DNA of 64,000 nucleotides from Candidatus Chlorohelix allophototropha (GTDB lineage Bacteria; Chloroflexota; Chloroflexia; Chloroheliales; Chloroheliaceae), in contig NZ_CP128401.1 in the NCBI RefSeq assembly GCF_030389965.1, positions 186,001 through 250,000 on the forward strand. Reading direction: 5' to 3'. The position numbers and the translations under genes are program-made. Shown piece by piece: positions 1-64,000 of this stretch (its first letter is position 1; every line of letters starts with the position of its first letter). The notes below the pieces were generated by a model, which ran no database searches, was not told the DNA's origin, and saw nothing but the letters and a program-made list of their open reading frames with translations.

Positions 1-1
1 A

Positions 2-298
2 AACTATGCCGGAGAATGGGTCTTAAACCTAAACCGCGCAGAAGAATTTACCCTGACCCAATCCAATTCGTTAAAAGCCAGCGGGAAATATTCACTTACC
101 GCCGATCAGCTAACCTTTGAAAGTAACGGAAATACCGGAAAGTTTAAATGGACATTTGACGGTAAGCAGCTAACCTTAAACCCGCTTGCAACTAATAATT
201 TCGCCTTTGATTTCGCACTAACCCTTCGCCCCCTGAACTATCTGCCCGAAATATCCATTTCAAGGTCAGCCAATCACCGCAATGCCCTTGCTGCCTAA
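2..298 (+). CDS. C-terminal part of an unrecognised protein, 5' end outside the window
   Basis: An open frame enters from the left edge and stops with TAA at 296-298, giving 98 residues. The visible part is polar and probably beta-rich, with alternating segments such as FTLTQSNSL, YSLTADQLTFES and KFKWTFDGKQLTLNPL. This resembles the strand pattern of lipocalin-like or other small beta-barrel domains, but no diagnostic motif is present, so no function is assigned. A rho-independent terminator follows the stop codon by about 10 nt, which supports this being the real end of a gene or operon on the plus strand. Confidence 0.6.
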   Translation, partial: NYAGEWVLNLNRAEEFTLTQSNSLKASGKYSLTADQLTFESNGNTGKFKWTFDGKQLTLNPLATNNFAFDFALTLRPLNYLPEISISRSANHRNALAA

Positions 299-307
299 CA
301 AATAGTG

Positions 308-338
308 AAAAGGAGTGGATATTATTCACTCCTTTTTT
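308..338 (+). terminator. Rho-independent terminator
   Basis: AAAAGGAGTG at 308-317 pairs perfectly with CACTCCTTTT at 327-336 over a 9-nt loop. The 3' arm merges into a six-T run at 333-338. It sits just after the stop at 298 and ends the upstream gene. Confidence 0.85.
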
Positions 339-349
339 AAGTTTAGCTA

Positions 350-379
350 TTGAACTTTAAACCAATTTCCCAATATAAT
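350..379 (+). promoter_or_regulatory. Sigma70-type promoter for the WD40/kinase operon
   Basis: TTGAAC at 350-355 and TATAAT at 374-379 are separated by 18 nt. The predicted start near 386 leaves a leader of about 31 nt before the ATG at 417, which has GGAG at 407-410. Confidence 0.6.
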
Positions 380-416
380 TGAACAAATGTAGCTGCTATA
401 CCCTTTGGAGAATAAT

Positions 417-3400
417 ATGCACCCCAGAAATATTTACACCGTCGGTGGCACCGTCGAAGCGGATAAACGCTTGTATGTAACCCGCAAGGCGGATGAAGAA
501 CTGCTGGAATTATGCCGTGCAGGTCAGTTTGCGTATATCCTCGCCCCCCGCCAGATCGGTAAATCCAGCCTAATGATGCGCACCTCCCAACGGCTTTCTG
601 AGGAAAGGGTCAAAACGGTCATAATCGACCTGACCCAACTGGGTACACAGGTGACTGCCGAAGCTTGGTATCTGGGTCTGTTGGCGATTATCGAAGATCA
701 GCTAATGCTGGACACCTCGGCGGTGCAGTGGTGGAAGGCGCATGCTGATTTGGGTATCACCCAACGCCTCACCCGTTTCTTTGAAGAAGTGCTGCTACGG
801 GAAGTCGCTACCCCAATAGTAATCTTCGTAGATGAGATTGATACCACCCTCAGCCTGACCTTCACCGACGACTTTTTCGCCAGCCTTCGCTACTTCTATC
901 AAGCCAGAGTGCGCTTGCCAGAGTTCCAGCGTCTGACCTTCGTGCTGGTGGGCGTAGCTACCCCCGGTGACCTAATCCGTGACCCCGCCCGTACCCCCTT
1001 TAACATCGGGCAGCGGTTGGATATGACCGACTTCAGCTTTGAAGAAGCGCTGCCCTTGGCGCAAGGTTTGAACGTACCGACCGATTCTGCCCCGGAGCTA
1101 TTGCGCTGGATCCTGAAATGGACGGGAGGACACCCGTACCTGACTCAGCGGTTGTGCCGGGTTGTTACCGAACAACAGTGGGAAATAAATTGGACTGAGG
1201 CAAAGCTGGATGAACTGGTGACGAACACCTTCTTCGGGGAGAAGAGCGAACAGGACAACAACCTGCAATTTGTGCGAGATATGCTGACCAGACGTTCGGA
1301 GAATGCCGAAGAGGTGCTACTGACCTACCGAGAAATTCGGCAAGAGCGCAAGGTGGTGCTAGATCAGGAGCAATCCCTATCAAAGACCCAGTTGAAATTA
1401 TCTGGGCTGGTAAAGCGGGAGGGGCGGGCGTTAAAGGTACGGAATAGTATTTATCGGACAGTGTTCGACGAGCGCTGGATAAAAGAACATCTGCCGATCA
1501 ATTGGGCGAAGCGGTTGAGGCAGGCATTCCGGCTGATAGCCGCTTCGTTGGCATTGGCGTTGGTGCTGGGAGGGTTGGCAATCTACGCCTTTATCCAGCA
1601 AGGAGAGGCGAGTAAACAGGCGGATGAAGCCAATAACCAGCGCAATACCGCTGAAACCAGAAGGGTTGAGGCTGAAACAGCCCGAAACCAGTCGGATCGC
1701 TTACTGCGTGGGTCAGAAGCGCAAGCGCTGGCTTTTCGCTCTCAAACTCAGACCGACCCAGAACTGGCGCTATTATTGTCGATAGAAGCCGCCCAGCGTA
1801 TTCAAGATGGCAAACTGGAAGATAGTGGAGGACAGGTGGAAGCGGCTTTGCGGCAAGCTCTGGCAAATTACACCCCGAATATTGCCCTGCGCAGCCCCGC
1901 TACCGTAACGAACAGCGCCTCATTCAGCCCGGATGGAAAGCGCCTGGTGGTAGTCGGAAATGACGGCTATGCCAGAGTGTACGAGGTCGGCGCTAACAAA
2001 GAAGTTATGGCTTTAGGCGGGAAGTTCGGTGCGGTAAACATTGCCGTATTTAGCCCTGATAGTAGTATGATCGCTACCGCCGATGCCGAAGGCAATACCA
2101 TCTTTTATGAAGCGGGCAGCGGGAAGCAGTTGGGCGACGTAATAACTTGCCAATGCTCTTTCAGCCAGATGGCTTTTAGCCCCGATGGCAAAATGCTGGC
2201 GGAGGGACCGGGTAATCGCGCCGTTCGAATACTCGACCCTATTGGCGGAAAAGTGTTATGGGAACAGTTTGATGAAGCTAGTATCTACAACCCGGTGTTC
2301 AGCCCGAACGGAAAATGGTTGGCTGTAGCAGGCGGAAGCCTTTTATATCTGTGGGATCTTACCAGTGGCACTATCCCCCCGAAAGAACCTTACCATATAA
2401 GAACAGGGTTTAAGAGCATAGCCATAACAAGCACAATTTTCAGCCCGGATAGCCGCTGGCTGATTCTAACCAGCACAGATTTTACTGCTAAAATCCTAGA
2501 TACCACCACCGGAAAGTATGTCGCTACCCTAAAACATAATGGCTTTGTGAATAATGCCGTATTTACCCCGGATGGAAAACAGGTTTTAACCGCCAGCAGC
2601 GATAAAACCGTTAAAGTGTGGGAGACCGAAAGCGGCAAAGAACTGCTTACCTTTCAGAACCATACCTCAGCAATTGAGGATGTGATTCTAAGTCCGGATG
2701 AAAAACTGGCAGTTAGCGCCGGGGATGATGCGACCATCCGGGTGTGGGATTATGTTAGCGGTAAGGAGGTGACGGTGTTAAAAGGGCACGCCGGAACGGT
2801 AGCGGGGGCGCCAAATCATGGGGGTTTTAGTTTTAGCCCAGACGGGAAATGGCTGGCTTCCACCAGCAGCGATGGCACTGCCCGATTGTGGGACTGGCAG
2901 GCACTTTCACAGAAACGCTTGATCTTAAACCCCAATACCGATCGTTTATTAAGCGCCAGTTATAGCCCGGATGGTAAAACCGTATTTACGGTAGCAAATA
3001 ATAACCCACCCCGTTTGTTCGATAGCGCCACCGGCAAACAACTTCTAACCCTTCAAGGATTTTTAACCCATAGTTTCCTAACGCTCCAGTTCTACCCCTC
3101 TGCACTCAGTCCGGATGGCAAATTGGCTGTTACTTCAGAAGGTTTTAACGACCATTCGACAAGGATTTGGGATATTTCAACCGGGAAAGAACTGGGTTTT
3201 CTGGACGGCGCTGCTTACACCGATTATGCGCTTACCAAGAATGGCCTTATTTACGCGGCTGTAAGGAAAGACCTGACAATTGAAATTCGGGATATGGAAA
3301 AAGATTCGATATTGCAGGGGGGCTTGAAAGGGCATCAGGCTGAAATAACCGGAATGGCTTTCAGCCCCGATTATAAGCTTTTGGGTTCAGCCAGCAAGGA

Positions 3401-4889
3401 TCAAACCGCACGCATTTGGGAAGTGGCTACGGGCAAAGAGGTGGCGGTTTTGAAAGGGCATAGCGGGGCAGTCACGGGAATTGAGTTCAGTCCCGATGGA
3501 AAATATGTGGTCACCGCCGGAGAGGATAAAACCCTACGTCTGTGGGATACAACAAACTGGCAAGAAGTGCGGGTTATCCGGGGACATACGGCTGAGATCA
3601 GCAGTGTAGCCTTCAGCCCGGACAGTCAGACCGTTATTTCAGGAAGCGCCGACAAAACAGCGCGAATTTGGGAAGTAGCAAGCGGCAAAGAACTGTTGGT
3701 ACTCAGTGGTCACACCGGGGGGATAACCAGTCTTGCGGTAAGCGAGGATGGCAAACGGATTGCCACTGCCAGCGAGGATGGCACTGCCAGAGTGTGGGAT
3801 GCCGCCAGTGGTACAGAACAAATGGCGCTGAGGGGGCATAGCGGAGCAGTTACCGCCGTATTTTTCAAGCCGGACGGGAGCAGGATTTATACCGGAGGGT
3901 TAGACAAAACCCTTCGATTGTGGGACAGCGCCAGTGGTAAGGAAATGAAAGTAACCACCGGCTTTACCAAACCCATCAAGCGTCTCTATACCTGTGCAGC
4001 TTTTAAGGCTATTCTGAAATTAAACACACCCATTGATCAAGCTGAGGACCCGGTCTGGGTGGTAAGCGATGAGGTATGGCGAAGTTTCGATTTGTACTAT
4101 GGCTATGGTTATGGCTATGTTCCCTTTGTCCCAACCTATATCGGCGCAATTTTCAGCCCGGACAGTAAACTGATTGCCACCGGAGGGAGTGATGGGGTAG
4201 TGAGATTGTGGGATAGCGCTACCGGAAAGTTGGTGCGTACCCTAGAAGGGCATACAAATCTAGTGGGTATGTCCGGAAATGACGGCTTTAGCCCCGATGG
4301 GCAGCGACTTGTAACGGGAAGTTATGATAAAACCGCCATCATCTGGGAAGTAGCTAGCGGCAAACAACTGGTTACCTTGCAGGGACATGCTGATGTCGTC
4401 ACCCTCGCTGCCTTCAGCCCAAATGGGAAGTTGGTAGTCACCTCTAGCGCAGATAATACCGCCCGTATTTGGGATGCCAGCAGTGGCAAGCAGCTTCAAA
4501 TTCTGAAAGGTCATACCGCCCCGTTATACACCGCCCGTTTCAGCCCTGACAGCAAGTTTATAATCACCGCCAGCATAGATGCCACCGCCCGCATCTGGGA
4601 TACAACTTCAGGAAAAGAGTTGGCAGTATTGTTGGGACACAGTGGACCGATAAGAGATGCCAGCTTCAGCCCGGATGGGAAAAACATCCTAACTGCCAGC
4701 GAAGATTCTACGGTCATTATCCGACCTTGCGAAATTTGCAGCCCTTTTACCCAAGTGCTGGAACAGGCTAAAAAGACCGTCACTCGTTCCCTCACCCCCG
4801 ATGAAAAAAACCAATTCGGGATAACGACTGCCGCTGTTTTACCGCTCAACCCAGTATCCCGCTGGAGTAGAAAACAAGAAAGAGCTTGA
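417..4889 (+). CDS. AAA-like ATPase with a membrane segment and about 21 WD40 repeats
   Basis: A giant membrane-anchored signalling or scaffold protein of 1490 residues from the ATG at 417. GGAG lies 6 nt upstream, so I prefer this start to an in-frame TTG at 405. Residues about 1-350 form an AAA_35-like NTPase: Walker A APRQIGKSS at 43-51, Walker B FVDEID around D139, the sensor-like TGGHPYLTQRL, and a winged-helix end (SGLVKREGRALKV). One transmembrane segment (about 370-392) and an Ala/Glu/Arg coiled coil follow. From about residue 485 to the end I count 21 'FSPDGK...W(D/E)' blades, equal to three seven-bladed propellers. A 60-residue non-repeat insert with a YGYGYGY run lies between blades 16 and 17. 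The next gene starts 10 nt downstream and shares the AAA module, so the two products probably act together. The ligand is unknown. Confidence 0.85.
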   Translation: MHPRNIYTVGGTVEADKRLYVTRKADEELLELCRAGQFAYILAPRQIGKSSLMMRTSQRLSEERVKTVIIDLTQLGTQVTAEAWYLGLLAIIEDQLMLDTSAVQWWKAHADLGITQRLTRFFEEVLLREVATPIVIFVDEIDTTLSLTFTDDFFASLRYFYQARVRLPEFQRLTFVLVGVATPGDLIRDPARTPFNIGQRLDMTDFSFEEALPLAQGLNVPTDSAPELLRWILKWTGGHPYLTQRLCRVVTEQQWEINWTEAKLDELVTNTFFGEKSEQDNNLQFVRDMLTRRSENAEEVLLTYREIRQERKVVLDQEQSLSKTQLKLSGLVKREGRALKVRNSIYRTVFDERWIKEHLPINWAKRLRQAFRLIAASLALALVLGGLAIYAFIQQGEASKQADEANNQRNTAETRRVEAETARNQSDRLLRGSEAQALAFRSQTQTDPELALLLSIEAAQRIQDGKLEDSGGQVEAALRQALANYTPNIALRSPATVTNSASFSPDGKRLVVVGNDGYARVYEVGANKEVMALGGKFGAVNIAVFSPDSSMIATADAEGNTIFYEAGSGKQLGDVITCQCSFSQMAFSPDGKMLAEGPGNRAVRILDPIGGKVLWEQFDEASIYNPVFSPNGKWLAVAGGSLLYLWDLTSGTIPPKEPYHIRTGFKSIAITSTIFSPDSRWLILTSTDFTAKILDTTTGKYVATLKHNGFVNNAVFTPDGKQVLTASSDKTVKVWETESGKELLTFQNHTSAIEDVILSPDEKLAVSAGDDATIRVWDYVSGKEVTVLKGHAGTVAGAPNHGGFSFSPDGKWLASTSSDGTARLWDWQALSQKRLILNPNTDRLLSASYSPDGKTVFTVANNNPPRLFDSATGKQLLTLQGFLTHSFLTLQFYPSALSPDGKLAVTSEGFNDHSTRIWDISTGKELGFLDGAAYTDYALTKNGLIYAAVRKDLTIEIRDMEKDSILQGGLKGHQAEITGMAFSPDYKLLGSASKDQTARIWEVATGKEVAVLKGHSGAVTGIEFSPDGKYVVTAGEDKTLRLWDTTNWQEVRVIRGHTAEISSVAFSPDSQTVISGSADKTARIWEVASGKELLVLSGHTGGITSLAVSEDGKRIATASEDGTARVWDAASGTEQMALRGHSGAVTAVFFKPDGSRIYTGGLDKTLRLWDSASGKEMKVTTGFTKPIKRLYTCAAFKAILKLNTPIDQAEDPVWVVSDEVWRSFDLYYGYGYGYVPFVPTYIGAIFSPDSKLIATGGSDGVVRLWDSATGKLVRTLEGHTNLVGMSGNDGFSPDGQRLVTGSYDKTAIIWEVASGKQLVTLQGHADVVTLAAFSPNGKLVVTSSADNTARIWDASSGKQLQILKGHTAPLYTARFSPDSKFIITASIDATARIWDTTSGKELAVLLGHSGPIRDASFSPDGKNILTASEDSTVIIRPCEICSPFTQVLEQAKKTVTRSLTPDEKNQFGITTAAVLPLNPVSRWSRKQERA

Positions 4890-4899
4890 GGGGAAGAAT

Positions 4900-7116
4900 A
4901 TGAGCCAGCAATTTCAAACCGGCGCTATAATCGCCGGAAAATATCGGATCGAGGGTGAAATCGGCAGTGGCGGGCTTGGCTCGGTCTATCTCGCCACCGA
5001 CCTCAAACTCAAAAGAGCGGTAGCCATCAAAACCTTGCGCCATAACCGCGCTAACTTTAGCCAGCAACTCCCTGGCACTTTCGAGGAATACTTGGCACGC
5101 TTTGAGCGAGAAGCCGCTATCAGCAGTTACTTTACCGCCAACCCCAATATTATTACCGTCTTTGGGCTAGAGCAAGACGAAGCCCAACACTATTACCTGC
5201 TTATGGAATACTTTGAAGGCGGCTCCCTCTCCGACCTGCTCAAAAAAGAGGGCAAGCTTTCAATTGAAAGAGCCTGTGCTATCACCCTCGACCTCTGCCG
5301 GGCTTTAGCCGAGATCCATCGCCACCCTGCCGACATAGTCCATCGCGACCTCAAACCCGCCAATGTTTTACTCAGAGCCAACGGGCAGGCGGTTATTGCC
5401 GATTTCGGGGTTGCTCAAATCGGACATGAGAGCAAGCGAGAATCCGATATAGTTGCGCCTCATCCCGGTTCTCAACCCTACATGTCCCCCGAACAGCGAG
5501 GCAGCAGTGGCTACCTTACCCCTGCCTCCGACCTCTACTCGCTCGGCTTGCTGCTCTATGAAATGCTGGTGGGCAAATTGTACAGCAAAATCAAAAAGCT
5601 ACCCCCCAGCCAGCTAACCCCTGCCATTCCTATTTGGCTGGACAGCCTGCTCACCAAACTGCTGGATAATGAACCTGAAAAACGCTACCAACAAGCCGAA
5701 GAGGTGCTTTCAGAACTACAAAAGGGACTGGACAGGCTCAAAAGCGAGGAAGAAACTGCCGAAACTACCCCCTTGCCAGGAATAGCAAAGAAAGCCGATA
5801 CGCCCCTCCACGCTGAACCCTACTCTGAGCCGGTACCGTTGGCGCAACTTTTGCCCTTAGAAAAGCCGGAAGGCACTATGAGTACCCAATCCCACTTCTA
5901 TATTGAGCGCCAATCCGACCCCATCGCGCTTGAGACCATCCGGCAGCAGGGGGTCACCATCACCATCAAAGCCCCTCGCCAAATGGGTAAAAGCTCGCTG
6001 CTGCTCAGAGTGAGGGAGGAAGCCCTTAAACAGAAAAAACAGGTGGCACTACTGGATTTTCAACTTATCGACAAACCGGCTCTCACCAACCCTGACCTCT
6101 TCTTTCGCCAGTTCTGCGACTGGCTCACCGATGAACTGGAGCTTGCCAGCAAAGTAACCGAATACTGGGAAACTCCCTTGGGCAACAGCCAGCGCACCAC
6201 CCGCTACATGCAGCGTTACCTGCTCAAAACCATCGAGGGACCGCTGGTGCTGGCGATGGACGAAGTGGATCGCATCTTTGACACCCCCTTCCGCTCCGAC
6301 TTTTTTGGAATGCTCAGGAGTTGGCACAACAGTCGGCAGAGCCAATCGCTGTGGCAGCAACTCGACCTGGTGCTGGTCACCTCCACCGAACCGTACCAAT
6401 TGATCGAAGACCTAAACCAATCGCCTTTTAACGTGGGGGAGGTGATTGAACTGGCGGATTTCAGTGGGGAGCAAGTTGCCGAACTGAACCGACGCTACCA
6501 AGCGCCCCTTTCCCCCGAAGAACTGGCTAAACTGATAACTTTGCTGGGAGGGCATCCTTACTTGGTAAGGCGGGGGTTGTATCTGGTAGCCAGCGGCAGG
6601 ATTACGGCGCAGGAGTTATTCAGCCGGGCTACCCAAGAACAGGGACCCTTTGGCGACCATCTCCGAAACCACCTTTTCCGCTTGTATGAGCGGGAGGAAC
6701 TGGTGGAAGGAATGCGGCAGGTGTTGCAAAAGCAGCAGTGCCCGGACGAGCGGGTATATTTCAGGTTGAGAGGGGCGGGCTTGGTGAAGCGGGAGGGACG
6801 GCTGGTAGTACCACGCTGCCAACTCTATAGCGAGTATTTCAGGGCAGTAGCGCTGGAGCAGGGACAAATATCGGCAAGTCCGCTAGCCTCAGAAATAGGG
6901 TCAAATTCAGCGAAAGCGCCTTTGGCGGGGTTGAGCGAACGGGAACTGGAAGTGCTGAAACTGGTAGTGGAGGGAATGACCAACGCGCAGATAGCGGAAA
7001 AGCTGGTATTGAGCATCCACACGGTGAACTCGCACGTCAGCTCGATCTATGGGAAGTTGGAAGTGACCTCCCGCACCGAGGCAGCGCGTTACGCCATCCA
7101 GCACAAGCTGGTATAG
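4900..7116 (+). CDS. Ser/Thr protein kinase - AAA ATPase - LuxR HTH fusion
   Basis: A 738-residue one-protein signalling chain. The N-terminal Hanks-type kinase has a glycine loop (IGSGGLGSVYLATD), the VAIK lysine, catalytic HRDLKPAN at 148-155 and DFG at 168-170. It ends near residue 285. The middle carries an AAA_35-like NTPase with Walker A APRQMGKSS at 358-366, Walker B MDEVD around D454-E455, and the same GGHPYL and LVKREGR motifs as the upstream WD40 protein. The last 60 residues (from about 678, LSERELEVLKL) are a LuxR/NarL-type DNA-binding domain. No membrane segment is seen, so it should be cytosolic. ATG at 4900 follows GAGGGGAAGAAT, 10 nt after the upstream stop. Inference: the WD40 partner senses, the kinase relays, and the LuxR domain sets transcription. 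Targets are unknown. Confidence 0.9.
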   Translation: MSQQFQTGAIIAGKYRIEGEIGSGGLGSVYLATDLKLKRAVAIKTLRHNRANFSQQLPGTFEEYLARFEREAAISSYFTANPNIITVFGLEQDEAQHYYLLMEYFEGGSLSDLLKKEGKLSIERACAITLDLCRALAEIHRHPADIVHRDLKPANVLLRANGQAVIADFGVAQIGHESKRESDIVAPHPGSQPYMSPEQRGSSGYLTPASDLYSLGLLLYEMLVGKLYSKIKKLPPSQLTPAIPIWLDSLLTKLLDNEPEKRYQQAEEVLSELQKGLDRLKSEEETAETTPLPGIAKKADTPLHAEPYSEPVPLAQLLPLEKPEGTMSTQSHFYIERQSDPIALETIRQQGVTITIKAPRQMGKSSLLLRVREEALKQKKQVALLDFQLIDKPALTNPDLFFRQFCDWLTDELELASKVTEYWETPLGNSQRTTRYMQRYLLKTIEGPLVLAMDEVDRIFDTPFRSDFFGMLRSWHNSRQSQSLWQQLDLVLVTSTEPYQLIEDLNQSPFNVGEVIELADFSGEQVAELNRRYQAPLSPEELAKLITLLGGHPYLVRRGLYLVASGRITAQELFSRATQEQGPFGDHLRNHLFRLYEREELVEGMRQVLQKQQCPDERVYFRLRGAGLVKREGRLVVPRCQLYSEYFRAVALEQGQISASPLASEIGSNSAKAPLAGLSERELEVLKLVVEGMTNAQIAEKLVLSIHTVNSHVSSIYGKLEVTSRTEAARYAIQHKLV

Positions 7117-7235
7117 CGCTCAGAGCAGCTCACCCCAATCTTTGAATTTGGGCTTAACCGCTAAACATTAATTCACCCGACTACTATTTACACGATTTGT
7201 GATCTTATTAACTAATAAAATAAGGTGAAAACCTC

Positions 7236-7264
7236 TTGACAAACAGAGCTCATTTCAGTACAAT
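7236..7264 (+). promoter_or_regulatory. Strong consensus promoter without a downstream gene
   Basis: TTGACA at 7236-7241 and TACAAT at 7259-7264 have an optimal 17-nt spacer. No plus-strand reading frame follows within 400 nt. A rho-independent terminator is found at 7431-7460, so the promoter most likely makes a non-coding RNA of about 190 nt. Confidence 0.7.
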
Positions 7265-7271
7265 GGTTCTA

Positions 7272-7316
7272 CATGGCAAGGCATGGCGGGGCAAGGTATG
7301 GTATGGCATGGTATGG
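7272..7316 (+). repeat. 5-bp tandem repeat, nine YAWGG units
   Basis: The units are catgg, caagg, catgg, cgggg, caagg, tatgg, tatgg, catgg and tatgg, in perfect 5-bp phase. It starts about 8 nt after the -10 box, so it would form the 5' end of the predicted RNA. Confidence 0.85.
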
Positions 7317-7430
7317 CTTTTCAGAAGATTGCCCAAGCTCACCTATCAGTAGATAGGACGCTTCTCTTTTGAAAAGATTACCGGATGGGCGCTTCCCTCA
7401 CAAAGGGTTATATCCCTAGTACGGTTTTGG

Positions 7431-7460
7431 AAAAAGTCGGGCTAATCCCCGGCTTTTTCT
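7431..7460 (+). terminator. Rho-independent terminator of the candidate small RNA
   Basis: AAAAAGTCGGG at 7431-7441 pairs with CCCGGCTTTTT at 7448-7458 (one G-T pair) over a short loop, with the T run as the 3' arm. Confidence 0.75.
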
Positions 7461-7700
7461 AATTCTCCGATATATTTTCTTTTCAGAACACCTGATCCAA
7501 AACTAAAAAGGAACAGCCGAGTTTACCCAACTGTCCTTCTCCTCTACCCGTTGGTAGCATCGGTCATCCAAGTTCGACCTTGGTGTAGGTATCCCACAAG
7601 CTATGCGGTAAAAAGCGAGCAGTTGCATTCAAAACCCTGAATTATTACCCCAATATTGGGTCTTCAGTATTGGCAGTCTGGTTTAATCATAGCGTGCACC
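7461..7700. other. Intergenic stretch with two inverted repeats, no gene seen
   Basis: A hairpin-forming stretch spans about 7508-7541 (AAGGA...TCCTT enclosing AGTT/AACT). A near-perfect palindrome, ACCCcAATATTGGGT, lies at 7647-7661, 40 nt beyond the 3' end of umuC. Neither carries a T run that would make it a clear terminator. No coding frame is supported. Confidence 0.4.
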
Positions 7701-8987
7701 TCAAGTAAGCGCCCAGGCTGTGGGCAAATCCTCCCAACTGGTGGTGTAAGGCGGAGAAACCCGCCCCCGCTTCATTTGCCATTCCTGCCCTATCCCGGCA
7801 GACCCCAGCCGTAGCGTATTCCGCCCGTAACGCCGGTTCAGGCTATCCACCGTCTCCATCAACCGTCCCTGCTGCTCGATTTGCCCCACCCCTTCCCCGA
7901 AATAGCTCAACTGCACCCCCTGCTGCGACAAACCCGTCACCAGCACCCCCGCTTTGTGGTAGCGATACCCCGCCCTATAAATCTTTTCCAGCCCTATGCA
8001 AGCATAATGCGTCAGCGCAGGCGTATAATTGGTGGGTTGTGGCAACGGCAGCGTAATATGCCCGGCGTATTGTGGCTCATCCACTCGAAAAGGGCTGGTG
8101 CGCACAAACACCTGCAACACGCTTGCCGCCGACCCCTGCCGCCGCAACTTCTCCCCTAACCTTGCCGTGTAGCTTGAAACCGCCTCCTTTAATTCCCCCA
8201 CACTCTCCACCGCTTGCCCGAATGAGCGCGACGACACCAGCGCTTTCTTGGGCGACACCGCCAATTCCAGCGGAATACACCCCACCCCTCGCAACTCCAA
8301 CACGGTGCGCGCTGCCAACACCGAAAGCTGCTTTCCCACCCAGCGTTCCGGCGCATACTTCAGGTCAAATGCGCTGCAATAGCCGTAATGACGCAACAAG
8401 GTTGCCCACTGGCTGCCAACACCCCAAATATCCTCCACCTCCGTTGCTGCCAGCAACTTATCCAACTCCTCCTCGCCCCACTCCGAAATATCCAGCACGC
8501 CCTCGAACCAAGGATCTTTCTTAGCGCGTTCGTTGGCAAGCTTCGCCAGCGTTTTGGTACGAGCTACCCCCACACTCACCGGAATCCCGGTACAGCGTTT
8601 CACTTGTGCCCGCACCTCTCGGCAAAAGTCCAGCCGTTGTGCTGCCGACATCTCCGGCAAACGCATAAAAGCCTCATCAATCGAATAAATCTCAAGCTCG
8701 GTTCCAAAGCCTTGCAGCGTCTCCATCACCCGCGCCGACATATCGGCGTAGCACGTGTAATTCGAGGAAAATACTGCCACCCCCTGCTCCTCCAAAAACG
8801 CCTTGCGCTTGAAATAGGGTTCGCCCATTTTCAAACCCAACTTCTTGGCTTCGTTCGAGCGTGCCACGATATTGCCATCGTTATTTGACAACACCACCAC
8901 CGGCTTACCTTCCAGGCGGGGCTGAAATACTCGCTCTGCCGAAACATAGAAATTGTTGCAATCCACCAACGCCAGCGCCGGATTCAT
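7701..8987 (-). CDS. umuC: Y-family translesion DNA polymerase UmuC
   Basis: This is the catalytic subunit of an error-prone Pol V-type polymerase that copies past DNA lesions during the SOS response. The 428-residue length is close to E. coli UmuC (422). The first metal-binding Asp is D9 in [16 protein letters not shown]. The second acidic pair is D104-E105 in YSIDEAFM, and the palm/fingers motif [12 protein letters not shown] is intact. The helix-hairpin-helix region ([18 protein letters not shown]) and the little-finger/C-terminal part follow. ATG at 8987 has GGAGGAA 9 nt upstream. It lies 113 nt downstream of umuD on the same strand, the usual umuDC order. Control by LexA is likely through the operator found upstream of umuD. 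Confidence 0.95.
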
Positions 8988-9100
8988 ATCTCACTTCCTC
9001 CATTTTTAGAGACCGCAAAGTAAAGATAAGTAAACTCCGTATAAAACCCATTTCCAGCCTCTTAACTTAACGCTTAACGGAAAGGTTTGCAGCACTCCCC

Positions 9101-9535
9101 CTACAAATCGTGCACTACCGCCGTAACCACCCCCCAAATTTCCAGCGTCATCTCGCCCGTGACCACCAGCGGGGGGAATAGGGCATTCTCCGCCTCCAGC
9201 ACATAACCCCCCTGCCGTTTCCGCAAGCGCTTGACCGTAAACTCGCCGTCCAGCACTGCTACCACCACGCTGCCATCACGGGGCTTGAGTGAGCGATCCA
9301 CCACCAGCACATCGTGGGGATGAATCCCCGCCCCCAGCATGGACTCGCCGCTCACCCGCATAAAAAAAGTAGCGGCGGGATTTTTAATCAAGAGGCGGTT
9401 CAAATCCAGCAGGGTATCGACATAATCTTCGGCTGGACTGGGAAACCCCGCCGCTACTGCCGAGAGAAACAAGGGTAAACCCGCAAATTCAGGCAAGCGC
9501 CTTGCGCCAAAAGTCTCTGCAGCCGTGCCGCGCAT
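9101..9535 (-). CDS. umuD: UmuD-type S24 self-cleaving peptidase
   Basis: This is the regulatory partner of UmuC. RecA filaments trigger self-cleavage to UmuD', which activates the polymerase. From the ATG at 9535 it has 144 residues (E. coli UmuD 139). The cleavage site is Ala29-Gly30 in AVAAGFPSPAEDY. The catalytic Ser65 lies in RVSGESMLGAGI and Lys102 in EFTVKRLR, so the Ser-Lys dyad is complete. I prefer ATG 9535 to GTG 9544 because GGGAGG then sits 8 nt upstream, whereas GTG 9544 overlaps it. An intact cleavage site and dyad argue that it is functional rather than a LexA remnant. It has no N-terminal DNA-binding domain. Confidence 0.93.
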   Translation of the reverse strand: MRGTAAETFGARRLPEFAGLPLFLSAVAAGFPSPAEDYVDTLLDLNRLLIKNPAATFFMRVSGESMLGAGIHPHDVLVVDRSLKPRDGSVVVAVLDGEFTVKRLRKRQGGYVLEAENALFPPLVVTGEMTLEIWGVVTAVVHDL

Positions 9536-9796
9536 ACAATACACCTCCCTTAAATAAAAGCCTGACCCCTACAAACGCCCATCGTAAAGGTGCGGTGAGA
9601 AGGGGCGCGGATAACGACACCTAGTAAGAGAACTCTTAACCGTTACATACCGTCACATACCTGATGTAGCTGCCCTTTTAGCCCCAACAGCTACACGAAC
9701 ACATGTGCTATTACTGACATCATCATACCGACTTGTACCGCACCTTCAAATTCCAAAGCTACAAAAATGTAGCATTTAGCCCAATCGTGCAGGAAA

Positions 9797-9812
9797 TAGT
9801 ACGAATGTACTA
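9797..9812 (-). promoter_or_regulatory. LexA/SOS-box-like operator upstream of umuDC
   Basis: TAGTACgaatGTACTA is a perfect palindrome with a 4-nt centre. It matches the published cyanobacterial LexA consensus RGTACNNNDGTWCB exactly. Read on the minus strand it overlaps a possible -10 (TACTAT) that has TTTAAC 18 nt further upstream. It lies 260 nt before umuD, so the transcript would have a long leader. LexA binding is inferred. Confidence 0.6.
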
Positions 9813-9875
9813 TTAATTGGTTAAATTAGGTTAAGAAACAGCTCCTTATCCGGCAAAACTTAAAATAAGATTAAT

Positions 9876-9921
9876 AAAAAGAGCGGTTCACGCTCCTCCC
9901 GAAATGGAGAGTAAACCGCTC
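9876..9921 (-). terminator. Rho-independent terminator after the DinD-like gene
   Basis: On the minus strand GAGCGGTT (9921-9914) pairs with AACCGCTC (9888-9881), with an internal GGAG/CTCC stem, followed by TTTTT at 9880-9876. It separates the DinD-like operon from umuDC. Confidence 0.75.
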
Positions 9922-9960
9922 CTATCGCGCTAAATCGATAAACTCGTCACCCCACTTCAA

Positions 9961-10605
9961 TTACAGGAGGAGTGGGTCAATAAAGACCGGCGCCCTTCGC
10001 TCCATCTCAGCCTTTTGAAACCCACTATCCGTTGGCATTTCGGTTTTGCCGACTTCAGGGCGGTTGAACAATATCCCATTGTATAGCTTACTTAACATAA
10101 CATAAGTACTGCCAAAACTTTCCAGCTCTTCTGGGCTTGCCGGCGGTTCTTCCAGGAGTCGTCGGAGAGGGTTGAATCCAACCACACCCCTGAAATCCAC
10201 TCTCCCAAAACTCTCCCCCACAGCCTCACCTCTAGCCTGTTTGTTCCGGTCAGCACTCTCTTGCAACTGAGCAGCCCAATAGTAACCCTGCGACAACGAC
10301 ACCACCGGTTTAGATAAATCTGCCGCCATCACCACCGATCGCAAACCCAAAGCGGACAACCGCACATCCCGCTGCCAGTGCCTTTTATGCCCCAGCGCGC
10401 CCACCCGTTCCTTGATATGCCAAAAATGGAAGCTTGGCTCGACCAGACAATTTCGGCAGTCTCGCTCAGCTTTTTTGATCACACTCCAGAAGTCACCAAA
10501 GCTGGAGTAATCCAGCAGCGGGGCTACCTCCCTGGCGTACCAGAACTCGCCCCCCCAGGGGTTTACCCGCCTGATACCGGCGAAGGGATGATTCTTTGCT
10601 ATCAT
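9961..10605 (-). CDS. DinD/BRO-N-type DNA-damage-associated protein
   Basis: A 214-residue protein whose first about 90 residues follow the DinD/BRO-N pattern: HPFAGIRRVN, GEFWYAREVAPLLDYSSFGDF, and WSVIKKAERDCRNC. E. coli DinD, an SOS-induced protein reported to inhibit RecA filaments, begins the same way (FE.IRH....EYW.ARELQ..LGY..W..F). BRO-N domains also occur in phage antirepressors, so an antirepressor role is possible. The C-terminal part (VSLSQGYYWAAQLQ, NPLRRLLEEPPASPEELESFG) is helical. ATG at 10605 overlaps the stop of the preceding gene by 4 nt (ATGA), which implies translational coupling. Lying directly upstream of umuDC on the same strand, it fits a damage-response block. Confidence 0.6.
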   Translation of the reverse strand: MIAKNHPFAGIRRVNPWGGEFWYAREVAPLLDYSSFGDFWSVIKKAERDCRNCLVEPSFHFWHIKERVGALGHKRHWQRDVRLSALGLRSVVMAADLSKPVVSLSQGYYWAAQLQESADRNKQARGEAVGESFGRVDFRGVVGFNPLRRLLEEPPASPEELESFGSTYVMLSKLYNGILFNRPEVGKTEMPTDSGFQKAEMERRAPVFIDPLLL

Positions 10606-10952
10606 TGTGCCGCCCTCCCTTCATCAATCGTAGCAAGTCCCGTCCCCTCGCCATGGCGGCGCTGTGCTGCCCCCTCCAAAACCTGCCGAAATCCTGTTAC
10701 GGTTCCGTAAAATAGTTCCTGAAAGCGAGGTTCACCGTTGAAAATAACCTTGAGCTCGTCAGCCAATTGCCGAAACAGCTTATTAGAGGAGGCTGCTTCA
10801 AGTAACCACGCAAACGAATCATCGGCAGGCTGGTGAACGCTATCCGACTGTAGCTCTTCGATGGCGCTAATCAGGTTCTCTTCGTGGCTCTCGGCTGCGG
10901 ATCTAAAAACATTACCCGGTATGGAGATCGGTTCTGGGATTTTGTCAGGCAT
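10602..10952 (-). CDS. Small acidic hypothetical protein coupled to the DinD-like gene
   Basis: A 116-residue protein from the ATG at 10952. AAGGAG lies 8 nt upstream and overlaps an alternative GTG at 10961. The N-terminal half is acidic and probably disordered (ESHEENLISAIEELQSD). The rest is helical (FAWLLEAASSNKLFRQLADELKVIF). No family is recognised. The stop overlaps the start of the DinD-like gene by 4 nt and a promoter lies just upstream, so this is the first gene of a two-gene unit. A partner or inhibitor of the DinD-like protein is plausible but untested. Confidence 0.6.
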   Translation of the reverse strand: MPDKIPEPISIPGNVFRSAAESHEENLISAIEELQSDSVHQPADDSFAWLLEAASSNKLFRQLADELKVIFNGEPRFQELFYGTVTGFRQVLEGAAQRRHGEGTGLATIDEGRAAQ

Positions 10953-10970
10953 AGGATTCACTCCTTAGTA

Positions 10971-10999
10971 AAGATAAACGATAGTGAAATAAATCACAA
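10971..10999 (-). promoter_or_regulatory. Promoter of the DinD-like operon
   Basis: On the minus strand TTGTGA (10999-10994) and TATCTT (10976-10971) are spaced by 17 nt. The start site would be about 15 nt before the ATG at 10952. No AGTAC-type LexA box was found here. Confidence 0.45.
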
Positions 11000-11198
11000 C
11001 TGGGTTTGATATTAAGAAGAAGGCAGGGAACCCACCCTCCGAATGGCAGCGCCGGCAGGAACTAGCATGCAGAGGGTCGGCTCACAAAACTGGCAGAAAC
11101 AGAAAAAGTAGCTGTGATCCCAGGATAGCGAAAGTCACGAGAAAATACACCTTAGCCACAAAAGCTGAGGAGCTCACTCAGAGACTTGTACTATTTTT

Positions 11199-11275
11199 AG
11201 GATAGCTGTCGAGGAAGGGGGATTATGTTCCGCACTTTACGAAACATGTGGTAAAATTTCCGACAGTCCTATCCT
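11199..11275. repeat. Inverted repeat, 13-15 bp arms
   Basis: AGGATAGCTGTCG at 11199-11211 is mirrored by CGACAGTCCTATCCT at 11261-11275 (two extra bases in the right arm). The 49-bp loop contains a second stem, TTTAC/GTAAA. It could be a small non-autonomous element or a structured RNA. No flanking duplication is evident. Confidence 0.5.
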
Positions 11276-12013
11276 GGTCTGATCAGGACGGGATCAGTGG
11301 TGTGCCGATGGTGCAAACATCTGCGCGCCACGCGCTAATTTGTTCTATATTCTGCGCTATTTTAATTTATCATTTAGGAATACGCCTGTCAAGAGTTTGA
11401 TTGCCACTAAACATGGATTGCTTCCAACTCAGCTATATTACGCCAGAGTGCTACACCCACAAAACTCGCTCTCAAAAAAATTGCTGCGCGCTGGACGGTC
11501 ATGTCCCACGCGAATTTTGAGGGAGGCTACCCGCAAATCTGGGAGGGTAGGGTCTGCGCAGGCGCATCATAAAAAGCACTTGGGGGGGTCGCAGGTCGCC
11601 TTGGTTAAACATCCCGAAAGCGCCACCAACTCTATGGGAGCGGTTTTTTGAGATTCCCAGTTGTAATTACCGTTGATCATTTTCTAAAAATCCCCATTGC
11701 TTTTTCCCCAAGGCGGAAATTGACCACACCTTTGACCTGTTAAAATAAAGCAAATCCAACCCACTATCCCGTAACAAGCTAATAGTACGCTAGTCTCTAA
11801 AAACCGGAACTTAGTTATTCACAATCCAGAGACTCGCACTTCTCAATTAGCTGATACTAATGAAAGCAAGCTCAGCCCGTTCGCCTCACTTTTCGTTTTC
11901 TTGGAAAAGTCATAAAGATATCAGAAAAGTACCGTGATGTTATTGTGGGAAAGGAATGCGGCTAATTAACGTTTGCTATATGCCTATCATAGCCTTAATA
12001 TCCAAATATGTGT

Positions 12014-12145
12014 ATAAGTCACCAGGGCTTTTCAGTGTTTAACAATTTGAGCTTGCTACCAGTTCTGAAACTTTACAGTTTAGCAAGAGGCTGAAGTTCA
12101 CCAATTGTAAAAAATATTATTCTCTGAAAAGCCCTGATAAGTCAC
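12014..12145. mobile_element. 114-bp MITE with 13-bp inverted ends and 9-bp target duplication
   Basis: CAGGGCTTTTCAG at 12023-12035 and its perfect reverse complement CTGAAAAGCCCTG at 12124-12136 form the ends. The 9-bp direct repeat ATAAGTCAC abuts both (12014-12022 and 12137-12145). Perfect ends plus an undecayed duplication show a recent transposition. No transposase gene is inside, so it must have been moved by an enzyme in trans. A 9-bp duplication is known for IS4/IS10-type and some IS1-type elements. The family is not identified. Confidence 0.88.
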
Positions 12146-12154
12146 AGAAAATGC

Positions 12155-12183
12155 TTGCATTTCGGGTTTATGTTCTGTAAAAT
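12155..12183 (+). promoter_or_regulatory. Sigma70-type promoter
   Basis: TTGCAT at 12155-12160 and TAAAAT at 12178-12183 are spaced by 17 nt. It lies 10 nt right of the MITE target duplication and reads towards the 33-codon ORF and terminator at 12.3-12.4 kb. Confidence 0.5.
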
Positions 12184-12310
12184 ATTTCCAAAGATTAGCT
12201 GAGTTGCTATTAGTAGCTCACCTAGCACCATATAAAAGGATGTAAAGTATATGGTTTGGAAGCTCTGCAACCAGATAAGCGTGTACTATTTATTAGACAC
12301 GTAGCGGGGT

Positions 12311-12412
12311 ATGGCGAGAAATAAAAGAATAGTTCGTAAAACTGCCGTCAATGCACTGATGTGGGTCTGGACATATCAAAAACGATTTGATGTGTCTGAG
12401 TTTTACGCATAA
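12311..12412 (+). CDS. Possible 33-residue basic small protein
   Basis: ATG at 12311 to TAA at 12410-12412 encodes 33 residues with a basic start (MARNKRIVRKTA) and an aromatic middle (ALMWVWTYQKRF). It sits between a promoter (12155-12183) and a strong rho-independent terminator that begins 8 nt after its stop, which is the argument for a real transcript. Against it, AGCGGGG lies only 1-2 nt from the ATG, so translation is doubtful. The unit could instead be a non-coding RNA that regulates the rep region. Confidence 0.3.
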   Translation: MARNKRIVRKTAVNALMWVWTYQKRFDVSEFYA

Positions 12413-12419
12413 TTGTAGG

Positions 12420-12448
12420 AACCAGACAAGCGATAGTCTGGTTTTTTT
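12420..12448 (+). terminator. Rho-independent terminator
   Basis: AACCAGAC (12420-12427) pairs perfectly with GTCTGGTT (12436-12443) over an 8-nt loop and runs into seven Ts at 12442-12448. It closes the short transcription unit beginning near 12190. Confidence 0.85.
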
Positions 12449-12499
12449 GTTTTTATATTTTGTAGGAGTTTAATAACATAAAATTGTTCTGGAATCGAG

Positions 12500-12529
12500 A
12501 CCGGTATTACTGACCAGAGTAATACCGGT
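12500..12529. repeat. Perfect 12-bp inverted repeat with 6-bp centre
   Basis: ACCGGTATTACT at 12500-12511 is exactly mirrored by AGTAATACCGGT at 12518-12529 around gaccag. The size and symmetry suit a dimeric protein site (Rep, partition or recombinase), or a cruciform-forming element. No T run follows, so it is not a typical terminator. Confidence 0.8.
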
Positions 12530-12601
12530 TCATGGAACGGATACCGAGCAAGCGGGAGCTATACTCAGGATTACACAGCACTTAAAAAAGATGTGCTTGT
12601 T

Positions 12602-12662
12602 CCCTTTGTATAGGGTACCATGTTGTAGCCCAATACTACAAGAGTCTAACAGACATGTTAGA
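12602..12662. repeat. Cluster of three consecutive short palindromes
   Basis: In order: CCCT/AGGG near 12602-12615, TTGTAG...CTACAA near 12622-12640, and TCTAACA-gaca-TGTTAGA at 12645-12662. With the 12500-12529 palindrome they form a block of operator- or hairpin-like sites about 220-380 bp upstream of the rep operon, possibly for copy control. Confidence 0.5.
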
Positions 12663-12882
12663 TAACCTATTATCTGTAAATCCGTTCCATTTGTCCTATT
12701 TTAAGCAAAAAGGTCCCGGCTGTGGGATTTTGCTAAACATCACCGCGCGGGTGAATAACGAATGCGGAACTTACAGAATAATTATACCATTACTCAAATC
12801 TTGAGTAAATACTTCTCCCACTGTAGGAACCGCTTAAAACCAGTAGAGTTTAATTAACTATTAGTTTTAAGAGAGATTCTAA

Positions 12883-13083
12883 ATGATACCAAAAAACTAT
12901 AACCCCCTAGCACACTGTGCGCGCAAGGGCGCAATTTACATCCAGCACCAGGAAATGGTTGGACTGTTTCGATTTATACGAAACGCTCAGACCAGAGAAC
13001 CGGAAGAAACCAATCTGATAACTCCTTGGCATTTACTTCTGAAAACTGAAAAGCTGGGCGTGCTTGTGGGGAGGCATAAATGA
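12883..13083 (+). CDS. Small protein translationally coupled to the replication gene
   Basis: A 66-residue ORF from the ATG at 12883 with AGAGAG upstream. It ends in an ATGA overlap with the rep start at 13080, the usual sign of a true coupled gene. The sequence (AHCARKGAIYIQHQEMVGLFRFIRNAQTREPEE) is basic, then acidic, with no family I recognise. By position it could be a small regulator or accessory factor of the replication protein. Confidence 0.5.
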   Translation: MIPKNYNPLAHCARKGAIYIQHQEMVGLFRFIRNAQTREPEETNLITPWHLLLKTEKLGVLVGRHK

Positions 13084-16000
13084 AAATTCCAACCACAATT
13101 AAGCTAAGTGTGTGCAAAACCATTATAGCCGCGCCGGGTGATAAACCTGACTTTGGTGATTCTTCAAAGAAATGGAATGAGCTAACCAGGAAGCAACAAG
13201 ATACCCGTAATCAGCTCACTTTCCACTTTGAGAATGTTGAACTAACCCTTAAGCAAGTAGAGAACTACATCAACGCCGGCTACACCCTGTCAACCCAACA
13301 CACCGGGGGCGAGCAGTGCAGTAAGAAAGTAAATAAAGATGGTTCCCCGCACAAGTGCAAAATGCATCGGCTTCAGAATAACTTTGTTTGCGGTCAAATT
13401 ATTCAAATCGACTTCGACCACGCTGCAAATGAAGCTGAAATACTAAATCACCAACTTATTAAGTTAAATGCTGCAATCGTTTACCGGACACCCTCCTATA
13501 AGCCAGATAACCCACGCTTACGGGCGCTATTTGTGCTAGAAACACCTATTACCAATAAAGACTATTGGCGTGAGGCTGTTACCGCGCTTATGTTTGCTTT
13601 CGGGCAAGCTGCCGACCAAGCATGCAAAGATGCCGTAAGACTTTTTTACGGGTGCAAAGGAGGAGTTATCGAAACTAAGTCGGTAATTTTGCAGGACAAG
13701 GAACTCACCAAACTGATAGGGCAATGGGAAAAAGCCAAACCCGGTGAAGCGGCAATAGCCCGCATCAGAGCTTCCAGCGCGGCAGACTACCCTCAAGCTA
13801 GCGCCCGTTCTGATAATACACCCTCGACTCATTACGGAATTGAAGTGCTAAGCCATACTTTCAATCAATTGGTAGAAGTTCGAAAAGACTATTGGCACAC
13901 CCTTAACGGGGTGTGTTATCTGATTGGACGATTAGTTGGAGGGGGTGAAATCAATTACAACGAGGCTCGCGCCGCCTTACGCGACGCAGTAGCGAATTGG
14001 CCTGAAGGAAAGTTGGGGGAAGATCACACTCACCGCACTATAGATACCGCGCTGAATGATGGGGAGGCACATCCCTATTATGTGCCTGAATTATTGGATA
14101 TGCCAGCCTTGCGCCGGGATAAAATCATCAATGAGCGCTATTTGCCTGATATTACACCCACTAAGAAAGTTACCCTGATAAAAAGCCCTAAAAATACCGG
14201 CAAAACTGAGATGATCGGGCGCTTAATCCGAGGCGCTGCTGCTGAGACTTCATTTCTTGCCCTTGGACACCGACAATTACTACTAAAGCAGGTAGCGAAA
14301 CGGTGGGGACTGGTTAATTATCAGGATTTTAAGAGTAATAAGGATGATAGATACGATGTGGATAAACGCGGCTTGAGTGAACAAAGGCGGCTTGCTATCT
14401 GCGTCGATTCGCTTATTCACCTTCTAAAGGCTGCTGAAAGTGATTTTATCCTACTAGATGAAATTGAGCAGATTCTTAGACACTTTGCCGGGAATACCAT
14501 CAAGAATAATCGTAAGCAGGTTTTTGAAATGTTTTGTGCCCTTCTTAAAAAGGCTGAGCACATAATCTGCCTTGATTCCGACCTCAGTCCGATTACTTTT
14601 GAATTTTTTTCACAGTTGTTTGGCGTCGAAAACATCGAAGTTATCGAGAATAGATACGTACACACTGATGCCGCGCCGATAGTACGTTATCCTGATCGAC
14701 CAAGTATAGAGGCTGCTCTGTTGGAGTCTATCAAGCTGGGTAAATATTGTTATGTAGCCACAAACAGCAGAACAGAAGCTGATTATATGGTGCTGATGAT
14801 ATCTGAAAAACTGGATAAGAAGCCTGTAGTTCTAAAAGTTACATCGTTGGAAAGTAGTGACGAATCCACCCGTAATATTCTAAAAGACCCCGCTAAGAAC
14901 TTGCTCATGTATAATGTGCTAATAGCCTCGCCCAGCTTAGGCACTGGCATAGACTTTAACTTTGAACACTTTGAAGAAACCTTTGTACTCGGTTCATGGG
15001 GTAGCACAAATCATAAAGACTTGTTGCAACATGCCGCGCGTAATCGCAAGGCTAAGGTTATAAAATGCTGGATACAACCGGGTAAGCGCTACACACCAAC
15101 TGACTGTAAGGTTATCGAGAAAGGACTAGTTACCAAAGCTTTAGCAGCCTATGGAAAGAGCGAAATATTCCAGATGTTTACCAGTGGCGTATTAAATAGC
15201 GAGCAAGAGCTGGCTTTTATCAAGCTGTTGACGAACATTTGGGTAGCCGAAAATGCCAGCCACAATAACCTTGAGGCTAATTTTTATAATCAGGCTGAAA
15301 AAGAAGGTCATAAAATCAGCGATGCCCTCCCGCACCCTGAAAGGGAGGACGTAAAAAAATTGCGCCAACAGGTTAAGAAAGGAATTAAGGTAGAGCAATT
15401 AACCGCAATTCTTAAGGCAGAAGATATGACGGACGAAGAAGCTCGTAAGCTGAAGAACAAAAACTACAAAACAATGTCTGACTGGGCTAAAGCTAATCGC
15501 TACAGAATACAGCAGTTTTATAAAGCTGAAGTTACAGCCGAATTGGTGGAACTGGACAATAAGGGAAAATTCATGTCCGCGCTTGTCAATTATATGATGC
15601 TGACCAGGCGTTATGATCCTCAAAAGCGTGGTCAAACAGAGCTCGATGATCCTCAAAAGCTTATTACTGATTGGAAAGCTTATACTGCCGCAAATAAGAC
15701 GCGGGGCGATGTGCTGGCCGCTGCTGGGCTAGTCAACTCAGCAAAATGGACGCAAGATGTGATCGAATTTGATATCGCCGTCGTTTTATCCACTGAAGAA
15801 CTAGCAAAGGGTAAGTTTGTGGACTGGTGTTTTGCTCACAAAGCCGAAATTACGCACAATTTGGAGATAATCCTGAAGGCAGATTTTGCAAAAAAACCGA
15901 TTGAATTGCTCTCTCGGGTATTGCAACAGGTTGGATTGAACTTCACTTTAACGCGCCTCGGACCAAGAGGTAACCAGACTAACTACTACCGAATAAACCA

Positions 16001-16103
16001 AGAACGATTGCAAACGATTGAGAAATTGGCAATTCATAAAGCTACGATTATAACTGTAGATTTTGCCCAAAGTGCGGAATTCGCGACCGCTGTCAATTGG
16101 TAG
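13080..16103 (+). CDS. Plasmid-type replication protein: primase-like N-terminus plus SF2 helicase (CyRepA1-like)
   Basis: A 1007-residue initiator-type protein. The N-terminal third looks like an archaeo-eukaryotic (PrimPol-like) primase: IIQIDFDHA, then YRTPSYKPDNPRLRALFVLE and CKDAVRLFYGCKGG. The middle is a helicase: Walker A SPKNTGKTEMIG near residue 367, LAICVDSLIHLL, DEAD-like LLDEIEQILRHFAGNT, and a C-terminal lobe with SPSLGTGIDFNFEHF and LLQHAARNRK. The order and the LDEIEQ.LRH motif resemble the cyanobacterial plasmid replication family CyRepA1 and herpes origin-binding-type helicases. ATG at 13080 is preceded by GGGGAGG. Iterons begin 510 nt after its stop, supporting a role in initiating replication of a plasmid or integrated element. 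Confidence 0.75.
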   Translation: MKIPTTIKLSVCKTIIAAPGDKPDFGDSSKKWNELTRKQQDTRNQLTFHFENVELTLKQVENYINAGYTLSTQHTGGEQCSKKVNKDGSPHKCKMHRLQNNFVCGQIIQIDFDHAANEAEILNHQLIKLNAAIVYRTPSYKPDNPRLRALFVLETPITNKDYWREAVTALMFAFGQAADQACKDAVRLFYGCKGGVIETKSVILQDKELTKLIGQWEKAKPGEAAIARIRASSAADYPQASARSDNTPSTHYGIEVLSHTFNQLVEVRKDYWHTLNGVCYLIGRLVGGGEINYNEARAALRDAVANWPEGKLGEDHTHRTIDTALNDGEAHPYYVPELLDMPALRRDKIINERYLPDITPTKKVTLIKSPKNTGKTEMIGRLIRGAAAETSFLALGHRQLLLKQVAKRWGLVNYQDFKSNKDDRYDVDKRGLSEQRRLAICVDSLIHLLKAAESDFILLDEIEQILRHFAGNTIKNNRKQVFEMFCALLKKAEHIICLDSDLSPITFEFFSQLFGVENIEVIENRYVHTDAAPIVRYPDRPSIEAALLESIKLGKYCYVATNSRTEADYMVLMISEKLDKKPVVLKVTSLESSDESTRNILKDPAKNLLMYNVLIASPSLGTGIDFNFEHFEETFVLGSWGSTNHKDLLQHAARNRKAKVIKCWIQPGKRYTPTDCKVIEKGLVTKALAAYGKSEIFQMFTSGVLNSEQELAFIKLLTNIWVAENASHNNLEANFYNQAEKEGHKISDALPHPEREDVKKLRQQVKKGIKVEQLTAILKAEDMTDEEARKLKNKNYKTMSDWAKANRYRIQQFYKAEVTAELVELDNKGKFMSALVNYMMLTRRYDPQKRGQTELDDPQKLITDWKAYTAANKTRGDVLAAAGLVNSAKWTQDVIEFDIAVVLSTEELAKGKFVDWCFAHKAEITHNLEIILKADFAKKPIELLSRVLQQVGLNFTLTRLGPRGNQTNYYRINQERLQTIEKLAIHKATIITVDFAQSAEFATAVNW

Positions 16104-16106
16104 CTG

Positions 16107-16139
16107 ACACTTTTATATATATGTATATATATAAAGTGT
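16107..16139. repeat. AT-rich palindrome just after rep
   Basis: ACACTTTTATATATA at 16107-16121 mirrors TATATATATAAAGTGT at 16124-16139. It lies 4 nt after the rep stop. It could terminate rep transcription or act as an easily melted element beside the iteron array. Confidence 0.6.
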
Positions 16140-16259
16140 TGACTACACAACAAGCTCAGCTCCTTGGAGTAGGTCTGGCTCTTTTCATCCAAACGGAGTG
16201 GGGGCGCAAAAGTGGCGAATCGAGCAAGAGAGCGAAAGGGAGTGAAAAATGATGGTTTT

Positions 16260-16562
16260 TGATATGAAAATGGAGAAAAATGGGGTGAAAATGAGGTTTT
16301 GCATTAACGGCGTGTGAATTTGGTGTGAATATTGTGTGAATCTGCGCAACTTTAGCGAAAATGGTACGATCTGGCGCTTGGGGCGAGGATCGGGCAGCGG
16401 GGAGGTTCTTGCCGAACCGGCACGAAACGAGGAAATGGCAAGAATCTGGGTGGAATCTGGACTTGAGAGCGCAAAAACGGGTCGTGCGAGAAGGTTGAAG
16501 GGCAAAAATGGGTCGATTTTATATGAAAATGAGGAAAAATATATGAAAATGGAGCGTTTTGC
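16260..16562 (+). repeat. Degenerate purine-rich direct repeats (TATGAAAATGGAG type)
   Basis: Related copies are seen near 16261 (gatatgaaaatggagaaa), 16284 (gtgaaaatgagg), 16520 (tatatgaaaatgaggaaa) and 16541 (atatgaaaatggagcg). They lie between rep and the palindromic iterons and may be a second class of Rep-binding repeats. No gene is supported here. Confidence 0.45.
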
Positions 16563-16614
16563 CCTGCCCTGCGGATTTTGGAGCGTTTCGGGCTGACCTG
16601 CCCTGTGCCGAGGG

Positions 16615-16757
16615 GGTGGTACGGATTCTGTACCACCCCCCTACCTAGGTGGTACGGATTCTGTACCACCCCCTACCTAGGTGGTACGGATTCTGTACCA
16701 CCCCTTACCTAGGTGGTACGGATTCTGTACCACCTGTAGTACGTTTTTCGTACCACC
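16615..16757 (+). repeat. Palindromic iteron array, probable origin of replication
   Basis: Four identical 23-bp copies of a palindromic unit, GGTGGTACggattctGTACCACC, begin at 16615, 16648, 16680 and 16712. The period is 32-33 bp (three helical turns), so all copies face one side of the helix. They are separated by 9-10-bp linkers of the type cccctaccta. A fifth, degenerate copy at 16735-16757 keeps GTACG-ttttt-CGTACCACC. Such phased repeats next to a replication gene are typical of plasmid origins. The linkers are too short and too alike for a CRISPR array. Confidence 0.8.
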
Positions 16758-16964
16758 CCACCCCTTGTTCGCCAACCCTTGCATAGGAATTCTATATCCT
16801 ATTGTAAAACAGCGGCAAACCCGGCAAAATAGGGGTAAGGGAACATTATCCCTTACAGGAAAGTTTCCTAGTTGTAGCACTTGAAAAACCAAAAATTGAA
16901 AAAGGATTACTGAAATGACTAAAGCATTAGTAGCGACTACCCGAACAACAGGGACAGGAGGCAG

Positions 16965-17016
16965 ACGATTTCAATAGCACCCCTGCCGAAGGGGAGGTAG
17001 TGCTGTTTCCAATCGT
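16965..17016 (+). other. Stem-loop with two nested stems downstream of the iterons
   Basis: ACGATT (16965-16970) pairs with AATCGT (17011-17016), enclosing AGCAC (16976-16980) with GTGCT (17000-17004) and an inner CCT/AGG stem. It overlaps a 20-codon ORF that starts at the ATG at 16915 after AAAGGATT. A leader-type or antisense-controlled structure is possible. Confidence 0.4.
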
Positions 17017-17050
17017 ATGAGGCAGGGGAGAAAAATAATACCAGACACTT

Positions 17051-17491
17051 GTGGCTGTGGTCACAAGTCTGTCAGGTATCACAAATCGTGTCTGCACCAC
17101 CACAGTAAAGGTTGTGGAGACGGAGCTGACAGCGGCAGAGCTTTACCAAAAGATGAAATTCTCTGACGAGAAAGCGTGGGAGAAGTATGACCCGGATGCA
17201 CTCCAAAAAGAAGCGGGAACCTTACTGAGAGCCGCATACGCTCTAGCTGCGAGGCAAAGGTTGGGATGCGTGACACATTTTCAGCGCTCTGGTAGCCGAA
17301 AGCTGCCCCTCCGGTTCGGGGAAATATTTCTAATACCCCTAGCTATGCAAATTTTGCACCTCCAACTGGTAGCAAGGCAGGAGTTGCTACTACTTCGCTA
17401 CCAGAGCATCACGCTCTGCCATTCCTGGCTCAAACGAGTTTCTTGTAACACACAAGAGATTCATATCCCACTTGGGCTTAGACCAAAATAA
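17051..17491 (+). CDS. Doubtful hypothetical ORF or remnant
   Basis: A 146-codon frame opening at GTG 17051 without a ribosome-binding site. Residues about 18-72 look protein-like (VETELTAAELYQKMKF, AWEKYDPDALQKEAG, AAYALAARQRLG). The rest is rich in Leu, Arg and Cys and looks like random translation. It may be the remnant of a gene broken by frameshift near 17270. No family is recognised. Confidence 0.2.
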   Translation: MAVVTSLSGITNRVCTTTVKVVETELTAAELYQKMKFSDEKAWEKYDPDALQKEAGTLLRAAYALAARQRLGCVTHFQRSGSRKLPLRFGEIFLIPLAMQILHLQLVARQELLLLRYQSITLCHSWLKRVSCNTQEIHIPLGLRPK

Positions 17492-18030
17492 AGCAGTAGC
17501 TTACCTATCTTTCCCATAGATATTTTCTGTCTAGCGCCTAAAGCTAACGAATGTTAGTCACCATGAACCTCTAGCGGGCAAGCAAAAAAGTGACAAATGC
17601 CCACTTGCCAGATCATCTTCCCCTTTGTATTTCGGTACCTTCTGAAACCGCTGATCCAGCAATAAGCGCTCTAACCTTCCGCAGGTAACCGGCTAATAAT
17701 ATCGCCCCCGTACTTATATTGTTTTTTACTTGCTTTTTACCAAAAGTGGTTGTGGGATTGTATATAATAATTGTAGCCAAAACAGTTTAACTTTAGTGTG
17801 TCTAGTCGGTAAAATATAGTGAGATTAGTTTCAAAATAATTCCAGCCTGCAAGGAATAAATGTTTAAGCTAAATCCCAGCCGTTTCAGACTAATTCTAGT
17901 AACAGCAGCGTGGGACATTACCAACGCCGGAAAAGCAACCGTTTCATCCGGCTTCGCAAAGCCTTTTCCCTCTCAAAACTACAATACTAATCACTAATAG
18001 ATTTAACTTACCAAGGAAGGGTGGTCTTGT
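17492..18030. other. Intergenic stretch before the defence operon
   Basis: No protein-coding gene is supported. A TATAAT at 17763-17768 lies 260 nt upstream of the helicase gene and could be the -10 of the operon promoter, but no good -35 is found at the right distance. AAGGAAGG at 18013-18020 is the ribosome-binding site of the next gene. Confidence 0.35.
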
Positions 18031-21000
18031 GTGGATGCGTTCAAGTTGCGGGGTGAAGTTGTCGCAAACTATTCGGATTACATCAGCAGTTTCCTTAATA
18101 TCTTAGATGACAGAATAAAACTATTCTTAGATACTAAATTGGCCGAAGGAGTGCTCTGGCCCGAACCCCTCCTGCAACTAAGTCCCGCCTACGAGGCAGC
18201 CGGAACCATCGAAGAGTTGGTAAGCCAAAATATACTTCACCCCCTTTGTAGCAGACTATTCAGGGCTGATGGCAAATCCTTGCGTCTATATAAGCACCAG
18301 CGCACCGCCATAGAAATTGCCGAGCAAGGTCATAACTACGTAGTTACCACCGGCACCGGCTCCGGCAAAAGTCTCACCTATCTAATACCCATAATTAATT
18401 ACATACTCCAGCACCAGCCGGAAAAGGGCAAAGTCAGGGCTATTATCGTATACCCGATGAACGCCCTTATTAATTCACAGGAACAAGCCCTAAATAACTT
18501 TGTAAAGAATTTAGGCTCAGATAACTGCCCGATCAGGTACAAGCGTTACACCGGTCAGGAAAGTGACACTGAAAAGCGGGCAATCCAAGAAAACCCCCCA
18601 CATATACTCCTCACCAACTATGTAATGCTGGAACTAATGCTTACCAGACCAGAAGAACGCGCCTTTGTGGATAGCGCCAGTAGCGCTTTGCAATTTCTGG
18701 TACTGGATGAACTGCATACCTATCGAGGAAGGCAGGGGGCGGATGTGGCGCTCTTGGTCAGACGCTTGCGAGAGCGCTGCGGAAACCAGCAGTTACAATG
18801 CATTGGCACCAGCGCCACTATGTCGAGTGGGGAAACTCGCACAGAAAGAGCGCGAGCGGTAGCCCAGGTTGCCACCAAGATATTCGGGGCTGCAGTCAGT
18901 CTGGAACATGTAGTGGATGAAACCCTGCGGTGGGGAATTTCCCAAGCCACCGACCCAACATCCCAAGAACTAACTAAAGCCCTCAACAGCCCCTTGTCCC
19001 CCTCTTTGAACTGGGAGGAACTCAAGCAAAACCCCCTCGCCACCTGGATCGAAAAAACCTTTGGTCTGCGAGAGGATGCCGACGGCAAGTTGCGGCGCAG
19101 AGAACCGGTTACCCTCTGGCAAGGCGCCCAGCAGTTGGCAGAGTTGACCGGATTAACAGCAAGTACTTGTGCTACTCGCTTACAAATGCTATTCAACTAT
19201 GGCAGTCAGGTAAAAAGCCCTGAGAACAATCCCGGCTTTGCTTTCAAATTGCACCAATTCTTTTCGCAAGGGGGGGCAATCTACTCCACCATCGAAGCGC
19301 CAGACAAACGCTATCTAACCCTCGAAGGACAGCACTATGCGCCGGGAGAGGACACTGAAAAGCTACTGTACCCGATCGTATTCTGTCGGGAATGTGGGCA
19401 AGAATATTACCTTTGCACCTATCATACCGATAAAGGCGCCGTTATACCGCGTCCCCCCTTTCCCCGGGATGAACAAAATACCACAGAGGTAATAGACGGC
19501 TATTTGCTGGTAGACGCTGCGGGCGTATGGTCTGAAGAAAATACTGACCTGCTACCCGAAACCTGGTTCAAGGAACTAAAACGAGGGCGTGAACTAAAAA
19601 AAGAATATGCCGCCTATAAACCGCGCCGCCTAAAAGTGAGTACCGCTGGAACTCTGCTGGCGAATGAAAATCAGCAAAACCTAATCTCCTGGTTCATGCC
19701 AACCCCCTTCCTGACGTGCTTGCGGTGTGGAGAAGTCTATACTAAAAGACAGGTCAGCGACTTCGGAAAGCTATCCCGTTTGAGCAGTGAAGGGCGCAGC
19801 ACCGCTACGACCTTGCTGGTTTTATCGGCGGTCAAGCAAATGCAGCAAGATGGTAGCCTTGACAAAACCGCTCAAAAACTGCTGAGTTTTACAGATAATC
19901 GCCAAGACGCTTCCTTGCAGGCCGGACACTTTAACGACTTTATCGAGGTTGCCCTGCTCAGATCGGCCATCTTCAAAGCGCTAACCAAAAATACCGTAGG
20001 GTTGGATCACACTCAGGTAGCCGGTGCAGTCGTCACAGAACTTGGACTAACCGAAGAAACCTATGCGGTGGAAGCCAGTCCGGGTGGGATTGGTCCACTG
20101 GCCCGCCGCAACCAGAAAGTGCTACAAGAACTAATAGAATACCGCATATATGAGGATTTAAGACGGGGTTGGAGAGTAAACCAGCCCAATCTGGAACAGT
20201 GCGGACTGCTGTTGGTGGACTACGATAGCCTTGAAGAGGTCTGCCAGAGTGAAAAATTATGGCAAGGGCATGCCGTGCTGGCAGAAACCACACCGGAAAT
20301 ACGCCTGGGAGTTGTAAGGGCAATACTAGATTATATGCGGCGGGAATTAGCAATCAGCGCCGAGTGTCTGGAACCGGATAATCAGGAAGCGCTCAAAAAG
20401 CGGGTGCGCATAGCATTAAAGGAACCATGGACTTTTGACGAAAATGAATTCCTCTACTCTTCCACTCGCTTTGTCCAGCCGGGTGTGCCAGTTTCCGGCC
20501 AAGGAGAGCGGAGCTTTGGTCCAAACACTTCACTTGGGCGCTATCTGCGCTCTTGCAACACGTGGCCAACCCTGACCAAGAATCTCGACACCGCCGAATA
20601 TCTAATACTGGCAAAAAGCCTTGTAGAAGTGCTGCGAAAGACCGGGTTTCTGGTAGAAGTAGCCGGGGCAGAAGGCAAGGCGGTTCAATTGCGCAGTGAT
20701 TCGCTTATCTGGAAAGTGGGCGATCGGAATGCACTAATGCGAGATCCAGTCCGCACCAGACGGATGAATTTAGCTTACGAGCGGAACTCCAATCCCAATC
20801 GCTTCTTCGCGAAATTCTATCAGGAAACTGCCGCCTCGCTACAGGGAATTGAAGGCCGAGAACATACCGGGCAGGTTGTCCAAAAGCTCAGAGAAGCGCG
20901 AGAACAGAAATTTCGGGAAGGTAATCTAGCCGCCTTGTTTTGTTCCCCCACCATGGAACTTGGTATAGACATCTCCAATCTCAATGCGGTACATCTCAGG

Positions 21001-23103
21001 AACGTACCGCCAACACCGGCCAATTATGCCCAACGTAGCGGTCGAGCCGGACGGAGTGGGCAACCGGCTTTTGTGGCCTCCTACTGCTCTATAGGAAGTG
21101 GGCACGACCAGTATTATTTTCGCCGACCGGAGCGTATGGTAGCGGGAGTAGTGGCGCCCCCGCGACTCGACCTCGGCAATGAAGAATTGGTGAGCGCGCA
21201 TGTACACGCCATTTGGCTTGCCGTAACCGGTTTAAAATTGGGGCGTTCCATGATAGAAGTGGTGGATACCGCTGCTCTAACTAATAACTTTCCACTCCGC
21301 TCGGAGGTAGCCCTTTCCATCGAATTAAAAGCAGAGCAAGTGGAAAAATGCCTGAAAACCTGTCAATCCATCTTGAGAACCGATGAGCAAGATCTGGCAC
21401 AAACAGGCTGGTATTCCGAAGAATGGCTAAAGAATGTCATTACCGCTGCGGCACAAGCCTTTGATCTAGCTTGCGAACGCTGGCGGGAACTTTATACGGC
21501 GGCAGAACGACAATTACAGGAAGCCAGAGCAGATATTGATCGGCGTTACCAACAGCGTACCGCCGATAGCGATATCGAGGAAGCAAAGCGGCGCGAAAGT
21601 GAAGCCCTCAAACAGAAAGACTTGCTTTGCAACACCGGGCAAGATGGTGAGACCGATTTCTACCCTTACCGATATTTTGCCAGCGAAGGCTTTTTACCCG
21701 GCTATAACTTCCCGCGCCTGCCGGTACAGGCTTTCCTCTCCACCGGTAAAGAAAGCGGCACTTTTCTATCTCGACCGCGCTTTTTGGCTTTGACCGAATT
21801 CGGCCCCCGCAATGTAATTTATCATGAGGGTCGAAAATACCGGGTAACCCGCACCATTCTGCCGGCTGGAAGCGCTCAGCAACGGCTTATTACAGCCAAG
21901 CTATGTAATAGTTGCGGTTATTTTCATGACAGCCCCACTACCGTGGAACTATGCGAGCAGTGCGGCACCCAAATGGATGGCAGCAATAGTCTAACCACCG
22001 ACAAACTGTTTGAAATGACCACAATGGCAACCCAACGCATCGAGCGCATCACCAGCGAAGAAGAAGAACGAACCAGGCAGGGCTACCACATCACCACTCA
22101 TTACCGCTTTCCGCCGGGTAATCGCAGTATACATGCGACGGCTCGAGACGAAGGAGAAGAAGCGTTAATCCACCTGTGTTACGCCCCGGCTGCCACTCTT
22201 TGGCGAGTCAATCACCGCTGGCGCCGTTCTACGGTACCGGGTTTTACCCTTGATCTAAAACGAGGTATCTGGGCTAAAAGACCGGGCGACGAAGACGACG
22301 AAGCGCTGGGCACCGATCAGCAACAGGTGCTAAGTGGAGTACGGGTGCTGGTAAGGGATACCCGCAATTTGCTGTTGGTTAAACCAGAAGATAACAGCGA
22401 AGATAGCTTTCTGGCGAGCTTGCAGTACGCCTTACAAAGGGGCATTGAGGCTATTTTTCAGGTGGAAGAGCAAGAATTAGCTTCCGAGCGCATCGGGGAA
22501 CGAACTCATCGGCAAATCCTATTCTGGGAAGCAGCCGAAGGAGGCGTTGGGGTACTAAACCGGATTGTCAAAGACGAGAAAACGCTGGCGGAAGTGGCAA
22601 AAGCCGCGCTGGAAATCTGCCATTTCGACCCGCTGACCGGACAGGAAAAACCTGAAGAGGTCAAGGATTGCGGGAGAGCCTGCTACCGTTGTCTGCTCTC
22701 GTATTCCAACCAACCGGATCACCCCTTACTCAACCGCTATCTGGTTAGGGACTTTTTACTAAAGCTGGTAAATGGTACTACCAAGGATTCTGATAGCCAG
22801 AGCTTAACTAGTTTTGAGGGGCAACAACTAGGGGCTTTTGCGGCAAAGGTTTATGCTCATCTAAAAACTTCTGGGAGAAAATTACCTGACAAGTACCAGC
22901 CAATTTTAGATGGTGTTGGTATCACGCCGGATTTTTATTACAGTGGGGCTTATATTTGCCTGTTTTGTATCGATGATTACACACCTATTGATCTTAAAGT
23001 GGTAAAGAATGAATTGGAAGATTCAGGTTACAGGGTGCTGATTATCAATCAGGCGGATAACCTAGAGTCACAATTAACCCAGTTGGATACCTGGCTTGGA
23101 TAA
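18031..23103 (+). CDS. Giant DEAD/H helicase with DUF1998 (MZB) module: DrmA-DrmB-fusion-like or DruE-like defence helicase
   Basis: A 1690-residue SF2 ATPase. Motif Q-like YKHQRTAIEIA, Walker A TGTGSGKS at 107-114 and DELH-type Walker B LVLDELHTY at D226-E227 are present. So are GTSATM (motif III) and, far downstream, SPTMELGIDISN and the arginine-finger motif QRSGRAGRSGQ at 1001-1011. Cys pairs (CRECGQ, CLRCGE, CNSCG at 1292, CEQCG) suggest zinc binding. The C-terminal DUF1998/MZB signature CGRACYRCLLSY begins at 1547. The last 100 residues contain PDFYYSGAYICLFCIDD, resembling a Vsr/DUF559-type nuclease fold with an incomplete active site. In DISARM, DrmA (helicase) and DrmB (DUF1998) are separate; here both parts are in one chain. 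GTG start with AAGGAAGG upstream; first gene of the operon. Confidence 0.85.
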   Translation: MDAFKLRGEVVANYSDYISSFLNILDDRIKLFLDTKLAEGVLWPEPLLQLSPAYEAAGTIEELVSQNILHPLCSRLFRADGKSLRLYKHQRTAIEIAEQGHNYVVTTGTGSGKSLTYLIPIINYILQHQPEKGKVRAIIVYPMNALINSQEQALNNFVKNLGSDNCPIRYKRYTGQESDTEKRAIQENPPHILLTNYVMLELMLTRPEERAFVDSASSALQFLVLDELHTYRGRQGADVALLVRRLRERCGNQQLQCIGTSATMSSGETRTERARAVAQVATKIFGAAVSLEHVVDETLRWGISQATDPTSQELTKALNSPLSPSLNWEELKQNPLATWIEKTFGLREDADGKLRRREPVTLWQGAQQLAELTGLTASTCATRLQMLFNYGSQVKSPENNPGFAFKLHQFFSQGGAIYSTIEAPDKRYLTLEGQHYAPGEDTEKLLYPIVFCRECGQEYYLCTYHTDKGAVIPRPPFPRDEQNTTEVIDGYLLVDAAGVWSEENTDLLPETWFKELKRGRELKKEYAAYKPRRLKVSTAGTLLANENQQNLISWFMPTPFLTCLRCGEVYTKRQVSDFGKLSRLSSEGRSTATTLLVLSAVKQMQQDGSLDKTAQKLLSFTDNRQDASLQAGHFNDFIEVALLRSAIFKALTKNTVGLDHTQVAGAVVTELGLTEETYAVEASPGGIGPLARRNQKVLQELIEYRIYEDLRRGWRVNQPNLEQCGLLLVDYDSLEEVCQSEKLWQGHAVLAETTPEIRLGVVRAILDYMRRELAISAECLEPDNQEALKKRVRIALKEPWTFDENEFLYSSTRFVQPGVPVSGQGERSFGPNTSLGRYLRSCNTWPTLTKNLDTAEYLILAKSLVEVLRKTGFLVEVAGAEGKAVQLRSDSLIWKVGDRNALMRDPVRTRRMNLAYERNSNPNRFFAKFYQETAASLQGIEGREHTGQVVQKLREAREQKFREGNLAALFCSPTMELGIDISNLNAVHLRNVPPTPANYAQRSGRAGRSGQPAFVASYCSIGSGHDQYYFRRPERMVAGVVAPPRLDLGNEELVSAHVHAIWLAVTGLKLGRSMIEVVDTAALTNNFPLRSEVALSIELKAEQVEKCLKTCQSILRTDEQDLAQTGWYSEEWLKNVITAAAQAFDLACERWRELYTAAERQLQEARADIDRRYQQRTADSDIEEAKRRESEALKQKDLLCNTGQDGETDFYPYRYFASEGFLPGYNFPRLPVQAFLSTGKESGTFLSRPRFLALTEFGPRNVIYHEGRKYRVTRTILPAGSAQQRLITAKLCNSCGYFHDSPTTVELCEQCGTQMDGSNSLTTDKLFEMTTMATQRIERITSEEEERTRQGYHITTHYRFPPGNRSIHATARDEGEEALIHLCYAPAATLWRVNHRWRRSTVPGFTLDLKRGIWAKRPGDEDDEALGTDQQQVLSGVRVLVRDTRNLLLVKPEDNSEDSFLASLQYALQRGIEAIFQVEEQELASERIGERTHRQILFWEAAEGGVGVLNRIVKDEKTLAEVAKAALEICHFDPLTGQEKPEEVKDCGRACYRCLLSYSNQPDHPLLNRYLVRDFLLKLVNGTTKDSDSQSLTSFEGQQLGAFAAKVYAHLKTSGRKLPDKYQPILDGVGITPDFYYSGAYICLFCIDDYTPIDLKVVKNELEDSGYRVLIINQADNLESQLTQLDTWLG

Positions 23104-23145
23104 TTGGGCGTTATTATTCTTATCAAATTAAGGGAGACAAGAGAA

Positions 23146-24315
23146 ATGCAACCATTCGCCGGGTACCTGCTTGAAAGAACAATAAGTCCTGAGCTAATTG
23201 AAGGTCTTAAAACGGGTTTGTACCAACTATATGGTGGCACCGTGCGGATAGCACCCGGTTTCGAGGGAGCAGGACAGATCGTGCGGCATCTTATTCCTAT
23301 ATCTGGCGATGTTTCAACCTATGCTTCAGGCTTTACTCATATGCTTCCGCTTGGAAGCAAGGGGTTTACTACTCTTCTAGCTAATACCAATTCAGCTAAC
23401 CAGGCAACCCAATTATTGCTGGGCTACGGAAGTCAGCTTATGACAATGGCCAGCTTGAATCTGGCTGTAACTGCTGTGGGTTTCGCAGTTCTTACTTATA
23501 AATTGGATCAATTGAGTAAAAAACTAGAAGAAATCAAAAATGATGTAAAGGCAGTCCGACAACTTCTAGAACGACAGGAATTAGCAAAATTGCGCACGGC
23601 ATTGGCAGATCTTGAGAGGTTGCCTGATTTTAGTGGTTCCGATCGCCTTGGCTTTATTAATAATGCCAGGGTAACCTTGTCACGGTTGGCACATCAATAT
23701 GCGGAATTGCTTGCTCAGGAAGAAGAAGAACATCGTGACATGGCATATGAGGAATTGTTTTGTATAGCAAGTCTTTCCCATGTTCGCTGCTACGCCGAGC
23801 TTGGCGAGTTTCAGTTAGCCCAAAAGGAAATGGCAAAAACACTGAAAACCTGGAGAACAGAAGCAAGAAAAATTGCCGACAATCTATTAGGAAAAGATCC
23901 TTCCAGATATTTGCATAGCGATTTTGTAAATGAAATACCGATCACCACTGTAATTGATTGGTTGAATTTTGCCAGAGAAGAAGAAAAAGGTTTTGAGTGG
24001 CTTGAGTATTTACGAAGTAAAATGCCCCCGTACTACAAGCAAAATATTACGCTATCCCTGAATTTGCCCGTGCAGTTTCCTGAACAGGACAAGCTGGAGG
24101 CGGAGAAGAAATTTGTAATACCCTCATTAAATAAGCTAATCACGCGTGATAAAGTTTTGGAAGGGTATGTGACCCAATACGCTTTACTTGGAGCGCTAAA
24201 GGTTACACCCACGGAATTCGAGAAACAAATAGCCGCTGCGGCTCCAGAAAACGCTGTAGATGGCTACCTAATCCTTGAGCCGGTCTCTCAGCCAACCACA
24301 GAACAGAAGGGATAG
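23146..24315 (+). CDS. Unrecognised coiled-coil protein of the defence operon
   Basis: 389 residues from the ATG at 23146. GGGAG lies about 9 nt upstream; the longer frame from TTG 23104 has no such site. The N-terminus (FAGYLLERTISPELIEGLKTGLYQ) is followed by a Gly-rich part. A hydrophobic stretch (about 105-130, MTMASLNLAVTAVGFAVLTY) may be a membrane segment or buried helix. A Lys/Glu coiled coil (LDQLSKKLEEIKNDVKAVRQ) and a helical repeat-like body complete it. No catalytic motif is visible. It lies 42 nt after the helicase, with 1 nt before the SNF2 gene, and occupies the place where DISARM loci carry drmC or another accessory gene, but shows no phospholipase-D HKD motif. A sensor or effector role is a guess. 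Confidence 0.7.
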   Translation: MQPFAGYLLERTISPELIEGLKTGLYQLYGGTVRIAPGFEGAGQIVRHLIPISGDVSTYASGFTHMLPLGSKGFTTLLANTNSANQATQLLLGYGSQLMTMASLNLAVTAVGFAVLTYKLDQLSKKLEEIKNDVKAVRQLLERQELAKLRTALADLERLPDFSGSDRLGFINNARVTLSRLAHQYAELLAQEEEEHRDMAYEELFCIASLSHVRCYAELGEFQLAQKEMAKTLKTWRTEARKIADNLLGKDPSRYLHSDFVNEIPITTVIDWLNFAREEEKGFEWLEYLRSKMPPYYKQNITLSLNLPVQFPEQDKLEAEKKFVIPSLNKLITRDKVLEGYVTQYALLGALKVTPTEFEKQIAAAAPENAVDGYLILEPVSQPTTEQKG

Positions 24316-24316
24316 C

Positions 24317-27262
24317 ATGAGCGCATATTCAGTAGGGTCACTGGTACGCTGTCGAGAACGGGAATGGGTAGTGCTGCCCTCCGAATCGGATAACTTGTTG
24401 CTGCTGCGGCCATTAGGTGGGTCAGAAAAAGAGCAGATAGGGATATACTTGCCCATCACCGAGGCGTTGGGCATAGATAAAATTGAACCGGCTACCTTCC
24501 CCGAACCGGACATAAACCTGACCGGCGATCATACTTCCGGTCGCCTCTTGCGAGATGCTACTCGCCTGACCTTCCGCAGTGGCGCTGGTCCTTTCCGGTC
24601 GTTGGGCAGGATCAGTGTGCGTCCCCGCCCCTTCCAGCTTGTGCCCCTGCTTATGGCGTTACGCCTCGACCCGGTGCGGCTACTAATTGCCGATGATGTC
24701 GGTATCGGCAAAACCATCGAAGCGGGACTAATTGCCCGTGAACTGCTAGACCGGGGGGATGCCAAAAGATTGGCAGTGTTGTGTCCACCCCACCTGTGTG
24801 AGCAGTGGCAAAGAGAGCTATCCGAGAAATTTGCCTTGGAGGCGGTGGTGGTGCGTTCCGGCACTTTGGCACAACTTGAACGCACTTTGCCCCCCGGCGA
24901 TATCAGTGTGTATGAGCATTACCCGGTGCTGGTGGTCAGCATTGATTTTGTGAAATCTGATAGGCAGCGAGATAGCTTCATTCGAAGCTGCCCTGAACTG
25001 GTAATTGTAGATGAAGCCCACACTGCTACTCGCTCTAGCGGTACCGGCGGTACTCAGCAACGACACGAGCTGATGCGTGAATTAGCGAAAAACCCGGAAC
25101 GGCACCTGCTGCTGCTTACTGCTACCCCTCATAGCGGGGTGGAGGATGCTTTCCTCTCCCTGTTGGAGCAACTGGACGAAACTTTTGGGCAGATGGATTT
25201 AACCCATCTGACAGAACCGGAGCGGAAAGCGCTAGCTCGCCATTTTGTGCAACGGCGGCGGGCGGATGTGGAGCGCTGGTTGGGGGAAGATACTCCCTTC
25301 CCGCAGCGCAAATCGCGTGAAGTAACATATTCTCTGGCTAAATCTCCTGAGTACCGCAAATTATTTGAAGACATCTACGATTTCGCCCGTGAACTGGTGA
25401 AGGATACCGGCGGTGGGATGTCGGGCTGGAAACAACGCGTGCGTTATTGGGCAGCATTGGCGCTGTTACGCTGTGTGATGAGCAGTCCCGCAGCGGCGGA
25501 AGCTACCCTAAAAGCCCGGTTAGGACGTTTACCGGAGCAGGGGCTAGAAGGACAAACAGCGGCAGACACAGACACGCTCTTTGCCCAGTATGTGCTAGAC
25601 CTGAGCGAACAAGAAGTGACTCAGGATTTTGAACCAACCACCGTGGTAGAAGAGGGCGCACCGCTGATGGGGAGCAGCGAGAAACAGAAATTGCAGGCTT
25701 TTGTGCGACGTGCCAAAGGGCTTTACGGAGATAGCGACCCAAAAGCGGCAGTGGCAGCCCAAGAAGTGGCGGCTCTAATCCGGGGCGGCTACCAACCGAT
25801 TGTATATTGTCGTTACATCGCCACTGCTGAATACCTTGCCGGGGAATTAAAGCGACGCTTTGGTAGGCAATGGTCGGATTTGCAGGTAATTGCGGTAACG
25901 GGCGCCAGTTCTGAGGAGGAAAGAGAACAGCGGGTAGCCGAACTGGCGGAAAGCCCGCGCCGGGTGCTGGTGGCAACCGATTGTTTGAGCGAAGGCATTA
26001 ACCTACAGGAGAGCTTTAACGCGGTAGTACATTACGACCTCCCCTGGAATCCTAACCGTTTAGAGCAACGCGAAGGACGGGTAGATCGCTATGGACAGCC
26101 TTCCCTAGAAGTGCGGACTGTGCTGCTGTTTGGAGACGACAACCCGATTGATCAGGCAGTGCTGAAAGTGTTGCTCAGAAAGGCGGTCACTATTCACAAG
26201 AGTCTGGGTATTACCGTACCGCTGCCGGTAGATAGCGAGAGTGTGGTGGAGACGGTAGTGCGCTCCCTCTTTAAAGAAGATTCGCGTCCAAAGCAGCTTA
26301 CCCTGTTTGACACCGATAGTCAGTTGAGCTTTGAGGATGCGGAAGGGTTCAGCGTAGATGAACTGCACCAGAGTTGGGATAAGGCGGTGGAGCGAGAGAA
26401 AGAGAGCCGTACCCGCTTCGCCCAACACTCTATCAAACCGGAGGAAGTGGCGCAGGAATTGTATGAAACCGATTTGGTGTTGGGAAATGCTGCGACGGTT
26501 GCCACGTTTGTGCAGAGCGCCTGTGAGCGGTTGAATGCGCCACTGGTTCAGGTTAAGCAGGGTACTACCCTCAAAAACACCCTCTGGCGACTGCCGTTCT
26601 CGCAACTACCGTTGCCGGTGAGGGAGAAAATAGGCGCTAGCTTTGCCCCCAAACGTGGGGCAGCTACTCCTGCGGAAGTGTTGCTTACCTTTGATATACC
26701 TGTGTCGGAAGGGGTGCATTTGATTGGGCGTTTGCATCCTCTCACCGAGGCATTGGCTGAATATTTGCTGGACACCGCCCTTGAAGGCGCTACTCCACCC
26801 TTGCCTGCCAGTCGCTGTGGGGTTATCCGGACGGCTAATGTCACTCGGCGCACCAACCTTTTGTTATTGAGGATGCGACTTTTGATTGAGTCTCCCGGTA
26901 AGACTCCGATGCTGGCGGAAGAACTGGTGGTGGCGGGATTCGAGGGACGCCCCGGCAACCTGAGTTGGTTGAATGAAGAAACCGCCCGTAAGTTGCTGGA
27001 TGAAGCCATACCTGCCGGAAATTTGGCAGCCTCTGAGATTAGCGAACGGCTGAGTGAGACTTTAAGCTGGATAAGAGAGCTTAAGACAGAGTTGGAAGCA
27101 AAGGCGGAGAAAAAAGCAGGGGCGCTATACGAGTCGCACCGGCGAGTGAGGCAGGCTACTCGAACCGGGCGCGTCACGGTGCGTCCGCAACTGCCGCTGG
27201 ATGTGCTGGGGCTTTACGTTTACTTACCTGTTCCTAAGGGGGTTATGAAGGATGAAGGATGA
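24317..27262 (+). CDS. SNF2-family helicase, DrmD-like
   Basis: 981 residues from the ATG at 24317, 1 nt after the preceding stop with AAGGG upstream. A longer frame from 24275 would overlap the neighbour. SF2/SNF2 motifs are complete: IADDVGIGKTIEAGL (Walker A lysine K132), CPPHLCEQWQREL (Ia), DEAH at 232-235, LLLTATPH (III), LVATDCLSEGINLQ (V) and LEQREGRVDRYGQ (VI, near residue 585). The long C-terminal part is typical of DrmD/HepA-like proteins. DrmD marks class 1 DISARM. SNF2 enzymes translocate on double-stranded DNA, which fits a role in moving along invading DNA. Its last codons (VMKDEG) lie inside the repeat that starts the four-helix-bundle cassette, so its native C-terminus may have been replaced by the insertion. 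Confidence 0.85.
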   Translation: MSAYSVGSLVRCREREWVVLPSESDNLLLLRPLGGSEKEQIGIYLPITEALGIDKIEPATFPEPDINLTGDHTSGRLLRDATRLTFRSGAGPFRSLGRISVRPRPFQLVPLLMALRLDPVRLLIADDVGIGKTIEAGLIARELLDRGDAKRLAVLCPPHLCEQWQRELSEKFALEAVVVRSGTLAQLERTLPPGDISVYEHYPVLVVSIDFVKSDRQRDSFIRSCPELVIVDEAHTATRSSGTGGTQQRHELMRELAKNPERHLLLLTATPHSGVEDAFLSLLEQLDETFGQMDLTHLTEPERKALARHFVQRRRADVERWLGEDTPFPQRKSREVTYSLAKSPEYRKLFEDIYDFARELVKDTGGGMSGWKQRVRYWAALALLRCVMSSPAAAEATLKARLGRLPEQGLEGQTAADTDTLFAQYVLDLSEQEVTQDFEPTTVVEEGAPLMGSSEKQKLQAFVRRAKGLYGDSDPKAAVAAQEVAALIRGGYQPIVYCRYIATAEYLAGELKRRFGRQWSDLQVIAVTGASSEEEREQRVAELAESPRRVLVATDCLSEGINLQESFNAVVHYDLPWNPNRLEQREGRVDRYGQPSLEVRTVLLFGDDNPIDQAVLKVLLRKAVTIHKSLGITVPLPVDSESVVETVVRSLFKEDSRPKQLTLFDTDSQLSFEDAEGFSVDELHQSWDKAVEREKESRTRFAQHSIKPEEVAQELYETDLVLGNAATVATFVQSACERLNAPLVQVKQGTTLKNTLWRLPFSQLPLPVREKIGASFAPKRGAATPAEVLLTFDIPVSEGVHLIGRLHPLTEALAEYLLDTALEGATPPLPASRCGVIRTANVTRRTNLLLLRMRLLIESPGKTPMLAEELVVAGFEGRPGNLSWLNEETARKLLDEAIPAGNLAASEISERLSETLSWIRELKTELEAKAEKKAGALYESHRRVRQATRTGRVTVRPQLPLDVLGLYVYLPVPKGVMKDEG

Positions 27263-27690
27263 GCGATGAATTATGAATTTGGAAGCAAGTGATTTGAGGA
27301 AGCGCACTAAAGCTTTCGCGCTCAGAATCATCAAATTATATACTACGCTACCTAAATCGGTAGAAGCGCAGGTTATTGGCAAACAGTTGCTTCGTTCTGG
27401 CACATCGGTGGGAGCGCACTATGCGGAAGCATATCGAAGTCGTTCAGATGCTGAATTCATTAGTAAGCTCGAAGGTGGCTTACAGGAGTTAGAAGAAACA
27501 ATTTACTGGGTTGAATTGTTAGTAGAAGCTGAAATTATCCCTGAAAATAGATTAAGCGAATTGTTATCAGAAGCTAATCAGCTAATCTCAATCTTTGTTG
27601 CCAGCGTCAAAACAGTAAAGGATAAACACAGGAAATGACAGTAGTGAGAAATCCTGCTTTACTCATAATTCATAATTCATCTTTCATCAT
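27244..27690 (+). mobile_element. IVS-like cassette: S23-type gene between inverted repeats
   Basis: The left repeat (27244-27278) has GATGAAGGATGAGCGATGAAT-type sequence and ends in GATGAATTATGAAT. The right repeat (27662-27690) carries its reverse complement (ATTCATAATTCATC, then tttcatcat). Between them lies only the four-helix-bundle gene, whose ATG is inside the left repeat. The same repeat family occurs three times inside the next gene. The layout recalls the intervening sequences of bacterial 23S rRNA, which also hold an S23-type gene between complementary arms. Mobility is inferred. Confidence 0.55.
27273..27638 (+). CDS. S23-type four-helix-bundle protein (23S rRNA intervening-sequence protein family)
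   Basis: 121 residues matching the TIGR02436/S23 pattern: DLRKRTKAFALRIIKLYTTLPK, then the family hallmark LLRSGTSVGAHYAEAYRSRSDAEFISKL, and LEELEETIYWVELL-like helices. Relatives are encoded in 23S rRNA intervening sequences and include the Avd accessory protein of diversity-generating retroelements; they form nucleic-acid-binding pentamers. No reverse transcriptase or template/variable repeat is seen nearby, so an Avd role is not supported. The gene begins 11 nt after the SNF2 stop and is framed by inverted repeats, which marks it as a cassette inserted in the operon rather than a core defence component. Confidence 0.9.
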   Translation: MNLEASDLRKRTKAFALRIIKLYTTLPKSVEAQVIGKQLLRSGTSVGAHYAEAYRSRSDAEFISKLEGGLQELEETIYWVELLVEAEIIPENRLSELLSEANQLISIFVASVKTVKDKHRK

Positions 27691-27708
27691 TACAACAGGT
27701 TGGAATAT

Positions 27709-30700
27709 ATGAGTTTCAGTTGTGTCACATCCGAAGGAAATTTGATACCCGCCGATCTGCTGGAGCAGATTGCGACGGGGGAGGCGAAGGCGCAGCTACC
27801 CGCCGATTTTGGGCTGGATAAGAGCCGCCGCCTCACCGATGAGATTGCCACCGCTTGGGGGGATGCCCGCGCTTATTGGGAGGCTTTCCGGCGACGCTTG
27901 CTGCGCTTGAAAGAGCAAGACCCCGGCACCAGCGATACGCGCCAATATTGGGTCACGCCTCTTTTGGAGTCGCTGGGCTATACCGTGACGTTTATGCCCA
28001 CTGCCAGCGTGGTAAACAACCACACTTACGCTATTTCCCACCGCGCCGGGAAGGACGAGAATTTCCCGCCCATCCATATTGAAGGCTTCCGCCGTTCGTT
28101 AGACCAACGCCCTGAATCGGGCAGACCGCGCCTGTCGCCTCACGCTCTGATGCAGGAATACCTGAACAATACCGAGCATCTGTGGGGGATTGTTACCAAC
28201 GGGCGACAACTGCGACTGCTGCGCGATTCTTCCCGTACCACTCGTCTGACCTTTGTGGAGTTTGATTTACAGGCGATGCTGGAGGGGGAGAAGTTCAGCG
28301 AGTTTGCTTTGTTTTATCGGCTGTTGCACCGCACCCGCTTGCCCGAAGGGATGGACGATGCCCCGAAATGCTTGTTGGAACAGTATCATCAGCAAGCGTT
28401 GGAGGCGGGCGGTAGAGTGCGCGAGGGTTTGCGGGATGGCGTAGAAACGGCGTTGCGGGAGTTGGGGAATGGCTTCCTGCGTCACTCCGCTAATTCTGCC
28501 CTGCGCGAGGCGGTGGCAAGCGGCAAATTGTCTGCCCTTGATTATTATCGTGAGCTTTTGCGGCTGGTCTATCGCTTGTTGTTCCTGATGGTGGCTGAGG
28601 AAAGAAAGCTCATCGGCGGCTCTGAGCAGAGCTTGAAACTCTACATGGCGCATTACAGCGTGGCACGTTTGCGGAAGTTGGTGGAGCAATCGAGTGTGGG
28701 CAGAGGGCGTTACGGCGATTTGTGGCTAGGCTTGCTCACTACTTTCCGGCTGTTGCAGGATGAGCAGGGCGCGGGGGCGTTGGGAATTACTGCGCTGGAC
28801 GGCGATTTGTTTGGAGCGGAAGCCTCCCCCCATCTGGAGAATACGCAACTACTGAACGAGCAGTTGGTGAAAGCCGTTCGCGCCCTTTCGCTCTACCGCG
28901 ATTCGCAGACCAAGGCTTTGCGCCGGGTGAATTATAGCGCGTTGGATGTGGAGGAATTGGGCAGCGTTTATGAGAGTCTGCTGGATTTCCGCCCGGTCAT
29001 TGGGAATTATGAACTAGGAATTATGAATGATGAACGGGGAAAGGGGAGCGATGAAAAATCAGCCTCCGTAAAGCATAATTCATCGCTCATAATTCAGCGT
29101 TTTTCGTTTGATTTGGTGACGGGGACTGAGCGCAAGACCACCGGCTCATATTACACTCGTCCGGAACTGGTGCACGAGTTAATCAAGAGCGCGTTAGAGC
29201 CGGTGCTGGAAGAGCGGTTGAAGTCGGCGGGGGCAGACCGAGCTAAGCGTGAGCAGGCGATTCTGGACATTACGGTGTGCGACCCGGCGTGCGGGTCTGG
29301 TCACTTTTTGCTGGCGGCGGCGCGGCGGTTGGGGCGAGAACTGGCGCAGGTACGTTCCGGCGAAGACCAGCCCAACCCGGAGCAGTTCCGGCGAGCGGTG
29401 CGCGATACCATCACCCGTTGTGTGTATGGGGTGGACTTGAACCCGCTGGCGGTGGATTTGTGCAAGCTGGCGTTGTGGCTGGAAGGGCATAACAGCGGGA
29501 TGCCGCTATCGTTTTTGGATAGCCATATTCGTTGCGGCAATAGTCTGGTGGGGGCGAGCGATGCGCTGGTGAAGCAGGGCATCCCGGACGAAGCCTATAC
29601 GGCGGTGACGGGCGACAATAAGGCGGTGGCAAGCGCGTTCAAGAAGCGCAACAAGCAGGAGCGCGAACTTTACCTGAAGCATGAGATGGTGCAGTCGAGT
29701 CTGTTCGAGCGCAGCAAAGAAACTGGCACGCTGGACACGCTGGCGGGTTTTGCTTTGCGGTTGGAGAAAATGCCGGACGAAGCGGTGGCACAGGTACGCG
29801 CCAAGAAAGAGGAATACGAGCGGCTACACGGTAAAGGTACGCAGTGGTGGGACAAGTTGACCACCTACAACCTGTGGACGGCGGCTTTCTTTACCAAGCT
29901 GGAAAAGAGCGATGACCTGCGTATTCCCACTACCAACGATATTTTCCAGCCGAGTACGCGGCACGGACTGGCGATACAGGGGGCATACGGACTGGCGCAG
30001 GAGTTGCGCTTTTTCCACTGGGAACTGGAGTTTCCTCACATTTTTGCCCAAAGGGTCAACGATGAGCGAGGAAGGGGAAGGGGGAACGATGAACGAGGAA
30101 TTATGAATGATGAACGGGGAAACCAGAATTCATCCTTCCGAAGCGGTTTTGATGTGGTGCTGGGCAACCCTCCATGGGAGCGCATCAAGCTACAGGAGCA
30201 GGAACACTGGGTAGATGACCCCTATATCAGCAAAGCCGCCAACAAAGCCGAGCGCGAGAAGCGTATTAAGGAATACCGCGAAAGTCCTGACAAGTTAAAA
30301 ATAGCGCGTGTGGCAAAATTCGATGCCGCTAAATACCAAGCAGAAGCAGAGAGCCGTTTTATTCGCGCATCATGCCGCTTCCCACTAACGGCGGTGGGGG
30401 ATGTGAACACTTACGCCCTGTTTGCCGAACAAGCACGTAACTTGTTGCACCCATATGGACGCGCCGGAGTGATTGTGCCAACTGGAATCGCCACCGATGA
30501 TACCACCAAAGCTTTCTTTGGCGATTTAATTGAGAAACAAAGCCTTGCCCGAATTATTGGTTTTGAGAATGAGGCATTCATTTTTTCAGATGTACATCAT
30601 GCTTTCAAGTTTTGTGCTTTTACGATTAGCGGCTCTACTTCAAAAATTGAATCAACCGATTTTGCATTTTTAATTCGATATTTTGAAGAAATAGAAGAGC

Positions 30701-31908
30701 CAATCCGACATTTTATCCTGTCTAAAAAAGAAATAGAGAAGATAAATCCAAATACTAAAACCTGCCCGATATTCCGAACAAAAGTGGATGCTGAACTAAC
30801 CAAAAAAATCTATTCACGAGTTCCGGTGCTTATTAATGAACGAACTGGCGAAAACGCATGGGGCGTTTCATTTTTGCGAATGTTGGATATGTCCAACGAT
30901 AGCCATTTATTCCACAGTATGCCGGGGGTGGGGTTATTGCCATTATATGAAGCCAAGTTACTGCACCAGTTTACCCATCGTTGGGGAACATATGATGGCA
31001 TAAGCGAAGAGGAATTACGCAAAGGTTTAGTACGCAACTTCTCTTCTGAGGAGTTGCAAAACCCGGATTGTGTAATAACTCCTCGTTATTGGGTTGCTAA
31101 AAAAGAGGTTGAAACTCGCCTGAAAGATAAATGGAAAAAAGAATGGTTATTGGGATTTAGAGATGTTACAAGTAGCGTTGTAGAGCGCACTGCAATTTTC
31201 AGTTTTCTACCTAAGGTAGGTGTAGGTCACACTATGCCAATAGTATTTATTGGTGAGAAAACGGAAATTGTTAAGATTTGTTGTTTCTTATCTACTATAA
31301 ATAGCATTTCTCTTGATTATATAACCCGACAAAAGGTTGGTGGTATTCATTTAACATATGGCTACTTAAACCAACTCGCTGTCCTTCCACCTTCAGCCTT
31401 CAGCCCGGCGGATGTAGTTTTCATCAGCGAGCGGGTGCTGGAACTGGTCTATACCGCGTGGGACATGCAGCCTTTCGCCGAGGATGTCTGGCAGGAACTG
31501 GACGCAGCCGGGCGGGAACGGGTGTTGAGAAGAAATGATGAATGCAGAATTATGAACGATGAACGGGGAAGGGGAAACGATGGGCGAGGAATTATGAATG
31601 ATGAACGGGAAACCCCAAATTCATCCTTCATCCCTCATAATTCATCGTTTCCCCTTCCTCCTTTCCTCTGGAATGAGGAACGTCGCGCCCATATTCGTGC
31701 CGAACTGGATGCACGTATCGCTCGTCTGTACGGACTCACCCGCGACGAGTTGCGCTACATTCTCGACCCGCAGGACGTGTACGGGGCAGACTTCCCCGGT
31801 GAAACTTTCCGCGTCCTCAAGGAGAAGGAAATCAAGCTATACGGCGAATACCGCACCCGCCGCCTCGTGCTGGAGAAATGGGACGGGGAAGAACAGGGCA
31901 AAGCCTAA
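27709..31908 (+). CDS. N6-adenine DNA methylase, PglX/DrmMI-like (Eco57I-type), with three in-frame repeat insertions
   Basis: 1399 residues from the ATG at 27709 (GGTTGG upstream; TTG 27700 is the alternative). Domains: a helical N-terminal part, GSYYTRPELV, SAM-binding motif I DPACGSGHFLL at 525-535, catalytic motif IV NPPW at 820-823, then a target-recognition region and C-terminal helices. The motifs identify an adenine-N6 methylase of the BREX PglX / DISARM DrmMI / Eco57I group. It probably marks host DNA. Three segments rich in 'IMNDERG...HNSSF' (DNA 29003-29096, 30056-30140 and 31531-31668) interrupt otherwise conserved regions. Each keeps the frame and is repeat-derived. Apart from them the sequence is intact, so the protein may still be active. 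Confidence 0.88.
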   Translation: MSFSCVTSEGNLIPADLLEQIATGEAKAQLPADFGLDKSRRLTDEIATAWGDARAYWEAFRRRLLRLKEQDPGTSDTRQYWVTPLLESLGYTVTFMPTASVVNNHTYAISHRAGKDENFPPIHIEGFRRSLDQRPESGRPRLSPHALMQEYLNNTEHLWGIVTNGRQLRLLRDSSRTTRLTFVEFDLQAMLEGEKFSEFALFYRLLHRTRLPEGMDDAPKCLLEQYHQQALEAGGRVREGLRDGVETALRELGNGFLRHSANSALREAVASGKLSALDYYRELLRLVYRLLFLMVAEERKLIGGSEQSLKLYMAHYSVARLRKLVEQSSVGRGRYGDLWLGLLTTFRLLQDEQGAGALGITALDGDLFGAEASPHLENTQLLNEQLVKAVRALSLYRDSQTKALRRVNYSALDVEELGSVYESLLDFRPVIGNYELGIMNDERGKGSDEKSASVKHNSSLIIQRFSFDLVTGTERKTTGSYYTRPELVHELIKSALEPVLEERLKSAGADRAKREQAILDITVCDPACGSGHFLLAAARRLGRELAQVRSGEDQPNPEQFRRAVRDTITRCVYGVDLNPLAVDLCKLALWLEGHNSGMPLSFLDSHIRCGNSLVGASDALVKQGIPDEAYTAVTGDNKAVASAFKKRNKQERELYLKHEMVQSSLFERSKETGTLDTLAGFALRLEKMPDEAVAQVRAKKEEYERLHGKGTQWWDKLTTYNLWTAAFFTKLEKSDDLRIPTTNDIFQPSTRHGLAIQGAYGLAQELRFFHWELEFPHIFAQRVNDERGRGRGNDERGIMNDERGNQNSSFRSGFDVVLGNPPWERIKLQEQEHWVDDPYISKAANKAEREKRIKEYRESPDKLKIARVAKFDAAKYQAEAESRFIRASCRFPLTAVGDVNTYALFAEQARNLLHPYGRAGVIVPTGIATDDTTKAFFGDLIEKQSLARIIGFENEAFIFSDVHHAFKFCAFTISGSTSKIESTDFAFLIRYFEEIEEPIRHFILSKKEIEKINPNTKTCPIFRTKVDAELTKKIYSRVPVLINERTGENAWGVSFLRMLDMSNDSHLFHSMPGVGLLPLYEAKLLHQFTHRWGTYDGISEEELRKGLVRNFSSEELQNPDCVITPRYWVAKKEVETRLKDKWKKEWLLGFRDVTSSVVERTAIFSFLPKVGVGHTMPIVFIGEKTEIVKICCFLSTINSISLDYITRQKVGGIHLTYGYLNQLAVLPPSAFSPADVVFISERVLELVYTAWDMQPFAEDVWQELDAAGRERVLRRNDECRIMNDERGRGNDGRGIMNDERETPNSSFIPHNSSFPLPPFLWNEERRAHIRAELDARIARLYGLTRDELRYILDPQDVYGADFPGETFRVLKEKEIKLYGEYRTRRLVLEKWDGEEQGKA
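29003..29096. repeat. In-frame palindromic repeat insertion 1 in the methylase gene
   Basis: GAATTATGAAC...GAATTATGAATGATGAA on the left is answered by CATAATTCATCGCTCATAATTC on the right. It encodes about 31 residues between LLDFRPVI and RFSFDLVTGTERKTTGSYY, a junction that is normally continuous in this family. Confidence 0.75.
30056..30140. repeat. In-frame palindromic repeat insertion 2 in the methylase gene
   Basis: Contains GATGAGCGAGGAAGGGG, GATGAACGAGGAATTATGA and ATGATGAACGGGG, with a short CAGAATTCATCCTTC right arm. It inserts about 28 residues (NDERG-type) between FPHIFAQ and GFDVVLGNPPW, immediately before the catalytic motif. Confidence 0.7.
31531..31668. repeat. In-frame palindromic repeat insertion 3 in the methylase gene
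   Basis: The largest copy. GGGGAAACGATG and GAATTATGAATGATGAA on the left are mirrored by TTCATCC-type repeats and CTCATAATTCATCGTTTCCCC on the right. It forms a hairpin and encodes about 46 residues (NDERG / HNSSF) within the C-terminal part. Confidence 0.75.
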
Positions 31909-31962
31909 CAATATCTTACATCATTAAATATATTCTTATTCTGACTTTAGAGGGGTTGACGC

Positions 31963-34900
31963 ATGATTCCTGCCTTATCAAGAAATGAAATATTAGCTGC
32001 AATGTCCCGATTTGATGAGAAACTGAGAAACAACAAAGATTGGAGAAGAGCTGAAAATAATAATAAGTGGTTTATTGAGCATGTTGCTCTTCTATATCCT
32101 GTAAGACCTATAATTAATATGGCTAAGGGAGTTGATATATATACATTTATCGACGAGGATGAGGCTATTGAGTATCTTCATGGTAAAGGGTTTACCGTGT
32201 TGCAGAACGCAAGTGAGAAAACTCAGGATAGTACGTGGCTATTCCAGTCTAACCCGGATATTTATGACCTCGTTGGTGCTTTGAAAAAGCTAACCGAAAT
32301 GACATGGGTAGTTCGCCAGTACGCCGGTAGTATCTATAGCGGGGACACGGTATATTTATGGGAGTCAGGCACAAACGCAGGGGTAGTGGCAATTGCTACA
32401 GTTATTTCCTCGCCCCAAGAAATGGAACAAGATGAATTAGAAGAATCATTTTACAAAGATATTTCAGGTTTTGAGGGAAAACAACTGCGCGTCCGCTTAC
32501 ATATCGAGAAAATATTGCCGGAACGTATTAAAAAAAGCGCACTACAAGCTGACCCAATTCTCAAGGGTTTTTACTTTCTAAAATTCCCACAAGGCACGAA
32601 TTTCAAATTGACACCGAAGCAGGCGGCTGCGCTTAAAGCGTTGGTCTCGTCAACTCCTGTAACTGAGGAATACACTTCAGGGAAAAGCTTGATTGAGCGA
32701 TTGGCGAACGCCTCCAGAGCGACTGAGGAGACTAAAGTCGAACCGGAAGCGTCACAGGCAAAGCCCGTTGGAGAAGCTGATTTGATAGAGCAACTAAAAG
32801 CAACCTTTGAAGAATTTCGCGCTGACCCCTTAACCAGCCTACGCATCAAGGTACGTCGCAAACGGGCTGCTCAACTGCGCCAAGCTTTGGCAACTTCGGG
32901 TAGAGTGGATGTTATTAATTTCTTTAACCACGAGGTATGGGTATTCGAGGATGATACCCGTCTGGGAGATGTATCAATCAAGGGGACAATTTTCGGGAAT
33001 AAAGCGCTTGAGCCTGCCCGAATAGCCGAACTTGAAGAAGCGCTTGAGAGCGACAAATTGACGCTAAGGGGCAATTACATCTGGGGTTCAGGGGCGCGTG
33101 TTTATGGTTCAACCATGGTAAGGCAAGAAGATGGAACTGACTCTCGCGCTGAGAATATCGGGCAAGCCTTACGAATACTCCTCTCAACCGGAGCGCTCAC
33201 ACCACTGGAAAAAGCCGAAGGCATCCTGAAAATTAAGGGTTTTGGTCAGAATATAACCACAGGCTTGTTGATGGTTTTTTACCCTGATGAATTTGCGATC
33301 TATAACACCATTTCTCAGGAAACCATGCGCCTGTTGGGATACCGCACCAATACCCTGCCGATTTTTCAAGAAGAATCGCGCAAACTAAAACAGCTATTAG
33401 GGGCAGAGGATTTTCTGGAACAGGATTGGTTCTTGTACTGTTTAACCCATGAGCTGGATGGAGAGATTGAAAGTCTGAAGGAGTTGCGCCAGCTACTAGA
33501 GGTTAACCCCGATGATGCGCTAGAGGAGGAAGATGATGACGGCGCAGTTTTATCTCTTCGAGAATGGCAACAAAGCATAGTAACTGGTCCGGCTTTTATA
33601 GAAAGGCTTGTAAAAGGTTTTCCGGAGTGGTTAACCACTACCTTTGGGGAAACCATCACACTTAAACCTCGCCCACGTCAGAGACTCAGCATACTTATAT
33701 CAGGACGAATACAGTTTATCCTTGCATTTAACAAAAAGAATGGCTTGTATGTGCAGATACACAAGCCAAGCTCAGAAATCCTAAATCTATTAAAACAAGA
33801 CTTGAGCAAACCGGAAACCTTAATGACCTTTGGAGATAATCCTGATATATACCGGTTTATCATCTATAATGCGAAAGATTATGAGCTACTACAGAAAATT
33901 ACCAGTTTGCTGGCTAATAATCGACTAGAGTTATGGCCGCCACAGCCTTTAGATGGTGCTGCTTTTGTGGTGATTCATGGTTCCGATTTTGAATCCCAAA
34001 AATACGGAGAAAGTTACACTTTTACAAAAAAAGCTGCCGGGGACTCGAAGGAACTAATCGAAGCCATCAAGAAAATAGAGCAAACGCCTGTTTACCTTAT
34101 TATATATCGACCTGGCCCTAAATACGCCTTTACTGCTTGGGCAAAGGTAAATAAGGTGAGCGAGGAACTGACTGAACAAACGGATGAGGTCGAATATAAA
34201 TTATCACTCCAGCAATTTGAATTTCCAGAGGCTTTGAATCTGCAAGATGCTGCAAATCCTTTGCGCAAACAGATTGAATGGCTTGGTGGCACTCTAGTAC
34301 AAGCTTTCAATTTTCATTCCATCCGCAAAATAAGTAATGAAGATTTCAGCAACATCATCAAGGCAGCGCGAGGAGAAAAAATAGCTATGAATGATGCTGC
34401 TTTTACAATTTTGAACGAGATGGAGAGCAAAACCAGTAGCCTCCGGGATATTCTGGATAAAGCCAAAGAGCGCGGTTTATTAGACAAGCAAGTGACTGCT
34501 ACAGAACTAGCCAGCGCACTTTTAAGAGACAACACCCGCTTCATAAAATTGGGTAGCGATAATTGGAAAATTCTTGAGGCACGGAGCATTGACTCGAAAC
34601 CGCCCGTACAGGTAGCCTTTGCCATCTACAAACTGGGAAACGGCGCGAAATTACAGGAATATTATCTTACCACCAGTAACTTCAAGCTGGGTTACCAACC
34701 CGACCCCGCCCTCACAATTGCACCGGGAGTTAGCCTGCTATTAGCCAGCCCTGACGGCTCTATTCTTCCCTTGCAAGCTAAAGTTACCGCTATAAATGCA
34801 GGGTCACTTGAGGTGGAAGCCCAAAAACATTTCAACCGGGCAGTATCTCAAGCAGAGGTAGCGCAAATAATCGGGCAACCGCTCGAACAACAATTGCTGG

Positions 34901-36000
34901 ATTTGACGCAAGCGAAATACGAGGAAATAGCGAGGCGCATGGGGAACAAGCGAATGGAAGAACCACTATTGTTGGATTATGTAGTTCGCTATATTACAAA
35001 TAGCGGCTACTACTTTGATAAAGAAACCATCTACAATTATCATATCTGCCTGAAAACCCGCCCCTTTGTGATATTGGCAGGCTTATCCGGCACAGGCAAA
35101 TCAAAGCTGGCACAACTCTACGCGCAAGCTCTGGGAAGTACGGTGGAGAATGGACGCTATCTGCGTTTGGCAGTTCGTCCTGGTTGGAATGATGACCGCT
35201 ATCTGCTAGGCTATCTAAATACGCTTACCGGAGAATATGAGACTGAACCGGCAGTGGATTTTCTATTGCAGGCGGCAGCAGACCCTACCAACCTTTACTT
35301 TATGTGCTTGGATGAAATGAACCTAGCGCATGTTGAGCATTATTTCTCACAGTTCCTGAGCGCCCTCGAAGAGGATAAGCCTGAAAACCGCATTATCCCC
35401 TTGATCGGGAAAAGCGCATGGAAAAGGTTGGTAGCCCAACATGGTCACGACAAGTTGGCTGTGTCACAGCAAGTCTCTATTCCGGCTAACCTGCTCTTTA
35501 TCGGGACTATTAACGTGGACGAGACCACCCAAATGCTTAGTGACAAAGTGATAGACCGCGCTAACACCATAGAGTTCTTCGAGGTGGATCTGGATAAAAT
35601 ACCCGAGCCAAAGGCATTACCTGAGTTAGTTGACTTGTCTTCGGTAGGCTGGTCTAGCTACCAATCCCGTCAACTCGACAAAACTTACCACGACCAGATA
35701 ATTGAGATTGGTAAAATTCTGAATAAAGCTGATTTAGGTCTGGGCTACCGGGTGTTAAAAGATATTGAGCTATATCTGTCTAATAGCAAAGGCTTGCTGG
35801 GCGCTAAAGTAGCTTTTGATTTGCAGATGAAGCAACGCATCCTACCCCGCGTTCGAGGCAGCGATACCGAAACCACCCGCAAATTACTGGAAGAGTTGAT
35901 CAATTTCACAAAACAGCAGCAACTTCCGCGCTCCCAAAAACGCTTGGAAGAGATGCAAAGAAGGTTGAAACGAGATGGCTATACCGGCTTCTGGCGCTAA
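31963..36000 (+). CDS. McrB-like AAA+ NTPase with an N-terminal EVE domain
   Basis: 1345 residues; ATG at 31963 follows AGAGGGG. An EVE/PUA-like module at about 95-215 (WVVRQYAGSIYSGDTVYLWE, then VRLHIEKILPERIKKS and LKGFYFLKFPQGTNFKL) suggests binding of flipped, modified cytosine. A middle region carries helix-hairpin-helix-like LKIKGFGQNITTGLLMVF. The C-terminal AAA+ part is classic McrB: Walker A GLSGTGKS at 1040-1047, Walker B CLDEMNLAHVEHYFSQFL, and FIGTINVDETTQMLSDKVIDRA with the arginine finger. McrB-type rings drive a partner McrC nuclease after recognising modified DNA. The next gene overlaps it by 26 nt and is that partner. If the EVE domain reads modified cytosine, self N6-adenine marks would be ignored. 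Confidence 0.88.
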   Translation: MIPALSRNEILAAMSRFDEKLRNNKDWRRAENNNKWFIEHVALLYPVRPIINMAKGVDIYTFIDEDEAIEYLHGKGFTVLQNASEKTQDSTWLFQSNPDIYDLVGALKKLTEMTWVVRQYAGSIYSGDTVYLWESGTNAGVVAIATVISSPQEMEQDELEESFYKDISGFEGKQLRVRLHIEKILPERIKKSALQADPILKGFYFLKFPQGTNFKLTPKQAAALKALVSSTPVTEEYTSGKSLIERLANASRATEETKVEPEASQAKPVGEADLIEQLKATFEEFRADPLTSLRIKVRRKRAAQLRQALATSGRVDVINFFNHEVWVFEDDTRLGDVSIKGTIFGNKALEPARIAELEEALESDKLTLRGNYIWGSGARVYGSTMVRQEDGTDSRAENIGQALRILLSTGALTPLEKAEGILKIKGFGQNITTGLLMVFYPDEFAIYNTISQETMRLLGYRTNTLPIFQEESRKLKQLLGAEDFLEQDWFLYCLTHELDGEIESLKELRQLLEVNPDDALEEEDDDGAVLSLREWQQSIVTGPAFIERLVKGFPEWLTTTFGETITLKPRPRQRLSILISGRIQFILAFNKKNGLYVQIHKPSSEILNLLKQDLSKPETLMTFGDNPDIYRFIIYNAKDYELLQKITSLLANNRLELWPPQPLDGAAFVVIHGSDFESQKYGESYTFTKKAAGDSKELIEAIKKIEQTPVYLIIYRPGPKYAFTAWAKVNKVSEELTEQTDEVEYKLSLQQFEFPEALNLQDAANPLRKQIEWLGGTLVQAFNFHSIRKISNEDFSNIIKAARGEKIAMNDAAFTILNEMESKTSSLRDILDKAKERGLLDKQVTATELASALLRDNTRFIKLGSDNWKILEARSIDSKPPVQVAFAIYKLGNGAKLQEYYLTTSNFKLGYQPDPALTIAPGVSLLLASPDGSILPLQAKVTAINAGSLEVEAQKHFNRAVSQAEVAQIIGQPLEQQLLDLTQAKYEEIARRMGNKRMEEPLLLDYVVRYITNSGYYFDKETIYNYHICLKTRPFVILAGLSGTGKSKLAQLYAQALGSTVENGRYLRLAVRPGWNDDRYLLGYLNTLTGEYETEPAVDFLLQAAADPTNLYFMCLDEMNLAHVEHYFSQFLSALEEDKPENRIIPLIGKSAWKRLVAQHGHDKLAVSQQVSIPANLLFIGTINVDETTQMLSDKVIDRANTIEFFEVDLDKIPEPKALPELVDLSSVGWSSYQSRQLDKTYHDQIIEIGKILNKADLGLGYRVLKDIELYLSNSKGLLGAKVAFDLQMKQRILPRVRGSDTETTRKLLEELINFTKQQQLPRSQKRLEEMQRRLKRDGYTGFWR

Positions 36001-37675
36001 TAGCTGGCTTACAATAAATGGTAAGAGTGTATCTTTCGATCCCCGGAGTGAGAATGAAGAGCTTACCCTGGTAGAGGAACTGCGCCATGCTATCCGCAGT
36101 ACCACTTCTGCTCCAGCTGAGCTTGAAGTAGCAATTGTAGATGGGGAAAGTCCGCTAGATAATCCCAATTATAATTTATGGTATTGGAAGCCGGATAAAT
36201 TTGCCGGTCTATATGAATTGAAAGTAACAGCACCCGGCGTGCCGGAACAAATCGCCAGAGTACGAATTTATCCTCGCAAAGTCTCGTATGATGAATACCG
36301 TAAGATGCTGGCAGATATTGCGGCAATATCCTATGACCTGTTGTTCAGAGTAGGCTCTCCTTCTTCCGAAAAAGCAGTGGCGCAGAAAGCCGAAGGACAG
36401 AGTTCCGCCTTACGCCAGTACGAACTGTTGCGGAAAATTGTAGTGGAGATGGAAGGAGTAATGGCGCAAATCCGTCGCAATCCATATAAAGTATTAGGGC
36501 GTAAAGATGGCGAAAAGTTGCTACAGCATGTGGGATCTTTCTCAGGTGAGGTTCAGCCCCGCAGAGGAGAGTATGTAAAACTACCTCAACAAGCGGCAGT
36601 AAAATGTCGCAAGGAACAACTCCCTCGTATCTGGAACGTACCGAATTGGGAGTTGACCTGCGATGTCTATGAGAACCAGCTTTTGAAAAGTTTTCTGTCC
36701 TACCACCTTGTACCTCTTTTCAATGCCATCCACGAGAGTGCAGAGAAAGAATTAGTCCGTCTAACCAACGAATATAATATTTTCAAACGGCGGGAATGGA
36801 AGACCGATGAACTTGAGTTGCAGATACGAAAACTCAAGGAAATACTACCTGAATGTGAGGGGTTCAAGCAGCGGTGCCTTAGCTGGTCTGGGGAGCCGTT
36901 TTTACATGGTGTAAAACATAATACCCAAGCAATTAAAGCTACCCAGGTACTGCTAAAAAACTTTGCCTATAGCCGTTTCTTCCGGCTTTACCTTCAGCTT
37001 CGTGCTGAGTTGAAAATCAGACTGGATGCTCAGCAATTCCTGACAGATCTTTCCCTGCGTAAAATGGCCGATATATATGAGATGTGGGCAATATTTTATA
37101 TAACTGAGGCACTAATCGATTCTCTGGTCAATAGTGGCTTTCAAATCACCCGCAATAACTTTTTCATCGAACTGGAAGATGGACGTTTTCAGGTTGATGT
37201 TACTCGCAATTTTTCAAGTATTATTCTAGTCAAAGAGGGCTTGCAGGTAGAAATGAAATATGAGCCAAAGTATTTGAGACTGCATAATACGCCTGGCATA
37301 GGGATAGATAGTGGAACTTTTCTAACACCGGATTTTGCTCTAGAAGTATGGCGTGGAAATGAAGCTGAAGCGGTAATATTATTTGATCCTAAGTATCGGA
37401 TTGTAGTGCAGGATGGCATAAAGACATATCCTTATGATGCTTATGGCAAAATGGCTGATTATCAACAGCGTATTAGGTATCTACCACTAGGCTCTAAACA
37501 AGTGGTGGATATAGTAACCAGCGCCTACATTCTTTATCCCGGTGAAACCTTCCGGCATTCCTCTAAAAAGCCAGGACTGGGAGCGATACCCCTCCACCCG
37601 AACATGAGCCAAATTGATAAAGGTAATTTTCAAACAGCCATAAAAGATATTTTGACTTACGCCGGCTTGGGATGA
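35975..37675 (+). CDS. McrC-like DUF2357 nuclease, PD-(D/E)XK fold
   Basis: 566 residues; ATG at 35975 lies inside the end of the McrB-like gene (26-nt overlap), implying coupled translation and a complex. The N-terminal 150 residues are the DUF2357 beta-domain (LKVTAPGVPEQIARVRIYPRKVSYDEYRK region). The C-terminal nuclease core shows TPDFALEVW (D453), VILFDPKYRI (D471 and K473 as the D-x-K pair) and DAYGKMADYQQRI, the usual order of a PD-(D/E)XK active site. Known DUF2357 proteins pair with McrB-like AAA+ ATPases as restriction effectors. It is the last gene of the operon; no terminator with a T run is obvious after it. Confidence 0.85.
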   Translation: MAIPASGANSWLTINGKSVSFDPRSENEELTLVEELRHAIRSTTSAPAELEVAIVDGESPLDNPNYNLWYWKPDKFAGLYELKVTAPGVPEQIARVRIYPRKVSYDEYRKMLADIAAISYDLLFRVGSPSSEKAVAQKAEGQSSALRQYELLRKIVVEMEGVMAQIRRNPYKVLGRKDGEKLLQHVGSFSGEVQPRRGEYVKLPQQAAVKCRKEQLPRIWNVPNWELTCDVYENQLLKSFLSYHLVPLFNAIHESAEKELVRLTNEYNIFKRREWKTDELELQIRKLKEILPECEGFKQRCLSWSGEPFLHGVKHNTQAIKATQVLLKNFAYSRFFRLYLQLRAELKIRLDAQQFLTDLSLRKMADIYEMWAIFYITEALIDSLVNSGFQITRNNFFIELEDGRFQVDVTRNFSSIILVKEGLQVEMKYEPKYLRLHNTPGIGIDSGTFLTPDFALEVWRGNEAEAVILFDPKYRIVVQDGIKTYPYDAYGKMADYQQRIRYLPLGSKQVVDIVTSAYILYPGETFRHSSKKPGLGAIPLHPNMSQIDKGNFQTAIKDILTYAGLG

Positions 37676-38091
37676 ACAGGTGTTGTAGTCGGATCACTTT
37701 TAATAACCCATCATTGCGGCGATGGTTTAATTAGTCGTAAAAAAGCGGAATTTATAGCTTATGACAAGATGGGTTGTCAAAAGTAACGTGGGAATGTGCT
37801 ATAATTAACTCCATCACAGAGGGAGAATCGCCTTATAAGGAGGCGTGGACTCTCTACCTTCTACCTATTAGATAGAGGATATTGCGATACAGTTAACTTG
37901 CTGGATTGAGCAACCGAAAGCGCCCTATTATGCCAGAGCCTGATGAGCTAGATACCGAGACCATTATCCTGCCTGCACCAGATTCCATTTAGATCGCCGA
38001 AACTAAACTGGCGTGAATCACTGTTCAGATATGCAACACGCCAAAACCACAGCTAATGCAGCAGATACCCCCAAACGCTTTGGGAGCGCTC
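37676..38091. other. Intergenic stretch with an orphan promoter and possible small RNA
   Basis: After the defence operon a plus-strand promoter is visible, then GC-rich stems (CGCC/GGCG near 37830-37847). There is a 20-codon ORF from the ATG at 37930 (MPEPDELDTETIILPAPDSI) without a convincing ribosome-binding site. No larger plus-strand gene follows before the convergent HAD gene. A short RNA or peptide is possible. Confidence 0.35.
37774..37805 (+). promoter_or_regulatory. Extended -10 promoter without a downstream gene
   Basis: TGC-TATAAT at 37797-37805 is a perfect extended -10. TTGTCA at 37774-37779 is the nearest -35 but is 20 nt away, which is long. Transcription would run into the 3' end of the leftward HAD gene. 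Confidence 0.5.
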
Positions 38092-38937
38092 TCATTTCTT
38101 CAGTATATACCTATCCAGTGCTTCCGCAACGCCGTCCTCTTCGTTTGTAGAGACAATTGCGCCTGCCACTGCTTTTACTTCGGCTGCCGCATTACCCATC
38201 GCTACTCCAAGTCCCGCTGCTTTTAGCATGTCCAGATCGTTAGGGCTATCTCCAATCGCAAGCGTTTCCGAAAGCGCAATGCCATAATGCTCTGCCAAGG
38301 CTGCCAACGCGATCCCTTTCCCCACACCCGGCTGGATGAAATCAAAACCGTGAAAATCCGCAAGGTTCTTACTCAGCAAGGGATAGCTGAAAAGGCTGCA
38401 TTTGAAACCATTATTCAGTGAGCCAAGCAAGCGGGACATCGCCGCTCTCGGTCCAATCCCTACCACCGTAAGCGCATCCTTTACAAAGGCCAGTTCATCA
38501 TAGCTACACCGCTCTATTAAATCTTGGCGTTGACCGCTGTCAGCATATTCCCGCATAAATTGGTCATCCTCGTAGTTTTGGCTGAGGAATATGCGCTCTC
38601 CACTTAAAGGGCTTTGCAAAATGGCAGGTTGATACCCGGATTGGCGAATTATAGCAATTGCTTCCTTTATAAAAGAGGGTGGAAGCGGTTTGTGGTAAAG
38701 CGCGCTGCTAGAGTGAATATCATAAACAAGTGAACCACAATATAGAATCAGTGGCACTTCTAACCCTAGTTCATCAGCCACTGCACGTGCTCCCAAATGC
38801 CGCCTTCCGGTAGCCAGTGTTACCACCACACCTGCCCGTACTGCCGCTTGTATTGCATCTTTTACACGGGGTCTTATCTTTTTTTGTTCGTCCAGCAAAG
38901 TGCCATCGAGATCAATTGCGACCAACTTGTAGCTCAT
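38092..38937 (-). CDS. Cof-type HAD-IIB phosphatase
   Basis: 281 residues, the usual length for Cof/YbiV-type sugar-phosphate or FMN phosphatases. Motif I is IDLDGTLLDE with nucleophile Asp9 and acid/base Asp11. Motif II is TLATGRR, and motif IV GDSPNDLDMLKAAG supplies the Mg-binding aspartates, followed by the conserved GVAMGNA. The middle C2B cap is present. ATG at 38937 has GGAGG upstream. It stands alone, converging on the defence operon. The substrate cannot be told from the sequence. Confidence 0.92.
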   Translation of the reverse strand: MSYKLVAIDLDGTLLDEQKKIRPRVKDAIQAAVRAGVVVTLATGRRHLGARAVADELGLEVPLILYCGSLVYDIHSSSALYHKPLPPSFIKEAIAIIRQSGYQPAILQSPLSGERIFLSQNYEDDQFMREYADSGQRQDLIERCSYDELAFVKDALTVVGIGPRAAMSRLLGSLNNGFKCSLFSYPLLSKNLADFHGFDFIQPGVGKGIALAALAEHYGIALSETLAIGDSPNDLDMLKAAGLGVAMGNAAAEVKAVAGAIVSTNEEDGVAEALDRYILKK

Positions 38938-39000
38938 TCTAACCTCCTACAATAATTATACTAGGGTTGGGACAGAAGAGGCTACAAATCAGGGATAGCA

Positions 39001-39036
39001 ACTATGGCTCCCCACCGCTGCGGTGGGGAACTATGT
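39001..39036. repeat. REP-like palindrome between direct repeats
   Basis: CCCCACCG-ctg-CGGTGGGG at 39010-39028 is a perfect 8-bp inverted repeat with a 3-nt loop. It is bracketed by ACTATG at 39001-39006 and at 39031-39036. No T run follows on either strand, so a REP element or recombination site is more likely than a terminator. Confidence 0.55.
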
Positions 39037-39054
39037 GCCATTAAATCAGATAAA

Positions 39055-39957
39055 TCAGGCAATATCCTCCTTGGAAAGATTAATCTGAGTATAACGCTTC
39101 AGACGGTCGATCACTCTCTCATCGTACCCGCGCTGTGCCAATTCTGGAATGGTGAAACTGGTGGTTACTAGCGTCGTGATCCCTCGGTTAATTCTCCCGT
39201 TCAAGAGGCTAAACAGCCGACTGAGCGACCAGGCGCTGATGGTTTCGGTGCCCAAACCCTCCAACGCCAGCACATCGATATGCAACAGAATAACCAATAA
39301 CTGCTCCTCGACCAGCTCGTGGGGATTCTTCCCCTCTCGTGCCCGATCCAGCAAATCAAGTAGCGCTGGCATGGTTAAGAACACCACTACTTTCCCGCTT
39401 TCAGATGCGCCGTTACAGTACGCCGCAGCTAAATGGGTCTTGCCGCCGCCTTTCGCGCCGGTGATTAGTAAGGAGGCGCCTTTCTTACAGGCGCTTTGCG
39501 CTTCATGCAGAGCATTTGACCTTGCATAGGAGTCGCCTTTGAAATTCTCAAAGCGCAACTTGGTCAGTTCCCCTACCAGCCCACCGGACTTCACCACTAG
39601 GTTAGCCAGATGGGATTTGAGCTCCCGCTTCGCCCTGCCGAGCTCCCCAGAGATTATAATCCCTTCCGAGCAATCGGGACAAGGCATATACTGCGTCCGG
39701 TTATGGATCTGCACGGTTAGCCAACCGTACTGACAAATGCATTGGTGTTGCGTTTGCCAGTTCGCTAGTTCTGAAACGGCGGCTAAGCAGCCCTGTTGCG
39801 GGCAAGGAGCCGTCCGCCAGGACAACTCTTCCAGTGTCCACGTATCCCAGCCCACCGAGACAGCGACAGGCGCCTTGATAATACCGTTATCAGCACAATA
39901 GGTGCAGTGCCAACCTCCTGGTGCCAGGTTCGCTGGCTCGGGGTTATTTTGTTCCAT
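39055..39957 (-). CDS. DnaC/IstB-like AAA+ ATPase with an N-terminal zinc-finger-like region
   Basis: 300 residues. The first 100 carry paired cysteines (WHCTYC, APCPQQGC, HQCICQYGW, MPCPDC) that could bind zinc. The C-terminal half is DnaC/IstB-like: Walker A GAKGGGKT at 167-174, VVVFLTMPALLDLL and sensor-1-like ITTLVTTSF, with arginine-finger region DERVIDRLKRY. The Walker B site is odd: the usual 'L(I/V)xDDLG' is LALEGLGTE, so the metal-binding Asp pair is Glu-Gly. Such ATPases load replicative helicases (DnaC) or assist transposases (IstB). No istA-type transposase is adjacent, so a helicase loader of a plasmid or phage remnant is the better guess. ATG 39957 follows GAGGG. Confidence 0.8.
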   Translation of the reverse strand: MEQNNPEPANLAPGGWHCTYCADNGIIKAPVAVSVGWDTWTLEELSWRTAPCPQQGCLAAVSELANWQTQHQCICQYGWLTVQIHNRTQYMPCPDCSEGIIISGELGRAKRELKSHLANLVVKSGGLVGELTKLRFENFKGDSYARSNALHEAQSACKKGASLLITGAKGGGKTHLAAAYCNGASESGKVVVFLTMPALLDLLDRAREGKNPHELVEEQLLVILLHIDVLALEGLGTETISAWSLSRLFSLLNGRINRGITTLVTTSFTIPELAQRGYDERVIDRLKRYTQINLSKEDIA

Positions 39958-40471
39958 AAAAATCCCTCTTTTCGTGTAAAGGTTAAAATAAAATTAGGCT
40001 CTCCACGCCCCAAAACCAATAAAGAATTGGTAATGGCTTTGGAAAGAGCCTGTTTTAATTTTGCCGACTTTTACGAAAGGAGCCAAGAACCTGTCGGGAT
40101 TTTCTTCAGAAAAATGTCAGGGATTTGCAGAAATTGACCGATCTGCTACTCTCGGCAGGTTTGCTATCTATGTGATCTTAGCCTGAGAAATTCTTTCCGT
40201 TGCGGTGGGTTAGCTGTAACCAGCGTATTTAGATTACTGATGTTGGCTGGCAATACGGGGTTTATGTTGCAACCGTTGCAAGATAGAACGCAGCTTATTC
40301 ACGAATTCATGACTAACTGAACGCCTCGCAGCGATCTCCGAGTTAATCCCCTGCTAGCATTCCTCCTCGGTGAGGAGAATTTCAACTGCCCTGCGCTTGA
40401 TACCTGCAACCACTTGCTTGATTAAGGTATAATTACACTTGGCGGAAGATATTTTGTTCTAATGAAAGGGG
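39958..40471. other. Divergent intergenic region of 514 bp
   Basis: Lies between the leftward DnaC-like gene and the rightward HTH gene. A TATAAT at 40428-40433 about 40 nt before the HTH gene is a probable -10, without a clear -35. Nothing else is recognised. Confidence 0.35.
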
Positions 40472-41086
40472 TTGCTAGTTTTGACACGGCACGGGCAAAC
40501 ACACCGCACCAAAGGGCATATTTTGCATGATCGGATTAAGATTGGTGAGCTTTACATCAAGGGTTGGTCGCAAGCTCGCATTGCCGCTGAACTGGGCGTG
40601 TCGCAAGCCACCGTTTCCCGCGAGATTAGGCGCATCTCCACCGAGTGGCAGCAGAAGTATCTAGAGGATTTCGATGCCATGGTGCGGAAGCAACTGCTCG
40701 AAATCGACAATGTAATCGCTGAAGCTTACGCAGCTTGGGAGCGGTCGCAGCAGAAGCACGCCAGCCAAACCCGGCAAGTGCTGGAGTCTACGGGCGAAGC
40801 GGGCAGTGAGGCTAACGGTAGGCTGCAGCAGTTCGGGACGCTCAAGGTAACCGTTTCCGATGAGGTCGGGGACGTGGCTTTCCTGCAAGTGATCCGGGAT
40901 ATGCTAGCACAGAAAGCTAAGCTGCTCGATCTAAATTCGCCAGAGCGCCACTTGATCGGCATTAGCGCCCAAGTGCAATATAGCAGCGATGTAGCTTTCA
41001 AGATTCTGCACGACCCCCAAGCTGGGGAAATGATGCGCCAGCTAATGGAACACGTAGCAGGCAGCGATATAGTATATCCAAATTGA
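40472..41086 (+). CDS. Helix-turn-helix protein, small-terminase or resolvase-HTH-like
   Basis: 204 residues if the TTG at 40472 is used; TTG at 40481, 10 nt after AAAGGGG, is equally possible. Residues about 25-58 form a clear HTH (ELYIKGWSQARIAAELGVSQATVSREI). The rest is helical with DAMVRKQLLEIDNVIAEAYAAWERSQQKH, a layout seen in phage small-terminase-like proteins and in resolvase/Hin-type HTH domains. No recombinase catalytic domain is present, and no large terminase follows. Together with the DnaC-like gene it suggests a decayed phage or plasmid segment. The function is uncertain. Confidence 0.6.
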   Translation: MLVLTRHGQTHRTKGHILHDRIKIGELYIKGWSQARIAAELGVSQATVSREIRRISTEWQQKYLEDFDAMVRKQLLEIDNVIAEAYAAWERSQQKHASQTRQVLESTGEAGSEANGRLQQFGTLKVTVSDEVGDVAFLQVIRDMLAQKAKLLDLNSPERHLIGISAQVQYSSDVAFKILHDPQAGEMMRQLMEHVAGSDIVYPN

Positions 41087-42445
41087 TTCCACCAATTTTT
41101 TGCCCCGCACATTGCGCGGACGTGCCTATTTCGCCCTGCCGCCACACTTTTTCACACACTCTTTGCGGCAATACGCCCCAACCGGTGGCTTGCAGTTTTT
41201 GTACTGTGACTGACGGCGCACGCACTTTCCCACCCTTCCCCTTTTTGCAAAGCAGCGACTTGCGCTGGTGGGCGCGGCTTTAGGAGAGTGTTTGCCACTC
41301 TACTCAACTCTTGTTTCAAAGTGCCCTCTCTAATGTGCTGATTAACAGTGTGTTAGCAGCAGCGAGGAGAACAAAGGAATAGGAAGGGTTACGCTAGTTG
41401 AAGTGGCAGGATCTGGGATATGTGAATCAGTGGAGAGGTTAGCGCTTTGCTTCTGTGGGCTAAACAAGGGATTGGTGGCTTTTTGGTCAGAAGCGCGAGC
41501 CTAAAGCAGTTGCTGGTGCTGGAGGTCGGGCAGGCTATCCTAGGCAAATGTCTGTCCAGCGCTATGGGGCGCGATTTTTAGTTTGACGCTCAGACAAAGC
41601 AGGACAATTATTTTGAACCGGTAATTTCGTACACAATGAACGGTTAATTCACCGCATGCTAACCATTTGTAAGTTCAAACCGCCTAAAATGGAGGGGGCA
41701 AAACCGGGTACTTTCGTAGTGTAAATCTTGTACAAACGGGGGAGAAACTGGTATATTCTGGGATTTTCGCAGCATTTATGGAGGTTTTATAACAGAAAAC
41801 ATTTCTGCGATACCGGGTCAGTAAGCTTGTTCTAAGCCTGTCCCTGCAGCTTAAACTTAAATCCACTAATATTTCCAGCAAAGAACGAATAAGTCGCTAT
41901 TACTGCTTTCAGTTGTAAAATACTAGAGCTATTTAGCCCATTGCGAAGCCTTAAAAATAGCCACGCATTATAAGCCGTTTTAAGCCCGCCTATTTCACTG
42001 AGAGCAGCCATTTTGCCTAATTCTCGCGCGAGCCACCTTAACAGGCTTCGTGGCATGAGGCTTTTTTGCCGATCTGGCTAAAAATGGCTGGCTTCCAGAC
42101 CTGTTGCACTGTTTGCCGGAAGATATTATGCAAAACTCCGGCTAACCAGCTTGTTACAAAAGACTCAGTGGCATTACCTGAAGATAAGGCGAAGATATGG
42201 AAGTAAGTCTAGCTTTTTCAGGCGCACCCAAAGCCACTACCAGTTTTAATTGCCTTCCTTACCACCTACAAGATGAGAAAAGTCTCATTTGGTTTCAATC
42301 CCCCTCCAATCTCCACACTGTAGAATCTTATTATCAATATAAATCATTCTTTTGAAATGTCTTTATCCATTTCCGTCATTCCGGATTTCACCAATCAGAA
42401 TTAGCAATTTGCCTTTGTCCGGTCGCTTTTTTAGGAGATTATTAA
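41087..42445. other. Gene-poor stretch of about 1.36 kb
   Basis: No convincing gene is seen. A minus-strand frame at 41832-42056 (74 codons) has ordinary-looking residues but no ribosome-binding site. GCCGGA (42115-42120) pairs with TCCGGC (42137-42142) around 16 nt. A weaker CCTGAA/TTCAGG stem follows near 42178-42225. These could be a leader structure for the ferric-reductase-like gene, but no riboswitch class is matched. Several terminator-less stems suggest decayed mobile DNA. Confidence 0.35.
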
Positions 42446-43453
42446 ATGTTAGCTTCATCTAAAATCCAAAATATTAGCGCAAACAGTAATCCCCGCCTCA
42501 AAACCCACGCGGTTATGACCGGGATTACCTTCGTTGGTTGCCTCATCGCTGCCATCTTTGCCTCTCCCGCCCAGAGTATCTTGGAAACTCTCTCGGTAGG
42601 CACAGGTTACATCGGGCTGTTGTTAATTATGGCAACCTTGTTAATCGGCCCAATTAATATGCTTAAAGTCCGTAAAAACCCGGTGAATATTAACTTGCGT
42701 CGAGATGTCGGTATTTGGGCTGGAATTACCTCACTGGCGCACGTCTTTTTCGCTGCCGCCCTTCAGCTTAGTTGGGGAAGTAGCCTTTTAGGGTTTTTCT
42801 TTAACACTGATGGCGCTTTCAAATTTAATCTTTTCGGTATCAGCAGTGTTTTCGGACTGATCGGCACATTGGTTATTCTTCTCTTGCTGGTTATTTCCAA
42901 CAATCTCTTCCTGAAAAAGCTAAAGGGCAAGAATTGGAAAACTATGCAACGCTTAAATTATCTGCTGTTTGTGGTGGCTTTAGCTCATACCTTTACCCAA
43001 CAGGTAAATATCGGGCGGAATGCGCTTTTGATCTTTGGAGTTATGGCGCTGACTGCCGGAGTGGTACTGGCACAATCAATCGGCGCTTGGGTGTACCGAC
43101 AACGGGCACAGCAACGCAAAGTTACGACAGAAGCGGTAGTCGCTTCTAAAGCAGTAGGGGCGAGAAGAGCAAGTGTAGAATTAGCCTCAGGCAAAACCCG
43201 AAAGTATAATGTGGTAAGCCGCAATTCTTTTGCAAAGGTAATCAGTTCTGTGGGAGTGGGTGCATTGGTGCTGTTTATGGGTTTTATGATAGCCAAAGAG
43301 GGGACGCAGGTCATCAATTCAATAAACAATACCGCGAACTCTAACGGTTACGTCACCAACTCAAACGGCTCTACCTCCTCGAGTAGCAGCAGTGGGGTTC
43401 AGGTAAATTCAGCAGCGGTGTCGCAACCGCAAGTAGTAAGCCGTCATTCTTAG
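42446..43453 (+). CDS. Ferric-reductase-like transmembrane protein
   Basis: 335 residues with seven or so hydrophobic helices. The pattern is that of the FRD/MsrQ haem-binding membrane domain: helix with SLAHVFFAAALQL, FLKKLKGKNWKTMQRLNYLLFVVALAHTF (His pair on adjacent helices for haem ligation), then a further helix. There is no FAD/NAD-binding part, so electrons must come from or go to another protein. A Ser/Asn-rich tail after a last membrane helix (KVISSVGVGALVLFMGFMIA) is unusual. ATG at 42446 is preceded by TAGGAGA, and a strong terminator follows the stop. The electron partner is unknown. Confidence 0.75.
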   Translation: MLASSKIQNISANSNPRLKTHAVMTGITFVGCLIAAIFASPAQSILETLSVGTGYIGLLLIMATLLIGPINMLKVRKNPVNINLRRDVGIWAGITSLAHVFFAAALQLSWGSSLLGFFFNTDGAFKFNLFGISSVFGLIGTLVILLLLVISNNLFLKKLKGKNWKTMQRLNYLLFVVALAHTFTQQVNIGRNALLIFGVMALTAGVVLAQSIGAWVYRQRAQQRKVTTEAVVASKAVGARRASVELASGKTRKYNVVSRNSFAKVISSVGVGALVLFMGFMIAKEGTQVINSINNTANSNGYVTNSNGSTSSSSSSGVQVNSAAVSQPQVVSRHS

Positions 43454-43500
43454 GGATGGCTGGAGCGACTGACCTCGCTCATTCTAAAAACTCTTTTATC

Positions 43501-43544
43501 TGGGTTGAGCCTGCTCACTATAACGAACAGGCTCAACCCATTTT
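43501..43544 (+). terminator. Rho-independent terminator, 13-bp perfect stem
   Basis: TGGGTTGAGCCTG (43501-43513) pairs exactly with CAGGCTCAACCCA (43528-43540) over a 14-nt loop and is followed by TTTT. It ends the ferric-reductase-like gene and makes the overlapping 43456-43779 frame unlikely to be coding. Confidence 0.85.
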
Positions 43545-43978
43545 AAATAATCTTGCAATCAGTGGAATTTTGCCTCAAAGCATACACCAATCAACCACCA
43601 GAACTATCTTTGACAATGTAGAAACAGCAGTGACCACGCATGCGGCTTTTGCCCACTTTGTTTCATCTGCTTTTCCCACCACTTTTTTCTGGTCGTCTAA
43701 AACCACCAACCAGTTTATCCAAGTGCAATTGGACCACCAGAAACCTGCCACTTTGCTGCTTACATCACCTATTGTTTAACTTTACAACTCAGAGCTTAAA
43801 GCTATTTCAATTCGTAGGTTTCTTCTATTGTATTACCTGTAGTATCAAACTTACTATAAAAATGGCTAGAGTTTCAATTCGCCAACAATGTCCAATGTGT
43901 ATGAAACCCCCTATAGGACTTGGCAACATCGTATCTAAATTATATTCAACGTAATCTTCAGAGTTGGAATGGCAGAGA
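43545..43978. other. Intergenic stretch, nothing recognised
   Basis: Between a plus-strand terminator and the 3' end of the leftward response-regulator gene. The short open frames here lack ribosome-binding sites and resemble no family. Confidence 0.4.
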
Positions 43979-44674
43979 TTAAAACAAGCCGTTTTCACGG
44001 GCATAGATAATGGCTTGGATGCGGTCACGTAAACCCAACCGGGATAAGATACTTGAGATATGGTTTTTGACCGTACCTTCACTGATGGAAAGAGAGCGAG
44101 CAATTTCGCTGTTGGAAAGTCCCTGAGAGGTTAGCTTTAACACTTCCAGTTCGCGTTCGGTCAATCCAGCATTAGTCGGAGAAGAGCTTTGTAAGGCAAG
44201 TGATTGCAGACGGCTGCTTGCTGAAGGATTCCCGAGTGAAGCCACAACTTTTAGCGCAACTGCCGGGTCAAGCTGGTAAATTCCTTTGTGAGCGGCTATT
44301 ACCGCTTGTGCAAGATCATCTTCTGGGATGGTTTTGAGTAAATAGCCGCTAGCTCCTGCCTTCAAAGCTTCGATTACATATTCCTCATCATCAAAAGTAG
44401 TCAACATCAAAATCTTGCAAGTTGGAAACTGACGCTTTATTAGAGCGGTAGCCTCTACCCCAGCCATTATCGGCATCCGAACATCCATCAAAATAACTTC
44501 GGGATTAAGTAATCGGGTTTTTTCTAACGCTTCCTGACCGTTAGCAGCCGTTCCGACCACTTCAATTCCAGCTTGCAAACTAAGTAAAGAAGCAATACCC
44601 TCCCGTAGCAAGCGTTGGTCATCGGCTATGAGCAATCGCACCGGTGAGTTTTGATTTAGATTTGAGATTGACAC
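43979..44674 (-). CDS. NarL/LuxR-family response regulator
   Basis: 231 residues. The receiver domain has the acidic pair D18-D19 and the phosphorylation site D64 in VILMDVRMP, with the Thr and Lys switch residues in MLTTFDDEEY and GYLLKTIPEDD. The C-terminal LuxR-type HTH is LTERELEVLKLTSQGLSNSEIARSL through ISSILSRLGL. It starts at GTG 44674 with GAGGAAC upstream and follows its kinase on the same strand after 22 nt. It is the output of a two-component system. Targets are unknown; a likely candidate is the lipoprotein/MMPL region transcribed divergently from the kinase. Confidence 0.95.
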   Translation of the reverse strand: MSISNLNQNSPVRLLIADDQRLLREGIASLLSLQAGIEVVGTAANGQEALEKTRLLNPEVILMDVRMPIMAGVEATALIKRQFPTCKILMLTTFDDEEYVIEALKAGASGYLLKTIPEDDLAQAVIAAHKGIYQLDPAVALKVVASLGNPSASSRLQSLALQSSSPTNAGLTERELEVLKLTSQGLSNSEIARSLSISEGTVKNHISSILSRLGLRDRIQAIIYARENGLF

Positions 44675-44696
44675 AAGTTTATCTGTTCCTCAAAAA

Positions 44697-46007
44697 TTAG
44701 CCAAGCTCTCCTGTAGCTGCAGCTGATGTTTTACAAACCCTAGCAACTAGACGAGTTCCTTTTCCGGGTTGGCTATCCAGTAGAAATTCGCCTCCTGTGA
44801 TTTCGAGGCGTTCCTGTAACCCCAGTAACCCGTAACCACTACTCTGCCCGGTTGACAAGTTTTGCAAATCAAATCCCTTACCGTTATCCTCAAGCGTCAG
44901 TTCAGCCACGTGTACCTCAAACTTCAATTGCAATCTAGCTCGACTAGCGTCGGAATGGCGTTGCACATTGGTTAGTCCTTCCTGTGCCACCCGATAAAGC
45001 ACCATCAAAACCTGTTTTGAGAAACCAGCTTCGCTTCCGCTTATTTCAAGCTCAATTTTTAAATGTTCATTTTGCAGATTTGCTACTAATACCGGCAATT
45101 TCCTTTCAAGTGAAAAGAGTTCCTGACTGGTACGCAATGATTTTATCGACTCGCGCACATCTTGCAAAGCTTCGTTTGCCAAACGGCGCGCATCGGTCAC
45201 GGCTTGTTCCGCTTCGGCCGGATTCTTTTCTTTAAAAGCCCTAGCTTTTCCGAGTAGCACGCTTATAACGGTAAGATAATGTCCTAAGCTGTCATGAATA
45301 TCACGGGCAAGCCGATTACGTTCCCTTGTAGCAGCAAGTTCCTCTACCTGACGTTGCGATTGCTTTAACTCTTTCAATAGTCGCTCGGCGTTTGTCCGGC
45401 TGCTTTTTTCACGGCGAAGGGTGTAAGCTGTGGTCATAATAAAGATGAGGCAGATGGTGAAAATATTTATAAACGGCAAGGGTCTGGGCATTTCAGAAGC
45501 GATTGTCGCAAAGAATAATACTCGAATTGCAAAAATCAGCCAAGTTAGTAACCCAACCCCGATTCCCACCCCACTTCCAAAATATATTAACGCCGAGAAT
45601 GGGATTATCAAATACATAAAAAGGGTTATTTCATTTGGATTTACTACTGAAATAAGCGCAACTAACCCGACCCGCAGCAGAAAATAGCCGGTAGCTACTC
45701 GCATTGGCATTTCTTCGCCCCAACGCCAATATTCATAACGGTCAATTGCCAGCAGAATAAAGGTAGCTACAACCAACGCCGTTATTTGCCACCACTCAAA
45801 AACATGGTAACTACTGCCGTAAAAATTGCGATCATAAAAAAGGCTTAGGCAGGCTCCGAGGTAGATTGGAGTAGAAATCCAGTCAAAGGGTTTAGAAATT
45901 AGCCAATTATACCAGTGTCGGGAATTCCTCCCAAGGGGTATATTTTTCTCGTCGGGTTGAAATTCTAATTTGGTTTGGGAATTTTCCAAAAATTTGCTAC
46001 CTAGCAT
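44697..46007 (-). CDS. NarL-type sensor histidine kinase with membrane N-terminus
   Basis: 436 residues. About five to six membrane helices (residues 45-195) form the sensor part with only short loops, suggesting detection of a membrane or cell-envelope signal as in LiaS/DesK-type kinases. A coiled coil follows, then the HisKA_3 phosphoacceptor RLARDIHDSLGHYL with His238. The HATPase_c domain has EGLTNVQRHSDA, LEDNGKGF and SGYGLLGLQERLEITGG. GAGGT lies 8 nt before the ATG at 46007. It is the first gene of the two-component operon and is divergent from the lipoprotein gene. Confidence 0.93.
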   Translation of the reverse strand: MLGSKFLENSQTKLEFQPDEKNIPLGRNSRHWYNWLISKPFDWISTPIYLGACLSLFYDRNFYGSSYHVFEWWQITALVVATFILLAIDRYEYWRWGEEMPMRVATGYFLLRVGLVALISVVNPNEITLFMYLIIPFSALIYFGSGVGIGVGLLTWLIFAIRVLFFATIASEMPRPLPFINIFTICLIFIMTTAYTLRREKSSRTNAERLLKELKQSQRQVEELAATRERNRLARDIHDSLGHYLTVISVLLGKARAFKEKNPAEAEQAVTDARRLANEALQDVRESIKSLRTSQELFSLERKLPVLVANLQNEHLKIELEISGSEAGFSKQVLMVLYRVAQEGLTNVQRHSDASRARLQLKFEVHVAELTLEDNGKGFDLQNLSTGQSSGYGLLGLQERLEITGGEFLLDSQPGKGTRLVARVCKTSAAATGELG

Positions 46008-46200
46008 ATAACAAGTACCTCATCTGGGATTTAACTATAGCAGAGGAAATCGGAGAGAACAATATGCCGTAAGTCACATTACTACAGACATATTCAAAAT
46101 ATGCCGACAGCCACATCAAAAATATCGAATTTACTATTAAGCTCAATACTGTAAATAAATTCCAAATCTAGCTTATGGCTATCAATCAGAAAGGGAACCG

Positions 46201-46992
46201 ATGTATAAAACTGGTATAAAGCTTGTCTTATTAGCGCTTTTGTTAAGTACCATGGCTCTTAGCGCTTGTGGCGACAATACGGCTACAACCGCAGCCGTCG
46301 CAACGACGCTTGCCACCACCACAACCTCGCCTGCTACAACCGTCGCATCTACGACAACTATGGCAACAACTGCTGCTTCATCAAAACCGTTGCGCAACTC
46401 TCGCTATTGCGAGGTGATACCGGTCTTTCAGGAATCTGGCAAACTGGTTCAGTATGTGTATAACACCCAAGGGTTGAGTGATTGCCCACAAGATGCTTGG
46501 AAAGCTTTAAACGCAACTGATTTAGCAAAAAATCTTGGCTCGTTACAAGTTACGCTGAATGGTCCACGCTATTGGATGATGGATCAGGTTATTGCAAGCG
46601 GTGATAGTGCAGCTGGAGAAGTAAAAACCTTTGGTGACCTGAAAATGCAATTGCGGGCAAAAATCGAAATTCCGGCAGGTACTACAATGGCAGGTCCCTA
46701 TTCCGAAAATATCATTCAGCGCAATACCGAATATGTGTTTTTAAGTGGCAAGCCCACCTTTCAACTTGTTTCTCCTAATGGAGACACCTATGTTATGCAA
46801 ACATATTCGCAAATTATTGACCCTAAGCTTTCTATAGATGATTTAGCAAATCTCGGTACACGGCTGAAACTGCCAACAGGCTGGCAATTCAAAGTCGTTA
46901 CTCCTGATCAAGACCTGCATTTGGTGGCAAAAGGTGCGGCATATCTTATACAGGACGACCTCACCAATTCTTATCAGAAGGTTACAAAATAG
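46201..46992 (+). CDS. Secreted lipoprotein with a Thr/Ala-rich linker
   Basis: 263 residues. The signal peptide with lipobox LALLLSTMALSAC gives lipid attachment at Cys. A low-complexity Thr/Ala/Ser linker of about 40 residues (TTAAVATTLATTTTSPATT) leads to a compact domain (LRNSRYCEVIPVF, then LSDCPQDAWKALNATDLAK and ARYWMMDQV-type core). The core repeats the layout of proteins in which two Cys flank 'VIP...SDCP', but I cannot name the family. The neighbouring sensor kinase and the MMPL exporter suggest a cell-envelope role. The lgt gene in this window would modify it. Confidence 0.75.
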   Translation: MYKTGIKLVLLALLLSTMALSACGDNTATTAAVATTLATTTTSPATTVASTTTMATTAASSKPLRNSRYCEVIPVFQESGKLVQYVYNTQGLSDCPQDAWKALNATDLAKNLGSLQVTLNGPRYWMMDQVIASGDSAAGEVKTFGDLKMQLRAKIEIPAGTTMAGPYSENIIQRNTEYVFLSGKPTFQLVSPNGDTYVMQTYSQIIDPKLSIDDLANLGTRLKLPTGWQFKVVTPDQDLHLVAKGAAYLIQDDLTNSYQKVTK

Positions 46993-47130
46993 GCGCAGCG
47001 CTTCAGAAATAATAAAATCCATTAAGCGGCACAGGATATAAAACGGTGTCGCTTAATATTTCATATATAGCGGTAAGAGTGTCACTACAATAATTCGATC
47101 ATTTTAAAACTATAGATTGCGAGGAATTTA

Positions 47131-49407
47131 ATGAGAGTTTTTGGCAGGATTGCAGTAAAATTCCGCTACTTGGTGGTGTTAATCTGGGTAGGTGTAACAA
47201 TTGTATGTGTGACGTTTTTGCCCTCACTCAGCAGCGTTCTTAACAGCGATAACAGCGCATTTTTACCATCAGACTCGCCGAGTTTACACGCTTTGCAACT
47301 GGATAACCCCTTCCAAGCTACCGGAGGTGCAACCACTTTAGTAGTGGCTTCTCGTAATGACACTCAACTAAGCGCCGACGACCAAACGGCTTTCACCACC
47401 GTACTCAATTCCATAAAAGGTGTGGCGCATATTAAGAACGTGCGCGATCAAGGCATTTCCAGTGACGGAAAAGCACATAAAGCCTTGCTTGAATTTGATA
47501 TTGGTACGGGCAGTCCTGATGCGGAAAATATAATAAATACTATCCGCGCCAAGTTTACATCACAAAATCTACCAACCGGATTAAGCTTCAATCTGACCGG
47601 GCAATTAGCTTCAACAGTGGATAACAACAAGGCATCAGCCGATGCTCAACGTCTTACCCAGACCCTTTCAAATTTGGCTATTCTAATCATGTTAGTTCTG
47701 GTGTATCGGGCTATACTAGCGCCGATACTTACCCTCCTAGCGCCTGTTTTGGTTTTGATTTTGTCGGGACCGGTAATTGCCGGGCTGGTGACAACCGGAA
47801 TCATTCAGGCTTCCAGCGTGACACAAGCCATCCTGACAATTCTGGTTTTAGGCGCAGGTACAGATTATGGCCTGTTTCTAACTCTCAGAATGCACGAGGA
47901 ATTGCGCAGAGGGTTAACACCACACGAGGCAGTAATCGAGGCAGTTGACAAAGTAGGCGAATCAATCAGCTTTTCCGCCGGTACTGTTATTGGGGCGATG
48001 TTATGTCTTTTGCTGGCTTCCTTTGGTATTTATCGCGGTTTAGGCCCAAGTCTCGCTATCGCGATTGCTCTTATGCTTCTGGCAGCTTTAACCTTCCTAC
48101 CGGCACTGTTGGCAATATTTGGCAAATGGCTTTTCTGGCCCGCCAAACTAAAAGTTGGTGTGGTAGAAAAACCGGGCGCATGGGGACAGATAGCGGTTAA
48201 AGTAGTTGAACATCCGATAATAACGCTGGTATTAGGAATTGTTGCCTTCGGAGGACTCTCCATCGCCGTATTTGGCTATAGCCCGGCAGGCTTTGGCGGT
48301 TCTAACACCGGACCTAGCGGCTATGACTCGGCTAACGGTACCGCAGCTATTGCGGCACACTATCCGCCAGCCGTGGTCAATCCAACAACAGTGTTACTTA
48401 AATTCTCTGACCCTGTTTGGAGTGATTTAAGCAAGGTACAACAGGCTGAACAAAGTTTAGAAAAAACACCCGTGTTCCGTTCGGTCAGCGGACCCCTTAA
48501 CCCTAACGGTACTGCCATAACTACGGCTCAGCTACAATCGCTTTACAGTCAGTTAGGTTCACCTAGCACTTTAGCCGCTACCCCTCCGGCTTCCTCTCAA
48601 ATCTCGGCTCAGACCTATAATGCTTATCGGGCAATTGCTCAGTTTATCAGCCCGGATGGGAAAACTGTGGCTTTTTACACAACCCTTTCTGCAGGAGACC
48701 CTACCAGTACTCCCGCTTTAAATGCTGTTCCGTCAATCCGTAAAAGTGTAAGCGATATTGCCGGACAAGTGGGAGCGGTGGATAACGGAGTAAACGGTAT
48801 GGCTGCTGTCGGTTACGATGTTAGCACTGCTTCTGATAATGATTTATTTCGAATAGTACCGATTGTTATGCTACTCATTGCACTATTATTGGCGCTGGTT
48901 ATGCGGAGTTTGGTAGCGCCAATATATCTGGTTCTGAGTGTAGCATTATCTTTTGGAGCTTCCTTCGGCATTGCGGTACTGATATTTATGACCTTTGGAG
49001 GACAATCAGGCTTAAACTTTGTCTTACCATTCCTGATGTTTGTTTTCTTGATGGCGCTAGGAGAGGATTACAATATTCTGGTGATGAGCCGGATTAGGGA
49101 GGAAGCTCAGAAATTTTCTTTGCACACCGCTATTACCGATGCTTTGAATGCTACCGGTACAACTGTAACCTCTGCCGGATTAATTCTGGCGGCAACTTTT
49201 GCAGTGTCGGGTATCTTCGGCGCAACCGACCAGATTCGCCAACTTGGTACAGGTATCGCCATCGGAGTAATTCTCGATACATTCTTGGTGAGAACCCTTT
49301 TAGTGCCATCCGTAGTGGCGCTGGTGGGGCGTTGGAACTGGTGGCCCTCTGCTTTATATCGTAAACAAGAAGTGGTTGAAAGGGCAATGGATTTACAAGC
49401 AAGATAA
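47131..49407 (+). CDS. MMPL-family RND-type membrane transporter
   Basis: 758 residues with two MMPL repeats. Each has one helix, a large outside loop and a bundle of five or six helices. The first bundle includes LAILIMLVLVYRAILAPILTLL and GAGTDYGLFLTLRMHEELRRG; the second VMLLIALLLALVMRSLVAP and GEDYNILVMSRIREE. The GTDYGLF and GEDYNIL motifs hold the Asp-Tyr pairs of the proton-relay site. MMPL proteins export lipids or hydrophobic compounds. ATG at 47131 is preceded by a GCGAGGAA-type site. It lies 140 nt after the lipoprotein gene. Confidence 0.93.
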   Translation: MRVFGRIAVKFRYLVVLIWVGVTIVCVTFLPSLSSVLNSDNSAFLPSDSPSLHALQLDNPFQATGGATTLVVASRNDTQLSADDQTAFTTVLNSIKGVAHIKNVRDQGISSDGKAHKALLEFDIGTGSPDAENIINTIRAKFTSQNLPTGLSFNLTGQLASTVDNNKASADAQRLTQTLSNLAILIMLVLVYRAILAPILTLLAPVLVLILSGPVIAGLVTTGIIQASSVTQAILTILVLGAGTDYGLFLTLRMHEELRRGLTPHEAVIEAVDKVGESISFSAGTVIGAMLCLLLASFGIYRGLGPSLAIAIALMLLAALTFLPALLAIFGKWLFWPAKLKVGVVEKPGAWGQIAVKVVEHPIITLVLGIVAFGGLSIAVFGYSPAGFGGSNTGPSGYDSANGTAAIAAHYPPAVVNPTTVLLKFSDPVWSDLSKVQQAEQSLEKTPVFRSVSGPLNPNGTAITTAQLQSLYSQLGSPSTLAATPPASSQISAQTYNAYRAIAQFISPDGKTVAFYTTLSAGDPTSTPALNAVPSIRKSVSDIAGQVGAVDNGVNGMAAVGYDVSTASDNDLFRIVPIVMLLIALLLALVMRSLVAPIYLVLSVALSFGASFGIAVLIFMTFGGQSGLNFVLPFLMFVFLMALGEDYNILVMSRIREEAQKFSLHTAITDALNATGTTVTSAGLILAATFAVSGIFGATDQIRQLGTGIAIGVILDTFLVRTLLVPSVVALVGRWNWWPSALYRKQEVVERAMDLQAR

Positions 49408-49493
49408 ATTGGGTAGGGAGGTCGACAGAAACGGGATTGAGTAATCAGTTACCGCGCTGGTCGCCTACCCTACCGAACTGTAGAGTCGCTGAT

Positions 49494-51776
49494 TTAGTGG
49501 TATTCACCACATTGATATAACTCCGTGTCTCCTCCCGGTCTGAGACCATTTTGATTGTTCTTATTTGCAGAGCTATTACCGGGTTGGTTTGCAGTACTGC
49601 TGGATGACCCCATATAGGCATCCCTACTCACAACCTGACAATGCTGCTGCAGGTACTGATTGACCACGTTATCCTGGCCACCATCAGACTGGAAGAAGCG
49701 AACCTTATGGCTGGCGACCAGTTGGGCAACCTGCTCGGGGGTGGTTACGATCCTGTCATTGCCCAGAAAACCACCCAGTGACATAACCGGCAAACCGGTT
49801 TGAGTAATAAACGGGGCAGCCTGGTTGGAATTGTCGAACGCTACCAGGTAGTAATAGCCATCCCGGTTATTCACTAGATACTGAAGCAACCTTTGATCGT
49901 TTTGCCCGCTACCGCCTTGGGGGTCTCCCCCGGGATTATTGACCGGCCGGTTAATTGCAGTGGTAGTCTGGGCCTGGGCTGAATATATCCACCATCCGGC
50001 GCTAACCAACAGGAAGACTGCCAGCAGCAACCCGGTCATAACCGCCGGGTTTAATAACCTGCTTATTGAACGGCGGCTGAAAAGACCGCTCAGGCCGAAT
50101 ATAATCATAAAGACAACTCCCAGCGCTAGGAGCAGATATAACTGCCCGCCTATATTGGTCCCAATAAATTCCAGCCAGGCCTGGGAAATACCACCGTTGT
50201 TTGAGGAACCCGACCCGGCCCCTTCTGGAATAGCCGAAACGAGTGAACCGGAAAGAGCGGAAAAAACTGTCTGAAATGACCAGGAGAGCGGGGTTGCCAG
50301 CAGGATCGCCACCATTACCCCGATTACGCCCCGGGAAAGGTAGCCCCCGAAACGGTCAGTTTTATTGAACCGGCCAACCCCAAAGGCGATTAAAGTACAG
50401 ATCCCTGCTACCAGCAGCACCGGACTTACCCATTTGTTCCAACCGGGATAGCCGGCCAGGATGTAAGTCTGGTAAACTGCGGTTGCGAACAGACCCTCAG
50501 GTAAGAACCAGGCCCGCCAACCGCCCAGGCGGTAGCCCTGCCACAATATCACCAGTGCTATACCGGCCAGGGCTGCCTGGGCCGGAGCCATAATATTCAG
50601 GTAGTAGCTATGGTTGATACCTTTCGAAAAACTAAAAACAAGGCCATAGATCAGCCACCAACCGCCCCAGAGCAGGATAGACTGCAAACGGCGTGACCGT
50701 GCTTCCCCTTTTGACATAGTAAAAAGAATATAAGGGGCAACCAATAACAGGCCCGGTAATGCCAGCGGGAAGAACCAGTTGTATTCACCGGCAAGTTCGG
50801 GAGTGAGCATCCGGGCAACGCCGTATTGACCAACAAAGCCGCTGGGTGCGCCACCCCCAGTTCCGCCCGGCCCGGCAGTTCCGCCCCCGGGGTTATGGGG
50901 CATATTTCCATCAACCCTTCCCAGACCGTTGTAGTTCAGGATCAAATCCAGTTCTGAGTTGGTGGTACTGTTATCCACATAAGGCCTTTGGGCGGCAGGG
51001 GTTAGGTCTACCGCCAGCGCCCAGGAAAAGGAAACTGTCAGGATAACTAATCCGGCCAGGGTCAGGTGCAGGAGGCGTTTTTTCCAGCCTACCCGGGCTG
51101 TTAAAAAATACATCAGGAAAAAAGCCGGCAACACGACATAGGCCTCCAGCATTTTTACGTTAAAGGCCAACCCAACCAGAATGGCTCCCAGCAAAAGCCA
51201 GCGCAACTGGCCTTTTTCTGCCGCCCGCAGCATCGCCCAGGCCGCCAGTATCAGGGTAAATACCAGGATGCTCTCAGGGTTGTTATGCCGGTTCATTACC
51301 ACCCAGATTGGTGTGACGGTCAAAAACAGTGCGGAGAGCAAACCGGCCAGCGACCCGAATGAGCGCTTTACCATTAGGTACAACAGAAAAACGCCGCCTA
51401 CCCCTGCCAGGGCTTCGGGTAACAATAAAGTGACTCCGCTGTAACCGAATACTTTCACAAAAGCGGTCTGGATCCATAAAGCTACCGGGGGTTTATCAAC
51501 CGTCACAAACCCACCCGGGTCAAATGAAACGTAAAAAAAGTTGTGCCAGCTCTGCGCCATACTTCTAACGGCAGCGGCATAATACTGGTTAGAAAAACCG
51601 TTAATGCTCAGGTTCCAGAAACCCAGGTAGGTAGACAGCAAAAGAATAAGGCTCAAAGCCAGGTGCTCCAGATTCCAAATCAATTTAAATCTGGAAAATC
51701 TAAAATTTATCTTTAGTTTTTTACCGTTATACCCTCTAACAAGGTTTGAGATTGTATTCATATAGCTGATTAACAC
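49494..51776 (-). CDS. Membrane glycosyltransferase, GT39/ArnT-like (PMT family)
   Basis: 760 residues with about ten membrane helices. The N-terminal loop has the family site FYVSFDPGGFVTVDKPPVALWIQ with the catalytic acidic residue, then RHNNPESILVFTLILAAW. A long outside region follows, containing a Gly-rich NMPHNPGGGTAGPGGTGGG and, after the last helix, a globular tail (LVNNRDGYYYLVAFDNSNQAA) ending with Cys pairs. Such enzymes move sugars from polyprenyl-phosphate donors to proteins or lipids. The start is unclear: GTG 51776 touches AAAAAGG, while ATG 51761 has it 14 nt away. It is convergent with the MMPL gene. Confidence 0.88.
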   Translation of the reverse strand: MLISYMNTISNLVRGYNGKKLKINFRFSRFKLIWNLEHLALSLILLLSTYLGFWNLSINGFSNQYYAAAVRSMAQSWHNFFYVSFDPGGFVTVDKPPVALWIQTAFVKVFGYSGVTLLLPEALAGVGGVFLLYLMVKRSFGSLAGLLSALFLTVTPIWVVMNRHNNPESILVFTLILAAWAMLRAAEKGQLRWLLLGAILVGLAFNVKMLEAYVVLPAFFLMYFLTARVGWKKRLLHLTLAGLVILTVSFSWALAVDLTPAAQRPYVDNSTTNSELDLILNYNGLGRVDGNMPHNPGGGTAGPGGTGGGAPSGFVGQYGVARMLTPELAGEYNWFFPLALPGLLLVAPYILFTMSKGEARSRRLQSILLWGGWWLIYGLVFSFSKGINHSYYLNIMAPAQAALAGIALVILWQGYRLGGWRAWFLPEGLFATAVYQTYILAGYPGWNKWVSPVLLVAGICTLIAFGVGRFNKTDRFGGYLSRGVIGVMVAILLATPLSWSFQTVFSALSGSLVSAIPEGAGSGSSNNGGISQAWLEFIGTNIGGQLYLLLALGVVFMIIFGLSGLFSRRSISRLLNPAVMTGLLLAVFLLVSAGWWIYSAQAQTTTAINRPVNNPGGDPQGGSGQNDQRLLQYLVNNRDGYYYLVAFDNSNQAAPFITQTGLPVMSLGGFLGNDRIVTTPEQVAQLVASHKVRFFQSDGGQDNVVNQYLQQHCQVVSRDAYMGSSSSTANQPGNSSANKNNQNGLRPGGDTELYQCGEYH

Positions 51777-51842
51777 CTTTTTGTAATTATCAGGCAGAGT
51801 AAGTCATTTAAGGCCAGTTCTTGTGGAGATGATTCTATACTG

Positions 51843-52454
51843 CTATCCTCTCTCTTTTTCTTGCCGGGAATAACTGGCGTTTAAAGTAGCGCTGGCCAGA
51901 GTGATGTCCTTTATGGCCACCAGCAAGGTATCCCTGTTGACCTGAGCGGGTGGCACACTCAGCCTGGGTGGTGACGAGAGGGCATAAATCGTATAGGTAT
52001 AAACTTTTGGCCCTGAGCCTTTGGAGCATGGGGGTGTATATTCGGTTTTACCGTTGACACTGTTATTTCCAAGCGTTCCAATACCTGTAACATTACGCGG
52101 CAAACTGGTAACAGTGAGCGGAATATTATACAGTACCCAGTACCAGTGAATATCGTCCGGTCCGGCAACATGGTGCATAATCAAGGCAAACTCCTGCGTG
52201 CCAGCCGGAGCACCACTCCAGGAAAGCGGTAGGGTGGCGCTTGTCCCATCGCAGGTATAATCTTTCGGCAATAGTCCGCCTTCCACAACCTCGCTACTTT
52301 GCAGGACAAAAGATGAGGTTAATTGTGGAGTCGCCGCAGATGGGGTGGTTATTACGTTGGGCATGCTGCTTGTAATAGTATTGTTGTCCGTGCCACACGC
52401 ACTCAATATAATTATTAAAGAACTTATTAAAAGAATTGTCTTGACCTTTCGCAT
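51843..52454 (-). CDS. PEBP/YbhB-family lipoprotein
   Basis: 203 residues from the ATG at 52454, 9 nt after GGAGGAAGG (a TTG at 52463 is the longer alternative). A signal peptide with lipobox IIILSAC precedes the PEBP fold: LPKDYTCDGTSATLPLSW, then the conserved FALIMHHVAGPDDIHWYWVLYNIP, and GKTEYTPPCSKGSGPKVYTYTIYAL. YbhB-type proteins bind small anions or phospholipid head groups; the role here is unknown. It lies between the GT39 gene and the repeat-bearing secreted protein, all on the minus strand. Confidence 0.9.
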   Translation of the reverse strand: MRKVKTILLISSLIIILSACGTDNNTITSSMPNVITTPSAATPQLTSSFVLQSSEVVEGGLLPKDYTCDGTSATLPLSWSGAPAGTQEFALIMHHVAGPDDIHWYWVLYNIPLTVTSLPRNVTGIGTLGNNSVNGKTEYTPPCSKGSGPKVYTYTIYALSSPPRLSVPPAQVNRDTLLVAIKDITLASATLNASYSRQEKERG

Positions 52455-52477
52455 CTGCGGCAACCTTCCTCCGGTAC

Positions 52478-54319
52478 TTAGCTGAAAAGGAAATCAGTAT
52501 TTGCAACTATGGGCATATTAATCATGTCCGAATAGAGATAAGCTTTATTGTCGGGACAAGGATAATTGTCTAAATCCCTGATTCCCATAAGCTTTTGCTT
52601 CTGAGTTGCGGTTAGCGTCTTGCCCACCTGAGCAAAAGCGGTGGCGTAGTAATACGAGATTTCGCCGTCCAATGCGCCGTAGCTTCTAGAAAGGGTAATG
52701 ACGCTGGCTTCATCTATTGTTCCCCCTGCCAGAGCTTTACGTAATTCAGTAGCGATTGCACGCCTCGTGCTCACTATTCCGGTAAGGGCCGGTTTTTGGG
52801 TGTTCACTATACTTGTAATGACCGGCTTCTGGGTGCTATCCAACGTATCAATAAATTCCTGTCCTTTGTCGCCGGTAATAGACTCGTCAATCGTGTAACC
52901 GGCATTTCCTATAGCCGGGGCATCCTTGATATAAAATCCCCCGAAATAATCGCCTTGCCTTTCCGGGCAAAAATAGGTGTCTGCTTCTACGTTTCCGCCG
53001 TACCAGCTAAGTATGTCGCTGGCATATGACATTACCAGCACATCCTCATCATGACTGAGACTCTTTTTATCAACCTGATCGGCCAGAGCAGGCCACGAAG
53101 CAAATCCGCCTTTGAGCATATTATCGAGGTAAGCAGTTTGTTGTGAACTTAACGACTTGATTATTCCCGCATACAACTCGGCTCTCTGGATGCTGATTTT
53201 TGCATCCAGCTCATACAGGTCAGAAGAGTACTGTATTACGGCAGATTTGCTTAAGCCGGAAGAGCCTGTAGGAATATTCCCAGTCAATTGGCGTCTGAAC
53301 GCCACCATCAGGGGAAATCTTTTATAGGCAAAATCGTTGACTAAACTGGTCTGGGTTTTGGCAAGCGCAATCAATTTTGCTTTTTGCGTATCGTTCAAGG
53401 TATATAAGACATTGTTAGCAGCATTGGTGACAAAATCAGTGCTGTGCCCCTTGCCTGCCTGGGTAACGTCACGCAAGTACTGAAAGCCGAAAAAATCTGC
53501 TACCTTACCCGGCGGTAAGAAAGAATCGGTGCCGGTATTTCCGGTTAAAAATCCGAGACCATCAAAGGCAAGCGTTGCTAATTGGGCATTATCTGAAATG
53601 GCTTGTTCTATGCTGTAGCTGTTTCCTCCATTTCCTGTAGCGGCAGGAGCTTTGTTACTTGTGGGGCCATTTTTGATTTGTTTGCCCAATAACCCCAGGA
53701 GTATGTCATAGGGTTTCTGGTTCTCAGGGTGATACTCAAAGCGTGCCCGCTCAAACCATTGCACCGTGAAAGTTTTGCCGGTCTCCGGGTCCGTCTCTTT
53801 AAGCTCTTCGCTGATAGGAATGCCCAAGCGTTCCACTCCCCCGTTTTCCTGCCAGTATTTTAGGAAACCACCGCGCAGGTTATGGCCTGTTTCATTGAAA
53901 TACCACTGCTGATCCTGGGGAAGAGAAGCGTCGTTCAGTTTGGTGGCCTTTTGGAAGACCGGGTCAGTAGCCAGCCTACTGCGATTCAGGTCTTTACCCA
54001 GAAGACCCAGTAACACCTCGTATTTAGTTCCGGCATTTTCAGAGTGCAATTCCATTCGATTGCGCTCAAACCACTGCATGGTAAAGGTTTTGCCGGTTTC
54101 CGGGTCTACCTCGGCTTGAGCATCGGTGATGGGGTAGCCATATGTTGCCAAACCACCATTAGCCTGCCAATATTGGAGAAATTTACCTGCTACCGTATGG
54201 CCTGTTTCAGGGAAATAGCGACTAATATCTGCTGCTAACAATGGTGTCGTAAACAGACTCAGAGTTAGTAAGAGCGCCAAACTACAACTTAATCTAACGT
54301 AGCGTGTACCGAACTTCAT
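52478..54319 (-). CDS. Secreted protein with two 'YFPETGH' repeats, Chloroflexota-type
   Basis: 613 residues with a Sec signal peptide (about 1-29, LALLLTLSLFTTPLLAADIS). Two similar 100-residue repeats follow: RYFPETGHTVAGKFLQYW...YGYPITDA...MQWFERNRMELH, and WYFNETGHNLRGGFLKYW...LGIPISEE...VQWFERARFEYH. A helical C-terminal region of about 370 residues has two copies of LDNMLKGGF/LRDVTQAGKG-type segments and EFIDTLDSTQKPVITSIV. I associate this repeat with secreted Chloroflexota proteins, which supports the taxonomic guess. The ligand is unknown. GAAGG lies 9 nt before the ATG. Confidence 0.75.
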   Translation of the reverse strand: MKFGTRYVRLSCSLALLLTLSLFTTPLLAADISRYFPETGHTVAGKFLQYWQANGGLATYGYPITDAQAEVDPETGKTFTMQWFERNRMELHSENAGTKYEVLLGLLGKDLNRSRLATDPVFQKATKLNDASLPQDQQWYFNETGHNLRGGFLKYWQENGGVERLGIPISEELKETDPETGKTFTVQWFERARFEYHPENQKPYDILLGLLGKQIKNGPTSNKAPAATGNGGNSYSIEQAISDNAQLATLAFDGLGFLTGNTGTDSFLPPGKVADFFGFQYLRDVTQAGKGHSTDFVTNAANNVLYTLNDTQKAKLIALAKTQTSLVNDFAYKRFPLMVAFRRQLTGNIPTGSSGLSKSAVIQYSSDLYELDAKISIQRAELYAGIIKSLSSQQTAYLDNMLKGGFASWPALADQVDKKSLSHDEDVLVMSYASDILSWYGGNVEADTYFCPERQGDYFGGFYIKDAPAIGNAGYTIDESITGDKGQEFIDTLDSTQKPVITSIVNTQKPALTGIVSTRRAIATELRKALAGGTIDEASVITLSRSYGALDGEISYYYATAFAQVGKTLTATQKQKLMGIRDLDNYPCPDNKAYLYSDMINMPIVANTDFLFS

Positions 54320-54641
54320 TGTTTCTACCTTCTTTCTGTCACAAGGGGAGACCTTCTAATTGTTTTATAGCGAGGTTTTCTGGTTGCTTGACCTTACTTT
54401 TTACCTAGATAAAATTAACAAACCAGGCTTAATTAATATTTAAAAGTTACTGACAGAATAATTTAGTCGTATTTCTGATTGGCCCAAGTGCATAGTAAAA
54501 TATCTTTGTGAAATGTCAGTGAAGTCTTCAGGCTGTTCTTTTCGGGAATGGTAGAAAAAGCTCTCTCTGAAACCAGGCTCTCAGGGTTATAATAAATGCT
54601 AAAGCTGTCCTACTTCGATCAAGTTAAAAACGAGTGAATTG
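54320..54641. other. Intergenic stretch, no gene seen
   Basis: A 322-bp AT-rich gap between the secreted-protein gene and a response-regulator fragment. No promoter with both boxes or palindrome of note was recognised. Confidence 0.35.
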
Positions 54642-54767
54642 ATGCTAATTAAAATTCTGGTGGCAGATGACGATTCGGTTTTTCGTGAGCTGGTGTGTGA
54701 TATCGGGGGTTTTGGTGTTGGTGTTCGATTAATAATTAAGAAAGATCAGGATCTGCGTAAAATTTAG
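54642..54767 (+). pseudogene. N-terminal fragment of a response regulator, cut by an inserted element
   Basis: ATG at 54642 encodes MLIKILVADDDSVFREL, the unmistakable start of a receiver domain with its Asp pair. The normal sequence ends after about 22 residues (LVCDI). The frame then runs into the inverted-repeat element at 54721 and stops at 54765. The phosphorylation Asp and everything downstream are missing. Confidence 0.75.
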
Positions 54768-55026
54768 TGGTAAAAGATAGAAAGGCAGACAGAGGTGGTC
54801 AAACAGGCTATGCCGCTTCCGCCCCTAAAACCATGAGCTTCAACAAATCAAAGCTTGCTCTCCCATAAACAGGGAGTCCGACCACTCGCTAAAATCCAGT
54901 GAAATAGGGTGAAACAATGCCCCTTACTTTACTAATATACGAAAAAGGGCTTCCTTTTTTCTTTCTTTTTGCTTTACCACTAATTTTTACGCAGATCCTG
55001 ATCTTTCTTAATTATTAATCGAACAC
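54721..55026. mobile_element. 306-bp inverted-repeat element (MITE-like)
   Basis: The 54-bp arms at 54721-54774 and 54973-55026 are reverse complements with a single mismatch. The outer end is GTGTTCGATTAATAATTAAG. The interior of about 200 bp has no ORF but has further stems (GGTC...GACC, CTCCC/GGGAG). No clear target duplication is seen. It lies between two gene fragments, so its insertion (or a deletion beside it) broke a coding region. The nearly perfect arms point to a recent event. Confidence 0.85.
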
Positions 55027-55152
55027 CGGGATGAAAACCGCTGGATTCTGGAAGAGCCTTTGGAAGATTTAGAAGATGTGCTATGGTTGGAAGCTTTAGG
55101 ATTGGAAATATCCCTAAGTCAGCTATATGAGCGCGTAGAATTTGAGGAATAA
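55012..55152 (+). pseudogene. 3' fragment of an unknown gene right of the inserted element
   Basis: An open frame begins inside the right arm and runs to TAA at 55150-55152. It is acidic and protein-like (HRDENRWILEEPLEDLEDV, LWLEALGLEISLSQLYERV). It has no start of its own and no match to a receiver domain, so it is a leftover of another gene or a distant part of the broken one. Confidence 0.45.
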
Positions 55153-55205
55153 CCCGTGAGTTCAATCGCGGCACTTGCCACCTAGAGTTCGGACTCGGCC
55201 AAATG

Positions 55206-55354
55206 CGGGTAGGAACACTGATTGGACAAAATGATTCGGTAAGCCTTGTTTTAACTTACCCTTGAGTTCAAATCGTCTTTTTAGATTCATTTGGCTTTTA
55301 CAGCTAAGCCAATTCTCCGTAGCGACTCTTTTGTCCGACTCGTGTTCCTACCCG
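55206..55354. repeat. 149-bp element with inverted ends CGGGTAGGAACAC
   Basis: CGGGTAGGAACAC at 55206-55218 is mirrored by GTGTTCCTACCCG at 55342-55354. The symmetry continues inside with GGACAAAA (55224-55231) and TTTTGTCC. No target duplication is evident and no gene is inside. It resembles a second, unrelated MITE, 180 bp from the first. Confidence 0.65.
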
Positions 55355-55368
55355 AGTTGCCATACCCA

Positions 55369-55821
55369 TCACCCTCCAGCTTTGCCCAAAAAGAAGCTAA
55401 AAACCAACACGAAAAGCACGAACAGGCTAATCAAGCTGAAAGCAAGATCACGACTCCGAATAAACATTAAGGCAGCCAACGCTACATTAACCACCGGGGT
55501 TAAAATCAGAAAAATGAGACCGAGCGTTATTATGGCAAAAGGTTTAAGGGTCAAGACACCCTCCCAGATTTTCTGCGGCGTGCTTGGAAAATATTCTGCG
55601 CTGGTATTCTCCAGAGTCATATAGCGCCCGCCATCATTGGGATTTAGGTCATCGTAAGCATAACCGCTTTTGCCAGTAACGAGGAATAGGCACAGCCCCA
55701 AACTAATCACGATTGCACTCAAAATTACGCCTGCCCGTAGCACCACACTAAGGGCTGCGCTGAAAAGGTTTCCTTTGGGGGGTGGGATTTCAGCCCTTTT
55801 TTCGCCCGAATCGGTTTTCAT
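55369..55821 (-). CDS. DUF1634 membrane protein
   Basis: 150 residues with three membrane helices: VVLRAGVILSAIVISLGLCLFL, AIITLGLIFLILTPVVNVALAALMF and LAFSLISLFVLFVLVFSFFLG. The motif GVILSAIVISLGL and the terminal RSRDLAFSLISLFVL are typical of DUF1634, which is very often coded next to TauE/SafE permeases. Here it starts 17 nt after the TauE/SafE gene, so the two are one operon and the protein is probably an accessory subunit. AGGAAA precedes the ATG. Confidence 0.85.
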   Translation of the reverse strand: MKTDSGEKRAEIPPPKGNLFSAALSVVLRAGVILSAIVISLGLCLFLVTGKSGYAYDDLNPNDGGRYMTLENTSAEYFPSTPQKIWEGVLTLKPFAIITLGLIFLILTPVVNVALAALMFIRSRDLAFSLISLFVLFVLVFSFFLGKAGG

Positions 55822-55838
55822 AGTTTCCTATTACTTCC

Positions 55839-56684
55839 TTAAATCCCAAACGCCTTTAATAGCATTTGCACCGTTAAAACTGCCAGAATGGCAATGAACA
55901 GCCAGCGGATATGCGTGTCTTTCAGTACCAGCAGTAGGCGAGTGCCAAGTGTTGCACCGAGCAGTACGCCCAATGCTACCGGAGCGGCAAGAAAGGGATT
56001 GATATAACCTCTGGTGAGATATACCCCTGCACTGGTGGCGGCTGTAACGCCGATCATGAAATTTGAGGTGGCAGTGCTAACCTTGATGGGCAATTTCATG
56101 GCGAGATCCATCGCCGGTACCTTCAAAGCGCCACTGCCGATTCCGAGCAAGCCCGATACAATTCCGGCTATGTACATCATCCCCAAGGCTGGTTTCGTGC
56201 CTTGCACCTCATACTGAACTTCCCGCTTCAATACCCTATCATAATAATGGCTTCCCAACTTTAGCTTGCGACTCCAAAGGTCGGGTTGCACATTCGCCGG
56301 AAGTTCCTGATTGCGCTTTCGCCACATCATTAGAGCGGATAGCCCTAACACCAGCCCGAAAACGAAAAAGAGATACGAACCGGCAAGATAAACACCGATG
56401 TAAGCCCCGGTAAGTGCGCCCACCGTGGTAGCCATTTCGAGGAATAGACCCACCTTAACATTTGAAATATTGGCTTTAATATAGGTAGCCGCCGCCCCGC
56501 TGGAGGTGGCAATAACCGATACCACACTTGCGCCGATGGCATAGTGGACGTTGATACCGAAGAAAATGGTCAGTATCGGTACAATGATTACGCCGCCGCC
56601 TAACCCCGCCATAGCCCCGAAAGCACCTGCCGCCAGCGCTACCGCAAATAGGGTCAACAGAGTTATTACCAGTTCGAAATTCAT
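55839..56684 (-). CDS. TauE/SafE (TSUP) family anion permease
   Basis: 281 residues from the ATG at 56684 (GGAGAA 9 nt upstream; a longer start at 56726 would run through an operator). Eight or so membrane helices in two halves with the TSUP motifs GAFGAMAGLGGGVIIVPIL and GIVSGLLGIGSGALKVPAM. TSUP proteins move sulfite, sulfoacetate or other organic sulfur anions; the exact substrate is not readable. It is divergent from lgt and shares with it a pair of palindromic operators, so both may answer to one repressor. Confidence 0.9.
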   Translation of the reverse strand: MNFELVITLLTLFAVALAAGAFGAMAGLGGGVIIVPILTIFFGINVHYAIGASVVSVIATSSGAAATYIKANISNVKVGLFLEMATTVGALTGAYIGVYLAGSYLFFVFGLVLGLSALMMWRKRNQELPANVQPDLWSRKLKLGSHYYDRVLKREVQYEVQGTKPALGMMYIAGIVSGLLGIGSGALKVPAMDLAMKLPIKVSTATSNFMIGVTAATSAGVYLTRGYINPFLAAPVALGVLLGATLGTRLLLVLKDTHIRWLFIAILAVLTVQMLLKAFGI

Positions 56685-56713
56685 TAGAATTATTTCTCCA
56701 ATACAGCCAATTA

Positions 56714-56727
56714 TATGTACGGACATA
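56714..56727. promoter_or_regulatory. Palindromic operator copy 1 (TATGTACGGACATA)
   Basis: A 14-bp site with dyad symmetry, 30 nt upstream of the TauE/SafE ATG. It is nearly identical to the perfect palindrome at 56832-56845. The pair spans the divergent region. Confidence 0.6.
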
Positions 56728-56831
56728 TATAGTACGCTCGATTTAATTACGAGTCAAGGAGAGAGCCTTTTAGTTCCTAAAATTGATATTCCCGCTTTAT
56801 TGACAAACCCATGCGACTTAGATTAATATCT

Positions 56832-56845
56832 TATGTACGTACATA
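56832..56845. promoter_or_regulatory. Palindromic operator copy 2 (TATGTACGTACATA)
   Basis: A perfect 14-bp palindrome 49 nt before the lgt ATG. Its twin is 118 bp away on the TauE side. TetR or MarR-type repressors use sites of this kind; the cognate regulator is not known. Confidence 0.65.
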
Positions 56846-56893
56846 TTATGCTAACTTTTTTTGTTTTTTGGTAAGAATGAAGGCATGAAATTT

Positions 56894-57889
56894 ATGACAA
56901 CTGAAAATAAAGCGTTATCTCGACTGAAAAACCTTGCCTTCCCTGAAATAATACTCAAGTGGTATGCAATTCTGGGAATTTACGCTACTGTGTTGTTTAT
57001 ATTTTTGTTCCTACGGTTGCAGGGTGGAAACGAACCGAATCTATTGCAACTAGGACCCTTGCGCTTCCGTTGGTATGGGATACTAATAGCTTGTGGAGTG
57101 GCTTTGGCTACGCTAGTAACTTCCTATCTCGCCGAGCGACGCGGGGAGGATGCCAACCATGCTTGGAGAGTGCTTCCGGTGGTGCTGGTTTCTAGTTTGG
57201 TAGGCGCAAGGTTGTGGTTTGTAGTTTTTACATGGGAAACCTATTCTCAGCACCCTGATAGAATTATTGCCATCTGGGAAGGTGGCATTGCCATTCAGGG
57301 CGGCGTTTTAGGTGGGTTAGCGGGAGGGCTGATTTATGCTCGCTTGGCAAGTGTAAAGGCTTGGCGGTGGGCTGATTTTATCGCTCCGGGATTGGTGCTG
57401 GCTCAAGCAATCGGACGGTGGGGTAACTTTATGAATAATGAAGCCTATGGAAGCCCTATCAATTTGCCGTGGGGAATAAAAATACCTTGCCAGTATCGTA
57501 CCGATGGACATCCCGGCACGGTGGATACCCGTTGCGGAGTGACTGGAAACCCCGGAGTTGACAGCACTTTCCATCCCACTTTTCTATATGAATCGCTTTG
57601 GGATTACGGCTGTTTCCTTATATTGCTTTTCCTATCTCTTAATCCCCGCCCTACTTGGTTTGAGCGAAAACTAGGATGGTGGCGGCGCGATGGCGATCTC
57701 TTTCTCATATATTGGATTATCTATTCTATCGGACGCTTTTTTACCGAAAGTTTGCGCACTGACAGTCTGACCTTTGGGGGCTTTCGTACTGCTCAGGTAA
57801 CGGCAATAGCGGCTATCTTGGTTTGCTCGGCATTGTTGTTCTGGCAGCACCGGCACGATCGGAAAGAAAAAACCGGTATTGTCGCTTGA
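56894..57889 (+). CDS. lgt: Prolipoprotein diacylglyceryl transferase
   Basis: This enzyme moves diacylglycerol from phosphatidylglycerol to the lipobox cysteine of prolipoproteins at the inner face of the cell membrane. It has 331 residues from the ATG at 56894, which is 10 nt after GAAGG (the start at 56885 is only 1 nt away). Hallmarks are LRFRWYGILIACG, VGARLWFVVF and the Lgt signature GRWGNFMNNEAYGSP, followed by FHPTFLYESLWD and GRFFTESLRTDSL. The Arg and His/Glu residues of the active site are present. Lipoproteins predicted in this window (46.2 and 51.8 kb) are likely substrates. Confidence 0.93.
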   Translation: MTTENKALSRLKNLAFPEIILKWYAILGIYATVLFIFLFLRLQGGNEPNLLQLGPLRFRWYGILIACGVALATLVTSYLAERRGEDANHAWRVLPVVLVSSLVGARLWFVVFTWETYSQHPDRIIAIWEGGIAIQGGVLGGLAGGLIYARLASVKAWRWADFIAPGLVLAQAIGRWGNFMNNEAYGSPINLPWGIKIPCQYRTDGHPGTVDTRCGVTGNPGVDSTFHPTFLYESLWDYGCFLILLFLSLNPRPTWFERKLGWWRRDGDLFLIYWIIYSIGRFFTESLRTDSLTFGGFRTAQVTAIAAILVCSALLFWQHRHDRKEKTGIVA

Positions 57890-57921
57890 GAGCTTTTTCT
57901 AAGAAGCATTAGAATAAAATC

Positions 57922-57936
57922 GAATCGAATCGATTC
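57922..57936 (+). promoter_or_regulatory. Palindrome upstream of the GntR gene
   Basis: GAATCGATTC at 57927-57936, preceded by an overlapping GAATC, forms a dyad 40 nt before the ATG at 57976. A site for autoregulation by the GntR protein is likely. Confidence 0.4.
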
Positions 57937-57975
57937 ATTCAAGGAGTATTATAGAAGTACAGAGGGAATTTCCGG

Positions 57976-58749
57976 ATGGTTGAAATAGACTCACAAAATG
58001 AGGCGCTTGATCGGAATAGCTCCATTCCTTTGCATCGCCAACTCTGGCAGATTTTCAAAGATAAAATTGACCAGGAGGAGTGGCGTTTGGGGGAAGTAAT
58101 CCCCAAGGAATTGGATTTGATGGAAGAATACGGGGTTAGCCGCTACACCATTAGACAAACTCTAGATGATTTGGTGCAAGCTGGATTTCTGATTCGTACT
58201 AAGAAGCGAGGAACTTTGGTTCGCCGCCCAAAAGTGGAACAAGATCTCTCCCGTTTTTATAGCTTTGCCCGCGATATGTCCGAACAAGGGTTGGAGCCTA
58301 CCAGCATTATTTTAAATCTGGAAGAAATCATCCCTGACGAAATTACAGCCGCAATCCTCAAACTAGAGTCAGGCAATCGCGTATACCATTTGCGCCGACT
58401 GCGCTTGGTGGCAGGCGAACCGCTTGTGTTAGAAAGCAGCTATTTAGCCTTTGGCAGCAGTATAAATCTCAGTGCCTACGATTGGCGAATACAACCCCTT
58501 TATGAAATTCTAGAAAACCATTATGGACTTAAGATTGAGAGGGCGGAAGAGTATCTTGAACCGGAAAACCTAGATCCGGAAACCGCCGCCTTGCTTGGAG
58601 TTGAAGCAAATACCCCGGCTTTCAGAGTAGAGCGCCTGACTTATAATAGTGAGGGGCGTATATTTGAACGACGCATTAGTTTGATAAGGGGCGACCGTTA
58701 CCGTTTTCACATCAATTTACCGAAAGTAGAGTTAGTGACAGGAAATTAG
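57976..58749 (+). CDS. GntR-family regulator, HutC subfamily (UTRA domain)
   Basis: 257 residues. The winged-helix part is typical: IPLHRQLWQIFKDKI, GEVIPKELDLMEEYGVSRYTIRQTLDDLVQAGFL. The C-terminal UTRA domain has YLFAFG-like ESSYLAFGSSINLS and LLGVEANTPAFRVERLTY, EGRIFERRISLIRGDRYRF. Such proteins bind a sugar or similar small molecule and release DNA. ATG at 57976 follows AGAGGGA. It may regulate itself; a target elsewhere cannot be read. Confidence 0.92.
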   Translation: MVEIDSQNEALDRNSSIPLHRQLWQIFKDKIDQEEWRLGEVIPKELDLMEEYGVSRYTIRQTLDDLVQAGFLIRTKKRGTLVRRPKVEQDLSRFYSFARDMSEQGLEPTSIILNLEEIIPDEITAAILKLESGNRVYHLRRLRLVAGEPLVLESSYLAFGSSINLSAYDWRIQPLYEILENHYGLKIERAEEYLEPENLDPETAALLGVEANTPAFRVERLTYNSEGRIFERRISLIRGDRYRFHINLPKVELVTGN

Positions 58750-58831
58750 CTGGCAAGGGGGGTACGCTTATGTTTGAGCTCACAAGTGCCGCTTGATACA
58801 TTGCTGCGCTTCCCCCTTTAGTGTAAATGAC

Positions 58832-59053
58832 CTAACGACTACGTACCTGTTTACCCATAAAAGGTGCTCCGAATAGTGGCGCGAATAGGCAAAAATCAAA
58901 GACCCCGGCAGCAATGGGAAGCAAGCCAACCACCGCGATAATCCAACCGACAGTGCTGCCAATCAAAAAGATTCCTAACGCAACCAACGCCAAACCCGCG
59001 ATAATCCGAACCGCACGTCCTGCTGTACTAGCCATAAATGAAGCGAATGCCAT
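58832..59053 (-). CDS. DUF2892 small membrane protein
   Basis: 73 residues with two membrane helices (AVRIIAGLALVALGIFLI and GWIIAVVGLLPIAAGVFDFCLFAPLFG). It fits the YgaP-C/DUF2892 family, in which a Cys in 'CPLY/CLFAPLFG' is common; here the Cys is CLFAPLFG. AGGAGG lies 8 nt before the ATG at 59053. A role in sulfur or redox chemistry is known only for relatives fused to rhodanese. Confidence 0.85.
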   Translation of the reverse strand: MAFASFMASTAGRAVRIIAGLALVALGIFLIGSTVGWIIAVVGLLPIAAGVFDFCLFAPLFGAPFMGKQVRSR

Positions 59054-59294
59054 CTTAAATACCTCCTGTTTTTTATAAATTATTTTTTATTTTCTAAATT
59101 CATCTTAACAATAAGATATGAGGAATAATTATGGAAACTATGAAGTAAGTTTAAAGAGTTGGTCTTTTCTTGACCATTTCTTGATCTAAAAGCCACCGTT
59201 TACTTGATCTTTCCCAGCCATAATACAGTTGTAAGGACGGGGATGACCCCGAAAGAGATAAAAAAAGCAAGTTAAGTCAGAAAGAGGACTAAAA

Positions 59295-59960
59295 ATGAAA
59301 GCGAAATGGTTTATGGGATTGGGATTGATAGTCGCCCTATTAGTTGGGCTATTTGCTGCAGTGGTTCCGTCCGATGCGCAAGCTTACGGATCGGGCGGCA
59401 GGGGTAACGGTACTGGTACTACCACGCCGGGAGCGCAAAACGGGGGCGGTTATGGAATGCAACCCGGTACAGGCATGGGAATGAATCAGGGAATGGGACA
59501 GATGCGCGGCGCTGGTGGCGCTCGGAACGGAATGGGTCAGCAGGGTACGGGTGCTTATGCTACCGTACTAAGTGAGCAAAGCGTAAATGCACTAAATCAG
59601 GCAATTCAGGAAGAATACCTTGCTCGCGCCACCTATCAAGCCATCCTAGCGAAATTCGGTCAGGTGCTACCTTTTTCCAATATTGTTAATTCGGAAAACC
59701 AGCATGTAACAGTCTTGGCTCGCCAGTTCACCAACCATGGGTTGGCAGTTCCGGCGGATAGTTGGGCGGGTAAGGTTACTGCGCCAGCTACCTTGAGTGA
59801 AGCCTTTAACGCCGCCATTCAGCTTGAAAAGGACGATGCTGCGCTGTACGACACTTTGCTGAAACAGGTCAGCGAACCGGAGTTAACTAGGGTCTTTACC
59901 CAATTGCAAAGCGCCTCGCTGAATATGCACCTTGCAGAATTGGAACTTTACAACAAATAA
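59295..59960 (+). CDS. Secreted DUF2202 ferritin-like protein
   Basis: 221 residues with a signal peptide (about 1-30, LGLIVALLVGLFAAVVPSDAQA) and a Gly/Met/Gln-rich low-complexity stretch (residues 31-90). The C-terminal DUF2202 domain follows: EEYLARATYQAILAKFGQ, NSENQHVTVLARQF, and EKDDAALYDTLLKQ. Glu and His at helix positions match the metal-binding pattern of ferritin-like four-helix bundles, so iron or copper handling is possible. The upstream Met/Gly stretch could bind metal. It precedes the OmpR-type two-component genes by 124 nt with a terminator between. Confidence 0.85.
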   Translation: MKAKWFMGLGLIVALLVGLFAAVVPSDAQAYGSGGRGNGTGTTTPGAQNGGGYGMQPGTGMGMNQGMGQMRGAGGARNGMGQQGTGAYATVLSEQSVNALNQAIQEEYLARATYQAILAKFGQVLPFSNIVNSENQHVTVLARQFTNHGLAVPADSWAGKVTAPATLSEAFNAAIQLEKDDAALYDTLLKQVSEPELTRVFTQLQSASLNMHLAELELYNK

Positions 59961-59976
59961 CCCGAATTGAATAATC

Positions 59977-60015
59977 AGGAAAGGTCTGGTAGCCACAGGT
60001 TGCCAGCCTTTTCTC
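59977..60015 (+). terminator. Rho-independent terminator after the DUF2202 gene
   Basis: GGAAAGGTCTGGTAGCC pairs with GGTTGCCAGCCTTTTC through mostly Watson-Crick plus a few G-T pairs, ending in TTTTCTC. Confidence 0.6.
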
Positions 60016-60084
60016 ATTTCAGATCAACTATAATAAAAGTAACCGTAGTTAGATCATAATAACCAAAACTGAGAGAAGAAGATA

Positions 60085-60789
60085 ATGACCAAAGTGCTGG
60101 TGGTGGACGATGAGACAAACTTGGTGGAACTGGTGCAAAGTTACTTGGTGCGGGAAGGCTATGAGGTATTGACTGCCTTTGACGGTCTGGAAGCTCTGGA
60201 ATTAGCGCGTGCTAATCCCCCTGATTTGGTGGTGCTGGATTTGATGCTGCCGGGCTTAGATGGCATTGAGGTTTGCCGCCAACTTCGCCAGTTCTCCGAT
60301 GCCTATGTCATAATGCTTACCGCTAAAACCGAAGAAATAGATAAAATTGTGGGACTATCGGTAGGGGCGGACGACTACCTTACCAAACCCTTCAGTCCAC
60401 GTGAACTGGTAGCTAGAGTGAAGGCGATGTTAAGGCGACCTCGTAGTGGCGCTGCCGGATTATCCCAGCCTGAAGTTACTCCCCCTCACAAGTTAGGAGA
60501 TTTGGTCATAGATGAATTGAGGCATGAGGTTAGGCGACAAGAAGAAGTAATCTCACTTACTGCTCGCGAGTTTGCCCTGTTGGTAACTCTCAGCGCACAT
60601 CCGGGTCGGGTCTTTACTCGCTTCCAACTGCTGGAAAGGGTGTGGGGCGATGAATATTATGATGACCATGTGGTAGATGTTCATATCGCCAACCTGCGCA
60701 AAAAGCTAGAAACCGAACCCGGCAGCCTACAATATATTGAAACAGTGCGGGGAGTGGGTTATCGTTTTGAAGTTAGGGACATAAAATGA
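60085..60789 (+). CDS. OmpR-family response regulator
   Basis: 234 residues. The receiver has D8-D9 and phosphoacceptor D52 in DLVVLDLMLPGLDG, with IMLTAKTEE and DDYLTKPFSPREL. The C-terminal winged helix is ISLTAREFALLVTL, HPGRVFTRFQLLERVWG and VDVHIANLRKKLE. The stop overlaps the kinase start by 4 nt (ATGA), so the pair is coupled. The signal and targets are unknown. Confidence 0.96.
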   Translation: MTKVLVVDDETNLVELVQSYLVREGYEVLTAFDGLEALELARANPPDLVVLDLMLPGLDGIEVCRQLRQFSDAYVIMLTAKTEEIDKIVGLSVGADDYLTKPFSPRELVARVKAMLRRPRSGAAGLSQPEVTPPHKLGDLVIDELRHEVRRQEEVISLTAREFALLVTLSAHPGRVFTRFQLLERVWGDEYYDDHVVDVHIANLRKKLETEPGSLQYIETVRGVGYRFEVRDIK

Positions 60790-61943
60790 AAGCCGCGACA
60801 TTCAAACGTCCTGTGATTGGAAGATTATCCATCAAATTGTTCCTTTCCTACCTGATAGTAATAGGGCTAGGCACTCTGACATTGCTGATGGCAGTAAATC
60901 AGGTAGCAATCGACTCCTTTACCGGGCGAATGCGCCAGTATCGGGGCGGAACCACTATACCAGGACAGGGGCGTGGCACTGCTCAGCGTGGGTTGGGGGC
61001 GCTCGATCCAGCGGTGGCGGATGCCTTTCAGGGCGCTATTAATGATGCGCTGCTGGTGGCTGGTATAGTGGCAGTGGTGGTGGCGGTCATAATCAGTTTG
61101 GTAGTTACGGGTAGGATAACGGGACCGGTACGCCGAATGTCAGAAGCCAGTCGCCGAATTGCTGCCGGAAAGTACAGCGAACGAGTGGTTACCAAAAGCA
61201 AAGACGAACTGGGAGAACTGGCATATAACTTTAACCAGATGGCGGAAACGCTAGAGGAAACTGAGCATCGCCGCATGGAACTGATCGGAGATGTAGCGCA
61301 TGAGCTAAGAACCCCGGTTGCCACTCTGGAAGGTTACTTAGAGGGTTTGCTGGACGGCGTAATTGAATCGAACGAGCGCACTTGGGCGAAACTCCACGAT
61401 GAAGCCGGGCGATTACGGAGATTGGTAGACGATTTGCAGGAACTATCGCGAGCGGAAGCGCGGCAAGTACCGCTCAATATAGCTTCGGTGAACCCGCTTG
61501 AAATTGCACAGGTAGCGATTGAGCGTCTATCACACCAATATGCCGAGAAAGGGCTGGAGTTTTCCACCGAACTACCTCAAAATCTGCCCACAATCAAAGC
61601 CGATCACGATCGGACGGTGCAAGTGGTGACCAATCTGCTGACCAACGCCTTGCGCTACACCCCTGCCCCCGGCAAGGTACAGCTTACACTAAGCCACAAA
61701 GGAAATGAAGTGGAATACCGAGTAACGGATAATGGAGTGGGCATTGCTCCCGAAAATCTACCTCATCTGTTCGAGCGGTTCTACCGAGTGGATAAATCCC
61801 GTAGTCGGGCGTTGGGCGGTTCTGGTATCGGTCTGACCATTGCAAAAGCGTTGGTAGAAGAAATGGGCGGGACAATTCAGGTGAAGTCTGGCGGAGCAGG
61901 CAAGGGCGCTACCTTCAGTTTCACCTTGCCGATAGCCCGATAG
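60786..61943 (+). CDS. Membrane sensor histidine kinase with HAMP domain
   Basis: 385 residues. Two membrane helices (about 13-35 and 87-110) frame a short outside loop that is rich in Arg, Gly and Gln. The HAMP region is TGPVRRMSEASRRIAAG. HisKA has His172 in GDVAHELRTPVATLEG, and HATPase has VVTNLLTNALRY, DNGVGIAPENLPHLFERFYR and GGSGIGLTIAK. The partner response regulator overlaps its start by 4 nt. It converges on a methyltransferase gene with a 3-nt gap. Confidence 0.95.
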   Translation: MKAATFKRPVIGRLSIKLFLSYLIVIGLGTLTLLMAVNQVAIDSFTGRMRQYRGGTTIPGQGRGTAQRGLGALDPAVADAFQGAINDALLVAGIVAVVVAVIISLVVTGRITGPVRRMSEASRRIAAGKYSERVVTKSKDELGELAYNFNQMAETLEETEHRRMELIGDVAHELRTPVATLEGYLEGLLDGVIESNERTWAKLHDEAGRLRRLVDDLQELSRAEARQVPLNIASVNPLEIAQVAIERLSHQYAEKGLEFSTELPQNLPTIKADHDRTVQVVTNLLTNALRYTPAPGKVQLTLSHKGNEVEYRVTDNGVGIAPENLPHLFERFYRVDKSRSRALGGSGIGLTIAKALVEEMGGTIQVKSGGAGKGATFSFTLPIAR

Positions 61944-61946
61944 CTC

Positions 61947-62954
61947 TTACTTTTGCGCCACCAGTAAGCTATCTCGCTCTTGACCGGGAAGCGCCAATGT
62001 CGTAGGCTGCTGAAAACCCGCTTCCTGTAGCCAAGCAATCATTTCTTCGACCGAATGGGCTTTGCCACTATCGCTCGAAAGTAAAAGATGCAGGTCAATA
62101 AGGGTTGTCTCTACAGTACCGCTACCGTCGGGTTTTAGATAAAAACCGCGTATAGCCACAATTCCTCCGGGAACGAGCGCCCGATAAACCTCAGCAAGCA
62201 AATTTCTAGCTGTAACGGCTGTCTCGCTTGCCAATACTCCAAATAACAATACTAGATCAAAATTATCACCCAGTGAATCTACCCTAAAATCCCCACTTTG
62301 AACGGAAACCTGCTTTTCCCTATTGGCGGTGGCTATAACTTCCCTTGCTACTTCTGCTGCCGCCGGTAGTTCAAATACTACCGCTTGAAGTCCTTTAAAA
62401 TACTCCGCCAGAGCAATACTATATCCTCCATGTCCTCCCCCCACGTCAATTACTCGTAAAGGGGGTTCAACTCTTTGTGGTAATAGCGGTTCCAGGACTT
62501 TTGCTACCAATGGACCATTGATACGGGCTGTTTCGAGAAGAGCTAACTCGAAGTTTCGCACCCAATTCGGGTCTTTCTCATCCGTAGTATTCTCAGTAGG
62601 GCGCTGCCCGGTACGTACCGCTTCAGTAAGATGAGACCAGCGCCGATAAAATGCTGCTTCGCGTTTAACTTGCTTGCCCATATAGTGGGAACCCTCTGGA
62701 ACAAGACAAGCACAGGCTAACGGACTAGCGTGATAATATTGACCATCCCTTTCAACCAGTCCTAAAGCTGTAGCAGAATTTAGCAAGCGGGTTAAAGCTG
62801 CAATATCGACATTAAGACTTTGCCCTAGTTCGCTCACTGAGGCACGCTCATTTTTAAGTTGCTCAAATATACCCAACTCAACACAGGTAATCAGTGTTTG
62901 TGTTATCCGGTAGCCATTTAGCATTTCCTGAATACGTTCTCGATATTCTGACAT
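61947..62954 (-). CDS. SAM-dependent O-methyltransferase-like protein
   Basis: 335 residues. The N-terminal winged-helix dimer domain (ITCVELGIFEQL, then LGQSLNVDIAALTRLLNSATALGLV) is typical of plant-type and acetylserotonin-type O-methyltransferases. The SAM site is RVIDVGGGHGGYSIALAEYF, with VVFELPAAAEVAREV and LVLLFGVLASE. The active-site His is not certain. The substrate is unknown. It is encoded opposite to the two-component genes. Confidence 0.9.
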   Translation of the reverse strand: MSEYRERIQEMLNGYRITQTLITCVELGIFEQLKNERASVSELGQSLNVDIAALTRLLNSATALGLVERDGQYYHASPLACACLVPEGSHYMGKQVKREAAFYRRWSHLTEAVRTGQRPTENTTDEKDPNWVRNFELALLETARINGPLVAKVLEPLLPQRVEPPLRVIDVGGGHGGYSIALAEYFKGLQAVVFELPAAAEVAREVIATANREKQVSVQSGDFRVDSLGDNFDLVLLFGVLASETAVTARNLLAEVYRALVPGGIVAIRGFYLKPDGSGTVETTLIDLHLLLSSDSGKAHSVEEMIAWLQEAGFQQPTTLALPGQERDSLLVAQK

Positions 62955-63059
62955 CTGCTTGCCTCTTTATATTGCAATCACAAAATTATACTAGGAAAAG
63001 CTTACTGGTTTATGCTATGGTCATTTCATCTAATTGATCAATGAAAGCAGATACGCTTT

Positions 63060-63305
63060 TCAGCCACCAAAATTTGCCATTGGGCAGGTACCGGTCGCGC
63101 AACTTGATTCGCTACTGGCATTAACGCTGCGGCTGTCATTTTTGTACCAGCCTGCTCCTTTAAAAACCAGACCAGTAGGTGAAAATACCTTCCGCAACGC
63201 TTCAGTGCTGCATTCCGGGCAAACCTTGAGGGGAGATTCGCTCATACTCTGAGATTTTTCAAAGCGGTGACCGCAATTGTTGCAGGCATAATCATACATT
63301 GGCAT
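63060..63305 (-). CDS. FmdB-type zinc-ribbon protein
   Basis: 81 residues with two Cys pairs CNNCG and CPECS in the pattern MPMYDYACNNCGHRFEK, PLKVCPECSTEALRKVFSP, the standard FmdB zinc ribbon. The C-terminal tail is low in complexity (Ser/Cys-rich, ASSESSCATGTCP), which is common in the family. The function is uncertain; relatives are described as regulatory. Confidence 0.88.
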   Translation of the reverse strand: MPMYDYACNNCGHRFEKSQSMSESPLKVCPECSTEALRKVFSPTGLVFKGAGWYKNDSRSVNASSESSCATGTCPMANFGG

Positions 63306-63451
63306 TTTAATATACCTTTCGGGCTTGAATAGCGAATTTTAAATATAGTGCGGTATTATCCGATCAATTCCTAGCGTTAGGATAACAAACTAATTTGAAA
63401 TAACTTTTAAGAAATATTAAAGAAAGTTTGAAGATATGCCCGATCGCTATT

Positions 63452-64000
63452 CTACCGTTTCCAGACCTCTCCGGTGCGTATTCCTGTTACGGTACGTATT
63501 GCTACGGTCAGCCAAAAAGCAACCAGCAGCAGGAAAAATCCCACTCCCAACCATTCCATAAAATCCACCTTCCACTGTCGAGCTAATGCAAGAGTGCTTA
63601 CCGTAAAAGCTCCCACTGGAAAGGTAAAAGCCCACCAGCCCAGAGTAAAATGTAGCCCACCTTGGCGCAAGTAACGCACCAGTAAAAGCCCTGCCATCGG
63701 CAGCCACCATAACCCAAAACCCCAGATAGCGGTTGCCGCGATTGAAGAAATTGAGAGAATAACTTGACTCTGATCACCCCAGATTACCGCCCCTTTTTGT
63801 GCCAACCGTACCAAGTCAATACTACCCACACCGATGGGAGCCAGACCGATCCAGAGTGAAGGAGCGAAATGGGCTGCCGGAAGGGCGTGATAAATCATGC
63901 GGGCATACAGTAGTGCCGCTACTAGAATGAACAGGAAAATGCCAATACCCCAAGCGGCGTAACTGATAACCAGTAGCACGCGCGCTCCATCCTTGCCTGC
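63452..64000 (-). CDS. TDT-family (TehA/SLAC1-like) transporter, N-terminal end outside the window
   Basis: An open frame of 175 residues from GTG 63979 continues in frame to the window edge (AGKDGARVLLVISY), so the true start is outside. Five membrane helices are visible, including YAAWGIGIFLFILVAALLYARMIYH, ATAIWGFGLWWLPMAGLLLVRY and HFTLGWWAFTFPVGAFTVSTLALA. The WW(A/S)FTFP(V/L)GAF motif is the hallmark of the TDT/SLAC1 group that moves malate, tellurite or other anions. The substrate is unknown. Confidence 0.88.
   Translation of the reverse strand, partial: AGKDGARVLLVISYAAWGIGIFLFILVAALLYARMIYHALPAAHFAPSLWIGLAPIGVGSIDLVRLAQKGAVIWGDQSQVILSISSIAATAIWGFGLWWLPMAGLLLVRYLRQGGLHFTLGWWAFTFPVGAFTVSTLALARQWKVDFMEWLGVGFFLLLVAFWLTVAIRTVTGIRTGEVWKR

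Follow-up and report, generated by a model that had tools for sequence, protein, structure and literature searches.

Segment 13080-16757 of the window, the whole stretch of 64,000 nucleotides analysed here (C3:186001-250000), is in our estimation a replication module (probability of about 0.85), of the plasmid type and probably operating by theta replication. It combines an intact rep gene, encoding a primase-helicase, with an AT-centred dyad, a purine-rich spacer and an array of palindromes (Table 1). This reading is supported by the location of the module on a separate circle, by the passing of the CyRepA1 model, by a PrimPol-like fold in which the catalytic acids are kept, and by the presence of homologues beside a parA gene in a related genome and on a Bradyrhizobium plasmid. 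In the cyanobacterial plasmid pSYSA, CyRepA1 has been shown experimentally to be required for autonomous replication (PMC9978351).

The genome comprises five contigs of 2961161, 2453413, 375274, 241389 and 54957 bp (C1 to C5). The closed genome of L227-S17 'Ca. Chlorohelix allophototropha', a green bacterium that is photosynthetic, was reported to contain two circular chromosomes of 2.96 and 2.45 Mb, a circular 375-kb chromid, from which we take the name used here for C3, and two circular plasmids of 241 and 55 kb (PMC10972752). The chromid is a separate contig in the assembly and, because its ends do not overlap, its circularity is taken from PMC10972752. The proposal that the region is an autonomous replicon agrees with this setting, and so does the suggestion that the neighbouring defence operon (18031-37675) is plasmid-borne: since the window lies on a 375-kb circular, extrachromosomal replicon, the operon is chromid-borne. 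No continuity with the chromosomes was found for the chromid and its rep is not disrupted, but the rep homologue of the 55-kb plasmid is.

Table 1. Features of the proposed replication module (positions in the window)
Feature	Position	Strand	Remarks
rep gene	13080-16103	+	ATG, 1007 aa, intact ORF; AEP/PrimPol-like domain and UL9/CyRepA1-type SF2 helicase
Archaeo-eukaryotic primase (AEP) domain, ~residues 50-220	13227-13739	+	AlphaFold model, Foldseek, PHROGs
CyRepA1/UL9-type helicase domain, residues 361-955	14160-15944	+	NF042913, PF02399, PDB
AT-centred dyad GTAGCTGACAC-TTTTATATATATGTATATATATAAA-GTGTTGACTAC	16100-16146	.	overlaps rep stop codon; candidate melting site and candidate inverted initiator boxes
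Purine-rich (67%) top-strand spacer	16190-16560	.	strongly strand-asymmetric; between dyad and array
Four identical 23-bp palindromic units GGTGGTACGGATTCTGTACCACC	16615-16637, 16648-16670, 16680-16702, 16712-16734	.	spacing 33/32/32 bp
Degenerate fifth palindromic unit	16736-16757	.	abuts fourth; its start lies ~23 bp from that of the fourth, not 32

The Rep protein and its relatives

The C-terminal part of Rep is recognized by the NCBIfam CyRepA1 model NF042913 with 325 bits for a cut-off of 200. The Pfam family Herpes_ori_bp (PF02399) matches residues 358-528 (E 5.7e-13) over profile positions 45-216 of 820 only, and the same profile search gave no match in Rep to the C-terminal DNA-binding domain of UL9. 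PDB chains of the HSV origin-binding protein also match the helicase part (E 2e-4). For residues 1-345, no Pfam family was found even at E<=1, and the reference CyRepA1 proteins of pSYSA and Gloeobacter contain DUF3854 (E 3e-50 and 2e-24, respectively, in Pfam). Primase families of PHROGs match residues 95-190, and residues 50-220 are predicted with fair confidence in an AlphaFold model of the N-terminal region for which seven homologues were aligned. The best Foldseek match of this model is the cyanophage S-2L PrimPol 6zp9 (probability 1.00, E 6e-6, TM 0.53 by target), which is also the sole significant match among solved structures, human PrimPol being ranked fifth and not significant. Five residues are invariant in all seven aligned sequences and were assigned to D111-x-D113 (motif I), R146-x-R148 and D184 (motif III). 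A single-sequence fold of the whole protein was discarded (pLDDT 34).

Rep thus joins an AEP primase to a UL9-type helicase and is not a canonical CyRepA1, its N-terminal half having the AEP fold in place of DUF3854. The label 'CyRepA1-like' given in the original prediction therefore fits the helicase half, in agreement with the NF042913 score, but not the primase half, where the AEP fold is found without DUF3854.

No homologue of Rep was detected among the 399 other Chloroflexota genomes sampled, and within the family of the host one of the four further genomes carries one, on a contig of 8673 bp (G403). This protein of 1353 aa has an AEP-like N-terminus (34% identity), a DUF3854 (E 4e-10) and a UL9-type helicase, and its gene adjoins parA. 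It groups with the proteins of the chromid and the 55-kb plasmid in one clade (99/98) of the helicase-domain tree. The Chloroheliaceae proteins, with AEP alone or with AEP and DUF3854, suggest that the UL9-type helicase stays while its primase partners are swapped. The other relatives possessing both halves belong to Alphaproteobacteria (Afipia, Hyphomicrobiaceae and a Bradyrhizobium plasmid) and to one MAG labelled Klebsiella, and in these a Cys/His ribbon separates the primase from the helicase. When the helicase alignment was searched against viral contigs, no match was confirmed.

Dyad, spacer and palindromes downstream of rep

The AT-centred dyad, the purine-rich spacer and the non-CyRepA1 nature of the N-terminal domain come in addition to what had been noted before. 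The arms of the dyad are imperfect (8 of 11 positions complementary) and its 25-bp centre (16111-16135) is made exclusively of A and T with the exception of one G. Folded as single-stranded DNA, the chromid dyad reaches a z of -4.8, better than all of 200 shuffled sequences. The related rep of the 55-kb plasmid has two such elements at its end, within an 88-bp tandem repeat (C5:50982-51115). Both replicons carry a high-identity tandem array at the 3' end of rep. The combination of TATATATATA followed by GTTGACTAC within 12 bp is found at three places only in 6.1 Mb, namely the end of the chromid rep and the two copies at the end of the plasmid rep. The local alignment score of the shared element is 44, to be compared with at most 31 in shuffled sequences and at most 30 in other segments of the plasmid, and the remaining flanking DNA of the two replicons aligns poorly. 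Beside the other rep homologues no comparable AT-spaced dyad was found, except for a different dyad located 3' of the rep of L067.

The spacer holds approximately three GTGTGAAT 11-mers (16312-16341) together with ATATGAAAATGGAG repeats. The purine asymmetry of the interval between rep and the array was equalled by none of 1065 non-coding 300-bp windows of the chromid; as an origin signal it is suggestive only, since the window tested was picked as the best of the interval. The single exact DnaA box of the module lies at 14357, inside rep, with no clear boxes at the origin, and near-matches to the box number 18 in the window for 13 expected.

The original prediction described four identical units at a period of 32-33 bp followed by a degenerate fifth, 3' of rep; the coordinates are confirmed, the fifth unit having a start-to-start distance of approximately 23 bp from the fourth. 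The 33/32/32-bp period corresponds to about three helical turns. In the 6.09-Mb genome, a scan for GTGGTAC-N7-GTACCAC that tolerated a single mismatch hit these five places and no other, and the array is for this reason far beyond chance; the same scan found none of the palindromes on the 55-kb plasmid. On the chromid, they constitute the sole dyad family with four copies and 7-bp arms. Most chromid tandem arrays scoring at least 60 lie in regions resembling coding repeats (WD40 etc.), and a 60-bp sequence is present twice at 271.4 kb. The surroundings of the sister-genus homologue of rep showed no palindrome array, and the Rfam search gave no match. In viral contigs, the palindrome pattern was encountered in 53 contigs with one site each and no array, which we took as chance, and the search for similar DNA in plasmids returned nothing past one 31-bp chance match.

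Other modules of the chromid and alternative explanations

The chromid carries several further modules: two of HTH_36 with ParAB genes (154.6-159.0 kb and 277.8-281.2 kb), a third ParAB with parS-like palindromes (19.9-22.9 kb), and a second primase-helicase pair consisting of an AEP gene and a P-loop ATPase gene (307.8-310.3 kb). No ParA/ParB pair lies within approximately 40 kb of rep. Since several replication and partition modules share one circle, the chromid is best read as a fusion of plasmids, and for the same reason it is less certain that the module at 13080-16757 drives its replication; we consider the chances that this is the main active origin of the chromid to be evenly balanced. 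Against the module or its activity as an origin we counted these other modules, the lack of ParAB nearby, the palindromes missing on the 55-kb plasmid and beside the sister-genus homologue, the persistence of that plasmid with a split rep, the unreliable skew and the want of clear DnaA boxes.

On the chromid, the cumulative GC skew reaches its minimum at 197.9 kb, 3.0 kb from the middle of the module, which is the nearest of five candidate modules, and its maximum at 20.0 kb, approximately half a circle away; block permutations of the skew range gave P values from 5e-5 to 0.02. GC skew was rejected as proof of an origin and is a poor guide in this genome, because the skew sampled on the largest contig is out of step with dnaA, located near position 1, and the minimum of the 241-kb plasmid lies away from its HTH_36 modules. 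On the 55-kb plasmid, the minimum coincides with the HTH_36-ParA module (26.6-28.3 kb) at a non-significant P of 0.17. The rep gene of this plasmid is split by an insertion sequence of 1217 bp, flanked by an 8-bp duplication (ATTTCACA) and found again at C3:311 kb. Since the plasmid persists despite this interruption, several hypotheses could be proposed: (i) replication by its HTH_36-ParA module; (ii) action of the chromid Rep in trans on the shared element; and (iii) the coexistence of intact copies within the culture. This persistence is the sharpest question raised by our data.

The module could have arrived with a fused plasmid and be a passenger or reserve replicon, rep being silent, conditional or secondary while the HTH_36-ParAB modules replicate the chromid. 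HTH_36 genes are indeed found near ParA/ParB genes on the second chromosome, on the chromid (two), on the 241-kb plasmid (two) and on the 55-kb plasmid, which persists with its split rep and has its skew minimum at such a module, and several Reps per plasmid are common in cyanobacteria (PMC10899382). However, the initiator role of the HTH_36 proteins is itself putative here, rep is undamaged, as are its repeats, and the skew minimum of the chromid falls at the rep module and not at the HTH_36 modules, so that we hold this explanation to be rather unlikely. Also rather unlikely is the idea that the array is a partition site (parS/centromere) or the operator of another protein and that Rep acts at the AT dyad alone, an arrangement compatible with a replicon. 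The palindromic units have the form of dimer sites, the homologous rep of the 55-kb plasmid has no such array, and neither at 158 kb nor at 280 kb is ParB accompanied by a repeated dyad of its own; on the other hand, no parAB lies within 40 kb of the array, the third ParAB possesses its own parS-like palindromes, and a location directly 3' of rep is typical for origin repeats.

It is very improbable that the dyad and the palindromes are transcriptional features only, acting as terminators or RNA stabilisers behind rep. Each palindrome could form a strong hairpin, but neither the array nor the dyad is followed by a T-tract, the terminator scan was negative at both, an AT-only stem makes a poor terminator, and what the 55-kb plasmid shares is the sequence of the element beyond its mere shape. 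A replication module remains our preferred reading of the segment, and we regard it as fairly probable that the AT dyad is part of its origin.

Proposed initiation and comparison with known systems

The analysis shows the gene, its domains and folds, the repeats and an element that the 55-kb plasmid has in common with the chromid; the binding and enzymatic steps that we infer are as follows. Rep, perhaps as a dimer, would bind the arms of the dyad at 16100-16146 and also, on its own or with the help of a partner, all five palindromes (16615-16757). Melting of the AT core would follow, whereupon the helicase would widen the bubble and the primase domain would lay the first primer; host enzymes would then extend the fork. 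Binding of the palindromes by Rep itself may equally well hold or not. The array would most likely set the copy number by handcuffing or titration, like classical iterons, or provide extra binding sites.

The replicon is of a known kind, in a new form set apart by its primase partner, by the AT-centred element that it shares with the 55-kb plasmid and by its palindromes. Outside cyanobacteria, we know of no CyRepA1-type origin that has been assigned to a defined DNA element. Here the ends of related rep genes on two replicons in one cell have an element in common, which makes an initiator-origin pair directly testable and could provide a first vector for a phototroph of the Chloroflexota that has a type I reaction centre. 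A chromid resembling a fusion of several replicons also bears on the origins of chromids.

CyRepA1 of pSYSA (Slr7037) is, like the protein described here, a single large plasmid-borne primase-helicase with a UL9-type helicase (NF042913), but it contains the Toprim-related DUF3854 where the chromid Rep has an AEP domain. Initiation on pSYSA is thought to occur upstream of rep under RNA control, and iterons are not mentioned (PMC9978351). Fusions of AEP with a UL9-like SF2 helicase were noted earlier in the All3500 family of PrimPol-PV1 (Kazlauskas et al. 2018, PMC5862659); they have the same two kinds of domains in the same order as in Rep, a likeness of domain layout only, and the section consulted describes no origin for the family. 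The alphaproteobacterial AEP-Zn ribbon-helicase proteins (Bradyrhizobium pBb144S4a and Afipia) are collinear with Rep over the whole length at 20-27% identity, but Rep lacks their Cys/His ribbon, and no palindrome array was found beside them.

The herpesvirus UL9 protein has a related helicase, the similarity being limited to its N-terminal helicase part, and it lacks a primase. OriS consists of two inverted boxes around an AT-rich spacer (PMC12543377), and the elements at 16100-16146 and C5:50982-51115 resemble it in layout alone. By analogy, Rep and the AT dyad might correspond, in bacteria, to the initiator-origin pair of herpesviruses, with the primase fused, the 55-kb plasmid being perhaps kept by the chromid Rep acting on its doubled element, although we consider this unlikely. 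With classical iteron plasmids, the module shares phased repeats and an AT-rich stretch adjoining the initiator gene. It differs from them by the palindromic nature of its units, by the location of the array downstream of rep and by its initiator, a primase-helicase in the place of the winged-helix RepA/RepE proteins.

Putative replication and partition modules outside the rep gene

A strong match to dnaA was restricted to chromosome 1, and none was found on the 2.45-Mb second chromosome, where two HTH_36-ParAB modules are located. On the 375-kb chromid (C3), a second primase gene is followed by a gene encoding a 497-aa P-loop ATPase, and this primase is 31% identical to the N-terminus of Rep, the primase-helicase protein of the chromid; we regard the pair as a further replication-like module of this replicon. 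Three parS-like palindromes flank a ParAB pair on C3, and together they coincide with the maximum of the cumulative GC skew.

Features of the replicons and of a related genome
Feature	Replicon or contig	Position
dnaA match	C1	664-1146
HTH_36-ParAB modules	C2	0.46 and 1.16 Mb
primase and P-loop ATPase genes	C3	307805-310292
parS-like palindromes AATTGTTTTCGCGAAAACAATT	C3	19921, 20843, 22874
genes for a UmuC-like polymerase and a UmuD-like peptidase, upstream of rep region	C3, window	7701-9544
inverted repeat ACCGGTATTACT upstream of rep, with perfect 12-bp arms around a 6-nt loop	C3, window	12500-12529
composite defence operon	C3, window	18031-37675
long CRISPR-like array, repeat GTTTCAATTCCTCAATCGGAATTAGGTTCAATCTGAC	C4, 241-kb plasmid	47571-52878
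IS-split rep	C5 (L036)	46650-51045 (6650-11045)
G403 rep homologue	L115	2913-6974

Relatives of the chromid Rep

The 55-kb plasmid carries an AEP-helicase rep gene related to that of C3. An IS of 1217 bp has inserted into this gene, duplicating 8 bp of target DNA, and the plasmid is maintained despite this split. In G403, a genome of the same family, the UL9-type helicase is preceded by both an AEP-like domain and DUF3854, giving two primase-type domains within a single protein, and parA adjoins the gene. As read from translations, a comM-like gene adjoins the alphaproteobacterial homologues (L065, L070, L066 and L078); in the Afipia loci it is truncated and integrase-like ORFs are also present. 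These alphaproteobacterial loci are probably integrated elements.

Composition of the defence operon

The operon encodes a DruE-like helicase, a JukB-like protein, a DpdE/DrmD-like SNF2 helicase, a DrmMI/type IIG-like methyltransferase and a PDC-M26A-like protein.
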